Shown here: in pieces, positions 1 to 64,000 of the stretch
Layout of the letters: each line of letters opens with the position of its first letter
Position numbering within the stretch: position 1 is the first letter of the stretch
Source of the DNA: Isoetes taiwanensis
Taxonomy: Eukaryota > Streptophyta > Lycopodiopsida > Isoetales > Isoetaceae
Length of the DNA: 64,000 nucleotides
NCBI GenBank assembly: GCA_021234155.1
Contig: JAJEKV010000093.1
Span: 434,001 to 498,000 of the forward strand
Direction of reading: 5' to 3'
Program-made: the position numbers and the translations under genes
The notes under the pieces: generated by a model
The model's input: the letters and a program-made list of their open reading frames with translations, nothing else
Told to the model about the DNA's origin: nothing
Databases searched by the model: none

Positions 1-317
1 TTCTATTCCTTCAAGTAGGTTTCCTAACATTTGAATAAGAAAGATCCTCTTTCTAATCCTTCATGTTGATTACTCCAATCAAACTTGAACAAGAAAGATG
101 CCCCCCTCTTTAAAGTTAATCAACCTGATCTTCCTAGAGAGAAGCCAATCTACCTGAATTATCTTATTTGGATTTCCCTTACAGTCAGTTCTATGAAAGA
201 TGTAAGCCAATCCAAATATATCTTAGAGTTAAAACTAGGTATTTTGCATTTAAAAAAAAAAAAAATCTTCTAAGACCTATGCAATTAAATTGAGAAAAAA
301 CCACTTCCCATTTTTTA

Positions 318-592
318 ATTTAGCGGACTAACTTTAGTTTGTTTTATAATTTATCTACCATTAGAGTTTAGCCGACTAAATTTGACATTATTTTTGTATA
401 ATTTGTGTGCCATTTAGAGTTTTGTATAATTTGTGTGCCATTGGAGTTTAGCGGACTAAGCTTCACTTTATGTGTGAAATAAGCCTTGCACAATTTTATA
501 TATAATTTGTGTGCCATTGGAGTTTAGAAGAATAAGCTTGGCATAGTTTTCTATAATTTGTGTGCCATTAGAGTTTAGCGGACTAAGCTTTG
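318..592. repeat. Degenerate short repeat cluster (GTGTGCCATT / AGCGGACTAAGCTT)
   Basis: About five or six imperfect copies of a 35-55 bp AT-rich unit are visible, each combining TAATTTGTGTGCCATT with AGAGTTTAGCGGACTAAGCTT-like sequence. Diverged copies resume at about 1617-1680, on the other side of the two foldback elements, so those elements appear to have inserted into this cluster. No coding potential is seen. Confidence 0.6.
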
Positions 593-597
593 TATTA

Positions 598-777
598 ATC
601 CCATCGATCCGAGACATCGGATCGCCATTCTAGAATGGGACGAGCATGCATGTTTTGCATGCATGCGGGCGGCGCATGCCCATTCTGGTTGGGAGTTCGC
701 TATTTTAGGCGCGATTCTGCATCAACATCTCATCGGCGCTTCCTCTTCTCTCTCAGCAGTACCTTATTCTCTTTGAA
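598..777. repeat. Direct repeat copy 1 (partner 958-1137)
   Basis: This 180-bp segment recurs at 958-1137 with only a few mismatches, offset by exactly 360 bp. It starts with a hairpin-forming CGATCCGA-GACA-TCGGATCG, then CATTCTAGAATGGGACGAGC and GCATGCATG-TTTT-GCATGCATGC. Confidence 0.8.
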
Positions 778-959
778 TTGTTTCCCAGGCAGGGAGGGGC
801 TTCTCCCTGCTTGGTTTGGCCAATTTGGCGTTTCTTTCTTGCTGTCCTTTTCCAGCCTTTAGCCTTCGTCCTGTGACCTTCGCCCTCGATCCTAGTTTGC
901 AAGGAAGTCCTTTGGTATTCGGGCGATTTGTTGGTTTCATGCGAGTCCCATTCTAGAAT
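627..959. mobile_element. Small foldback/TIR element A
   Basis: The ends are an inverted repeat of roughly 22 bp: ATTCTAGAATGGGACGAGC on the left, and on the right GCGAGTCCCATTCTAGAAT, with two mismatches in the arms. At 333 bp with no reading frame of note it fits a MITE-like or foldback element. No target-site duplication could be fixed because a related element abuts on the right. Confidence 0.5.
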
Positions 960-986
960 CCCATCGATCCGAGACATCGGATCGCC

Positions 987-1617
987 ATTCTAGAATGGGA
1001 CGAGCATGCATGTTTTGCATGCATGCGGGCGGCGCATGCCCATTCTGGTTGGGAGTTTGCTATTTTAGGCGCAATTCTGCATCAACATCTCATCGGCTCT
1101 TCCTCTTCTCTCTCAACAGTACCTTATTCTCTTTGAACCCACCCTTCCCCCCTTCTTTGTTTTTGTGTTTTTATCGCGTGGCACGCACGTAATCAGCCCC
1201 TCCACTCTGGGAGGTTTGTTTTATCTTGTTGTTTTGTTGGTGATGTGCAGGTACAGGTTAGCGAGCGGCATCTGTTTCGACTTTTCCATTCGTGGGTTTT
1301 GGGAGCGATTTTTATGCCTTGCGTTTGTCCAAGCCCCTTGCCGAAGGCTTACCACTAGGGTTTTTCCTCGAAAACCCGAAAGGGCGGGGTTTTTAATCTT
1401 TTTGATAAGCATTCGGCAGGTACACTAGCCCAATCTCTATTAGCATTGTATTTTGTTGGGGTCCAAATGATATAATTGGATATTCCCTTTATTTTTGTGG
1501 GTAGTTCGCATGTGTGCGGCTATCCACTATCCACCATTGTAGAAATCTGCTGAGATGAATGAGAAGCAAGTCTAAGTCGGGCGGTTTGTTGGTTTCATGC
1601 GAGTCCCATTCTAGAAT
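987..1617. mobile_element. Foldback/TIR element B, related to element A
   Basis: It has the same terminal ATTCTAGAATGGGAC inverted repeats as the element at 627-959 and shares its left 150 bp and right 35 bp, but has a different, longer middle (631 bp in total). The middle carries a stem (GTTTTTCCTCGAAAACCC and GGGCGGGGTTTTTAA) near 1366-1397. It is probably a sibling insertion or an unequal-crossover product of element A. Confidence 0.5.
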
Positions 1618-1931
1618 TTATGTGCCATATGAAAGACTAAGCTTTGCATTGTTCATAATTTATGTGCCATATGAAAGAAAGATCATTACTGGATTTTTTT
1701 TATTAGACTGTTTAGACGTGAACAAAAATTCCATAATACGGTTACTACAACATAAAATTCCATGATATTATAGCATGATATTATAGCAAAGTTATTACAA
1801 CATAAATCCATGTCCAAAATGACAATCTAAATATTGAATGACCTCTTATCCAGAATGTCCATTACATCAGCATCATCGGGAGTTATCTTCTTCATTTCTG
1901 GAAAAGATGCTAAAGCATTCAGAAGGTTTTC

Positions 1932-3340
1932 TTATGCACTTACAATCTGTAACTTTGGCAACAACTCACCCATCAGATAATCATCTGTCTCATAATCCGA
2001 TACCAAATATGGTTCTACAAACCAAGAATTATTCAAGTTGTAGTAGCACTTATAAGCAAAGTTATCAACTATAAATGTATTTTCTGAGTTATATTTACCG
2101 AAATGCTTATCATAAACCTTTTCTAAGGTCTTAATAAATATAGATGTCTTTCCATAGTTTTTTAGGGTAATAGAGGATCCAACACACTCCGTCCGTGACC
2201 AAATAAAAGCAAAGGATTTTATGACTGAATCCGGAAGAACTGTAGTTAGAGCTGATCTAATACTTTCCAAATCCTGATCTGACCAAATAGCCACATCAAA
2301 AACTTTTAAACGCGCCTGGATGAAGTCAAGAACTCGAGGACGAAGAAATATATGCCTCGTTTTCGTCTCCATCGGCGTCACATAATTGATAGGCACTCGT
2401 CCTTTCTGGTACGAATAGAGAAGAACTCCATTAAGGCTTAATATCAATAGTTTCCTATAACACATGGGTTAGTAATAATACATTCTTCTTGTGTCTCTGA
2501 GTTGCTTCCATCTGGCCTATCATATTCGTATACGTATCTTCTATAACCTCAATGGGAGTATCTTCTATAACCCTAATGGGAGTATCTTCTAGAACCCTAG
2601 GCTGATGAAGGCCGTCCCAGTCAGTTTCTAAGGAAACAATTCATCAGTAAAATTTCACGGACTTGAGTCCGACCCATCGACTTTTCTAAAGCACTATAAC
2701 ATGAAAAGGATGCCAATTATCAAGACATGATAAAAGTAAAAGAGATGAACAAGAGAACATGAAAGAAGAAGGAGAATGAGAAAATCATATCTTACAGTAT
2801 TTGCTGCCTAGCAAGTAATATTGCCGCTGCTTTTGCACTGCTATCAAGTGGCTTTGGTATGCCATTGATTAGTATCACTAACTTGGATAGCATCTTCAAT
2901 GGCTTCACTAACTTGAATAGCATCTTCAATGGCTTGCTTTTCTATAACATTTGTGTTTTGAGGATCTTCATCTTCAATTTTGCCCTTCTTTATAAAGTTT
3001 ACAACATCATATAAAAACTTATCACAAAATACTTTCTCGGACTTCCCAGCTACGATAGAGATAGCTTTATAACCAGAGCAAATAGCTGCTTGGGCCAATG
3101 TACCATGAAGGTACCACTCACATACCATAGTTTGTTTCTCACAAAAAGAGTTTATAAAATATTTTGCCACTTGAGCCCTCAATGGCACTACGTTCACTGA
3201 CCCTCCATTCATACCCACATCTGCATAAGAAGGGCTATTGGAAATATATTTTTTTTGTTCCCAATCAAGCTTCATTTTCTTGTTGATTGTGAAACACACT
3301 TCCATGGGATCTTTTCCAAGGTAACCATAGTTACCGAAAA
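1932..3340 (-). pseudogene. FCP1/HAD-like phosphatase-domain gene, 3' part (frameshifted)
   Basis: The last segment (2454 down to 1932) encodes about 175 residues resembling the FCP1-homology (small CTD phosphatase, HAD fold) domain. It has the order LILSLNGVLL, then FLRPRVLDFIQARLKVFDVAIWS, then a late FIVDN-AYKC motif. The usual DxD nucleophile motif reads S-L-N, so the catalytic aspartates are gone. An upstream exon (2627 to about 2456) starts after a good TTTCCTTAG acceptor and encodes a repeated VIEDTPI motif. It meets the FCP-like frame through a one-base frameshift near 2455. A further exon (about 3340-2800) carries an IEDAIQVS duplication and another frameshift near 2870, ending at a CT|GTAAGA donor near 2795. 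Either a decayed gene or a transposon-borne copy; a catalytic phosphatase is unlikely. Confidence 0.5.
2649..2668. repeat. Isolated CGGACT-TG-AGTCCG palindrome
   Basis: A single copy of the palindromic core that forms the array at 12.8-13.8 kb, here with TG in the centre. It lies in the presumed intron between two exons of the FCP1-like pseudogene. Another isolated copy lies near 16,301. Confidence 0.6.
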
Positions 3341-5180
3341 CGGCCGTTTTCGGTGTTTTTTTTGCCGTGTTCATTTTTTTTGCCCTCTGCCCTTTTCAAA
3401 TACAAAAACGCCCCTAAAAAAACGTGATGCTAAAAACGCTTATGTGGCGTTTTCTTCCACCGTTTTCTTATTAAAAAACGACCGTTTTTTGTAACATCTG
3501 TGTTTTGACCAAAAAATTTGTGGTCATCTAAGAATAGAATAGAATAGAACATGCAGGAACTAATAGGGCATCCCTGGAAAGATTGATTACAATATAATGC
3601 TACTCGGTTTGTGCTGCTCATAGCCCGAATCAATCTAAAAGCCTATTCTAACAGGTAAGTTTTTCCTTGCATTTTTGTTTTTCTTGCCTTTGAGAACAGA
3701 GCAAACCAGAATGGATTGAACCCATCGATTCAACCACGAACAAAACTTGAGCAGACTCGATTGCCCCATTCAGTATCTGCCATAGTCTACTGTATGCCCC
3801 ATTTTAAATGCATGGATGTTCTGGCTATATTCCAACCTATTTTGAATAGGAAAGTAGCAGCAACCAGAGATGCATTAGCCATTTTGTGATGCCCAAAGTA
3901 ATCTGGAAACGAAAAAAGGAGCAAGATGGGGATGAATATATAGGAAATTTGGCTTTGTAAAGCAGCAGCAGCAGATCTAGTTCTGCTCTAGCAAACATTT
4001 TAGGGCAGGAAAGATAACATGCGGCTAGCTCTGGCTCTAGAAGCCGCAATTTCTTCTAAAGAATCTTGGATTTAGAAGCTTCTTTTGTTAATGCAAATTT
4101 CTGCTCCTGCCTTGACTTTCACAGGCCTCTGTAGTTCAATAAATAGAAGGTAAGCCAAATGCTTTACATAATTTGTCATGTATAAATCTGCGTTGTGTTT
4201 TAGCCATGGCACATCGTATGCTGCTTGCAGAGGTGTTTCCCCTGACATATAAGAGCTAGGTTTCTATTTTTCCTTATTAGAAGTCTGAGAAATCACAGTG
4301 CTATGGCATTGTAACTCTCTGGTGCTGCTTATTTGGCATGGGGTTCAACTCCCCTTGGATGAATCTTATCTGCAACAGTGTTTTCTGGATTTGGATATCT
4401 GCACAGGCGCCCGGGGGATGCACTTATACATAAAGGGGGTATGGCATCTGCGTTCGGAGGGTGGCAAAAAACCCCCCTTGTATACACATTTTTAAAAGGC
4501 AATTTGACCCCTATGTGTATAGATATTGCCCCAGATTAGTGCCTAAAAACACCCCTAACCCCTAAGTATACGTACGCAAATGGTCCAAAAAACACCCCTC
4601 CGTTGAACTCTCATGGGTTATACGCTAATGAAAGGTGAATCCCCCGGGCATAGGCGAAGCTCACAAATCTTTAAGTTCTGTAAATTTAAAGGGCTAGAAA
4701 AATGATGGTGCTAAAATCACCAAGGTTCTAGCTTTCCATGCTGCAATGTGTTGCATCCATTCACATCAGACATCCTAGAAGCATATATTATAGTTGAGTT
4801 CACCTATAGAAGCTGATTCTCTTGATTATTAAAGCTAAAATTTTAGTAAAAGGCTGCCATTCTTTGATCACCAAGCTTTCACAAAACCAATAATCCTTGT
4901 TCTTTATAATTTCACCAAGATCTTATTCTTTCATAATTTCATTTAAAGCTCCAGCTGATCATTTGGATGGAGAATTTATAATTATGCCTTTCTGGACAAG
5001 CATGCTTCATATTCTACTGTTTTAAGTATGGCAAATTTATGTTATATGAGTGCATTTACATATATATGATTTATTTTTCAAATTTTCTAGAACTTTCCGT
5101 TTTTTTAGGCGTTTTTGTTTTCGTTTTCAATTCTAACTTGCCGTTTTCATTCCGTTTTCGTTTTCGGTAGGTAACACTGT
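3330..5180. mobile_element. Nested insertion splitting the FCP1-like gene
   Basis: The left end reads GTTACCGAAAACGGCCG and the right end ends in GTTTTCGTTTTCGGTAGGTAAC. These are imperfect inverted repeats rich in CGTTTTCG, flanked on both sides by GGTAAC. The minus-strand coding frames stop making sense at both ends and can be read across the gap (HSKQC at about 5190, YGYLGKDPMEVC at about 3335), which supports insertion into an exon. The 1.85-kb interior has no convincing gene and contains a smaller element at 4409-4650. The superfamily is not determined. Confidence 0.5.
4409..4650. mobile_element. MITE-like element with GCCCGGGGGAT termini
   Basis: The left end GCCCGGGGGATGCAC and the right end GTGAATCCCCCGGGC form a 15-bp inverted repeat with one mismatch. 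The interior of about 240 bp is non-coding and AT/C-rich. AGGC follows or precedes both ends as a possible short target duplication. Confidence 0.5.
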
Positions 5181-5915
5181 TTGGAATGCAGTCCACATAC
5201 TCCAGGTTTTGAAATCATAACTATAAGAAGATAAGAGATACCACTAGAAGCTATATCTGATTTTGATATCACTTGATGTTCGTATATTGCATTCACAATT
5301 TGCTTATCACCTTCAATCGAATGAGCTGATGATATAGCAACACAACATTGAGGACCCATTGGAGACAAGATGCATACAGTATACATGTTTAATAATGTCA
5401 TATCTGAACAACTTCGCCAAAAACGCTCAAAGTCATTGGCATCCCACATTTCCTTGCTCTTACTGGAGTGCAAATCGACAAAAAATAAACTAATTGGTGC
5501 TTTTGGAAGATCCTTACCACCTATACCTTTGCAACCTATAGATAATTCAAAATATTGTACATCTTCAGGATTGAACATTCGAGATTGCATTCCCAACTTC
5601 TTTCGGAGCGAATCCTTTACCGTATCTGGCAACTTAGCGGTCTTTGTATTCTTCTGCAAAAATGTTTTAAGATACCATGATGACATGGAGATATATGTCT
5701 TGAGATCCTCATCACTTATATTGTAAGACTTTGCATGCTCCTCATAATCACTATTCAAATCTTTTACTGTGTTTATATATTGAGCAATGCCTTCTTTCAT
5801 TGCTCTCTTCCTCATTTAAGTAGTTGCACAATCAGCCACATCAACTAGATCCTTTCTTTCCTTTGGCTTTTTTAATACCACCTCACCGCTTAATATCTTC
5901 TTTTTTATTTTGGGA
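5167..5915 (-). pseudogene. Upstream exon(s) of the FCP1-like gene, with in-frame stop
   Basis: This is a reading frame of about 215 residues from MRKRAMKEG to HSKQC. The same frame stays open upstream to about 5915 except for one TAA directly before that ATG; the upstream part is lysine-rich (PPKIKKKILSG, KKPKERKDLVDVADC). Either translation starts at the ATG or, more likely, a premature stop has arisen. No domain was recognised. Its 3' continuation lies beyond the 1.85-kb insertion, at 3340 and below. Confidence 0.4.
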
Positions 5916-5934
5916 GGGCTTTGATATGTGTGCC

Positions 5935-5972
5935 AGGGAACGCCGCATGTAACGCCGCATGCGGCGTTCCCT
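5935..5972. repeat. Perfect 15-bp hairpin
   Basis: AGGGAACGCCGCATG and CATGCGGCGTTCCCT pair perfectly around a short loop. It is a GC-rich island in AT-rich DNA, possibly the fused terminal repeats of a lost MITE. Confidence 0.6.
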
Positions 5973-5999
5973 TCATCTTGCGGCCCCTGCAGGATCGAG

Positions 6000-8900
6000 G
6001 TTCCCTGAAAATTAAGTGCAAGTTTGAAATGGCCCGCCAGCCTTCAATGAGAAAGTCTAGAACCAGGAAGAATTCAGATGGCTTGGTTCTATACGAAATT
6101 TATGCTCAGCTTTCTCCAACGTCTCATTGAGCGCCCATCTCATTTGTCTGATTTGGTGCCCATCTCATTTGGCACTCAGCTATGTCGGCTTGGAAACGTG
6201 AGTAGAGAACCGGCAGGATCTGTAGGTATACACAGCTTTGGAATGACTTTGATGGTGGCATCCTGCTAAAAAACTAAATAACATTTTTTTCTCGGGATTT
6301 TTTGTTCTGATCTTCCTTCTGGAGCCGAGCTTGGAATGTTTCTCATTACTTTCATTTGATCATTTGTGCTTGAGCTGGGTCGGATAGTGCTAGAAGACTA
6401 ACGATAACATTTTTTTCTAAATATTTCCAGGATTTAAAGCTTCCGATTTGTTCTTCTTTCTAAATATTTCCAGGATTCAAAGCTTCCGATTTGTTCTTCT
6501 CTTGCTTCTGCAAATACAAAATAATCAAATCACTATGCATGTTCTTCTGCGATTTTAATTGGTAAGATTGCATCAGTTCAGAAACGACTGTTTTGGTCAT
6601 GTTTCTTATTTGAAAAATATTTTGGCATAAGTTGGAGTTGCTGCAGCTTGGCATCCAGTCGTACATCTGATTGAAAGCTACCCAATACAATATCTGACAT
6701 CCAGTTTATACATCCAGTCACACAATATCTGACAGAAATTATGCTGACAGAAATTCTGGTAATATGTTTATGCCTCTTCTCTTTCTTAGTGTTGGAGTAA
6801 ATCTTTATCTTCTTTACAAGAAAATGTGCATGTAAAAAAGACTGTACCAGTTTGCATGTTGTAGATAATTCCATTCAGGAAGATTATTTTCAATGAGGTC
6901 TCAATTACACTCGAATATACATGTCAATAATATCATGTAGCATACCCAGTTACTCTGATAAGTTATGCGCATCAAAACCTAAAGGAAATACCCCTTTCAT
7001 AGCTACAACAGCAAGCCTCAAAGCATCAAGGAGGAGGAGATGCAATTGAAACATGGCTCTGGCAGAAGCGATTCGAAAAACATGAGGACGTCTGCATTCT
7101 TCATCATCGAACAGAATCCAAGAAGGAAATCCAGCTTCTATTTGTGGCCAAATCCACAAGCCTTTGCTTTGAGGGGATTCCGTCGTTGTATTGAGGGGAT
7201 GTATTTTGCTAATGTTTGTTATAAGGTTGAATGTCTTTAAATATTAATTGAATTAAAATTTTGTTTTGCTTCCTCAAATTGCATATTGCTTCTGATTTTG
7301 CAGGGTTGCAGCCTTATTACTTACACTCGACCAGGGATTGTTGCTGAAGAGGTATATCTTTATTGTGGTAATATCTTTATACCTCTTCTCTTTCTTATGT
7401 TGGAGTAAATCTTTATCTTCAGTTTGCCAGTTTATCTTAAGTTTGCATGTAAATCGGGTGTACCAGTTTGCCTGTTGTAGATAATTCCATTTGTAGCACA
7501 AGCAGGGAAGAGGGATTTAGATTCATAATATGGCGCTCCTTCCATCTTTATCTCATGTCTATATCCAGTTCTTTTGCAATGGAATTGAAGTTATTGCCAT
7601 GTAACTTAAATCTATGTGCACTTTTGAAGCTGAAACATGTGAATGGAAGGACGTGCACAATTAGATTTATATGTTCATGCTTTCTTATTGACTCAGATCT
7701 GCACCAGAACCTACACCTAGCTCACGTAAGTATGAATTAACTGCAGGCCTACGCATATTTTTAAAGAAGAATAAACCATGGTACCGATGTACCAGTGTAC
7801 TGATGTGAATGGATTCGTCACTCTACTTTCTCTATCAGAAAGTTATATTTGAATCATGAGGATGGAGAGTGGCTGCGAGCAGACCTCTAAATTTAGCTAG
7901 CGCCACACCCCCATTTACATGCTTCTATTATAATCTTTAGTGTCCTGAATTTTTCTAAATTTAAAACGCATATTGCTGCAGCATCTCCTGCAATGGATAC
8001 AACTGCATGAACCTGCACATTGTGAGCATCGATTTTGTGATATGGGCAAGCAAAAGCTAGTAAGCATTTTTTTCTCTTCGCTTATGATGCTAGCTATATA
8101 GAATGCCAAGGTTCATTCTTTGTTATTCTGTTTGTAGATCCTTGCAAAAGTTGTCTAACATAACAGATTCGAGATGTGGATTTGACATGGGTCTATGAGC
8201 TTGATCACTGATTCTTACTACCAACTGGAGCACTTTCTCTAGCGACGCTACTTTGACTGTTGAAATTTCTGCACTACAAGCACCGCTAGGTATTTACAGT
8301 TCAATAACCATCTTACTTTAAATTATCATTTCGTACTTTTGTTGTATAGGAGGATTAAAATCTTTGGAGCATTGGCTTTCTAACAAGCATTGTTGTTTCA
8401 TCTCTGCAGGAACACCATGCAAGCAACTATAGCATTTGAAGATATGTCAGCAAGCAAGTGTTTTAAGCAACGCCATGCCCCTTGAATTTCTATGCATAAA
8501 TGAAACATGTGTTTTGTTTTCAAATGAAATAGGTTTTTCTGTATGCCCATGTCCAGTACATTGAATCAACATACCTTTTTCCTAGATTCTTTGTCCTCAT
8601 AACCAAACATTAGGAGGGTAAGTTTGTTTGCTTCTTTATTTTCTATGCTTTCTGATACAAATGTTTGCAGGGTGTAGGAATCACTTGGCTTAGTTCCATA
8701 TTCGTATAGAGAAGTCATAGAGCCAGGTTTCATGCAAGAATAAGTTTTAGGAACATCATCGTGAACATAGTGGTGGTTATATTTCTCCATGTGTTGGGAA
8801 TTTAAAATTTCGATTTGCAGAGCCACAATTCTGGGTGGAGACATCTTCCAAGGTAATGAATGTTCCAACAACATTTCTTTTTGAGTGGCAACATCTTTTT

Positions 8901-9950
8901 GTTAATCCTCTATGCCCCTTACAGATCTTTCTATTTTTTTTTCAAGAGCTTAGCTCCTTTTATAATTAAGCTTGCAAAATGATTGATAAGCATTTTGGCA
9001 TGATTACATGCTAGATATTTATTTTGCTGCAGGTTTCTACCTTGGTACTGTCCAGCATTACAACTGGGAGGGCTAATCTGTAGCAATATTAAATACAACA
9101 TTGAGTCCAATGTAAGATGAGCTGATTCCTTTTTGTACTTTTTTGTCCTTCATTTTGTATCAAGGATTTTGAAAACTAGATACTAAGAAATTATAGCTAA
9201 TGATTTTGTATCAAGGATTTTGAAAACTAATGTGATGTACAGGAGTGCAAAACATTCATCTATTCTTAACAATTAACTACCAAAATATGCATCCATCAAA
9301 TGCATGTCTCAACAAAATATTACTTAAGGCACATCCTACATTATATTCACAATCACTTATCACTGACATAAATATCTTGATGATCCCAACAATATAAAAC
9401 TACAGTTACTTATAACTAGACCTTTGAACTACTTTTCTAGAACGGCTGGCCACCGTTGGGATTTTGATAAATAGGAAGGCAAATAATACTCATGATAGGA
9501 TAAAATATTAAAACGTACTTCCCTTGCTAACAAGTTCAAGGAAGTAAAACGAGACGTAATTGTGCTCCTAATCCATTTATCTATTTATTAATTAATGAAA
9601 TTGAAACTTCTACTATAACACATTTAGACATACACATTTAGCATACTACAGGCCTTTACATCATATTAAATAGTGTTGCATATGATCTCTGTTTCACAAT
9701 TCCCACTTAACAATTTGTATGGGATCACTATCCGGGGAAACAATAACAAGGTTTTGCAAGAAGCTTCAATTTGACATGTTAATCTTCACGCAAGGTATCC
9801 TCATTATATTTGATAATCAAATTTCAACTTTTTGATGCTCATCATGCAATTCCGACAATTGCGCAAATCACACAATTATAGCCCATTATATGTAGTTTAT
9901 CTAACATCATAACTATTAACCTCTCAGATTACATGTAACCATTGTCATAT
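6000..9950. other. Gene-poor stretch with decayed repeats
   Basis: No convincing gene is seen. Two copies of a 46-bp unit (TTTCTAAATATTTCCAGG and AAAGCTTCCGATTTG) lie in tandem at about 6413-6505. A segment of about 100 bp at 6775-6875 (GTTGGAGTAAATCTTTATC to GTAGATAATTCCATT) recurs in diverged form at 7384-7492. A 102-codon frame on minus (8566-8874) matches no family I recognise and is not claimed as a gene. Confidence 0.5.
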
Positions 9951-10020
9951 CATTGAGCACATATTTTCTAGGGGTCTTTCAAGTTCTTGCTTCATATGTT
10001 TTAGGAATAACACCCAAGGA

Positions 10021-10178
10021 TATTTGTCAGTTTACACCATCAAAGTCATCTCGCTATATGAAGTTCGTGTATGCATCTATAATGCCCACCAAATTTGGAT
10101 TATTTGTCGGTTTACACCATCAAAGTCAACTCGCTACATGAAGTTCGCGTGCATCTATAATGCCACCAAATTTGGTAT
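10021..10178. repeat. Two-copy tandem repeat of about 79 bp
   Basis: The unit begins TATTTGTCAGTTTACACCAT and ends CACCAAATTTGG. The two copies differ by several substitutions and a 4-5 base deletion. Confidence 0.75.
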
Positions 10179-10290
10179 CATTTGCCATGGACACATAACT
10201 TTATGGATATTGGAAGATCATATGGATACACATCCCCACATATACCTGACATCACATGATTTGTGTTATCCAACATGATGCTTGCATCAT

Positions 10291-10329
10291 GCTGCTGCAG
10301 CGGCGGCGGCGACGACGACGACGACGACG
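10291..10329. repeat. GCN/GAC trinucleotide microsatellite
   Basis: Short GCTGCTGCAGCGGCGGCGGC is followed by about seven GAC/ACG triplets. It is a simple repeat in non-coding DNA. Confidence 0.8.
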
Positions 10330-10634
10330 TGTTTCATGTATGTATACAACATTCAATTACCATCATGGTAATTAGTCATTATATCTACCACTTCCTACAA
10401 TTGCATGACACCTACATGGCACTTATGGTTTTGTGATGGAGGTAAGTGCCATATCCTCAATCAATGTTCTGACGTCCATATTGTGCATGCATGTGTGTTT
10501 TTTTACAAAGGTTCTAATGTTGGGCATTTATTGACCTTCTGAGTTTGTGCAAATCATATGAAGCCCTACACACCCTTCGTACCCCGGAACTTGAAAATCC
10601 GAAGCCAAGGGTGATAGGACGTTCCTAGAGTGTC

Positions 10635-12602
10635 TGGGATAGGTTCTTCATGATGTGGATCCATTGAGGCTGACGACCATAATCTCTATTTGCACCTTAA
10701 ATATTTTGTATTTGTGTGTAGACCCAATATATTTATGTAAGTATGTGTACATTTTAAAGGTTTGAAGATTTTGTTTGAACTTCATAGTATGTGTACATTG
10801 TTTGTTCTCCATCTATATGTGTCTATTGCACCTAAACATATAATGCCTTAAATGCATTGCGCACGTTCATGATACAACCATGACTAACACACATATATGC
10901 CTTCACACGTCCACGACCAATGCCCGGCATCGCCGGGCACACGTTTCTAGTTTTTTCTGTTAGTGGAAGCATGTCATCACCCAAACCTTGTGCCAGCCTC
11001 ATAAAAGGAATGTTGAAGAATGTTAGGCTTGGCGTTTTAGGAGGATTACATGTCCAGTCATTTAAATCCTTATCCATCCACCTATCCCAAATTAAATTCC
11101 AATTATTCCATGCTTAGTCAGAAAGAGTAATAAATTCGTAGTGTTCATCCAGCCTTGGTTTATTTGACTCGTTCCTCTTTGCCTATTTATTTATAATGGT
11201 ATATTTTGCTAATTCTTCAAATTCCTATATTGCATCCAATGAGATTTAACACAAATCTAACAACTCCAAAGTCCAATTATAAAATATATACTTACTTGCC
11301 AAGCAGTGCCTTTTCCAGAATTCCCAGGTGTCCTCTCTGGTCGTCCAAGAGCAATCCATTGATTTCTAGCATGCTTCAATTGATCAACATATGGGCTTTA
11401 TTAAAACAAGAAGTAAATCGTTAGTAAATAACAAACAACAAGAAATAGAAAAAATAATAAATAGCATGATTACCTTTCATAATGTGAGACAACATTAATA
11501 TTATTCTGGACATGACTGAGCAAGGCTAGAGTGCTACTTTTCGTTTCCCCTGATAATACTCTACATTTCCTCATCTCGTAAAGTTTTTTCATATCATTGG
11601 AGATTATATGAGATGGAAGCTTGAGTAATACTTGGGCAGCCATTGCTGAATGCTGTCCTTCTATAACGTAGAAGATAACATTTGGCTTACTCAAGTCCTC
11701 CTTAGATTTCCAAGTTATTGGAAATCCAGTACTCCTATCATACAGGAGAACATCTGCAGGGGCAGGTTTCCGACAAGGAAAATCCATCATAGAAGTCATA
11801 ATCTCTTCCATGTGATGCTTACTATATCCTCTGTGATTGTATTTTGCAGCTTTACCTTGACAAAGTCTTAATCTATTGACATATCTAATCCCATATGATA
11901 CCATTTTTTGTAACTTTGAAGTACTTTATCTGCTTCTTGTACCTGTTTTAACTGATCATCCTCTGAGAATTTATATGCCATTAAAGACATATCTATATTG
12001 TCATTGATGCCCTCTGTTGCATCCACTGTAACTAGTGCCTTTGCATTGTCCCACTCTCCCTCCTCTTGTCCATTTGTTGCATCAACTAAGGAGTTTGGTA
12101 CATCTTGTAAAAGGTTTGGAGGCATTGTTTGTGAGTGCTTTATGAGGTTACCTTTCATGATAGTTTTCTTCAACCTTGTAAGAAATGTAGAGGCAATGAC
12201 CTCTTGGTTGTGCATATTTCTACGTACAATAGATATTCCCTCTGCAAGTGCTTGTGTATCTTTTAGTCCACTTTCCAATAAGCTCTTGTACGAAGCTAAT
12301 TTCCAGCCAAAACCTGCACATGAAAGATCTAATCCATTTTGGCTACTTTCCATCAGTTGTGGTGCAAAGTGAACAAAATTTAAATCCCTGAAAATAACTA
12401 GCTTTTTCCTGGAATCTTCAACCAACAGATCCAAACTTGCACTTTCAATGGCATTAATGCCAAGAACAATACCACCCCTTTGTGCTTTCTCCAATTGTGT
12501 TCCTTTATATAAGAATACTAGGTCATTTTTCTGCCCACACGGTTGAACTTCCACAACCCAGCAACGAAAAAGACCACTAATAGTTTTCTCTGTTGGCTCC
12601 AT
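10635..12602 (-). pseudogene. ParB/Srx-like domain gene of a mobile element (frameshifted, Helitron-interrupted)
   Basis: The main exon runs from ATG 12,602 (METEKTIS-like start, MEPTEK) through about 244 codons. A one-base shift at an AAAAAATGG run near 11,900 then moves it into a 144-codon frame ending at a GAAAG|GTAATC donor (11,474). A next exon of 100 nt (11,395-11,296; AG acceptor, CAAG|TAAGT donor) keeps the phase. A later exon (about 11,115-10,951) is rich in W/D (LIWDRWMDKDL) and is cut by the Helitron. The diagnostic segment is FYVIEGQHSAMAAQVL, preceded by PADVLLYD. It resembles the second ParB/sulfiredoxin-fold motif of ParB-like proteins (DGQHR-x-AA). Function is not established. 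The gene lies beside the palindrome array. Confidence 0.45.
10683..10950 (+). mobile_element. Short non-autonomous Helitron
   Basis: The 3' end has the diagnostic layout: a GC-rich hairpin (GCCCGGC-ATC-GCCGGGC, 10,922-10,938), a short spacer, then CTAG (10,947-10,950) followed by a host T. The proposed 5' end is TCTCTATTTGC at 10,683 after a host A, giving the A|T insertion expected of Helitrons. Removing the 268 bp leaves an uninterrupted minus-strand frame across the site that ends in a stop near 10,635. That supports both boundaries. The 3' end is firm; the 5' end is inferred. Confidence 0.55.
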
Positions 12603-12796
12603 ACCACAAATATCTACTTAAAACAACTTATCATCAATGATGAAGGGTTCCACCTTTTCTTTTGAAGATTTATCCCCACCTAATATACATTGTACATTAA
12701 CAAAGTAAGAATGAAGCAAATTGATGTTAAGAAGAAAATTGACATTTACAGAACAAGCACCTCCACCTAATATACATAAACATGAGAAATAAACTC

Positions 12797-13802
12797 CACG
12801 GACTTAAGTCCGTGATCTTATTAAAAAAGGAGGAATAAGGTAAGCTCCACGGACTTAAGTCTGTGATCTTATTTAAAAATGAGAAATAAGCTCCACGGAC
12901 TTAAGTCCATGATCTTATTTTAAAATGAGGAATAACCCACCATATTGGCCACCTAATATACATAAACATTGGCCAATGTAAAAGCTCAAATGAGAAATAA
13001 GCTCCGCGGACTTAAGTACATGATCTTATTATGTATATATTAGGTGGCCAATATGGTGGGTTATTCTTCATTTTAAGATAAGATCATGGAGTCCGTGATC
13101 TTATCTTAAAATGAGGAATAACACACCATATTGGCCACCTAATATACGTAAACATTGGCCAATGTCAAAGCTCCACGGACTTAAGTCTGTGATCTGATTT
13201 TAGATGAGAAATAAATGAGGAATAACTTCCACGGACTTAAGTCTATGATCTCATTTAAAAATGAGGAATAAGTTTCACTAACTCCACGGACTCCATCTTA
13301 TTTTAACCTCCACGGACTTAAGTCTGTGATCTTATTTAAATGAAATTGAGGAATAACCTCCACGGACTTAATACGTGATCTTATTTAAGAAATAGGCAAT
13401 GACATTCACAGGCTTAAGTCCGTGATCTGAGGTCTGAGGTTATGTTCATGGACTTAAGTCCGTGATCTTAGTTAAAGAAGAAGAAAAACTTCCACGGACT
13501 TGCGTCTGTGATCTTATTCATAGAATCTAGAGTTATTGAACAATTTTATATAAGGCAGAAGAAAATCACGGACTTAAGTCCGTGACATTATTTAAGAAAA
13601 AAAGATGTCCATAGATATTCTTCAATATTACATAAATAAGAAAAACATCTATTTAGAGGCATAAATAAGAGTTCAACACTACATATAAAAAGAAGAATAT
13701 CCATGGAATATCCATGAACTTAAAATAATTCTTAATATCCATGAAGATAAATATTCTTAGTGATAAAGTAAAAAAGGAACACGGACTCGAGTCCGTATAG
13801 AA
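12797..13802. repeat. Array of about 15 palindromic CACGGACTTAAGTCCGTG motifs
   Basis: The perfect 18-bp palindrome CACGGACTTAAGTCCGTG, usually followed by ATCTTATTT, recurs at irregular spacing (about 40-200 bp). Copies begin near 12,797, 12,847, 12,892, 13,002, 13,085 (partial), 13,172, 13,229, 13,283 (partial), 13,309, 13,357, 13,404, 13,446, 13,489, 13,566 and 13,781. The last has CG at its centre. Several carry substitutions in one half-site. Two larger arms (about 12,925-12,963 and 13,033-13,075, sharing GGCCAATATGGTGGGTTATT) form an inverted repeat within the array. The array sits between minus-strand (ParB-like) and plus-strand (transposase-like) genes. It could be binding sites, subterminal repeats or a dispersed hairpin element. 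Confidence 0.85.
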
Positions 13803-14017
13803 AAAATCAAATTATATAAGTCTGCAAGCAAACAAAAGCACAAGGACTATAATTTATCTCTTTGTCTGTATTGGTGGGTATTGGTGCTTGGCCACCTGCT
13901 TGGCCAGCCTTCAAAAGGTGTAATTATCTTTCCATTAGGTCTGTTAGCATTTTTAGAAATCCTTCTCAATGATGAAGGCCAATTATAGTTATAGACAATC
14001 TATCTATCAGTTACTTC

Positions 14018-14256
14018 TTAGTACAGTGGATACAATATGGTGCTTCCAGAGCCTGGTATCTCTATTGCTTTTCTCTTCTTGCTCTCCTTCAATTTGTCCG
14101 GCATCTTCTTGCTTATTGTAGAACATGGGCTTGCTACAATTTCTTCCATGACAGATTCTTGATGCTCATCCATGGCTATTGCATGGAATGTCGCATGCAA
14201 AAGCTTTTCTCCCTGTTTCCTTGCTTCTTCTCTCCTCCGTGGATTCTAATTCAAAA
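14018..14256 (-). CDS. Possible 5' exon of the ParB-like gene
   Basis: After a TTTTGAATTAG acceptor on minus at about 14,250, a frame of roughly 75 residues reads NPRRREEARKQGEKLLHATF and continues through a lysine-rich stretch (KKMPDKLKESKKRK) to a stop at 14,018. A GT donor (ATT|GTATCC) is available near its end, which would let it splice across the palindrome array into the 12,602 exon. The linkage is inference only. Confidence 0.25.
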
Positions 14257-14479
14257 AGCAATTCAAGAAAGCAGTTCAAGAAAAGCAATAAAAAAGCGGT
14301 GGTTTTTAATTAAGAAATAAACTAAGTTTCTAGTATTTTGTTAAAACATTAAATTTATTGGGGGGTTTGTTGGCAAGTATTATGCCGTATGGGGTATAGA
14401 CAGATGGATGGCCTAGATGAATGGCCTCTTTTGAATTCAAATTTGGTGGATTGTTTTGTTCTTGCATTGCATCTCTTGC

Positions 14480-14700
14480 AACTTTGAGCCTCTTCATTTT
14501 GCAAACGTCTTGATTGTGCAAGCGTCTTGGGCGACATCTTGATTTTTTCTCTTGCAATCTCTTGCAAGAGTGATCTGGGCGACATCTTGATTTTTTCTTG
14601 CAGCAGTGATCTTGGCGACGTCTCAATGTCTTGATTTTTTCTCTTGCGGCAGTGATCTGATGCTAAAGGTGGGCGACGTAAAAAAGTACCTCTTGCAAAA
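14480..14700. repeat. Tandem repeat of TCTTGCAA-GTGATCTGGGCGAC units
   Basis: Imperfect units of about 50-55 bp contain GCGACATCTTGATTTTTTC and CTCTTGCA(A/G). The frames through them on minus encode K/R/C-rich repeats (KKSRCRP) that are probably not genuine protein. Confidence 0.6.
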
Positions 14701-15133
14701 TTGAGAAGTGGTCAATCCGGTGGAGGAAATAATCTGAGAAAAGTGCATGACGAGTTCGCAGGGCAGGGCAGAGTCTTCATAAAAATCAGGAGATTGGAAT
14801 ATTTATAGATGGACAAAGATCTTTTTTCCTGATGCCTTTTGAACTAAGAAAAGATCTATCCAAAAAAGGCTAGATATGCCTGGCTAGCGTTGATCCTGCC
14901 AGCAACTCCTGGACTATCCGGATTTCAGCCAACTTGGCATCTCCTTTAGTTGATTCTAGTGGAGCGGGTTTCGTATCTATGATGAGAAATATTTCGGGGT
15001 TGAGAAGCATGTCATGGGTTCGAATTTTTGATGCAGTTAGTTTAAAGAGGTTCTGCAAACTGCTGTTCATGAGCACTATACTTAAACTGTTCCTTTTGCG
15101 CCTTGGTCATCTAAGCTAGCACAAAAGAACTAG

Positions 15134-15295
15134 TTAGCTGTTGCAAGTAATTTCGGCCCAGCTGCATGGGTTAGAATTTAAATTCCATTCGGGATTGTTC
15201 AGTGCATTTGCAAGGTCTTGGATGGCATTCGACTCTGCTGCGCTAAGAGCCTGTGCAATTGGCAAGCAAATCAAGAGCCTGTGCGTAAACGCCAT
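15134..15295 (-). pseudogene. N-terminal exon fragment of an LRR receptor-like protein
   Basis: From ATG 15,295 the frame encodes a hydrophobic signal-peptide-like start (MAFTHRLLICLPIAQALS). An LRRNT_2-type N-terminal cap follows: ESNAIQDLANALNN, then W-NLNSNPCSW-EITC. It stops at once after EITCNS with no donor site and no leucine-rich repeats nearby. This is the first exon of an LRR receptor kinase-type gene, detached from the rest. A longer GTG-initiated frame exists but lacks a better start. Confidence 0.55.
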
Positions 15296-15948
15296 ACTTA
15301 CCACCACAAAAACATATGGTGTTTGCTTATTCGCCTTCACAATAGAATTTGCTTAGAGAGCTTTGATTTCTTCAGCCCGTGGTTAAGTTTTCAAAACCCA
15401 TTCCTTTGCATGCTGTGTTAAGACAAACATCCCCAAGTGCAAACATGAGACTTGGAGCCCTCTTTCTTCTTTCTGTTCATGCTTGCTAAAAAGTCCTAAT
15501 TTGGAAGGGCTAAACGTGCCTTTGGCCAGTCAGAATTGTGTGAGAGAAGAAAGAGTATTCAATTGCATAAGAAGAAAGAGAGAAGTTCTGAGACTGACTT
15601 GCATGCCAAAATTTCTTACCGAGACTGACTGGACGGTATGGCAGCTTGCAGCTTTTTAAACGAGATTTCTTGAAATAAAATAATTTAAAGAAGAAGTTCC
15701 ATCACATAAAATCATTAGCTCTAATTGAGAAACATACTTTCTTCCTTGTTGGTATTCCGTATGGTGAGATATCCTGAGTCCTGAGGCAGGTGCAAAACTG
15801 TGATGGCGGCAAGACGAATATCCTCAAGCAGGTGCAAAATTGTTGATGGCAAACTGTTGATGGCGGAACTAGGCAAGGCGAGGGCACATCGAAAGGCTAG
15901 GCCAGACCAACTATTTTAAAACCATCTCCGTGGCATGCATGCCTGCAC

Positions 15949-16082
15949 TAAAATTTGTTAAGCTATTTTTTCTCTTGCATGCTTTTTTAGTCCTTTTTTG
16001 TTTTGAATTTCTGCATGAAAATTTGGTAAGACACTTTTTCTCTTGCATGCTTTTTTAGTCTTTTTTGTTTTGAATTTTATAG
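15949..16082. repeat. Two-copy tandem repeat of about 67 bp
   Basis: AAAATTTGTTAAGC to CTCTTGCATGCTTTTTTAG to TTTTGAATTTCTGCATG occurs twice in succession with a few differences. Confidence 0.75.
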
Positions 16083-16296
16083 AAATAGTAGGATGGTTGT
16101 AGTATGTTTTTAAATATATGCGTAGGCTTTTTATATCTTATATCCACTAGAATATAATCTAATGGTATAAATGTGGTTTTTATAGTTTTTACTGGAAATC
16201 ATAATCCATAGCTATGGGTAGCCCAGTTATGAATACTACGAAATGCTTGGACCCAGAGCCAGAGCCAGGTTAGTATTGTGTTATTTTTCATTCATG

Positions 16297-16318
16297 GACT
16301 TCACGGACTTGAGTCCGT
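16297..16318. repeat. Isolated CACGGACTTGAGTCCGT palindrome
   Basis: The same core as the 12.8-13.8 kb array, with TG in the centre, immediately upstream of the first frame of the transposase-like gene. It could be a control site or a shared terminal motif. Confidence 0.6.
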
Positions 16319-19263
16319 TTGATATATATTTTTGCTTTTGCTGTAGAGTTTGAACTCTTGATAGAAGACAAAGTGGTTGCAAAGGGAGCAATCATAGCTA
16401 TACGAGGACTTCTCCACTCTAAAGAATTAGAAATGGGATGGGCAAAGGTAGCTCTAAAGATCGCCGTGCATGGGAGAGGCTGTAGGATCTTTTGTGGCAT
16501 GGTCTTTGAAAGACATAAAAAAAATAAACATCGTTAGTTCGTATTCTCTCTTTATATAAATCTCTCTTTTCTTAAATTTCTTATGAGATAACAAATTAGT
16601 TTGATATGGTATGCCTTATGTAGAAACAAAACACCAACGCAATACCAGGTGTAGTTCTTGAAGAGGATACAGTTGAAACTATTGAGGGGGATACAAGTCT
16701 TACTTCAAAAAGGACTGAGTGGAAGAACAAGAAGTTTAGATTAGTCCATTCATGTTCTGGAGAAACATTTGCAATTGCAATCATGTGTAATTGCGATCCT
16801 TTAGATGCAGTTGAAGATTTGCCACTTGGAGATGACACTGTCGGGGTTGCTATTACTCAGCTATTACCTAACTACAATTCAATGAGGCAGAGCAATGTGA
16901 GTAACAATTGTCGTGTATGCAAAGGCATGGTTGAGATTTCTACTCTGATGCGATGGCCAATAGAACATGTCCTTCATCTAAATGTAAGTACATTGGTTAG
17001 GGCCAATGTAGATAGTGAGCTTGTAGAACATTCTTTCTCTATGTCTCCAGAGAATGTTCTCTTATACAAGAAGAGGAAGGCTCACTTCTCGGTGAAGAAA
17101 GCAATAAAATAAAAATTTAAGAGAAAAGATGAGGGAGAAATATCTAACCCTAAGAAAAAATTGAAAAAAGCGGAACATATGTGTAACTGTTCGAAGGAGA
17201 TTGTTCAAGAAACAAGGGGAAGACCTTGTTGTCCTTCTTGGTGCACAGTTAAATTCTCAGTCGAAGAAATACAAAATATCAGGAAAAAGTTTTGGACCCA
17301 AACTTCGAGTGATAAAAAGAATATAATGTATTCTATGTTAGGATCTAGCATTAGAGATGCAAATACAGGTCACATGACATATCGGAAGAGAAGGGTATGC
17401 AGAGAAGCAGTGACATGGATGATTGGTTTTGCAGAGAGCACTTTCTATAGATACCACAATGAATATAGAGATGGTGCAAGAAAAGCAGTACATGGGAATA
17501 CATGTACTATCAAAACTAGGAGCAACACTATGATGGCAATTGAAGTGTTTGGTAACTTTGTTAAATACATGGCTGAATCAATGCCACACAAGACAAAATT
17601 AAATGAGTGGGAACAAAGAGGTGAAGCGTGTCTTGCCACCTCAATACATTCAAAAAGAGTGCTTACAAGAGGTCAACACTGTTCTAACACAAATAGGTGG
17701 ACAAGCAATCTCTCAGTCAGCTTTTAGCAGAATCTGGAATAAGCATTTTAGTGATGTGGTGGTGGCAAAGAATAATAGCTTTTCAAACTATAACACTTGC
17801 ATACAATTGCGAGAGGCTCTGAGAAGTACAATTGTACATGAGCAAAGAAATGCTTTGAGAAATGAGATGCATCGACATCAGAATGAGCAAACATCATGTA
17901 GGGCAATCTATTATCAGTGGAGGGTATTTTCTTCAATGGAACCCGATAGATATTTATGCATCATACATGATAAAATGGATCAACACAAAACTTTTTTGCC
18001 TAGATTGCAGCCAATCCCTAAAAGTTGTGCTAATGCACAACAGTTGAAGATCTCACTAGCAGGAATGTTGACCCATGGACACGGAATAGGTGTGTATGGT
18101 CATTTCTTATTAGATCTATGGGAAGATAGAACGAATTTTCATGTTGGCTCTATCTTCAAATGTCTCCAAAATATAGAAAGAGGTGTTACAAATGAGCAAA
18201 GCAGTAGCAATGCTTTGTTTGGGGCTCTTCTAAATGATGAGGCACATGTTGCAACTAAATAGATGGAAAAGAATGCAAAGTTTTCTGGAAGGGAATCAAT
18301 CACTTCGACAACTATAGATAAGACGTCTCATGGAGTAGTGGGGAGAAAGCTGCCCTTGCTTTGACAGGTCATTCCAAACCCTTACAATTCAAATTCTGGG
18401 TTAAAGAAGGTGTTCCTATAATGCAATGTAAGATGCGTTTGATAGATCAAGATTGGATCCTTATCAATGGATATGAAATGTGGAGAAGAGATAAAGATGG
18501 TAAGGTAATGATTCCTGAAGGCGAGCCTTTGTCACTCCCACCGTTCAAGAACACCAAAGATCACGAAGCATTGATGAGAGGACTTAAACAATTTATTAGC
18601 CATTGGCAAGACATTTACAACAACCAACACTGAGTGCAGCAAAGAAAGATTCTTTATAGAAGGTGATTATATATTGGGAGAAAGTGGGTGAGGCCTTGCA
18701 AAACATTGATGGAGGAGGACCCTTGAAAGATGGATTTCTTCCAATTTCTAGATGGGAGAAGAAATCCCTAGAACAAGTTGAGTTGAATGTTGGTACCTCG
18801 CAAAAAAGGAGCTTGGCTAATTGGCATGTTGGTAGCAAGTCTAGCATGCCCCAATGCCATGGCCTACCAGATTGGTCCCTTACAGAGGATGTGAAAAAGG
18901 GGTATTTTGTTCTCATTAAACCTGATAATCTAGATGTATATCCAGTTTGGTTAGGTGAGGTTAGATGTGTACCTACCAAGGATGATGATAAGCCCGGACT
19001 AGAAAACTATTGGATTGAAGTTCAATATTGGGCTCCAAAATGGAATATGAGGAAAAAGAAAAGGCCAAGTGAAAAGGAGGTTTATGAAAATTGTTGGGAC
19101 AAGACTTGGGTTTTGAATCATTCGGATCCGCCAAGGAAAGAAAAAGTAAGTTGTATTCTTTGGTCTTACGCACCACCAAGGGGAAAAGACATTACGTCCA
19201 TACGAGAACATAAGATTCCAAAAGTACACGCGAAGAAAGCAAAGTATAATTTAAGTTTAGGAT
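16319..19263 (+). pseudogene. DDE-type transposase-like gene, frameshifted
   Basis: Segment 1 (about 16,319-16,510; VEFELLIEDKVVAKG, GWAKVALKIA) resembles the N-terminal domain found ahead of plant DNA-transposon proteins. Segment 2 (16,622-17,112) follows a TATGTAG acceptor and has cysteines (CNCD, NNCRVCKGM). Segment 3 (17,161 to about 17,620) is joined by a one-base shift to segment 4 (to 18,262). Segment 4 carries IIHDKMDQHKTFLPRL, an Asp-rich core like the catalytic region of KDZ/DUF7869-type transposases, then HGIGVYGHFLLDLW and NALFGALLND. After further breaks near 18,255 and 18,330 come FKFWVKEGVPIMQCKMRL (18,361-18,633) and a tryptophan-rich C-terminal part (18,663-19,263; VYPVWLGEV, WIEVQYWAP) that could be a BAH/chromo-like module. 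The family assignment is by motif memory only. Several breaks make it inactive as written. Confidence 0.55.
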
Positions 19264-19307
19264 GATGCGACTTTTATCATGCTCAATAAGTCTATTACTT
19301 GCTAAGG

Positions 19308-20366
19308 TTTTTCCCTCAAAGACCCTTTAGGGTGAGGGTTTTTAAATCCTGGATAGTAATAGACCGACTGTTTTTTGTTTGGATAGTAATAGACTGACTA
19401 TTTTTTGTTTGTTTAAGTCCTATAGGCCGATTGGTATGTGTGGATGATAAAGTTCAATTCAATTCAGTTTAAATTTTATTTAAAGAGATGTACTATCTGT
19501 ATATTTGATTAAGAATCTACTTATTGGTCTTTTTTGTTTTCCACAATGTACTCTCCAAAGTAATTATTTATATAGATTGACTTATGCATCTGTGTTTTGG
19601 ATTTTGTACATATTCCATCTTTTTATAAATGATCAAGTTGGTTCTATTGCTTAAGATATTTAACTCCTATTTAAAATGTATTGACTAAGTTTTGCATTTG
19701 CAAAAATGTGTCATATCTCTCAAATTAATTGCATAAAGCTTTTCTCCTTGTCAGAAAAAACAATTCTCCATTCAATTTAACATCTGCAATGCTTATTCAT
19801 TCCACACATGCACGTGCAAAACAATGAGCATGTCAAGTATCCCATATCTTTATATAGTACAGCAGTAGCAGTTCGACGCCTTGTAATATGTTCTCCTTAG
19901 GTTGCTCATTACGACTCATACAAAGTATCGTAGACCATCCTATAGAGCAAAGGTTATTAATTACCATATCTTAACAGGCTCTATGTTTGGCATTTTCAAC
20001 TTAAATATACCAATACTTTGCAAAAGGATGGCGGGTAGACTATGTGGTGCTAATGCAAATAACATGCCTGATCTCTTCTTTAGTCTCATCTATGGTTACT
20101 GCAAGCCTTATCATGTGTAGTGTGTGCTGAGAATGAAGTGTGTGAGTAAGTCGCATCATGTGTATGGTATGTATGATAATTCCGAATGAATCATCATATG
20201 TCCTTTAAAGATGCTATTAATGGGATATAATGGAATTGAATTGAATTGAATTTATCCTCCATGGAGATCAATCGGCCATGGGACTCAATAAAGAAGCGCA
20301 AATGAGTTATTACTATTTGAATTATAAAACCCTCGTCCTAAAGAGTCTTTGAGGAAAAACTGTTTA
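19308..20366. repeat. Long inverted repeat (arms 19,308-19,475 and 20,215-20,366)
   Basis: The left arm (GTTTTTCCCTCAAAGACCC, GGATAGTAATAGACC, GGCCGATTGGTATG, TTCAATTCAATTCAG) matches the reverse complement of the right arm in the same order at roughly 75-80% by eye. The 740-bp loop has no gene. It may be a foldback element or paired ends of a larger transposon just downstream of the transposase-like gene. Confidence 0.6.
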
Positions 20367-20369
20367 AGG

Positions 20370-21236
20370 ATGTTGACAAACTGTACAAATATACAAATAT
20401 ACATCATGAAACATATGTCCATGCCAGGTGAATGTCTGAGGCCATAGCTGTGCCCACATATCTATGATCTTCTAAAGGTATGATCCCAACATCCTTACCA
20501 AAGCCGTATTCAATAGCACATGCAGCGGCTGGTCAGGCCTGACCATCTCGGCATAACATATCCGGATTTATTCATATGCTGGACATCTGTGCAGAGTGTG
20601 GCACTCATCTTCAACGACTCTCCCCTGACAGTGCTGATAAACCATGTCCTGATGTGGCTCTCCAATCCATCTGTCTATCTCAATTCAAAGACGGTGTGTG
20701 CCTGTGCAATATTTCTCCACCAGTTCGTATCCAAAATTTCCCATTGGATATTGGCCTTTTTTAGGTTATGAGGGTCGAGGCAATGAATTTGCATTTCTTC
20801 ATAGGTAGATGGATATGGCATCCCAAAGCTTGCTGAGAAAGCAAGCTTCAAGGTACTGGTTTAAGCTATGATAATCTGCTTCTGTTTGCACTTGTGTATA
20901 CCTGTGCTCCTGTACATTCCACCTGATCGACACTAAGCTTGCATTTCCCTTCAACAGGTCTTGAGGTGCTGCAACCCCATTGCTATGGTGTAAGCCAAGT
21001 TGGAGAGATGAGCGTCATCTATATTGACCACCTTTTGAAAGTAGACAATGTGGCGATCAAGGGCTGCACTCTGAAGAGGCAAGAAACCTATCTCCTACAA
21101 TAGGATTTGATATGGAACCGTGGGTTTCACTGCAAGTACCCATGCCAAGAAGGCTTTCTGCACCTGCTCTAAGTCATTTCAGGTAGTAAGGAACACTATC
21201 GGGCCCCAGATTTCGAGCCATATAGAAGGAGGGGCT
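20370..21236. other. No gene recognised
   Basis: Short frames on plus at 20,520-20,771 overlap one another in two frames and match no family. Nothing else is supported here. Confidence 0.4.
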
Positions 21237-21740
21237 CTACCAAGACACATCTCTCGCTTGTATCCTATTAAAAGTTCCGCAAGCATCTTCTAGACTTCCA
21301 CATTTGCTGTCCATCTTGGTAAGATCATTCCCAACTGAAACCTTAGATTCAAATCCAATGTAAACAATGAGAACATGGATCAACCTTCCCTCTGCAACTA
21401 CTAATGGATGGGTACAGGCATTCAAGATGGATACAAAGACAACACAAGTTGGATACATCCCATCTTCATGCATTTACCTAAAGAGATTCAAAGCCTCCTT
21501 TGCATGCCCATGATGAATGTATGCTGCAATTCTGGCAATCCAACTAGCTACACTCCACTCAGGCATTTCGTAAAAAATCTCCTTTAATTCCTTAAGCCCC
21601 CCATAGTGACTATACATGCTGATAATAGCATTAGCCACAAGAACATCTGACTATAGCCCTTTTTCTATAACGTGGCCATGGATTAATCTGCCTTGGCCAA
21701 AGCCTCGGGACTACAACATGCCTTCAAAATACAATAAAAA
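21237..21740 (-). pseudogene. PPR-protein pseudogene fragment
   Basis: Read on minus, consecutive PPR-like helices appear: VANAIISMYSHYGGLKE, then FYEMPEWSVASWIARIAAY, then KEALNLF, MYPTCVVFVSILNACTHP, GRLIHVLIVYIGFES, and a decayed MDSKCGSLEDACGTF-RIQARDVSW. The order fits P-L-S type repeats like those of the intact gene at 44.5 kb. In-frame stops and one frameshift near 21,473 break it, and the typical DMYAKCG is degraded to KMDSKCG. A dead copy of a PPR gene. Confidence 0.7.
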
Positions 21741-21744
21741 CGCC

Positions 21745-23711
21745 CATAGATTCTAAGAAACAGATGTCCCGGAATTCAACTATAAAATAAAAGCTGGATT
21801 GGATATGGGAGCCAGACTTGTTGCTGAATTGGGGGATGTTGGGGGATGCAGAATTGGAATAGGGCAGAGCTTTTCCATCCTTCCATTATTTACTTTTAGT
21901 CTGTTAGATATTTTCTATGGCTTTGAAAATAAAAAAAAAAAACTCATAGAGACCTCTTTTTTATTTAAAATTTTTTCCTCAACCAAATTCTAGCAAAAAG
22001 CATTTGCAAACATAATCAGATGATGTTTGTCATTTACAAGTAATTATTAGACAATACTTGCATAAGTAAAAATACTTACGACGTTACATGCTATATCATC
22101 TATAAAGCTGCAGATGACTTGCAAATACTAAATGAGTGGGAGATAGGAGTAGAGTATGCAACATAGTTCCTGAATGGATTTAGTCTACTATGCATAAAAG
22201 GCTCAAAAGGTAAAATGGAAAACAAGATGTCCATTTACACCAGATATCAATTCTCCCTGATGTAGTTGAGAATTGGCTCATTTCTTGCTTTCAACTTGCC
22301 CTGTATGAAATTCCTAGACCATAGAAGTTCACTTCTTTCAATGGTAGATAACATATTATTGCTATCTATAACAAGAATGGTTTTAGAGTCTACAACACTA
22401 TGGAACAAAGTATCTCGAAGCAACTGACCTTTCTGAAAAGAGAGCAACTAAAAAATGTCGACACAAGAACAATTTCTACAGTTCAATTATCCAAGTGAGT
22501 TTGTGAAAACCGCATCGAGATGACATCATCTCAATCTGACAAGAGCTCGACCAAAGATGCGTTAGAACATTCTCAACAAATCTAAATTCCTATCTGTGTA
22601 TCTGATGTATAGTTGTCATTGCTTTTAGCCATAGCATTCCTTGCAAGCTGCACATTGAAGTGGAATCATTTTGATCTTCAAATGAATCGAATTTAATTGG
22701 ATTGAACTGGTTTTTAACGTCCTCAGAGATCACACTTGAATGTATATAACCTCAGAATAGATATATTACACTCCCTACATAATGTAGACACTTGTAGAAA
22801 GATACTTGAATTTTATTTTATTTTCCTAATTTCTTATTTTCCTAAATTTCATATTCTAGTTTACACCAATACATGCATATTAGGGAGGCCACATGCCGCA
22901 TTTCGCCCTTTTAAATTTGCATCAAATATGCCCAACTTCCATCACCTTTTTTTGCAAGATGGTTTTGAACACAGTAACTTATAGTGTGAGTGTTAGAACC
23001 AAGCGGGCTCTGCTCGTCAAGGGCTTTGAAATGAAAAGGCAATTGCAAAAACTAAGGAATATTGAACCACCTTCTCAGATCCTGAGGAACCTTGAGGGTA
23101 TCTAAGGAAGTTTTAGAGATCTTCAAAAATCTCAAGGGAATTTTATTAGTATCAAAGAGAATTTTGGGGTATCAAATGAAATCTTATGAAATTTAAAGGT
23201 ATCTTAGTAGAACCTTGAGCGAACTAAATCGCTCTATCCTATAATCGCTCTATCCTAGCCATCGAAATAGGACATATTCCCAAGGATATGCCCTATTCCA
23301 AAACCACAGCCGTCCAACCCAAGTCAAGATGGGGTCAAAACCCCATTTCCACATCACCCTAAGGTGCATCAGAAAGTATTCAATTGAAGTCAACTGCGTA
23401 CATACGCACAAGTAACAAACAACTCAACCTGTTTTGCAAACATACAGTTAAACCACCATATCCGCTATGAAGCAAGTAAGGCCTCCTAAATGCATGGCCG
23501 AACCTCATTCTCTTCACGAACTGCAGACCAACCTGCTGCACATGTTACAGGACCTCCATTGCTGCTGAAGAATGGGCTCCTATGCATCCACTGCCATTCT
23601 GCCAACAAAGAACATAATGAAGCACGGGGAGTTGAAATTTAGCATGGGCTGCTGCAGCATAGGAGGAAGCATGGGGATTTGAACCCCCTGCCCAAAAGGC
23701 AGTTCCGAAAA
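21745..23711. other. AT-rich intergenic sequence without gene
   Basis: No gene is seen. At 23,090-23,225 there are degenerate GGTATC/AATCTTA-like short repeats that also appear just right of the retrotransposon (34,320-34,410). A pol III B-box-like GGTTCAAATCC (minus) lies at 23,675-23,685 close to the retrotransposon junction. Confidence 0.4.
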
Positions 23712-23716
23712 ACCTC

Positions 23717-25692
23717 TGTGACGTTCCAAGTATTTATATGGTATACGTATAAATATATTGACACGTCACCCAGTATAGATACGCCACCATGGGGTATGGT
23801 AACCTAGGGGGTTGACTTAAAAGGGATTAAATTAGCTATGCTAATTTAATTATTAAGGATAATAACCTATAATTAAGGAACTCATATTTAAAAGGCATAA
23901 TTAAGTTAATTATGGTTTGGGAAGGCGCCAAGTGGCCACCATCGATTGGCTAACATGGTAATGCTAATTGAGACCAATAAGGTGGATCACCACCCCCATA
24001 TCAGCCACAATTCACCTTGAGCAGTGGAGTGCCACCCTTGTGACCAGAGCTGAGCGCCACCTTGAGCAGTTGGACGCCACCCTTGTGACCAGAGCTGAAC
24101 ACCAAGACCGAGAAGATGGAAATCCCCAATGATAACGGGTCCAGCAGAAACACATGTGGGTGGCTAGGGTAGTTGTGAATTCTAGGATAGCGCCCCTGTT
24201 GGGCACATGTTGGGTTGGTTGTCTGTTCTCTCTGTGTTTATACTCGTAGGAACTAACCCTTGATTGTAAAGGTAAGTTCATTCTCTTTATATTCTGATTC
24301 TGGGATTGCTTTCAAAGGATGGATTGTTAGTTTCTTTGCATAGTATTACTCTTGGAAATGGGGAATTCACGGGAGGGTAAAAGCATGTTAGGGTGTCCCT
24401 TAAAAAGTATTATTTAGTGACCAAAAAAGTACCTAAAAAGGTACCCAGGACTGGGTACTGGGTACTTGTGTAATATCTCAATAAAAGGTACATTCTAGAA
24501 CTTTTATATATATTTTGGTCTCCAGTAGCATTATCTTTATCTTAACTTTGAATATTAATGCGTCCTTGACTTTTATTTTGGACTTTTGTACTAGTTTTAA
24601 TGAAAATAAAAATGAGAAAGTACCCAGTTCTGAAGTACCTAGTGTATGTACTTTTGCAGGTTCCAAAAGTGGTACACCCTAACATGCTTTTACCCGGGAG
24701 GGTAGAGACCTCTGAGCCCATTTATTGTAGTATGCTCCTAGATAAAGCCCTGTATTATCCCATTAGATGCGGCCTGTGCACAAGAGCCCACCGGGTCATA
24801 GATGCTATGGACTGGCTTAGCACCAGACAAGGAACACAGTGGTGAAGTGGGGGTGGGGTCTTGCACGAACATAAAAGGCTCCTGAGACTCTACAGTGGGC
24901 TAGGCCTAATGGCCCGGCCCTACGAGCTAGGCTGGCCGGCGGGTATGGGTCCGACACTTCACGGTGCGAGAGGTGTGACCCGCATGGGGCATCTGTACTT
25001 TGAGTAGATTTAGGGTGAGTAAATTAAGTGCGAATCGCACGGGGGTCGCTTATGCGCACGCGTATTCTCTAGCTCACCCATGGAACCCTTGTGTTTACGG
25101 AAGGGGACGCTTCCGACCTGCCTCATCGGACCGAGGCTTCATGAACCTGGAGGTAGGCTCGGCGAGGGTGATGCCTCGAGCCTAGCGTCTCGAAGGCTAT
25201 AAGCGAAGCCATGGCGTGATTTCGACCCATCGCAAAGTGTGCAATGTGGGGGCGGATGGAGTGGACAACCCTAGCCCGATGTTCTATGCCGATAGCGCCC
25301 GGGTTATACCTCATGTCGCGCTGATCTCTTGAGGCGGAGCCGTCGATCTATCCTCGCGTGAGTCTACGAACGAGGGGTAGAACACGGGGTTTGGGGTGTT
25401 TTCTTAGGTTTAGATGCATATTCTTTGCCGTTGGTATTTGGATGGATGTGCCACCCCCCGTGGTGGTTATTTATATGTGATTTATCTTTGTGTGCTAACC
25501 CTTGTATTCACGCAGCGGCGTAGAAGCCCATTGAAGGCGTGGGCGAATGACCCCTCTGTGTCCTTCACTTGGCGTCTTATTATAGGCGGCCCGAGTTAGG
25601 CGGAGGGGCCACGCTTATGGCAAGTCGGTTGCCATGGGAGGAAAGTCCCGTATGTATCACGGTAGGGTCGTATATGTTCGAGGCGCCCGCCA
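23717..25692 (+). repeat. 5' LTR (with an internal MITE)
   Basis: It aligns along its length with 32,149-33,818. It is longer by about 325 bp because of an inserted element at 24,376-24,694 and one target duplication. The right end (GGCGCCCGCCA) is diverged from the 3' LTR end (GGAGCGTCACA), so the exact boundary is set by the adjacent primer site. Confidence 0.85.
24376..24694. mobile_element. MITE inserted in the 5' LTR
   Basis: Perfect terminal inverted repeats GGTAAAAGCATGTTAGGGTG (20 bp) bound a 319-bp AT-rich non-coding interior. CGGGAG flanks both sides (24,370-24,375 and 24,695-24,700), while the 3' LTR has the single uninterrupted site. The insertion therefore postdates integration of the retrotransposon. 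The superfamily is uncertain because the duplication length could be read as 6 or 8 bp. Confidence 0.85.
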
Positions 25693-25694
25693 GA

Positions 25695-25706
25695 TGGTAT
25701 CGAGCC
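25695..25706 (+). promoter_or_regulatory. Primer binding site, initiator tRNA-Met type
   Basis: TGGTATCGAGCC two bases after the 5' LTR matches the common plant site TGGTATCAGAGCC except for one missing A. Confidence 0.75.
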
Positions 25707-26401
25707 GTGATTTGGTTTTTCGAAATCATAGCACTGACTAAACCCTAACTCGCTAGTTCGGTAGTTAGGAGAGAGAGTTTAAGCAAGAGTGATTGTTTAA
25801 GTCTTTGATGTTTGGTTTGGTGCTAGGTTAATGTAATAGACTGTAAGTCCTTAAGAAGTCTGGGCCAACTGGAAGACCCAAGTTTCGAAGAGCTATAACT
25901 TTTTGTAGGTAGCTCGGATGAAGGCGAAAACGGCTTCAATGGATCGGGCACCTCTCAAATACCCTAGGGGGCACGTCTCCCGAGGTCAAAAAGACAACAG
26001 GCCGCCGAAAAATGAAAAGGGGCGCTGCTGTACTCAGAGGTGTTTCTTTTGAAAAATTAAAGCCGCATAAGCAACGCAGCGCCCCATACGGTCGCGCGTA
26101 TTTTTATACGCGCCCGTTTAAAAATTTTTATAAAAAAATTAATATTTTTTTTGAAAAATTTAATAAAAAAGTTAAAAGTTAAAATTTGAATTTTGAGATA
26201 TATTTTTGGACGTGTGCTTTCTCTGAGCGCCCTTTTCCGCCATAACCGCCGGACTTAAGCTCCAAACTCGCCATAGCTGACCTCCACGCCTCCCTTGCAT
26301 CTGCCCTACACCTCAGCGCCCTTACTTACTCCTTAGCGCCGTCCATCCTTGCCTGGGCGCCTCACCTTCCTCCTCCCTTGCTGTTCTTTGCTAGTACAAC
26401 C

Positions 26402-27026
26402 ATGTCGCGCTTTAAGCTAACCGTGGACTTGAAGAAGTTGAGCGTATTTCAGTTATTTGCCGCGCTAGTCGAGCATCTTGCCGACGAAGACCCTATGATA
26501 GATACTATTCTTGGTCTTTTCGTCAAGCACTTTGTCGAGGACCGAAGAGTCCCCTACCCTATCTTCCATTTCAACGAGCGCTTCCTTATCAAGTTGAATG
26601 AAGCCGATCAGGCCTACACTCTCGTGGAGCAGCCGGACCATGCATGGGCTGTGGTTAAGTTTTACCCTCGCCCGGGACGGATAGCGACCTGCCGAGCTTA
26701 TTCGAAATGAAGCCCAGAGGATCATGCATCTTGCGAGAGTGGAAGACTTGCAGCAGATAGCCAGTGCTCCACCGGACATAAGGATGGACCGCTTCTATTA
26801 CTTGGGAAAGGGCCGTATACTCACATACCAAGAATACTTTAATCTTCCTACCTTTTCTTGGAATGAAGGCCTACTTGACTTCATTTTTGAAAATGTTACG
26901 CCAAGGTTTAGCCAATGCCACGGAATCCATCCAAGAAGACATGCGAACACACCGCCGGACCGGTACCATCTTGAGATTGCCCGGCGCGATACAAATGCGT
27001 CCCGGATAAAGAGGCGAGGGGGCTAA
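26402..27026 (+). CDS. Retrotransposon ORF1, N-terminal part (unrecognised, frameshifted)
   Basis: From ATG 26,402 a 103-codon frame (MSRFKLTVDLKKLSVFQLFA, then EHLADEDPMIDTIL) runs to 26,710. Coding-like sequence continues in another frame to 27,026 (RIMHLARVEDLQQIASAPPD, FYYLGKGRILTYQEYF), so a single-base shift near 26,700 is likely. I find no gag zinc knuckle (CCHC) and no family. The second frame is the same frame as the H3 domain downstream (27,246-27,713), separated by several stops and shifts in a GC-rich, charged linker (REAAQKEGEDLH). ORF1 may once have been one protein ending in H3. Confidence 0.4.
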
Positions 27027-27245
27027 GAGAGAGGCGGCTCAAAAGGAAGGGGAGGACCTTCATAGCCAGCCAGGCGAGAACCGGCAGGTGGATCAACAAG
27101 CAGAACCCCGATGTTGACCCAGCGGGACCTAAAAGGGCGGGCGAGCGTTAACCCCGGGAAACCCGGACATGCGGCGGCGTGAACCATCCGGCAGACCCAC
27201 GGGGAACCCCAAAGAAGAAGCGATGGGGGGCGGGGTAACCGAACA

Positions 27246-27713
27246 TTGAAGAGAAAGAAAACCAAACCCGTGAAGAGTGGGGTGCACTATAAGACCCGAC
27301 TGCAGCAGGATGCAACCATTGCTAAGAAGACATCGGCTCAGAGACGGGAGCACATCGTCCAGCGGACAAAGCATCCTTTGACAGGCGGCAAATCCATTCC
27401 GTCGCTTAAGGCGACCCTCAAGCCGCGGAAGCCCCATAGGTATCGACCCGGCACGGTAGCTCTTCGAGAGATACGTAAGTATCAGAAGACTACCGAGCCA
27501 TTGATCCGCCGGCTTCCCTTCCAGCGGCTTGTACGGGAGATCACCCAGGACTTCAAAACCGACCTAAGGTTTCAAGCTTTTGCGGTCCTCGCCTTACAGG
27601 AGGCTGCCGAGGCTTATCTCATTGAACTTTTGAGCGACGCCAACCTTTGCGCCATACACGCAAAGAGGGTCACTATTATGCCCAAGGACCTTCACTTGGC
27701 ACGAAGGATCTGA
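27246..27713 (+). CDS. Histone H3-like domain inside the retrotransposon
   Basis: The frame has no ATG at its start. It opens with a basic segment, then [10 protein letters not shown] (recalling the ARTKQTA/STGGK tail), then a near-complete H3 histone fold. Visible H3 motifs are [66 protein letters not shown] and LARRI. It then stops (TGA), lacking the final RGERA. Tyr after PHR and Leu in AVLALQ are positions where plant H3.3 differs from H3.1, so the source was probably an H3.3-type gene. Substitutions include a Pro in [10 protein letters not shown] before AVLAL, and IELLSDA for VGLFEDT. No loop-1 insertion typical of CENH3 is present. There are no introns, as expected of a captured mRNA copy. 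About 95 fold codons are open without a break, despite the frameshifts upstream. Confidence 0.85.
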
Positions 27714-28013
27714 GGGGATTTTAGATGATTAGGCGACCGTCTTTTTCCCTTGTAAAAATTTTTGTAACTTATCCATGTACTAGTCCCGTTTTGGGGGTTA
27801 TGAATATAAAAAAAAAAATGACTTTCTTTTTTTCCTTTTCGAAAAAAAAAGTAATAATGAAAATAAACATATTATTAATTAAATAATAATTAATAACAAT
27901 AACTTTGGGAAAACGTGCCCAAAAAGTATAAAACCCCTTTTTGGCCATTAGAGTTTCATTTTCCCTTCTTGCTTCTGCGCCTCCTTTCTCCTCCTTTGCG
28001 CCTTCACCCCTCA

Positions 28014-29397
28014 TGGGCCGCCCAACATTGCAGCAGTGGTATTTGGACGGAGAGCATTGGGACCCTGCGGTTCCCTTTGATCTTCTTCACCCCTACCTGC
28101 TTCAGCAGGTAGATCTTATCTCCAACATGCAGGCTCATCCAGATTATGCTGTTTTCCTTAGTTCTATTGTGAGGAGATTGTACCTGCATGCGTTTACAAT
28201 GAAGACGATGAGCAGCTCTATCTTGACTTTCATACCCTGCACCAGATGTTAGGGGGTGATGAGCATGGCCGCAACGTCATCAAAGGCATCAGACGGCGAG
28301 GGACCGACCTCCCTATAGTTACAATAGATCGGGAAACTTGTTTTGAGGCCCGATTTGCACTGGCCATTATCATGGACCAGTACATAGAGAATGAGGAGAT
28401 TCCTGCTGAGCATTCTTCTACGCCTCTACCTCGACCTGGGAAGATGGCGAAGTCGTCGTGGCGCAGGATTTTTTGTAGGTGGAAGGAACTTGCCACGAAG
28501 CCCCCTGCCGGCCGACGAAAGCCCTCAAGCTCGAAGGGTTAAACCTTTTTCCTGCCGTACTCTTGAATAACCAAGAGTACCTGATCTTTGAGGATATTAT
28601 GTGGGCCTACTGGCGTTCTTCTGGGATCCGCCCGTTAAGAAAATAGAGATTCTCTATGATCTTGCGGAGTATTACAAAAGATGACTTCATTGACTTCACC
28701 ACGGTTGTGCAACCCGCACAAGTAGAGAGCCTATTGGCATATCGGCCCGGGAGAGCAAGAGCCGTTGAGACTCTTACGTCGCCGCCCAGTTCTTCTTGAA
28801 AGTGACACACCCGACCTCGGAAGAAGCGGTTTGCGGCCCGGTCGGCCTTCTCTCTCGGATCCGCCTTTGCAAATCACCATGGGAGAGGTGGATCAGGGCC
28901 GAGGAAGACCTTTGGGACACCAAGGTCAGCCTTAAGGATGACATGGAAGAAGAAGAGGAGGAGAAGCTTCCCACCAACTTCTGAGGAAAGAACCAGGAGA
29001 CCTCCACAGGCCACCAGTTAGGGCAATGGGGAACCATGTGGCCCGATTCTTTCTCTCGACCTTCCGCCAAGGAGAGGTGCTATTTTTCTCCAAGAACCTT
29101 GGGCCTTCTTACGAAGCTTCTTGATGGGCTCAGAGCCATATCCACTTCACGGGCCATAAGAAGATTGACTATCACGTCACCACCATTACTTTGGTCCGTA
29201 GAGATTTGGCTATAGCAGCATTGGGGGATGTGGCGGGCTGCGCTAACATGCGCCTCCTTGTGGCGGCACCTTTGGCTACTTGCTTACCCCCTGAGGCAGC
29301 AGCTCGAGCCGCCCTCTCTGCTAGCCCTAGCGCCGCTTTGATGCGTTACCGTCCACCTCCTCAGCCAATGGACGAAGACGAGGGACCTAGCTCCTAA
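28014..29397 (+). CDS. Retrotransposon ORF2 (unrecognised, frameshifted)
   Basis: The best start is ATG 28,014 (MGRPTLQQWYLDGEHWDPAV). The frame shifts once near 28,200 into NEDDEQLYLDFHTLHQMLGG and MDQYIENEEIPAEH (to 28,542). Broken coding-like pieces continue to a stop at 29,397 after a proline-rich, acidic end (PPPQPMDEDEGPSS). No retroviral enzyme motif is visible (no DTG, no YxDD, no HHCC). The codon use is GC-richer than in the flanking DNA. Function unknown. Confidence 0.35.
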
Positions 29398-29569
29398 GCA
29401 ATTGTATTATGTATTTTGCATTTGAAATAGCTGTAAAATTTTCATTGGCAATGTCTTAAGCCATGGTTATCACTCGTGATGAGTATCCTTTATGATTACT
29501 GTCTATTGTATCAATTCAATACATAATGCCAATATAAATTTGAATAATTCTCTTCCATGACGAGTCGTT

Positions 29570-30688
29570 ATGCCTCCTGGAATTGTTTGCACTATATACT
29601 CATTCCGCCGTTTTGCAGAAGAAACACTAGAGGAGTACGAAGAGAGGATCACAGACCAGATATTGAGGGATGACCAAGGACCTCCTGAACAAGATTACGG
29701 CCAAAGATACGGCGAGTATCCGGAACGAGAAAGTGACGATGAGATAGAGGAACCTGCAGAGCCAGAAGAACCTTATGACCCAGACAAGGGGATGGAAATA
29801 GTTACCCTCCTCCGGGAACGGGCTTTCGACGACCTGAAATGGACCCTTTGCCGCACTTGGGACTATTGGAATATGTCCAGACATGAAGCCTTCGAGGATG
29901 CCAATGACCACCTGTGGCAAATCTTCTACGCTCTAAGGAGGCTTTTCAATCTCCTCATTATTAGCCCCACTTGGGATTATCAACCCGTTATCATCCAGGC
30001 TTGGGCACGTTACAAGCTCGTCAGAGCTGTACGTTAGAGTGTGCGCTATTCGGTCATGTATTCCTTTGCAAACCCCTAAGCCGGATCTTCCAGTTTTGTG
30101 TTCCTATGCTTCAGTATGACCAAGGAAGTGGCCTGTATCAGGTCCACTTATATGTATTATATAACTATAAGCTTATAACTAATTTCAGTGTGAAGATTTC
30201 CAATGTAACAGTTACTTCGCTTATAATTAAAATCTTCAATCGTTTTTCGTGTTCACTTTGTTTTCTCGACACTACCTAAAATGATCTTGCTGTGAGACTT
30301 AATGTTACTGCAATTTTGCTTATATCGTCTTATGTTTAATATAGACGGCGCACGCAACGCCGCCTGGCAGACACCCTCAAACGCCAGTCGGTTAACACCC
30401 GAACAAGAATTGATGTTGATGAAAAGACAGCTAGGCGAGTTACAGGCCTATGTGTTGCATGCTAACCCACCACAGCATGTACAAGAAGACGGACCGGAGT
30501 TACCTCCGTTGCCGCCTAGTCCACCTACACAGCAGCCGTCCCCACCAGAAACTAGCCCTGTACCTGCGCAAAAGAGGCCCCAGTCTAAACGCCGACGGAG
30601 TTCCTCTAAAGGCAGTGCCACCTCCTCGGAATCTGCCACTTCAATGTCGTCTGAGTCGTCCGCCTCATCCAGACCAAGCTTGCTATGA
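29570..30688 (+). CDS. Retrotransposon ORF3, acidic plus Pro/Ser-rich protein (possibly spliced)
   Basis: The first frame (ATG 29,570, to 30,037) encodes 155 residues: YEERITDQILRDD, an acidic middle (EEPAEPEEPYDPD) and a W-rich helical end (WTLCRTWDYWNMSRHEAFED). A second frame ending at 30,688 has TPEQELMLMKRQLGELQAYV (a likely helix), then a Pro-rich and a Ser/Arg-rich tail. A weak intron (donor near 30,009, acceptor ATATAG near 30,344) would join them in phase. Its end overlaps, in a different frame, the truncated integrase start, so this marks the rearrangement junction. Confidence 0.35.
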
Positions 30689-31566
30689 GCACCGCATATC
30701 ATCCTCAGACGGATGGTCAGACAGAGCGTACCAATCGTATTATAGAGGATATGCTACAAAGTTATGTGTGGAGTAAGCAATCCCAATGGGCTGACTATAT
30801 TTATCTAGTTGAGTTTGCCTATAACAGTATGAAACAGGAGTCTATGTCTCCCTTCATGATAAATTATGGTTATCAATGCCTAACTCCCGACACATGGCAT
30901 AACCCCGTTTCCAAAGTGGAGGTTTCTCAGCAACTCCTCTTGGAAATGCAAGCTCTCGTTGAAGAAGTTCGTGGGTACTTACTAGCGGCACGCAGTCGTC
31001 AAAAGAGTGTTGCAGATAAGCACAGAACCCCACGAGTCTTCCAGGTGGGTGAATCAGTTTGGCTTAAGATTAAAGTAAAACAAGCCAAGCTTAAGATTGG
31101 TAACTGCAAGAAATTGGCACCCAGATGGGCTGGGCCGTTCAAGATCATTGAACGTGTTGGGGAACAGGCATATCGCCTCGATTTGCCACCCCGCTTGAAG
31201 ATCCACAAGGTCTTTCATGTGAGTCTTCTAAAACAGCACACCCCAGATCCAGACGAGATCTTGGATACACCCACCCTACTTGAAATGACAGAAGAGCAAT
31301 TGAATATAGTGCCTGAAGCTCTTCTTGATCGAGCATATAAGCAGACTCGAAGGACCCAGCTGCTGCAATACTTGGTCAAGTGGAAACACTTGCCAGTGGA
31401 GGATGCTACGTGGATGATGGAAACAGACCTTGAGAAACACTATCCGGACTTCATGCGCGAATCTCAAGGCCGCACCATCAACGATGCTATCAACCCCGCT
31501 CCCGGCGGTAAGCCTGAAGGCTTGATTCGCCGAGAATCAGGCAGTAGAAGGGTAGATGCATCGTAG
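30685..31566 (+). CDS. Integrase C-terminal region plus chromodomain (N-terminally truncated)
   Basis: The frame begins MSTAYHPQTDGQTERTNRI, the segment holding the third catalytic residue (Glu of DGQTE) of the Ty3/gypsy integrase core. It continues to the GPFKIIERVGEQAYRLDLP barrel, KIHKVFHVSLLKQ, and a chromodomain (LLQYLVKWKHLPVEDATW). Missing are the zinc-binding HHCC domain and the first two catalytic aspartates. The frame reads back to TKLAM at about 30,673, where homology ends and ORF3 sequence begins. Chromodomains of this class (chromoviruses) guide integration to heterochromatin marked by methylated H3. An H3-like protein in the same element is therefore intriguing. Confidence 0.9.
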   Translation: MSTAYHPQTDGQTERTNRIIEDMLQSYVWSKQSQWADYIYLVEFAYNSMKQESMSPFMINYGYQCLTPDTWHNPVSKVEVSQQLLLEMQALVEEVRGYLLAARSRQKSVADKHRTPRVFQVGESVWLKIKVKQAKLKIGNCKKLAPRWAGPFKIIERVGEQAYRLDLPPRLKIHKVFHVSLLKQHTPDPDEILDTPTLLEMTEEQLNIVPEALLDRAYKQTRRTQLLQYLVKWKHLPVEDATWMMETDLEKHYPDFMRESQGRTINDAINPAPGGKPEGLIRRESGSRRVDAS

Positions 31567-32135
31567 TTGACAACAGTTACCGATGATGGGATCACCTTCG
31601 TGTTCCTTAGGACGTCGTGTACTGTCAATGTGCACACGACCGCCAACTGCTTGTAAAGCATCTAGATGATAGCCGCATTCATCTTGGCTATAATAGGAAC
31701 TTGACCATTCCTTACGCCGCAATGAATTGTGAACCATAGGCATGATAGGTTCCTTGTAGATAAATTTTCTTTTATTTTTTTAGGGGGTGGACCCTTCAAC
31801 CACAACCTAATTATTTTATCTATACAGACTGATATATTGACATGTGCAGGCCAGTGAGCAGTACGTGACCTGCCCATGTTAGAGGGTTGCTGATGGCCCG
31901 ATTTCTTCACTTTATGTTTTCTACATGTTTTGTTTGTTGTTCCATTGATGTTGGTATTGTTGGTCCTTGAACTTTTTTTAATTATGATAATCATGTGAAC
32001 TGCACTTTGGTGCTTAAACTATTCTAAACTTTGAAGTTTTAATATATTACCTTCTGAAATAAGGAATTTCCTTCCTTCCTAATGTCATTTACTATATTTG
32101 TATCTAACCCCAATGCTGAGGACAGCATTAATTCT

Positions 32136-32148
32136 AAGGAGGGGAGAA
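32136..32148 (+). promoter_or_regulatory. Polypurine tract
   Basis: AAGGAGGGGAGAA lies directly before the TGTGACG of the 3' LTR, the place where plus-strand priming occurs. Confidence 0.85.
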
Positions 32149-33818
32149 TGTGACGTTCCAAGTATTTATACGGTATACGTATAAATATATTGACACGTCA
32201 CCCAGTATAGATACGCCACCATGGGGTATGGTAACCTAGGGGGTTGACTTAAAAGGGATTAAATTAGCTATGCTAATTTAATTATTAAGGATAATAACCT
32301 ATAATTAAGGAACTCATATTTAAAAGGCATAATTAAGTTAATTATGGTTTGGGAAGGCGCCACGTGGCCACCATCGATTGGCTAACATGGTAATGCTAAT
32401 TGAGACCAATAAGGTGGATCACCACCCCCTATTAGCCACAATTCACCTTGAGCAGTGGAGCGCCACCCTTGTGACCAGAGCTGAGCGCCACCTTGAGCAG
32501 TTGGACGCCACCCTTGTGACCAGAGCTGAACACCAAGACCGAGAAGATGGAAATCCCCAATGATAGCCGGGTCCGGCCAGAAACACGGGTGGGTGGCTAG
32601 GGTAGTTGTGAATTCTAGGATAAGCCCTGTTGGGCACATGTTGGGTTGGTTAATCCGTTTTCTCTACGTGTTTATACTCGTAGGAACTAACCCTTGATTG
32701 TAAAGGTAAGTTCGTTCTCTTTATATTTTGATTCTGGGATTGCTTTCAAAGGATGGATTGTTAGTTCCTTTGCATAGTATTACTCTTGGAAATGGGGAAT
32801 TCACGGGAGGGTAGAGACCTCTCGAGCCCATTTATTGTAGTATGCTCCTAGATAAAGCCCAGTATTATCCCATTAGATGCGGCACTGTGCACAAGAGCCC
32901 TAGGGTCATAGATGATATGGGTGGCTTAGCACCCGGACAAAGGAACAGTGGTGAAGTGGGGGTGGGGTCTTGCCACGAACATAAAAGGCTCTCGAGAGAC
33001 TCTGATTGGGCTAGGCCTAATATGGCCGAGCCCCGTGAGGGCTAGCCTTGGGCCGGGCGGGTATGGGTCTCGACACTTCACCGGTCTGAGAGGTGTGACC
33101 GCATGGGGCATCTGTACTTTAGTAGATTTAGGGTGAGTAAGTCGAATGCGAATGCGGGGGGTGCCGATGCGGCACGTATTCTCTAGCTCACCCATGGAAC
33201 CCATGTGATTACGGAAGGGGACGCTTCCACGACCGCCTCATCGGACCCAGGGGCTTCATGAACCACGGGTAGGCTCGGCGAGGGGGTGATGCCTCGAGCC
33301 TGCGTCTCGTGGAAGGCTATAAGCGAAGCCATGGCGTGGCTTCGACCCATCGCAAAGTGTGCACGGGGAGGGGCGGATGGAGTGGACAACCCTAGCCCGA
33401 TGTTCTATGCCCGATACGCCGGGTTATACCTCCGTCTGGCGATCTCTTGAGGCCGAGCCGCCGATCTATCCTCCTCCGTGAGTGCGAGCAGGGGTAGAAC
33501 ACGGGGTTTGGGGTGTTTTCTTAGGTTTAGATGTATATTCTTTTTGCCGTTGGTATTTGGATGGATGTGCCACCCTTCGTGGTGGTTATTTATATGTGAT
33601 TTATGCTGTGTGCTAACCCTTGTATTCACGCTTCCGCGACATAGGCGCCCATTGAAGGCGTGGGCCGAATGACCCCTCTGTGTCCTTCACTTGAGCGTCT
33701 TATTATAGACGGCCCGAGTTAGACGGAGGGCCCTGCTTATGGCAAGTCGGTTGCCATGGGAGGGGAAAGTCCCCGTATGTATACGACCGAGGGTCGTATA
33801 TGTTCAGGGAGCGTCACA
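32149..33818 (+). repeat. 3' LTR
   Basis: A 1,670-bp copy of the 5' LTR without the MITE, starting TGTGACG and ending CGTCACA, followed by ACCTC. Many differences from the 5' LTR are one- to three-base indels in CG/CHG-rich stretches. Confidence 0.9.
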
Positions 33819-33823
33819 ACCTC

Positions 33824-34481
33824 AAAATCAAACACCACCTCTGCCAAACCACACAACACCTGCTGAAGCGAAACACAAGCACAAGAAGGAAGAGGACTTA
33901 AAAGACAAAACGAAATCATATTTCTTGCCTATGGCGGAAATCGAACATGCTTTTGGCTATGGCAGAAGGAAGGATGTCGGATTCTGCATCTGTGCCCTCT
34001 GTGCCCTGAACCCTCCCAGATTCACTCCATATTTACTGCTGCCAGAATCGATTTCAAGACGCCGGTTGCCTCTGAACCCTGCAGAATAACTCCGCCATGG
34101 CCAAGCAGCCGCCCACGGAAGAACTCCGCCATGCCCTGCCCTAACGCCCAAATTCGACACGAATCCCACTTTCCTAATACAGAAAGGAAAAAAAATGGCA
34201 CACCTTATAAAACCCACACCACATTTACTGACATCAGCATAATACTATTTTGGCATACGAATACACCCTTAAACCATGCACAATCATATGTAATACCACA
34301 CCCAAACAACATTTTGGGAACTTAAAAGGGATTTTGAGGGCACTTTGAAGGTTTCTGAAGGAATCTTAGGGAATATAAAGGGAATTTAGGGGAATCTCAA
34401 AGAATCCGAGGAATCATGGAGCATCTAAGAAGTAGAAACGCGCATTTTTTCTTCAACACCGGAGCTAAATCTTGTATAAGA
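33824..34481. other. No gene recognised
   Basis: The sequence continues the left flank of the retrotransposon. A GGCAGAGGTGG (minus, about 33,835-33,845) resembles a pol III A box and would lie about 50 bases from the B-box-like motif at 23,675 if the retrotransposon were absent. Frames in this interval are short and mutually overlapping. Confidence 0.35.
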
Positions 34482-36018
34482 CTAGTAACGGTGCCCAGCG
34501 TTGCTGGGCAAAAATTGGGTGTTCCATGTGAAAAAATGGGTTTTCCGCTTCCCTTTTCCTTTCAACTTTCCATTCCCTTTTCATACTTTCCCCACCCTTT
34601 TGCTTTGCGATGTTCCCTTTTTCCCTTTCCTTTCTCTTTCCCCTTCCTTTACATTTTCCCTTTCCCGTTCCCTTTCCCTTTTCATATGCCTCTTTCCATT
34701 CCCTTTTCTCAACCTTTTTTATACCCTTTTTCCTTCTTTCCCCATCCTCTTCCCCCTTTTCCCCTTTCCACTTTCTCCTTTCTTGTTTCTTTTTTCTTTT
34801 CTCTTTCCCATACTCTTTTTCCCTTTCTTTTTTCTATTTCCTCACCCTTTCCCTCTTCCCTTTTTTCTCGTGCCCTTTTCTCCTTCCTCTTTTCCTCTTT
34901 TCCTATTCCTTGCTCCCTACCCTTTGTCTATTCTACTTTCCCCCACCCTTTTCCTCCTTTTTCCATCCTTTCCCTCTTCCTTTTTCTCGATGCTCTTTTT
35001 GCTTCCATTTTTCTCTTTCTTCACCCTTTCTCTCTTCCCTTTTTTTCACGCCCTTTCATTTTTTCTTTTTTTCTCGTTCCCTTTTCCCAAGTTCTCTTTT
35101 TCCCTTTTCCCCCTCTCTTTTCCTTTTTACTTTTCTTTTTCCCATGGACTTTGCAACCTTTTCTTATTTTCCCTTACCTTTTTCTCCTTTTCTCACCCTT
35201 ACTTCTTACCCTTCTCGCGGTGCCCTTTTTCCTTTCCCTTTCCCCCTCGCCTATTCTATTCCTTTTTCTATTTCCTTTTATCTTTCCATTTTTCCTTTTC
35301 TCCTTCTCTTTCCTTTTTCCTCTTACCTTTCTTTTATTCCTTTTCCCTTTTCGCTTTTCCCTTTCATCGTTTTTCCTTTTCCCTTCCCCTTTTCCGTTTC
35401 CCTTTTCGCTTTTCCCTTTCATCGTTTTTCCTTTTCCCTTCCCCTTTTTCTTTTCCCTTTTCCCTTTCATTGTTTTTCCTTTTCCCTTCCCCTTTTTCTT
35501 TTCCCTTTTCCCTTTCATCGTTTTTCCTTTTCCCTTCCCCTTTTCCTTTTCCCTTTTCCCTTTTCCCTTTCATTGTTTTTCCTTTTTCCTTTTCCCTTTT
35601 CCCTTTTCCCTTTCATCGTTTTTCCTTTTCCCTTCCCCTTTTCCTTTTCCCTTTTTCTCTTTCATCGTTTTCCTTTTCCTTTTCCTTTTCCCTTTTCCCT
35701 TTTTTTCCTTTTTCATCGTTTTTCCTTTTCCCTTTCCCTTTTCCTTTTCCTTTTCCCTTTTCCCTTTCATCGTTTTTCCTTTTCCCTTCCCCTTTTCCTT
35801 TTTCCCTTTTCCCTTTTCCCTTTCCCCTTTCCCCTTTTCCTTTTTCCTTTTCCTTTTTCTTTTTCTTTTTCCTTTTTCCTTTCATATTGATGCCATAGTC
35901 AAGATGAAATTTTAGTTGAAGACACGCACACATCATCTCCACCATTGGTCAATCAAATCCTCGACCGTCCGATTTAGGGCTCCATTGAAGACACACGCTA
36001 TAACATTATAATATAAGA
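34482..36018 (-). mobile_element. Non-autonomous Helitron containing a pyrimidine tract
   Basis: The 3' end (minus strand) has hairpin GCCCAGC-AACGC-TGGGC (34,493-34,509), a short spacer and CTAG (34,482-34,485) followed by host T. The proposed 5' end (minus) starts TCTTATATTATAATG after a host A (36,018/36,019), a typical AT-rich Helitron start. The hairpin and CTAG layout matches the second Helitron at 10.9 kb. The interior is almost entirely the pyrimidine tract. No Rep/helicase gene. Confidence 0.6.
34545..35882. repeat. About 1.3-kb homopyrimidine-rich tract / minisatellite
   Basis: The plus strand is almost pure C/T. The right half is built of a unit of about 60 bp: CCCTTTCATCGTTTTTCC, then TTTTCCCTTCCCC and TTTTCCC runs. 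All three plus frames stay open for 400-500 codons of Phe/Pro/Ser/Leu only because stops need purines, so no protein is claimed. The tract could form triplex (H-DNA). Confidence 0.9.
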
Positions 36019-36117
36019 TATGTTATAAAGATAAGATTAAGTTAAGATAGTTTATAACTGAGATAGGGACTGCCACAATAAAAATTAAAAACAGACTTCT
36101 TTTATGAGGAGCTCTTC

Positions 36118-38549
36118 ATGTCGATGAGTCTTTGGATCCATGATCAATATCTGGCAATGAGAATAAGGAGGGCGACAGCATTTCGTCGCTTCAAAAAATG
36201 GCCCCTACCCGTTCTCCTCTTCCTCTGTATAATTTGTCCATTTTTGTTGCTTAATCTAGTAGCTCAACCTCGTTCTTTGCCGTCTGGATTTACTTCTTTT
36301 CATATTGAGCCCTCTTGCAACCATAGCGGAAATTCACCTTTTTCTCTACACCAAGATGCCGTATGCTTAGGAGCTGCATGTGGAGGTGATTGCTTTCTTC
36401 GGGTCAATTCGGGCATCTGCTTTTCTTCCTCTCAGGTATATGTTTATTTTTGCTCTTTGGGTCCTAACAATGTGCACATTTATCATCAAACTGCATCAGT
36501 CAATAGTTGTTAACTTATTTTATCTTTCGCATTTCTATTTCCATCTTGCACCTTCTGCCTAGTCTTTCATAGCAACGTACATTCCTGATCTAGACTGTAT
36601 TTCCTAGGTGACAATATGTGATCCAGACTACAAGGATTCCACGCAATCATCAGGGGGGTCTAAAATTCCTAGCATAATGAGATTCTACGGGGAAAGATTG
36701 ACACTTCCAGTTGTGCATGGAAGATGTGAGAAGAGTAAAGAATGGATGAAGGGGCTGTCTTTGGTTGCAGACCAGCGTTTTCTTCCTTACATGAAGCCAA
36801 ATCCTCACCATGAAGCTGAGAAACTTATTCCTGCCACATTGCTCATGAAGCGTCATGGTCTTAATAATGTTTCGTTGTTTTGGTTCTCTTCTAAAGATGA
36901 TGTTTCAGACTGGGGTAGAGGCTTTATAGAAGCCATGCACATAGAGCAAAGACTGCAATATGTCAATCTTCCAGCACATGGGCAGAGTGGAATGTGTTTT
37001 GAGGATGCAATTCTCTTGTCACCACCCACAAGTGTACGATACATTCCTGATTCGCATTCTAATAACTGGTTGAGGACGCAAGTGCTCCAACATTGTATGA
37101 TACCAAATGTGAGTTATTTTCCAATTATTCTGAATGATGCCTTCGTCTACTTAAGAATATGCCCATGAGCTGCCTCCTAAGGAATAGGTGTCACAGTATG
37201 GTAGGATTTGATAATAATCAGACTTGAAATCCAACTTAGTGAAAATGCTTTGGGCTGGTTCAACAAAGTACTTATTCATGGAATTGGGTACTTGTTCCTG
37301 CTTGTAGATTTTCTTAAAACCTAGGAAACTTTCTAAGTTTAAGTGGCTCACGTAATGCAGCTTTGTATTTACATATCTCCTGGATGCGTGCTCAGTAGAT
37401 GCTTTTGCGTAGGCACTTCCTTTGTGAAGACTTTGTATACAGATTGTTACAAGATGTCCGCCTCAAAGAGATCATTGGTCTTATTTAGGCAGAGTGGTAT
37501 GTTGCTTATTGCAAATTTGTAGGTCTTCTAGATGCCAACAAATGGAAGTTTTTCAAGAGTTGCTGTTTACGTTAAGTTCATTTGTCTCAGAGAAGTGCTA
37601 GTTGGCCAGTTAAAGATGCAGTTATTCTCGATCGCACAGGATCACGTCACTTGTCAAACATAAAAGAGGTGCTGGCCTTGTGGTATGTGTGTAAATATAG
37701 TATTCTATGGTCTAATAGTTATGCCATTGCTTGCAGATACAAGAGTCAATATCAGATGTGCTGAAAATTCGCGTAGGTTACCACGTAAGTGGTATCGGAT
37801 CATTTTGCGATCAAGTAAGCTCATTTTTACTTAATTGCTTTTGGCCTTGCTTATTTGTTCCTGTACGATAAGTACATAAAGTGAAAAGGAAACAGGAAAA
37901 GTTTTTTTGGGATGATTGGATTTGTGGGGAGCTGCAGTTGCCTTTATTCTTGAACTGCTACCACACACCCTGCCTCTTCTTTGTCAAACAGAATGTGAAA
38001 TTGGCACCTCCACTTTTGTGTGGATTGTTTAGTAGTTGTTTGGAAATGGCTGCAAGATTTGTGATATAACATCTAGAGCTATTGCTTGAATATCAGGGAA
38101 AATAGGATAGGTTACATTTTAGCCTATGCAGGTTCGTATGGTTGCTGGCCGAGACTTCCTTTTAGTTCCTCACGGTTCTCAAAATGTAAATCTTATTTTC
38201 GCCCGCCATGGCGCAACTGTCATAGAGGTAATCATTTACGAATTAATTAGGAACTTATTGAAATTACATCCACAATCAACTGATGTATGGTTTTCCCGTG
38301 AATGTAAAGGTGTTTCCTTATTTGTTCTTCAATACTGCTCTACGAAACTACACACATGCTGCAGGAGTGCATATTTTCCCCCTCCTTGGGACTCTACCCA
38401 AGCATAATATCGTCATGTGGGCTTTCTCATTCCTCGGATGGAATGCATGCTATGAAACAGTTCGATGGTGCAAGAATTATTCTCGTCGTCAACCAATAAA
38501 CATAGATCCTTTGGAGTTGAAAAGTCTTCTCGTATCTGCGGGTTTCTGA
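36118..38549 (+). CDS. GT61-family glycosyltransferase (DUF563), six exons
   Basis: Exons: 36,118-36,435; 36,608-37,108; 37,591-37,668; 37,737-37,814; 38,132-38,227; 38,310-38,549. All junctions are GT/AG in phase 0 and give about 436 residues. It is a type II Golgi protein by layout: short basic N-terminus and one membrane segment (about residues 30-50, PVLLFLCIICPFLLLNL). The catalytic GT61 region follows: VSLFWFSSKDDVSDWG, MCFEDAILLSPPTSVRYIPD, VVILDRTGSR-like AVILDRTGSRHLSNIKEV, LLVPHGSQNVNLIFA, then GATVIEVFPYLFFN and RNYTHAAGVHIF. The family includes plant xylan arabinosyl/xylosyltransferases and the N-glycan beta-1,2-xylosyltransferase; donor and acceptor cannot be told here. The third intron is only 68 bp. 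The last acceptor (AATGTAAAG) is weak but preserves the frame. Confidence 0.85.
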
Positions 38550-38787
38550 AATGGCTGAACATCTAGACTTTTCATGTAAAAATGTGTATGTGGAGCCTGA
38601 TGTAGGCCAATGCATCCATGTGCCCTTAATGCATTTTATTTTAATCATTAATGGGAGCCAGCTGCCTCCAACGTTTATCATATCTTACTAGCTGTGTCTT
38701 CTATTATATGTGATACATATTACACTTAAAATACTCTGTCTTTTTGCCATGGGTCTAGGTGGAAGTCGAATTGGACTGAGAGATATG

Positions 38788-40910
38788 CTATTCAAACAAT
38801 AGCTGCTTATCTTCTCTGTCTATTGTGGCATTTTGAAATGCATCTATGAATTGATACTCATCTGCTAAAGCAGCATCTAGAGTTGTATTTGTGCTAATGA
38901 AGCCATCCTCAGTTAGTGCAAGTTCAGAACTGGTAGCAACATGCCTGCTTTTATCAACTAATTCCAGAAACTGCCCCTGGTCTGAACCTTTTGGAATAAT
39001 TACACAATGCCTTAATCCTTCACAAGAGACCATTTCTGCAATTCTTTTGCTTCCTGCTTGACTTGTTTCAGGGTTGAAGTCAAGGGACAAATCTTTTTCT
39101 TTGTCAGGTTGGTTATCTGGAGCCAAATAATTCAGTTTTTCATCGGTTAGTTGTTCCTCTAAAGCAATATCTTGTGTAGTACCAACTGTGCATTGCTTCT
39201 GATCCTTTGGTATTTCCATAGATTGGTGCGAGATGGAAGTTAAAGAAGTAGGCATTGAAGGAAGACTATTTTCCACACCAATGGCTGGCAAGATGGCCAA
39301 ACACAACTTCCCCTCATAAGGTATAATAGCAAGATTCTGTGCAATTAGAGTGACTGGTGGCAATGACTTGTGCTCTGCAATAGTTGCATTTGATGCATGC
39401 TGATGGGTATTCAGGTCATCTGCGATAGTATTTTGACAATTATGTGTGTCCAGCAATGTTTCACTTGCATCGTCATTCTCTAAAGTTTCTAGGTCGACAG
39501 GGCCGGGAGCAAGTGCCAGGTCCACTTCCTTATCTGCATCAATTGCGGCTACAGAAATGTCCAGCTTAGAAGGGATAGAAGCACCATATCTATGTTCATT
39601 TTGGTTTGCACCCGGTGTGAATGAGACCTGGACCGGATATTTTCTCCCATCTGCATCGCTGAAGACTGTCTTCGTTACCAGTGAGGAGAGAGACAAACAA
39701 TATCGGGCATCTGCAGACTCAGACTGCCAGCGTGATCTAGATGACCCCACATCTTCCACAAAATCAGAATACAGGTATAGCAGAAGAACTTGTAAATGTG
39801 TACAAACCCTGTTCAAGTTGTTTTTGCGAGTTCCAGAATATAGGAAGTGAAATATCCACCATTCTATAGCCATGCAACACCTAAAACATGATTATCAATT
39901 CGGGTTAAAATGTCAAGCTTCATGATGACTGAAGAAAGGATATCTTCATACCTACTGCAAGTTCGATCAGACATGGTGCTATGGATAATGGCATAAGCAA
40001 TAAGAAGAGCATAAAAGATCTGCTTAAAATTGTTGTGGTCACTTGATAACGTCTTCCCAATTTCTTGAAGTTGATCACTTATAGCATTAGCTCGTTTCCT
40101 AATCTCTTCCCATAATAATTCATTATAGGTGTCTTCTTCTAACCTAGCTTGCTGCCAGATTGCTATAGATAACATGATTGAGAGAGCCAACCAAGAAATG
40201 TCTTCACATTTTGCACGAATCTCTTCAGACAAGGTAATGGCGAACTTTGAAACATAGGCATTGCCCAATCCTTGCAGATTCTACATTAGAAAATAAAATG
40301 TGTGAAATTTTCATTTCTGAATCTATGCGGGAGAAATAGAAGAACCTGATAAAGGGAATCTAGCTGAGAAGAGTAGCTGTGAATGACGGCTTCAAAATTT
40401 GTGAAGGCATCACTAGGAACGCCTTGTGGCTCTTCATCCATGACTAAACCAAAAACGTGGTGCGACACTTTAAAAATGCATGCCTTTTATGTACATCAGG
40501 CCTCACAAACTCCTTCCGAAAGCAAAAGGTATGCGTGGTTTCGGAACTCATACCTTGAATGAACCGTCTGCTATTGTAAAGATTGTTTGGCAACTCCTGC
40601 GTCAATCCACGCCCCACATTTTTGCAAGTCGACGTCAGGTTATTTTTGGAAAAGGATGTGCAAAATTAAGGTAAACCTTGTAGAAATATAGGCTAGTTTG
40701 GTTGGTGCTACATGAAATTAACAAAAAGTTAAGGCAGGCAGGAGTTACCCTTATATTGAGTTCAAGTGCAGAGTTACTTAATACAGATGTGAAATACTTG
40801 AGAAGCCCATGTCTATCCAATGTCAATTCGTATCCATAATGAGAGCTGCTAATTTGGTCATCCATCTCAGCCAGATCCGAAGGTCCAAAATTGTACGAGA
40901 TCTCGGATGT
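38788..40910 (-). CDS. Unrecognised conserved-looking multi-exon protein
   Basis: Exons on minus: about 40,910-40,749; 40,596-40,554 (43 nt); 40,443-40,346; 40,280-39,956; 39,788-38,788. Phases fit throughout, giving 527 residues from MDDQISSSHYGYELTLDRHG. The frame is open upstream of that Met (SYNFGPSDLAEM) to an AG acceptor near 40,911, so a further 5' exon outside the recognised region is likely. The N-terminal half is helical (LYNSRRFIQVMDEEPQGVP, SEEIRAKCEDISWLALSI, YNELLWEEIRKRANAISDQL). A hydrophobic IFYALLIAYAIIH may be buried helix or membrane. The C-terminal 330 residues are acidic, low in complexity and probably disordered. It converges with the GT61 gene, 238 bp between stops. 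I do not recognise a family. Confidence 0.65.
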
Positions 40911-40911
40911 A

Positions 40912-41908
40912 TTCTAGCCGGAATACAATTCACAAGACCCCTTGATACACTTTTGCGACCCCACATTTATATCATGATATCATGAGTATATCCCACATCT
41001 TGCTAAACCGTCCAGCTTTTGCTATGCTTACTATGACCATGAGCATGTAAATAAAGGATTTGTACTCGCTCTATGAGAAGAAGAAGAGGAAGAGAGGAAA
41101 TGATGTCGAAGGCCTATGAGTAATTTTTCAAGGATTTTCTAATTTTCTTACACTGTGGATTATGAACATTCAAGATCTACGGGTTGAAATCTGATTTGAC
41201 TTATGTGGCATGCTACGTGGACAAGCTAGAATTCAAGCAATTGTTGTAGTGGGGGTTAGGCAAGCCCGCTAATAACAGAAAAAGGGGGCAGTCGAGATAG
41301 CTAAAAAGGATAATCTTGACAGGAAGTGAAAGAGAAAGTGACAAGTATGAAAAAAAGAATAATTGCATGCGGTAAAAGAGCTTGAGAAGAAGATTAAGCG
41401 CCTTGAAATGGATGACCAAAAAAAAAAAAAAAGATTTCATTAATTGGTGAAAAAGCAGCTACATTTTGTAGAAAGAATTTGTGACACGTGGCATGTCATG
41501 ATTCGTGGACACGGCAGAATCGTTGATACCTTGTTTTTACGTATACAGGAAAGGCCACATGCTTTTCCTGGCATGGAAACCTGCCGACGTGCGGTAGCGC
41601 GAAGGCAGGTTGACATGTCAGGAAAGGCATGTAACTGGCCTTCCCTGTAACGTGAAAATCAGTTAGGAGCTATTCTGTGGCTCGGCATGGAAGGTAGATC
41701 ACTGGAATGCAGTGTAGAATTTGTGGAACGGAGCTGGATCCCGGAACGCACAGCCGATTTCTCTCTCGAGAACTTCTTGGCTTTGAAACAATACAAAAAA
41801 AGTGCCGCGTGGCAAGATAGTATTGGACGGGAGGGCAGAATAGCTTTTAACTGGTTTTGACGTTGTTTTAACTTGTCTAAAGGAAGGAAGGAAGGAAGGA
41901 AGGAAGGA
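40912..41908. other. Intergenic DNA with (GAAG)n microsatellite
   Basis: Contains an A-run at 41,418-41,432, a CACGTGGC G-box-like motif near 41,484, and GGAA/GAAG tetranucleotides at 41,880-41,909. No gene is recognised. Confidence 0.4.
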
Positions 41909-42600
41909 AGAAATTTTTAACGTCCACGGAACCCAATCGGGTTATGGGACCAGAACAAACAAAGGGGGCATAAGCCCTAACAGAACAGAGGGCCGAAGCC
42001 CAAAAAACAGAACATAGGGTCTAAGCCCCGTTACAACACACAAGGAAACTGAACCAACCCAAAAAACAGGAAGCCCGTGGCTATGCCAAAACTGTCCAGG
42101 GATCAGCCGGCCACTGATCCCGAATGATAACTTGGCCTCCGCTATACCTTTGCGTTTAGTTGTAGAGCCTGGCGCACTTTCGACATAGCTCTTCTTTCCT
42201 TTGCAAAGGCTGTCTTTGGGGTCAAATCTTCGAGCGAGAGAAGGTGGTTCCCTTCAAATGATTGCCATGCCATAAGATGTGCAGCCTGGAAAGAGCATCC
42301 TGAAAGCAAACCAAGAGATGACGGGGGCGGTCGGGCCGTGCTGCTCCAACCCGCTGGGCCGAAAGGATGCCGTCGGCAGGTATGTGCATCACCTGACTGA
42401 AAAAAGAGGCAGCCTCATCTGTAGCAGGCGAGTTACCCGTCTCCTTCAGACCTACAATACGCAAGGTCAGGGTCGATGCATGTTCTGTGGCCCTACCAAA
42501 CTCAGAAGGCGGGACCTCGGCATGGGCAGTGGGCAACAAATCCTGGCGGAGGAGGTTGTGCGGGCTTTGATGAACCCGGTTCATCGGTCGAGGCATAGCA
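41880..42600 (-). mobile_element. LINE-like ORF1 remnant with 3' tail
   Basis: On minus, a 124-codon frame (42,596-42,222) reads LRIVGLKETG, then FFSQVMHIPADGILSAQRVG, then PRHLLVCFQDALSRLHIL. This is the layout of the RRM-like domain of plant L1-type ORF1 proteins. It shifts frame and continues as EDLTPKTAFAKERRAMS. A 3' UTR-like stretch rich in GGGCTT/GGCCC follows, ending in a (TTCC)n simple repeat at 41,909-41,880. ORF2 (endonuclease/RT) is absent, so this is internally deleted. Confidence 0.45.
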
Positions 42601-44482
42601 TCGGCCGCCGGTGCATAACACTCACATGGTGGCGAGGGCCATGCTGGAACAGTGAAACATTATTGTATCGGAGCCGGAATTGCCCGCAATTTGTATGCAA
42701 TAACTCAAGAAGTTGTACCCGACCTTCTAGGTGGCAACTGGCGAGATGTCTCGCGGAGAGTAACGGTAGAAGCCGGGGCCGGGTGGATCACGGCAAGTAT
42801 CCACGAAGGCAAACACCGGGTGAGCATCAATCATGTCCAAGGGCGGCTAAAGATGCTTCCGGGAAGATGGGTCGAGGATGGGATATTTGGGGCCCAAAGA
42901 AGGGGGTCATGCGAAGGTATGGCTCAATTGTGGGGGTCATAGGGTTTGTGGCTTGGCACGCTAATTACTGAATCGGGTTCTTTGATTTTTGGGTCTCCCC
43001 TAGCCATCACAGCTTAATCTTAGGGTCATCGACGCTTTTACTAGGCGTGAAGCGAGGACTTGGAGAGCAATCACCAAAGGTAAATCAAAGAACACGTAAA
43101 ACCAACAAAGATGAGCAAGAACAACAATTGGCGGATTTGTTGGACTAGACCGTTTGGGAGAAGAGTCGGGAATTTGTTGGACCGGGGAACTAAAATTGCC
43201 AAACCAAACTAAGTGCCATACCAGAAAAAGAGCGCAAGAGCCAGGCATGATGCGATGCTTAGATCTCATGCCAAAAAAGGCTGATGTAAATCCCGAATGG
43301 GCCGAAGGCGAGAGCATTCTGACCGGCCGGATCTTCTTGGCCGGGCGCCAAGCTTGCGAAGCCCTTACCCGGTTGTTTGAAGCTTGGCTGGAATCTGGGG
43401 TCTGGGGCCACGCTTCCCCTCTTCTGCTGCTTGCTAGGCTGGCGCCGAGGCACCTAGATGCTTAGGCGGCGCGGAGAAAGGAGGAGGAGGAGAGGGCAAC
43501 CCTTGTTGCCTTACCTAGCTTATTTCGTTTTGTTCAATGGTACAAATTCCCGGCGCGTTTTTGGAGTTCTTTTATTCGTTTTCCGACATTTTACGATTGG
43601 GGGACTCAATGAATAAGGAACGTTTTCAAACCTGGAAGTTCGTATTCTCAATAAGCATGAGGGCGCCCCAACCTCAGCCTTGATACCGTAACAGGGTCTT
43701 CAAGGTGAGGACATGGCCATGGCTATTGCCATGGGAACGTGCTCTAAAACTAAAATTAAGAAACTAGGAATGGATTAGCTTCAAGATGCCAGCGTGCATT
43801 CTTGAGCTTATTTTGAGCTTTGTCCATCAAGGGAAGAAAATGGGGCTAGAAATCGAGTCCAGGGATCAGGTGTTTACGGACAATTTGCCTATGGTGTTTT
43901 ACGGGCGTCGAAACACCCAATGCTCTGGAAGTGGTGTTTACGGCCAAAAAGTGGTATTTCGGCCAAAACCAAGCCAAAAACTAGCGGCGGAGCCAAAATC
44001 TTTGGTCGGATCCTTCTTACAGCTCCCTGGACGGCTTGAAATGCTTCAAAAGCCCTTCCAATCGCTTTGTCTTCCTCTTTAACACTAGTTTGATGAAGAG
44101 AGGAAGTGATTTGAGCTTCGAGATAGATGGGATCAAGCAAAAAATGACACAAAACAGATTGATTACGGGCTTAAAAACTGTGAAGTGCGATGGTTGATAA
44201 CGGTGGCCAGAAACACCACAAAAAAAGTCCGGAAACACCACATCCCGGACTCGATTTACGGGCGCCCAAGAAAATGCAGTAAATACGTTAACTTGAAAAT
44301 TCAAAACATAGGGATATATCCCCCCTTTAGCGTTTGAACTTTCGTCTACGTTACTTTTGTGCTCAACGTGTCTTTTCAAGTATGCATTGATCAGCTTGGA
44401 GATCAGTTTAATGGAAATTGGCCAGGTGATTTCTAACATATGTCGTTAGTTGTTCCTCTAATCAATTCTGGGCTCATGCTTG
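42600..44482. other. No gene recognised
   Basis: GC-richer sequence with short, overlapping frames on both strands (for example plus 42,652-42,942). It may include LINE 5' sequence. A palindromic ATGGCCATGGCTATTGCCATGG-like stretch lies near 43,710-43,735 (two CCATGG arms). Nothing is supported as a gene. Confidence 0.35.
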
Positions 44483-47452
44483 ATGGGAAGGTTTTTGAAG
44501 GTCTATCAAGATGTGTCTAAACTGTGCCAACAGGGATTCTTAGACAAGGCCATTCATGTCGCTGAGCAAATGCAGCATCAAGGTATCCCTATAACGAGAG
44601 AGGAAGCATACCTGATTCTTCAGAATTGTGAGAAAAGAAAGAACCTCGTAATTGCAAGACGGGTTCTCTCCTTGATTAGCCATAGCGGGCTTGATTCTGT
44701 AAGTGTCTTGGGGGACCATCTTATCAGGATTTTTACCTGCCATGGGTGTCTGGATGAAGCGAATAATATATTTAAGAAGGTGACCACACCAAGTGTATAT
44801 ACATGGGCTGCAATTATCATGGCAAATGCCAAGCTTGGAGATGGTAAGGCTGCCCTTGAGTCATATAAGAGAATGCAGCACTCAGGGTTGAAGGGCAATG
44901 AGTTTATTTACATTGGTGTCCTTAAGGGATGTACTATAGAAAAGAATCTCGTGCAGGGAAGAAATATACATCGCAGGATTCTGGGAGATGGATACCTTTC
45001 AGGCATTGTAGGAAATGCAGTTGTCGACATGTATGCAAAGTGCGGAAGTCTGGAGGAAGCACATGAAGTATTTGATATGCTGCCTAGTCGAGATGTGGTA
45101 GCTTGGAATATATTGATTTCAGGGTACGTACAGCATGGAGATTATGTTCACGCAGTTGAATGTCTTGAAAAAATGCAAATGCAAGGCATCAAACCAAATG
45201 TAGTCTCTTGGAGCACAATTATTACAGGATATGCTCAGAATGGCAAAGCCCTCCTGGCTCTGGATTTTTTCAAAAGGATGCAACAAGAAGAGATTGAACC
45301 AAATGAAGTTACATTCATTAGTGTGTTGAAAGCATGTAGCAGTATTGGAGAGATTGATCAGGGCAGGCTAATTCATAAGCAGATTGTTAGTTGCAGGTTC
45401 TGTTTGGATGCTATTGTCAATAATGCATTAATTGACATGTATGCAAAATGCGGAAGTGTGGAGGAGGCCTGCAAGGTTTTCATAAGAATCCCACGTAGAG
45501 ATGTTGTATCATGGGGTTCAATGATTGCAGGATATACACAGCATGGGAAAGATAGGCTGGCAATGCAGTGCTTTGAGACAATGCAATTAGAAGGTATAAT
45601 TCCAGATGAAGTCACATTTTTGAGCATCTTGAAGGGATGTGCAATAGAGGAAGGCAGAATGATCCACGTAAGGATTATCAAAGTTGGTTTCTTTTCAGAT
45701 GTAGTGGGCACTTGTCTAGCAGATATGTATGCCAAGAGGGGCAGCTTGGAGGAGGCACAAAGAATCTTTGAGAAATTGTCTAAAGGTAATGCTGTAGTTT
45801 GGAATATAATAATTGCAGGTTATACCAACAACATGCAAGGTCTTCTGGCTCTAGAATATTTGAAGAAGATGCAGAACGAGGGCGTCAAACCTAACTTAAT
45901 TACCTTTCTCAGCACACTAAAAGCATGTACTTGCGCTGGAGCAGTGGAACATGGTAGAATGATTCATGAAATGATTATTGAAGAGGGCCTTCAGCTGGAT
46001 CTCATTGTTGCGAGTACTTTGGTTGACATGTATGCGAAATGCGGGAACCTTCAAGAGGCATGCAAAGTTTTTGAGATAGCATCAAAGCATAATGTGGTCT
46101 TATGGGGCGCAATGATTGCAGGTTATGCCCTGCATGGAGAAGGCATTATGGCTCTCGATTGTTTTGAGAGAATGCGGGAAGAACATTTAGATCCGAATTC
46201 AATAATACTATTAAGTGTCTTAAAAGCATGTGCAATCACAGGAGCGATAGAACAGGGCAGGCTTATACATGAGAAAGTTATTTGTGCTGGAATCCAATTT
46301 GATATTCTTATTGGAAGTACACTGATTGACATGTATGCGAAATGTGCGAGACTAGAAGAGGCATGCAGCCTCTTCCAAAGATTGCCAAATCGCAATGTAG
46401 TATCATGGAATGTGTTAATTGCAGGACACATTCAGCAAGGGGAAGGTGAGTTAGCTCTCCAATTGTTTGACAATATGCAGCATGAAGGTATATTAATAGA
46501 TGGAGTTGTACTTATGAGCGGATCAAAAGCATGCGCCCAGATAGAGGCTTTAGAAAAGGGCAGGTATATTCATGAAATGGCTATTGCATATAGGCTTGAA
46601 TTAGATTCTGTTCTGATCACAACCTTGGCAGACATGTACGTTAAGTGTGGAAGCATAAACGAGGCCTGCAATGTTTTAAGTGCATTGCCTAATCACGATG
46701 TGGCATCATGGGCAGCAATGATTACAGGCAATGCACAGTATGGTGAAACTCTTTTAGCTCTACATTCTTTTGAAAAGATGCAACAGGAGGGCATAAAACC
46801 AAATTTGGTTGCATTGTCAGGTGCCTTGAAAGTCAATGCTCTCTTAAGTGCACTAGAGCAGGGACGGGTTATCCATGAAGTAGTTATTGAAAGTGGTCTT
46901 CAATCGAATATCTTTGTGGGAAGCTCCTTAATTGACATGTATATCAAATGCGGAAGCCTACAAGAGGCTTGCATAGTATTTGATAAATTGGAGGATCAGG
47001 ATACCATGTCATGGGGTGCAATGATTGCAGGATATGCACAATATGGTGAAATCCAGCAAGCTATAGAATGTGTGAAGAAGATGGAGGAGCATAGATTAAT
47101 GCTGGACGGCATTGTTTTTAATAACATTCTTATTGCCTGCAGTCGTGCAGGCCTTGTGGATGAAGGACAATGGTATTTTAGATCCATGATAAAAACTTAT
47201 GATATTGAACCAAGCATTTCCCATTTTAGTTGCATTGTTGACCTTTTAAGTCGTGGAGGACTCCTTGATGAGGCAGAGACTTTACTTCTTAGTAATGAGG
47301 CTGATATTGTTGGATGGACATCTTTGTTTAGTGCTTCCAAATTGCACGGAAATGTTGACCTAGGAAGGAGGTGCTTTGATGAAATTGTTCATTTAGATTC
47401 CTGGTGCGGTGCTGGTTATGTGCTAATGTCAAACATGTATGCTGACATTTAA
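44483..47452 (+). CDS. PLS-type pentatricopeptide repeat (PPR) protein, single exon
   Basis: ATG 44,483 is the first in-frame ATG after an upstream TAA (44,459), giving 989 residues without introns. Around 25 PPR motifs follow in P-L-S order. Recurring marks are DMYAKCG-LEEA, RDVVAWNILISGYVQHG, LALDFFKRMQ, IKPNVVSW and FISVLKACSS. PPR proteins bind organellar RNA one base per repeat and act in C-to-U editing, splicing or stability in plastids or mitochondria. The end reads GYVLMSNMYADI and stops, i.e. inside the E1 motif; no E2, E+ or DYW deaminase follows. The N-terminus (MGRFLKVYQDVSKL) is short for a transit peptide. The truncation may be natural, with a DYW partner in trans, or a recent nonsense change. 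Confidence 0.9.
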   Translation: MGRFLKVYQDVSKLCQQGFLDKAIHVAEQMQHQGIPITREEAYLILQNCEKRKNLVIARRVLSLISHSGLDSVSVLGDHLIRIFTCHGCLDEANNIFKKVTTPSVYTWAAIIMANAKLGDGKAALESYKRMQHSGLKGNEFIYIGVLKGCTIEKNLVQGRNIHRRILGDGYLSGIVGNAVVDMYAKCGSLEEAHEVFDMLPSRDVVAWNILISGYVQHGDYVHAVECLEKMQMQGIKPNVVSWSTIITGYAQNGKALLALDFFKRMQQEEIEPNEVTFISVLKACSSIGEIDQGRLIHKQIVSCRFCLDAIVNNALIDMYAKCGSVEEACKVFIRIPRRDVVSWGSMIAGYTQHGKDRLAMQCFETMQLEGIIPDEVTFLSILKGCAIEEGRMIHVRIIKVGFFSDVVGTCLADMYAKRGSLEEAQRIFEKLSKGNAVVWNIIIAGYTNNMQGLLALEYLKKMQNEGVKPNLITFLSTLKACTCAGAVEHGRMIHEMIIEEGLQLDLIVASTLVDMYAKCGNLQEACKVFEIASKHNVVLWGAMIAGYALHGEGIMALDCFERMREEHLDPNSIILLSVLKACAITGAIEQGRLIHEKVICAGIQFDILIGSTLIDMYAKCARLEEACSLFQRLPNRNVVSWNVLIAGHIQQGEGELALQLFDNMQHEGILIDGVVLMSGSKACAQIEALEKGRYIHEMAIAYRLELDSVLITTLADMYVKCGSINEACNVLSALPNHDVASWAAMITGNAQYGETLLALHSFEKMQQEGIKPNLVALSGALKVNALLSALEQGRVIHEVVIESGLQSNIFVGSSLIDMYIKCGSLQEACIVFDKLEDQDTMSWGAMIAGYAQYGEIQQAIECVKKMEEHRLMLDGIVFNNILIACSRAGLVDEGQWYFRSMIKTYDIEPSISHFSCIVDLLSRGGLLDEAETLLLSNEADIVGWTSLFSASKLHGNVDLGRRCFDEIVHLDSWCGAGYVLMSNMYADI

Positions 47453-48706
47453 GCGAGGGAGTCAAAGGTCTATATTGCCCTAACAATGCCAGGTCACTGG
47501 ATGCATGAAACTAGGTGTAATATGTCACGACATGGCTTCCATGCCACTGTGCTATCTTCAAAAGAAGGCATCTGGTTTTGCCGTATTATGACGTCATAAC
47601 TTCTGACTGCCTCCATGCTACTGAATCGACAAATTCCCTTCTTCTTTGCTCTTCAAGCATGCTGCCTTGTTACCAACAGAAAGTACAGTTTCTTGGTTGG
47701 ATGATGTGCGTTTGTTCTTTCATGAATTAACATTAACCTTTCGAATTAAGTCTTACGGTATGTTCATTTGCAGGTACTGCTACTCAAGCCATGGGGTTTG
47801 AGGCATGAGTCGTGAAGGACGTACGCAACAAGGATGCTGTTTCATTCAGGTGAGCTAACATCCTATCTAGATTTACTTTTTTTTTTTTGTTATCTTTCAT
47901 TCGTTTGTCGTCATCTTTTGAATGCAAGGGCTTGTATATTGTCACACTGAGAAGTAAAATGCGAGCGATGTGAATCTAGAAACATGCATTAGGTATGTAA
48001 TATGAGCATCATTATTATGATTAGTTTATCTATTTTGTCTTACTAAAATGGGAGGATGCCTCTAAAAGAAGACATTAGAGAAGACTTTAGTAATCTGCAT
48101 GAGAGATTTTTGCATAGTTTAGGAGTTATCTAGAGGTGTGGGTTTTGTAAGTGGAACAAATCCGTCAGAATGTACTTCTGTCATGAGCAGAAATGAAGGG
48201 CTTAGGTGCACCAAGCTCCTAGTGAAAACTAATAGAGCTAAGATTATGATGATGTTTGGTCTAGTGTCCTACATTAGCAAGACCTTAGACCACAATTATT
48301 ATTTTCTACACAAATAAAAAATTCATGCAAAAAGATGCGTTAGATAACAAAAACAAAACAGTAAATACTAGATATAAAATGAAAGAGATGTTTTTGATAT
48401 TCTGTTTTATTGGACAGCAAATCTTTTATGATATTTCAATCTTATGACAGCACAGATTTTATGTACTCTAACTAACGAACTCAACCTTAACCCAAAGCAG
48501 AAAGATGTGACCGATTAGGTCTGATTGACTGAAACATAACAATAAACTACAATGTGTTCGTTATCTCTAGCCTCTATTTCTTCCATATTTTCTTTCTCTC
48601 ATTGCCCCTATCCTCTTCTTTAGTACTCGAATTGACCATTTTTGAAAGTTGGAGCTGAAGCTCTAGAATCTGTCCACCAAACACATGCCTCTGTTTATCT
48701 GTAGCA
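47453..48706. other. 3' flank of the PPR gene, no gene
   Basis: AT-rich, with no gene recognised. The frame immediately after the PPR stop does not resemble the missing E/DYW domain for at least 50 codons. Confidence 0.5.
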
Positions 48707-50379
48707 GCCTTGGTGGAAAACAGTCCCTTCATTTCAATATATGCTTGCAACTCTTCATGAATAGCTCACGAATGTTATTATCTCTACCATCTTGTTCATC
48801 AGACGATAACATCCAGCCATTAGCTCTGCCATCATTTTCCTGGCCATTTCTATATAAATGCAGACTCAATGAATGGATGGACCTAAGGACATACGAAACC
48901 CATGGGTTGCTTATCTGAATCAAGTAGATTTTGACATGGGCATGGGGCAATGAGAATTGATGGAATTAATGTTAAGTGCGCTAATGGGTATCCCATCATG
49001 CAAAGTTGAATCAGAGTTGATAGAGCATTGTTTTGTCCTCTCTAAAAATCTCTTCTCATCTGGAGAGATGTTTTCATACATGCCTCACAGGCTAGCAAAT
49101 TCTCCTCTTCTTGATCACAGATCACAGGTAGTCATGCAAAAATCACAGGTAATGCAAAAATAGCATTCAATATTTGTAGGGCTTTAGTGTGCTTGGTAGT
49201 GTGGAAGCATAGGTGCCAATTAGTTTCGAGAGGCTTGAGTACTTTTGCCGCAACTCTTTATCAAGAAGTTTGCGCAATTAGTATTTGACTTATACGTCAA
49301 GCAAAGTAGGTGAGCGTTCTTGAAATATCTTGAGCCATTCTGATCAAGAATGACAAATGGCCTTGCAGAAACCGGTAGAATCCAGTTTATCTTTGCTTGA
49401 CGTTGGAGAAGCGAGAATGTGGTCAGCCATTCTTTTGGCCCCATGACTGACGAGAATCACGGAGTCTTCGGCGGCTGACTGATTTTGCAGGTCATGGGGC
49501 AGCAAGAATGGCTTCTCCCATTCCGTTCTCCATTACATCTTGATGTTAAGGATGTGGGATCTGGGCATCCTCGTAATATTTTCTTCATTTTAATATAATC
49601 TTTTTCATCCCCTCAAAAATGATCCTTGTGTATGCATGCTAAAATGAGTATTTTTCCTGCTAAGATTTATAGTGGACCAGCTAAAAATAAAAGAGTAATA
49701 ACACTCCGGCTCTTGTTTGTTATAATAGGGCATAACACACTCATTCTAGGGTGTTATCCGTCTTAATAACCTGGGCCTGAGAGTTTTATAGTGGTTTTGT
49801 GGTGGTATAACAAGCTAGGTGTTTATAGCCATTTGGCATAACAAGATGTTTATGCACTTTTTAATGTGTTCTTGGTGGGTAACACTCTTGCAACCAACTT
49901 ATTTGAGATCGATCTTAGCCTTTAAAACTTGAGGGCGAGGTTGTTGGCAAGGAAATATTGCGAAAAAAAAAAAAAAACATTTAAATTGCTTGCTAATATG
50001 ATTTTGATTTAAGGTATTACCTGAAAAAAAGTTGACCACGATATGCCCCATGAAATGTGTTTATCTAAAAATCTAAAAAGAGAAAGAATCATAGAAAGCC
50101 TCTATTTGGGCATCAGATTGGCTGGTTATTATTGAACCCATTTTTTCACTTATTTCATCGAATTGCTGAGATCAAGATAATAAATCATATGCTGATCCAT
50201 TATTGGTAAATTTGATCCATTTTTGTATGATCTACATGGCTCATGGTCCATTATTGGTGTCCCTTTTCTACTGGTTGAGTTCAAGGCTTTTTCCTTAAGA
50301 CATTTAGGAGACAGTCATAGGAGCCCCTCTGTTTCACCGTACTGACACACGAGAGGGGCCCTGCTGCAATCTGGTCGTC

Positions 50380-50625
50380 CGGTGTTCCGCCGCATCCAAG
50401 CCGTCCGTGGTATTCCCCGCCTCCAGTAATACCAAAAAATGATTGGTAATCCTGACCTCTGGAATCACCAACATGCGATCATGGCCACTAGGATCCTCAT
50501 GCTGTAGCTGATAATGGTGTCGAAATCATCCACTATCTCGACGTCTTGGATCCCCACATCGGTCGAAAGTGATTCCCTCCTCCGGGATCATACATAGTGG
50601 GCCGATCGGCCCTCCAATATCGGCC
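50380..50625 (-). repeat. Inverted copy of the unit's right end, unique to unit 1
   Basis: Read on minus, this segment matches about 51,640-51,870 in order: GGATCATA-, GGAGGGAATCACTTTCG, GGGGATCCAAGACGTCG, GGTGATTCCAGAGGTCAGG, GGGGAATACCA. Similarity is roughly 75% by eye. The two arms would bound a foldback/TIR element of about 1.5 kb (about 50,380-51,870). Confidence 0.65.
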
Positions 50626-50788
50626 GACTCCACCATCTGAAAACAAGGTAGTTAAAAAAAGACTTAAAATATAGTAAAATCAGAGCTTCTGATTGCACTT
50701 AGAGACTATTACCCGAATGCAATAGCGACAGCGCTGTTGGATTTGGGCAGCAATCTAGTCCTTTCCGTTACAAGACTGTCGGAAAGGG

Positions 50789-51200
50789 CAAAGGAATTTG
50801 GCAAACAGAGTTCAGACTTAGGGTGCATCCCCATTAGTCTGTTACCTAGCCCTGCCTTTGATTCGTGGCAAGTAGCGGCAAAAAAAAAATTGGTCGCACT
50901 ATCTCCTCTCCAGCCTTATTTCGTCCTTCGTGGCAAAGGCAACTTCAAAAAACTCGGAAGTACGAGAGGACTTCTGAATTGCTGAATTCAGAGCTGGGTT
51001 TGTCTTCTTGCTAGATTTGATTTGTCTTCTAGTGAAGAGATCGATTATGATTTGTTACTTGTTCTGATTTCAGGTTTAGGAGCACTGAACTGCAATGGGA
51101 ATGGTCTCCATGTAAATCCCTTTGCTTTGCTTACATTGCAAAGCTCTCAGAACTGGGTTCTGCGGTAATGGGGATGCACCCTTAGCCATTGCCAAATTCT
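50789..51200. mobile_element. Small MITE with TTAGGGTGCATCCCCATTA ends (complete only in unit 1)
   Basis: The left end TTAGGGTGCATCCCCATTA (about 50,818) and the right end TAATGGGGATGCACCCTTA (51,168-51,186) are inverted. GAATTTGGCAA/TTGCCAAATTC continue the symmetry outward. The 687-bp deletion in later units removed the left end. Confidence 0.65.
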
Positions 51201-51872
51201 ATTTCCTTCCTCTCGAATCCCCACTATGCATGTGGCAACTCCCCATTGGATGTCGTCCTTCGGTATCACCATGGTGAACGTGTCTTGCTCTGAGTGGATA
51301 GCATATGGTAAAGAGCCAGTATTTACCCATCGTAAGCATTAATTCAAACCAAAGGCTTCAATGTTACCACGTGGATGGTCAAGATATATTGTGGTAAGTG
51401 GAGATCCCAGATGTTGGATAAGGATGGCCAAAATTGCTTGAGAGCCTACTGACGGTCAACATTAATCTTCGGGGATCCGGAGTTGGGGATCTTCCCACTG
51501 GCCGATATCGTTCCCGTTATTGGCCATGCGATTGGGGATCTGGAGGAGAGGATCACCCAAAGTCATTCTTGAGAGATTCCAAAGGCTAGCATATTCCTTG
51601 GTCCCTCGGTATTAGCGGATGGTAATCACGAGAGGCAGGGGATAACGTGGCCGATATTGGCTGACCATCTGCGTGTGATCTGGAAGAGGAAATCACTTTT
51701 CGGCCGTGGGATCCCCGACGTCGGGATTATGGTGGCTGATTTTGGCATCGTTATCAGCCATATCATGGGGATCCCAGAGGCTAGGATCGCAGGTTGATAA
51801 TTCCGAAGGTCGAGATTACCAAGCATTTTTTTGGTGATGCCAGATTCGGGAATACCATTAACAACCCTGATG

Positions 51873-54317
51873 CCTTGGTGGAAAACAGTCCCTTCATTTC
51901 AATATATGCTTGCAACTCTTCATGAATAGCTCACGAATGTTATTATCTCTACCATCTTGTTCATCAGAGGATAACATCCAGCCATTAGCTCTGCCATCAT
52001 TTTCCTAGCCATTTCTATATAAATGCAGACTCAATGAATGGATGGACCTAAGGACATACGAAACCCAGATTTTGACATGGGCATGGGGCAATGAGAATTG
52101 ATGGAATTAATGTTAAGTGCGCTAATGGGTATCCCATCATGCAAAGTTGAATCAGAGTTGATAGAGCATTGTTTTGTCCTCTCTAAAAATCTCTTCTCAT
52201 CTGGATAAGAGAGAGATGTTTTCATACATGCCTCCGCAGGGCTAGCAAATTCTCCTCTTCTTGATCCACGGATCACGGTAGTCATGCAAAAATCACCGAG
52301 GTAATGCAAAAATGGCATTCAATATTTGTAGGGCTTTAGTGTGCTTGGTAGTGTGGAAGCATAGGTGCCAATTAGTTTCGAGAGGCTTGAATACTTTTGC
52401 CGCAACTCTTTATCAAGAAGTTTGCGCAATTAGTATTTGACTTATACGTCAAGCAAAGTAGGTGAGCGTTCTTGAAATATCTTGAGCCATTCTGATCAGG
52501 AATGACAAATGGCCTTGCGTGAAACCCGGTAGAATCGGTTTATCTTTGCTTGGCGTTGGAGAGCGAGAATGTGGTTGACCATTCTTGCGGCCCCATGACC
52601 GAGAATCACGGAGTGCGGCGTGCCTGATTTTGCGGTCATGGGGTAGCAAGAATGGCTTCTCCCATTCCGTTCTCCATTACATCTTGATGTTAAGGATGTG
52701 GGATCTGGGCATCCTCGTAATATTTTCTTCATTTTAATATAATCTTTTTCATCCCCTCAAAAATGATCCTTGTGTATGCTTGCTAAAATGAGTATTTTTC
52801 CTGCTAAGATTTATAGTGGACCAGCTAAAAATAAAAGAGGAATAACACTCCGGCTCTTGTTTGTTATAATAGGGCATAACACACTCATTCTAGGGTGTTA
52901 TCCGTCTTAATAACCTTCTGGGCCTGAGAGTTTTATAGTGGTTTTGTGGTGGTATAACAAGCTAGGTGTTTATAGCCATTTGGCATAACAAGATGTTTAT
53001 GCACTTTTTAATGTGTTCTTGGTGGGTAACACTCTTGCAATCTTGGTGAGATCTGATCTTAGCCTTAAAACTTGAGGGCCAGGTTGTTGGCAAGGAAAGA
53101 TTGCCGAAAAAAAAAACATTTAAATTGCTTGCTAATATGATTTTGATTTAAGGTATTACCTGAAAAAAAGTTGACCACGATATGCCCCATGAAATGTGTT
53201 TATCTAAAAATCTAAAAAGAGAAAGAATCATAGAAAGCCTCTATTTGGGCATCAGATTGGCTGGTTATTATTGAACCCATTTTTTCACTTATTTCATCGA
53301 ATTGCTGAGATCAAGATAATAAATCATATGCTGATCCATTATTGGTAAATTTGATCCATTTTAGCCTTATTTAGATCTCCTTTGGCAAAGGCAACTTCAA
53401 AAACTTCGAAGTCTTGAGAGGACTTGAATTCTTTGAATCAGAGCTGGGTTTGTCTTCTTGCTAGATTTGATTTGTCTTCTAGTGAAGAGATCGATTATGA
53501 TTTGTTTCTTGTTCGATTTCGGGGTTTAGAACCTTTGAAGCGCAATGGGAATGGTCTCCATGTAAATCCCTTTGCTTTGCTTACATGGCAAAGCTCTCAG
53601 AACTGGGTTCTGCGGTAATGGGGATGCACCCTTAGCCATTGCCAAATTCTATTTCCTTCCTCTCGAATCCCCACTATGCATGTGGCAACTCCCCATTGGA
53701 TGTAGTCGCCGGTATCACCATGGTGAGCGTGTCTTGCTCACGAGTGGATAGCATATGGTAAAGAGCGGTCTTTACCCATCGTAAGCATTAATTCAAACCA
53801 AAGGCTTCAATGTTACCACGTGGATGGTCAAGATATATTGTGGTAAGTGGAGATCCCAGATGTTGGATAAGGATGGCCAAAATTGCTTGAGAGCCTACTG
53901 ACGGTCAACATTAATCTTGAGGATCGGGTTGGGGATCTTCCCACTGGCCGATATCGTTCCCGTTATTGGCCATGCAGTGGGGATCCTGGAGGAGAGGATC
54001 ACCCAAAGTCATTCGCAGAGATTCCAAAGGCTAGCATATTCCTTGGTCCCTCGGTATTCGCGGATGGTAATCCTGGAGACGGGGATAACGTGGCCGATAT
54101 TGGCGGCCATCTGCGTGTGATCCTGGAGGAGGAAATCACTTTCGGCCGGCGTGGGATCCCCGACGTCGGGATTATGGTGGCTGATTTTGGCATCGTTATC
54201 AGCCATATCATGGGGATCCCAGAGGCTAGGATCGCAGGTTGATAATTCCGAAGGTCGAGATTACCAAGCATTTTTTTGGTGATGCCAGATTCGGGAATAC
54301 CATTAACAACCCTGATG
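51873..54317. repeat. Tandem array unit 2 (2,445 bp)
   Basis: Head-to-tail with unit 1, lacking the 687-bp piece. It has its own small indels, e.g. AATTCTTTGAATCAGAG where others read AATTGCTGAATTCAGAG (near 53,425). Confidence 0.9.
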
Positions 54318-56757
54318 CCTTGGTGGAAAACAGTCCCTTCATTTCAATATATGCTTGCAACTCTTCATGAATAGCTCACGAATGTTATTATCTCTACCAT
54401 CTTGTTCATCAGAGGATAACATCCAGCCATTAGCTCTGCCATCATTTTCCTAGCCATTTCTATATAAATGCAGACTCAATGAATGGATGGACCTAAGGAC
54501 ATACGAAACCCAGATTTTGACATGGGCATGGGGCAATGAGAATTGATGGAATTAATGTTAAGTGCGCTAATGGGTATCCCATCATGCAAAGTTGAATCAG
54601 AGTTGATAGAGCATTGTTTTGTCCTCTCTAAAAATCTCTTCTCATCTGGATAAGAGAGAGATGTTTTCATACATGCCTCACAGGCTAGCAAATTCTCCTC
54701 TTCTTGATCACAGATCACAGGTAGTCATGCAAAAATCACAGGTAATGCAAAAATGGCATTCAATATTTGTAGGGCTTTAGTGTGCTTGGTAGTGTGGAAG
54801 CATAGGTGCCAATTAGTTTCGAGAGGCTTGAATACTTTTGCATAACTGTTTATCAAGAAGTTTTGCGCAATTAGTATTTGACTTATCGTCAAGCAAAGTA
54901 GGTGGCGTTCTTGAAATATCTTGAGCCATTCGATCAAGAATGACAAATGGCCTTCGTAAACCCGGTAGAATCCGGTTTATCTTTGCTTGACGTTGGAGAA
55001 CAGAATGTGGTCAGCCATTCTTGCTGGCCCCATGACCTGCAGAATCTGGAGTGCCGGCGCGGCCTGATTTTGCAGGTCATGGGGTAGCAAGAATGGCTTC
55101 TCCCATTCCGTTCTCCATTACATCTTGATGTTAAGGATGTGGGATCTGGGCATCCTCGTAATATTTTCTTCATTTTAATATAATCTTTTTCATCCCCTCA
55201 AAAATGATCCTTGTGTATGCTTGCTAAAATGAGTATTTTTCCTGCTAAGATTTATAGTGGACCAGCTAAAAATAAAAGAGGAATAACACTCCGGCTCTTG
55301 TTTGTTATAATAGGGCATAACACACTCATTCTAGGGTGTTATCCGTCTTAATAACCTGGGCCTGAGAGTTTTATAGTGGTTTTGTGGTGGTATAACAAGC
55401 TAGGTGTTTATAGCCATTTGGCATAACAAGATGTTTATGCACTTTTTAATGTGTTACTGGTGGGTAACACTCTTGCAACCAACGGCTGAGATCTGATCTT
55501 AGCCTTAAAACTTGAGGGCCAGGTTGTTGGCAAGGAAAGATTGCCGAAAAAAAAAACATTTAAATTGCTTGCTAATATGATTTTGATTTAAGGTATTACC
55601 TGAAAAAAAGTTGACCACGATATGCCCCATGAAATGTGTTTATCTAAAAATCTAAAAAGAGAAAGAATCATAGAAAGCCTCTATTTGGGCATCAGATTGG
55701 CTGGTTATTATTGAACCCATTTTTTCACTTATTTCATCGAATTGCTGAGATCAAGATAATAAATCATATGCTGATCCATTATTGGTAAATTTGATCCATT
55801 TTAGCCTTATTTCGTCCTTCGTGGCAAAGGCAACTTCAAAAAACTCAGAAGTGCGAGAGGACTTCTGAATTGCTGAATTCAGAGCTGGGTTTGTCTTCTT
55901 GCTAGATTTGATTTGTCTTCTAGTGAAGAGATCGATTATGATTTGTTTCTTGTTCTGATTTCAGGTTTAGGAGCACTGAACTGCAATGGGAATGGTCTCC
56001 ATGTAAATCCCTTTGCTTTGCTTACATGGCAAAGCTCTCAGAACTGGGTTCTGCGGTAATGGGGATGCACCCTTAGCCATTGCCAAATTCTATTTCCTTC
56101 CTCTCGAATCCCCACTATGCATGTGGCAACTCCCCATTGGATGTCGTCCTTCGGTATCACCATGGTGAACGTGTCTTGCTCTGAGTGGATAGCATATGGT
56201 AAAGAGCCAGTCTTTACCCATCGTAAGCATTAATTCAAACCAAAGGCTTCAATGTTACCACGTGGATGGTCAAGATATATTGTGGTAAGTGGAGATCCCA
56301 GATGTTGGATAAGGATGGCCAAAATTGCTTGAGAGCCTACTGACGGTCAACATTAATCTTCGGGGATCCGGAGTTGGGGATCTTCCAGCGGGCGATATCG
56401 TTCCCGTTATTGGCCATGCAGTGGGGATCCTGGAGGAGAGGATCACCCAAAGTCATTCGCAGAGATTCCAAAGGCTAGCATATTCCTTGGTCCCTCGGTA
56501 TTCGCGGATGGTAATCCTGGAGACGGGGATAACGTGGCCGATATTGGCGGCCATCTGCGTGTGATCCTGGAGGAGGAAATCACTTTTCGACCCGGCGTGG
56601 GATCCCCGCGTCCGGGATTATGGTGGCTGATTTTGGCATCGTTATCAGCCATATCATGGGGATCGAGGCTAGGATCGTGAGGTTGATAATTCGAAGGTCG
56701 AGATTACCAAGCATTTTTTGGTGATGCGGATCGGGAATACCATTAACAACCACGATG
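54318..56757. repeat. Tandem array unit 3 (2,440 bp)
   Basis: Same orientation and content. It contains a strong hairpin (CCCCATGACCTGCA and TGCAGGTCATGGGG, about 55,029-55,083). Confidence 0.9.
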
Positions 56758-59231
56758 CCTTGGTGGAAAGCAGTCCCTTCATTTCAATATATGCTTGCAA
56801 CTCTTCATGAATAGCTCACGAATGTTATTATCTCTACCATCTTGTTCATCGAGGAGGATAACATCCAGCCATTAGCTCTGCCATCATTTTCCTAGCCATT
56901 TCTATATAAATGCAGACTCAATGAATGGATGGACCTAAGGACATACGAAACCCATGGGTTGCTTATCTGAATCAAGTAGATTTTGACATGGGCATGGGGC
57001 AATGAGAATTGATGGAATTAATGTTAAGTGCGCTAATGGGTATCCCATCATGCAAAGTTGAATCAGAGTTGATAGAGCATTGTTTTGTCCTCTCTAAAAA
57101 TCTCTTCTCATCTGGATAAGAGAGAGATGTTTTCATACATGCCTCACAGGCTAGCAAATTCTCCTCTTCTTGATCACAGATCACAGGTAGTCATGCAAAA
57201 ATCACAGGTAATGCAAAAATGGCATTCAATATTTGTAGGGCTTTAGTGTGCTTGGTAGTGTGGAAGCATAGGTGCCAATTAGTTTCGAGAGGCTTGAATA
57301 CTTTTGCCGCAACTGTTTATCAAGAAGTTTGCGCAATTAGTATTTGACTTATACGTCAAGCAAAGTAGGTGAGCGTTCTTGAAATATCTTGAGCCATTCT
57401 GATCAAGAATGACAAATGGCCTTGCAGAAACCGGTAGAATCCAGTTTATCTTTGCTTGACGTTGGAGAACAGAATGTGGTCAGCCATTCTTGCTGGCCCC
57501 ATGACCTGCAGAATCTGGAGTGCCGGCGCGGCCTGATTTTGCAGGTCATGGGGTAGCAAGAATGGCTTCTCCCATTCCGTTCTCCATTACATCTTGATGT
57601 TAAGGATGTGGGATCTGGGCATCCTCGTAATATTTTCTTCATTTTAATATAATCTTTTTCATCCCCTCAAAAATGATCCTTGTGTATGCTTGCTAAAATG
57701 AGTATTTTTCCTGCTAAGATTTATAGTGGACCAGCTAAAAATAAAAGAGGAATAACACTCCGGCTCTTGTTTGTTATAATAGGGCATAACACACTCATTC
57801 TAGGGTGTTATCCGTCTTAATAACCTGGGCCTGAGAGTTTTATAGTGGTTTTGTGGTGGTATAACAAGCTAGGTGTTTATAGCCATTTGGCATAACAAGA
57901 TGTTTATGCACTTTTTAATGTGTTACTGGTGGGTAACACTCTTGCAACCAACGGCTGAGATCTGATCTTAGCCTTAAAACTTGAGGGCCAGGTTGTTGGC
58001 AAGGAAAGATTGCCGAAAAAAAAAACATTTAAATTGCTTGCTAATATGATTTTGATTTAAGGTATTACCTGAAAAAAAGTTGACCACGATATGCCCCATG
58101 AAATGTGTTTATCTAAAAATCTAAAAAGAGAAAGAATCATAGAAAGCCTCTATTTGGGCATCAGATTGGCTGGTTATTATTGAACCCATTTTTTCACTTA
58201 TTTCATCGAATTGCTGAGATCAAGATAATAAATCATATGCTGATCCATTATTGGTAAATTTGATCCATTTTAGCCTTATTTCGTCCTTCGTGGCAAAGGC
58301 AACTTCAAAAAACTCAGAAGTGCGAGAGGACTTCTGAATTGCTGAATTCAGAGCTGGGTTTGTCTTCTTGCTAGATTTGATTTGTCTTCTAGTGAAGAGA
58401 TCGATTATGATTTGTTTCTTGTTCTGATTTCAGGTTTAGGAGCACTGAACTGCAATGGGAATGGTCTCCATGTAAATCCCTTTGCTTTGCTTACATGGCA
58501 AAGCTCTCAGAACTGGGTTCTGCGGTAATGGGGATGCACCCTTAGCCATTGCCAAATTCTATTTCCTTCCTCTCGAATCCCCACTATGCATGTGGCAACT
58601 CCCCATTGGATGTCGTCCTTCGGTATCACCATGGTGAACGTGTCTTGCTCTGAGTGGATAGCATATGGTAAAGAGCCAGTCTTTACCCATCGTAAGCATT
58701 AATTCAAACCAAAGGCTTCAATGTTACCACGTGGATGGTCAAGATATATTGTGGTAAGTGGAGATCCCAGATGTTGGATAAGGATGGCCAAAATTGCTTG
58801 AGAGCCTACTGACGGTCAACATTAATCTTCGGGGATCCGGAGTTGGGGATCTTCCCACTGGCCGATATCGTTCCCGTTATTGGCCATGCAGTGGGGATCC
58901 TGGAGGAGAGGATCACCCAAAGTCATTCGCAGAGATTCCAAAGGCTAGCATATTCCTTGGTCCCTCGGTATTCGCGGATGGTAATCCTGGAGACGGGGAT
59001 AACGTGGCCGATATTGGCGGCCATCTGCGTGTGATCCTGGAGGAGGAAATCACTTTCGACCGGCGTGGGATCCCCGACGTCGGGATTATGGTGGCTGATT
59101 TTGGCATCGTTATCAGCCATATCATGGGGATCCCAGAGGCTAGGATCGCAGGTTGATAATTCCGAAGGTCGAGATTACCAAGCATTTTTTTGGTGATGCC
59201 AGATTCGGGAATACCATTAACAACCCTGATG
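56758..59231. repeat. Tandem array unit 4 (2,474 bp)
   Basis: Nearly identical to units 5 and 6. It retains ATGGGTTGCTTATCTGAATC near 56,953, which is missing from units 2 and 3 but present in unit 1. Confidence 0.9.
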
Positions 59232-61703
59232 CCTTGGTGGAAAACAGTCCCTTCATTTCAATATATGCTTGCAACTCTTCATGAATAGCTCACGAATGTT
59301 ATTATCTCTACCATCTTGTTCATCAGAGGATAACATCCAGCCATTAGCTCTGCCATCATTTTCCTAGCCATTTCTATATAAATGCAGACTCAATGAATGG
59401 ATGGACCTAAGGACATACGAAACCCATGGGTTGCTTATCTGAATCAAGTAGATTTTGACATGGGCATGGGGCAATGAGAATTGATGGAATTAATGTTAAG
59501 TGCGCTAATGGGTATCCCATCATGCAAAGTTGAATCAGAGTTGATAGAGCATTGTTTTGTCCTCTCTAAAAATCTCTTCTCATCTGGATAAGAGAGAGAT
59601 GTTTTCATACATGCCTCACAGGCTAGCAAATTCTCCTCTTCTTGATCACAGATCACAGGTAGTCATGCAAAAATCACAGGTAATGCAAAAATGGCATTCA
59701 ATATTTGTAGGGCTTTAGTGTGCTTGGTAGTGTGGAAGCATAGGTGCCAATTAGTTTCGAGAGGCTTGAATACTTTTGCCGCAACTCTTTATCAAGAAGT
59801 TTGCGCAATTAGTATTTGACTTATACGTCAAGCAAAGTAGGTGAGCGTTCTTGAAATATCTTGAGCCATTCTGATCAGGAATGACAAATGGCCTTGCAGA
59901 AACCGGTAGAATCCAGTTTATCTTTGCTTGACGTTGGAGAACAGAATGTGGTCAGCCATTCTTGCTGGCCCCATGACCTGCAGAATCTGGAGTGCCGGCG
60001 CGGCCTGATTTTGCAGGTCATGGGGTAGCAAGAATGGCTTCTCCCATTCCGTTCTCCATTACATCTTGATGTTAAGGATGTGGGATCTGGGCATCCTCGT
60101 AATATTTTCTTCATTTTAATATAATCTTTTTCATCCCCTCAAAAATGATCCTTGTGTATGCTTGCTAAAATGAGTATTTTTCCTGCTAAGATTTATAGTG
60201 GACCAGCTAAAAATAAAAGAGGAATAACACTCCGGCTCTTGTTTGTTATAATAGGGCATAACACACTCATTCTAGGGTGTTATCCGTCTTAATAACCTGG
60301 GCCTGAGAGTTTTATAGTGGTTTTGTGGTGGTATAACAAGCTAGGTGTTTATAGCCATTTGGCATAACAAGATGTTTATGCACTTTTTAATGTGTTACTG
60401 GTGGGTAACACTCTTGCAACCAACGGCTGAGATCTGATCTTAGCCTTAAAACTTGAGGGCCAGGTTGTTGGCAAGGAAAGATTGCCGAAAAAAAAAACAT
60501 TTAAATTGCTTGCTAATATGATTTTGATTTAAGGTATTACCTGAAAAAAAGTTGACCACGATATGCCCCATGAAATGTGTTTATCTAAAAATCTAAAAAG
60601 AGAAAGAATCATAGAAAGCCTCTATTTGGGCATCAGATTGGCTGGTTATTATTGAACCCATTTTTTCACTTATTTCATCGAATTGCTGAGATCAAGATAA
60701 TAAATCATATGCTGATCCATTATTGGTAAATTTGATCCATTTTAGCCTTATTTCGTCCTTCGTGGCAAAGGCAACTTCAAAAAACTCAGAAGTGCGAGAG
60801 GACTTCTGAATTGCTGAATTCAGAGCTGGGTTTGTCTTCTTGCTAGATTTGATTTGTCTTCTAGTGAAGAGATCGATTATGATTTGTTTCTTGTTCTGAT
60901 TTCAGGTTTAGGAGCACTGAACTGCAATGGGAATGGTCTCCATGTAAATCCCTTTGCTTTGCTTACATGGCAAAGCTCTCAGAACTGGGTTCTGCGGTAA
61001 TGGGGATGCACCCTTAGCCATTGCCAAATTCTATTTCCTTCCTCTCGAATCCCCACTATGCATGTGGCAACTCCCCATTGGATGTCGTCCTTCGGTATCA
61101 CCATGGTGAACGTGTCTTGCTCTGAGTGGATAGCATATGGTAAAGAGCCAGTCTTTACCCATCGTAAGCATTAATTCAAACCAAAGGCTTCAATGTCACC
61201 ACGTGGATGGTCAAGATATATTGTGGTAAGTGGAGATCCCAGATGTTGGATAAGGATGGCCAAAATTGCTTGAGAGCCTACTGACGGTCAACATTAATCT
61301 TCGGGGATCCGGAGTTGGGGATCTTCCCACTGGCCGATATCGTTCCCGTTATTGGCCATGCAGTGGGGATCCTGGAGGAGAGGATCACCCAAAGTCATTC
61401 GCAGAGATTCCAAAGGCTAGCATATTCCTTGGTCCCTCGGTATTCGCGGATGGTAATCCTGGAGACGGGGATAACGTGGCCGATATTGGCGGCCATCTGC
61501 GTGTGATCCTGGAGGAGGAAATCACTTTCGGCCGGCGTGGGATCCCCGACGTCGGGATTATGGTGGCTGATTTTGGCATCGTTATCAGCCATATCATGGG
61601 GATCCCAGAGGCTAGGATCGCAGGTTGATAATTCCGAAGGTCGAGATTACCAAGCATTTTTTTGGTGATGCCAGATTCGGGAATACCATTAACAACCCTG
61701 ATG
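59232..61703. repeat. Tandem array unit 5 (2,472 bp)
   Basis: Nearly identical to units 4 and 6, implying recent amplification or homogenisation. Confidence 0.9.
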
Positions 61704-64000
61704 CCTTGGTGGAAAACAGTCCCTTCATTTCAATATATGCTTGCAACTCTTCATGAATAGCTCACGAATGTTATTATCTCTACCATCTTGTTCATCAGAG
61801 GATAACATCTAGCCATTAGCTCTGCCATCATTTTCCTAGCCATTTCTATATAAATGCAGACTCAATGAATGGATGGACCTAAGGACATACGAAACCCATG
61901 GGTTGCTTATCTGAATCAAGTAGATTTTGACATGGGCATGGGGCAATGAGAATTGATGGAATTAATGTTAAGTGCGCTAATGGGTATCCCATCATGCAAA
62001 GTTGAATCAGAGTTGATAGAGCGTTGTTTTGTCCTCTCTAAAAATCTCTTCTCATCTGGATAAGAGAGAGATGTTTTCATACATGCCTCACAGGCTAGCA
62101 AATTCTCCTCTTCTTGATCACAGATCACAGGTAGTCATGCAAAAATCACAGGTAATGCAAAAATGGCATTCAATATTTGTAGGGCTTTAGTGTGCTTGGT
62201 AGTGTGGAAGCATAGGTGCCAATTAGTTTCGAGAGGCTTGAATACTTTTGCCGCAACTCTTTATCAAGAAGTTTGCGCAATTAGTATTTGACTTATACGT
62301 CAAGCAAAGTAGGTGAGCGTTCTTGAAATATCTTGAGCCATTCTGATCAGGAATGACAAATGGCCTTGCAGAAACCGGTAGAATCCAGTTTATCTTTGCT
62401 TGACGTTGGAGAACAGAATGTGGTCAGCCATTCTTGCTGGCCCCATGACCTGCAGAATCTGGAGTGCCGGCGCGGCCTGATTTTGCAGGTCATGGGGTAG
62501 CAAGAATGGCTTCTCCCATTCCGTTCTCCATTACATCTTGATGTTAAGGATGTGGGATCTGGGCATCCTCGTAATATTTTCTTCATTTTAATATAATCTT
62601 TTTCATCCCCTCAAAAATGATCCTTGTGTATGCATGCTAAAATGAGTATTTTTCCTGCTAAGATTTATAGTGGACCAGCTAAAAATAAAAGAGGAATAAC
62701 ACTCCGGCTCTTGTTTGTTATAATAGGGCATAACACACTCATTCTAGGGTGTTATCCGTCTTAATAACCTGGGCCGGAGAGTTTTATAGTGGTTTTGTGG
62801 TGGTATAACAAGCTAGGTGTTTATAGCCATTTGGCATAACAAGATGTTTATGCACTTTTTAATGTGTTACTGGTGGGTAACACTCTTGCAACCAACGGCT
62901 GAGATCTGATCTTAGCCTTAAAACTTGAGGGCCAGGTTGTTGGCAAGGAAAGATTGCCGAAAAAAAAACATTTAAATTGCTTGCTAATATGATTTTGATT
63001 TAAGGTATTACCTGAAAAAAAGTTGACCACGATATGCCCCATGAAATGTGTTTATCTAAAAATCTAAAAAGAGAAAGAATCATAGAAAGCCTCTATTTGG
63101 GCATCAGATTGGCTGGTTATTATTGAACCCATTTTTTCACTTATTTCATCGAATTGCTGAGATCAAGATAATAAATCATATGCTGATCCATTATTGGTAA
63201 ATTTGATCCATTTTAGCCTTATTTCGTCCTTCGTGGCAAAGGCAACTTCAAAAAACTCAGAAGTGCGAGAGGACTTCTGAATTGCTGAATTCAGAGCTGG
63301 GTTTGTCTTCTTGCTAGATTTGATTTGTCTTCTAGTGAAGAGATCGATTATGATTTGTTTCTTGTTCTGATTTCAGGTTTAGGAGCACTGAACTGCAATG
63401 GGAATGGTCTCCATGTAAATCCCTTTGCTTTGCTTACATGGCAAAGCTCTCAGAACTGGGTTCTGCGGTAATGGGGATGCACCCTTAGCCATTGCCAAAT
63501 TCTATTTCCTTCCTCTCGAATCCCCACTATGCATGTGGCAACTCCCCATTGGATGTCGTCCTTCGGTATCACCATGGTGAACGTGTCTTGCTCTGAGTGG
63601 ATAGCATATGGTAAAGAGCCAGTCTTTACCCATCGTAAGCATTAATTCAAACCAAAGGCTTCAATGTCACCACGTGGATGGTCAAGATATATTGTGGTAA
63701 GTGGAGATCCCAGATGTTGGATAAGGATGGCCAAAATTGCTTGAGAGCCTACTGACGGTCAACATTAATCTTCGGGGATCCGGAGTTGGGGATCTTCCCA
63801 CTGGCCGATATCGTTCCCGTTATTGGCCATGCAGTGGGGATCCTGGAGGAGAGGATCACCCAAAGTCATTCGCAGAGATTCCAAAGGCTAGCATATTCCT
63901 TGGTCCCTCGGTATTCGCGGATGGTAATCCTGGAGACGGGGATAACGTGGCCGATATTGGCGGCCATCTGCGTGTGATCCTGGAGGAGGAAATCACTTTC
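61704..64000. repeat. Tandem array unit 6 (cut by window end)
   Basis: At least 2,297 bp of the unit before the window ends, so the array continues beyond it. A few private substitutions (e.g. GAGCGTTG for GAGCATTG near 62,021). Confidence 0.9.

Follow-up and report, generated by a model that had tools for sequence, protein, structure and literature searches.

A 2025 review reports extra open reading frames (ORFs) in most lineages of long terminal repeat (LTR) retrotransposons (PMC12786077), and a survey of 121 plant genomes describes 15 unusual domains in LTR elements, naming PMD, G-patch, AIR1, AlkB, KOW, ArgoL2, and B3, with no histone among those named (PMC9289625). Orchid Ty3/gypsy elements, for example, carry an ALKBH5-like m6A demethylase that is active in vitro (PMC9289625). 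They resemble the family described here in that a captured host domain has been fixed in an extra ORF of a plant Ty3/gypsy element, but the domain is an RNA demethylase in the orchids and a histone in Isoetes taiwanensis.

Captured histones have been described from viral genomes. The bracovirus histone CvBV-H4, reported to join host nucleosomes, is likewise a single core histone in a viral genome, with an ∼87% identical fold and an N-terminal addition of 38 amino acids (PMC9145170). It is an H4 from the descendant of a DNA virus and is delivered to another species, whereas the Isoetes family is an LTR retrotransposon carrying an H3 in many copies, with an N-terminal part of ∼350 residues and no recognizable tail. 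The H3 of phycodnavirus-like MAGs, likened here by description only, also has a C-terminal H3-like domain behind an extension (∼170 residues) without a known homologue but, unlike the Isoetes histone, belongs to giant-virus genomes (PMC9145170). As for the element itself, group II plant chromoviruses likewise have a chromodomain with W45 and without Y24/Y48, and some Selaginella elements share the 5-bp duplications and the tRNA-Met primer; the Isoetes family differs from the group II chromoviruses in having A-H3, B, and C as additional genes before gag (PMC3350952).

In the text of the viral-histone review, the word “retrotransposon” is absent (PMC9145170), as is the word “histone” from the main text of the I. 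taiwanensis genome paper (PMC8566536). A search of the literature on histones and captured genes in retrotransposons, covering titles and the beginnings of abstracts with subscription papers and preprints mostly outside it, showed no histone-encoding retrotransposon among the papers listed, in line with an earlier note on this DNA whose author knew of no such element. Gene capture by Ty3/gypsy elements is thus known, while a selected, fused core histone in one of them appears to be new.

A histone H3 fold inside a damaged LTR retrotransposon

The window analyzed here, a 64,000-nucleotide stretch of the I. taiwanensis genome, contains an LTR retrotransposon with TG...CA LTR ends and a histone H3 fold between the LTRs (Table 1), which confirms the central observation of the earlier note. 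The plus-strand ORF at 27183-27713 matches the Pfam Histone family with an E value of 3.2e-42, and its best solved chain in a PDB search is Histone H3.3 (7ux9_E, E value 1.2e-48). The primer site TGGTATCAGAGCC, which we take to be the complement of the initiator Met-tRNA, is intact in the sister copies L070 and L072. A MITE-like insert of ∼315 bp with the inverted ends GGGTAAAAGCATGTTAGGGTG lies within the 5' LTR at about 24380-24695. No Rfam match was found in the whole 64-kb window.

Table 1. Parts of the H3-bearing retrotransposon in the window
Feature	Position	Strand	Remark
5' target-site duplication, ACCTC	23712..23716	.	
5' LTR	23717..25694	+	starts TGTGACG; final ∼20 bases unlike 3' LTR
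Primer binding site (PBS-like)	25695..25706	+	lacks one base compared with TGGTATCAGAGCC
Leader	25707..26401	+	no coding signal by codon statistics
Domain A and acidic/Gln-rich linker of A-H3 protein (N-terminal)	26402..27182	+	frameshifted in window copy, open in sisters
Basic extension	27246..27428	+	in H3 frame, ends TLKPR; sits at H3-tail position, homology not recognizable
Histone H3 fold, residues 37-130	27429..27713	+	fold proper 27429-27710, then TGA at codon 131
Gene B	28013..29397	+	frameshifted in window copy; codon statistics z 6.9
Gene C	29570..30037	+	unbroken, 155 codons
gag, N-terminal part	30332..30669	+	in L070, frame continues into Ty3_capsid/Retrotrans_gag
Deletion junction	30666..30669	.	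∼3.7 kb (gag to integrase core) missing compared with L070/L074
Integrase C-terminal part (SH3_Tf2-1) and chromodomain that looks like group II type	30670..31566	+	encoding frame spans 30655-31566
Polypurine tract AAGGAGGGGAGAA	32136..32148	+	directly before 3' LTR
3' LTR	32149..33818	+	terminates CGTCACA
3' target-site duplication, ACCTC	33819..33823	.	

The window copy is, as judged from its sequence, a damaged, pol-deleted derivative of its family. The fold has no in-frame ATG upstream; reading through A requires three frameshifts and two stops, and gene B requires five and two, respectively. Five of the six frames of this copy were scanned from the leader to 30655 and showed no protease, reverse transcriptase, or capsid domain.

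Differences between the two LTRs affect 8.2% of columns, in addition to 39 indels, with only three substitutions and one indel in the first 300 columns. These differences are clustered (59% of neighbors lie within three columns, against 27% expected) and fall mostly in G+C-rich stretches, a pattern that resembles basecalling error in G+C-rich repeats more than it does ageing, with decay also possible. The published assembly (1658.30 Mb in 204 scaffolds and 909 contigs) is nanopore based (PMC8566536); given this and the clustering, part of the frame breakage in the window copy may be assembly error.

The H3 segment is repeated across the host genome

We searched the host genome (1,658,258,908 bases in 1110 contigs) with the DNA of 27246-27713 and with a canonical H3.3 protein. 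The DNA query gave 1621 first-look candidates, a number that is not a copy count, and 40 of them were scored. All 40, the window's own included, carry the H3 segment at 87 to 100% identity, the 39 beyond the window at 87 to 98%, and at least half of the leader stretch 25746-26401 is present in 36 of these 39 fetched copies. Other LTR copies thus carry the H3 at the same place, as the earlier note had asked. The protein query gave 9103 first-look candidates (again not a copy count), among which the 150 scored matches comprise 15 host H3 genes (97 to 99% identity, full length) and 135 others at 72 to 87%. The DNA and protein lists overlap at no locus, so that, besides the host H3 genes, there are at least 175 distinct scored H3-bearing loci on 86 contigs, the window included. 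We read 45 of these 175, namely, all 40 copies of the DNA list and 5 of the 135 protein-list loci; the remaining 130 are matches only, and some of them may be pseudogenes or different H3 variants.

Of the 40 copies of the window subfamily (window included), 33 have an unbroken fold, and 10 have an open frame that begins at the first Met, continues through the H3 frame, and spans 400 codons or more. Seven of these 10 have one complete open frame of 430 to 459 codons, from M(P/M)RFKL to RG(D/E)FR, with H3 as the C-terminal domain, while the three other long-frame copies either start late (L010 and L018) or shift frame within the fold (L026). Within the protein list, 43 of the 135 loci fall within a stop-free open frame of 410 codons or more, and in 8 the match itself contains a stop. 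The statement in the earlier note that the frames around the H3 are broken therefore describes the window copy, perhaps in part through assembly error, and does not extend to the family, since A-H3 is open in 7 of 40 copies.

Anatomy of the element family

The copy L070/L074 (C1025) measures 13,432 bp, has the duplication ACAAA at both ends, and reads, in order, LTR, A-H3, B, C, gag, protease, reverse transcriptase, RNase H, integrase, chromodomain, and LTR. Its Pfam domains are Ty3_capsid (1.8e-15), RVP_2, RVT_1, RT_RNaseH, Integrase_H2C2, rve, SH3, and the chromodomain. The A-H3, B, and C frames are open, while gag-pol is split over several frames, making this an interrupted copy. LTRs, a 5-bp duplication, and a chromodomain at the C terminus of integrase, as in Ty3/gypsy chromoviruses, are present in both the window copy and L070/L074; the gag-protease-reverse transcriptase-RNase H-integrase order is seen in L070/L074, in interrupted frames, and not in the window copy. 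The family is a high-copy Ty3/gypsy chromovirus with one full-length element that has all gag-pol domains in interrupted frames, and its H3 is the conserved C-terminal domain of an ∼450-residue A-H3 protein that is encoded, along with B and C, after the 5' LTR and before gag. L071 is 82 to 89% identical to the window and has the same gene order over the fetched part, and A-H3 is the first long frame after the LTR in L070 to L072.

A 500-base query across the window junction matched throughout only in the window itself, and 39 of the 40 scored places matched the integrase side alone, as one would expect if the A-H3-B-C block were a mobile element in its own right that had inserted into a Gypsy element. 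L070/L074 is, however, collinear with window 23739-30669 and 30666-33820, with ∼3.7 kb between them that are absent from the window: the collinear stretch in L070 extends from the LTR as far as gag, and L074 contains the remainder of pol, so that the junction results from a deletion that affected the window copy. LTR, primer binding site, and A-H3 also travel together in L070 and L072. Since a full-length copy exists, we regard the nested-element reading as refuted and assign it a very small probability.

A second, diverged group has the same architecture. Its member L072 shares the LTR ends and the primer site and has an A-H3 frame of 420 codons, with B in two frames; gene B follows H3 in all five copies of this group that were read, and A-like frames precede H3 in four. 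The A domains are 37 to 38% identical between the two groups and B is 47 to 49% identical, compared with 23% between B and the B-like frame E. The open frame of B has 482 codons in L070 and 490 in L073 and is open to the fetched edge in L063 and L067; gene C is 96% identical in L070 and 70% in L073. Neither A nor B matched any known family, and a gene B profile gave no histone match against PDB. A comparison of the C-terminal parts of B and C with histone folds gave hhalign probabilities of 0.05 to 0.64%, but it had no power, as true-histone controls reached only 0.2 to 1.9%. Structure predictions for gene C and the first A frame, made without an alignment, had mean pLDDT values of 49.9 and 45.9 and were not used. 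Gene B may be a partner of A-H3, which it follows in both groups.

The chromodomain matches Pfam Chromo at E values of 2.6e-9 in the window and 6.2e-10 in L074. Of the aromatic cage Y24, W45, and Y48 that marks the H3K9me-reading group I chromodomains (PMC3350952), only the W of LVKW is present, with positions 24 and 48 judged by eye. The domain looks like group II type, and a role as an H3 reader, assumed in the earlier note, is not established by one of three cage aromatics. The elements also keep a gag CCHC zinc knuckle (a weak Pfam match, below the cutoff).

Several further features were observed in these copies. L073 carries on the reverse strand (679-1287), upstream of the B-like frame E, an H3 domain (H3', Pfam 1.1e-29) that has diverged much further and may represent a third H3 lineage in elements of this type. 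L072 has on the reverse strand (6860-8347), 3' of gene B, a 496-residue frame with a Cys/His cluster that is RING-like by eye and has no Pfam match. In the window, similar A/T-rich 21-mers lie at 26113-26133 and 27747-27767, before genes A and B, and a TATAAAA lies at about 27927, before gene B; these could mark separate promoters or be due to chance.

Coding unit and purifying selection

Codon statistics, trained on the unbroken frames of the element and compared with shuffles, gave a coding signal that runs from 26402 to the H3 stop, with z values of 4.1 for A (equaled by 0 of 200 shuffles) and 5.1 for the H3 frame. The extension at 27246-27356 has a signal in the H3 frame (P = 0.003), and a signal is present again in gene B (Table 1); none was found in 27714-28011, the leader, or the 3' UTR. 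The coding unit starts at about 26402, far 5' of the H3 frame.

Over the 33 unbroken copies of the window subfamily, the fold has a dN/dS of 0.067 (mean dN 0.027, dS 0.409; Nei-Gojobori, 528 pairs), a pairwise rather than branch-model estimate from nonindependent pairs of copies that were chosen by query similarity, with broken folds omitted. The ratio falls with rising dS, from 0.254 (dS < 0.1) through 0.128, 0.081, and 0.071 to 0.055 (dS 0.5 to 1.5), as expected from selection at the level of the element overlaid by decay after insertion and by error. Columns varying in at least two copies number 11, 1, and 52 at codon positions 1, 2, and 3, respectively. The second group has a dN/dS of 0.062 (5 copies; 10 pairs, 4 of them saturated), and in comparisons between the groups, silent sites are saturated in 161 of 165 pairs and dN is 0.11. 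By segment, dN/dS is 0.086 in A, 0.338 in the linker, 0.150 in the basic extension, and 0.051 in the fold (36 pairs, 9 long-frame copies). The H3 fold and the A domain are under strong purifying selection.

These results bear on the view that one nonautonomous element picked up a host H3 cDNA, which is now decaying in it as a one-off passenger. Taken alone, the window copy fits this view, with no ATG before its fold, frameshifts in A and B, and pol deleted; nor did it bear out the impression of divergence mainly by conservative changes, for which a test on this copy was not significant (P = 0.07 to 0.12). A transduplicated passenger, however, would show few copies, stops, and a dN/dS near 1, the value set beforehand in the earlier note as the test across copies. 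We found at least 175 scored loci, a ratio far below 1, 33 of 40 folds unbroken, open A-H3 frames, and a gene order kept in a diverged group. Given the many copies and the selection, the passenger reading is refuted, and we consider it the least probable of all the readings weighed here. Past selection on the H3 frame, which the earlier note had suspected, now has stronger support than could then be claimed, and the view of the H3 as an element gene under selection is strongly supported.

Identity of the H3 domain

Residues 37-130 of the window copy form an H3-specific histone fold and align without gaps to an H3.3 reference sequence, to which 81 of 94 residues are identical (13 differences). 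The 61 residues before the fold, read in the earlier note as a remodeled but recognizable H3 tail, align no better than shuffles (P = 0.48 to 0.49). A free N-terminal tail with K4, K9, and K27 is absent, and intact copies have the extended N terminus instead. An apparent heterogeneity between fold and tail (P = 0.0006 to 0.007) was set aside, the tail alignment being insecure. At the other end, the shortened terminus that had been noted is real in the window copy, whereas its stop at codon 131 was seen in none of the 39 other DNA-list copies: 35 of these end in RRIRG(D/E)(F/L)R and a stop, and L013, L020, L026, and L041 differ.

Residues with presumed contact roles are conserved among the 38 unbroken copies. 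R40, R69, R83, and K115 as well as H113, D123, R129, and I130, to which we assign contacts with DNA, H4, H3, or Asf1, are kept in all 38. Residues 110, 113, 114, 116, 123, 126, 127, 129, and 130, which we take to be H3-H4, H3-H3, and Asf1 contacts, are kept in 36 to 38, and DNA-contact residues are kept in 37 or 38, except for K64R in 33. K56, K79, K115, and K122 are present in all 38. Position 87, presumably a determinant of the deposition pathway, is F in 37 of the 38 and H in one (L067), compared with S, T, or H in host genes.

The H3.3 type is set by residues 31, 41, 87, and 90. Residue 31 is not alignable in the retro-H3, and residues 41 and 90 are not diagnostic in I. taiwanensis: Tyr41 and Leu90, on which the H3.3 assignment had been based, cannot serve as H3.3 marks in this host, since all 15 host H3 genes carry both, whether H3.1-like or H3.3-like. 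The unbroken retro-copies themselves have F41 in 21 cases and Y41 in 17.

Origin of the captured H3

In a protein tree, a branch with support of 76/95, found in 99% of bootstrap trees, has the host rows and Arabidopsis H3.3 together on one of its sides. The window subfamily forms one group (95/95) and the second group does not, in a bootstrap that had not settled. Residues 86, 105, 107, and 124 set all 38 unbroken retro-folds apart from the host. We favor a single old capture of a host-lineage H3, which would have taken place before the two main groups parted. At residue 87, the H3.3-like host gene L048 and the retro-copy L067 alone have H, a hint that the source was H3.3-like. Capture of an mRNA had been concluded from the intronless frame; the absence of introns is no proof of such an origin, since none of the 15 host H3 matches is interrupted either. 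A run of 11 A at 27808 might be a poly(A) trace, but the 64 kb contain six A/T runs of this kind, and it carries no weight.

With queries from the damaged window copy, no relative was found outside the I. taiwanensis genome. A protein search with the tail (residues 22-80) gave no candidate sharing three words among proteins of 97 to 308 amino acids, and the read-through of 26685-27710 (residues 1-240) gave 1234 candidates, none with an E value of ≤1. The full ORF gave 7989 matches, an uninformative result in that the 120 listed were mostly proteins scoring about twice one H3 domain. In viral contigs, there was no exact match to the LTR or tail pattern, and none of 10 pattern matches encodes an H3 relative.

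Other features of the window

Four features lie outside the element. A tandem array with a unit of ∼2.47 kb and at least five copies occupies 48707-64000 and runs off the window end; its neighboring units differ at 0.2 to 4.6% of columns, and it has no Rfam match. A long pyrimidine-rich low-complexity tract at 34400-35900 leaves three frames open (with a Phe/Pro/Ser-rich translation). An intronless, unbroken pentatricopeptide-repeat frame of ∼996 codons lies at 44462-47449, and a frame for an NLI-interacting-factor-like phosphatase (Pfam NIF, 5e-15) lies on the minus strand at 1935-2468.

Discussion

We consider it quite probable that, as a whole, these observations are best explained by an element gene, A-H3, that arose from a captured H3 and acts on chromatin. 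The fact that evolution has kept the H3 intact suggests that the element makes use of it. After capture, the H3 tail would have been replaced by A and the basic linker. A-H3 would be translated from genomic RNA, on which its frame lies closest to the 5' end, enter the nucleus, and pair with host H4 through its little-changed H3-H4, H3-H3, and DNA-binding surfaces; the residue conservation is naturally read as pointing to a complex with H4 on DNA. Nucleosome-like complexes would then form whose H3 lacks the K4/K9/K27/K36 tail.

Among the functional readings, we place first, as the most likely, a change of chromatin in the element's favor, by which silencing marks would be diluted on the element's own copies. 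An alternative benefit would be that the A domain is placed on chromatin, perhaps serving integration. Marking chromatin through modifications of the H3 tail is unlikely, because the tail is absent. The more specific proposal that the tail-swapped H3 builds nucleosomes unable to carry H3K9 and H3K27 marks and so works against host silencing, with B as its partner, is tentative, and we would put it at somewhat less than even.

Two other roles have to be weighed against action on chromatin through incorporation. A-H3 might act on the element's own nucleic acid, condensing cDNA together with H4, helping the nucleocapsid, or tethering the integration complex. Conservation of the basic extension and of the H3 DNA-binding residues would suit such a role, as would the place of A-H3 directly behind the LTR and the lack of a recognizable mark-bearing tail; the gag zinc knuckle, weak match though it is, and the integrase chromodomain are, however, already candidates for both jobs, and we hold this role to be rather unlikely. 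A-H3 might also be a decoy that titrates H4 or the chaperone Asf1 and starves silencing-coupled nucleosome assembly without lasting incorporation. The near-complete retention of the presumed Asf1 and H4 contacts is compatible with this, and so is the F at position 87, which sets the retro-copies apart from the host genes. A decoy could do without the arginines that contact DNA, but these are retained in 37 or 38 of 38 copies, and the decoy role seems to us improbable.

Core histones are among the most constrained of host proteins, and chromatin is a main plant weapon against retrotransposons. If our reading is true, a retrotransposon-encoded H3 would be a new kind of move in the contest between host and element as well as a natural tail-swap experiment, and it raises the question of whether a mobile element can alter its own silencing by supplying a histone. 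The family would also provide, after the viral histones, a second genetic setting for the capture and remodeling of a histone, in a lycophyte, a lineage whose chromatin has been little studied.
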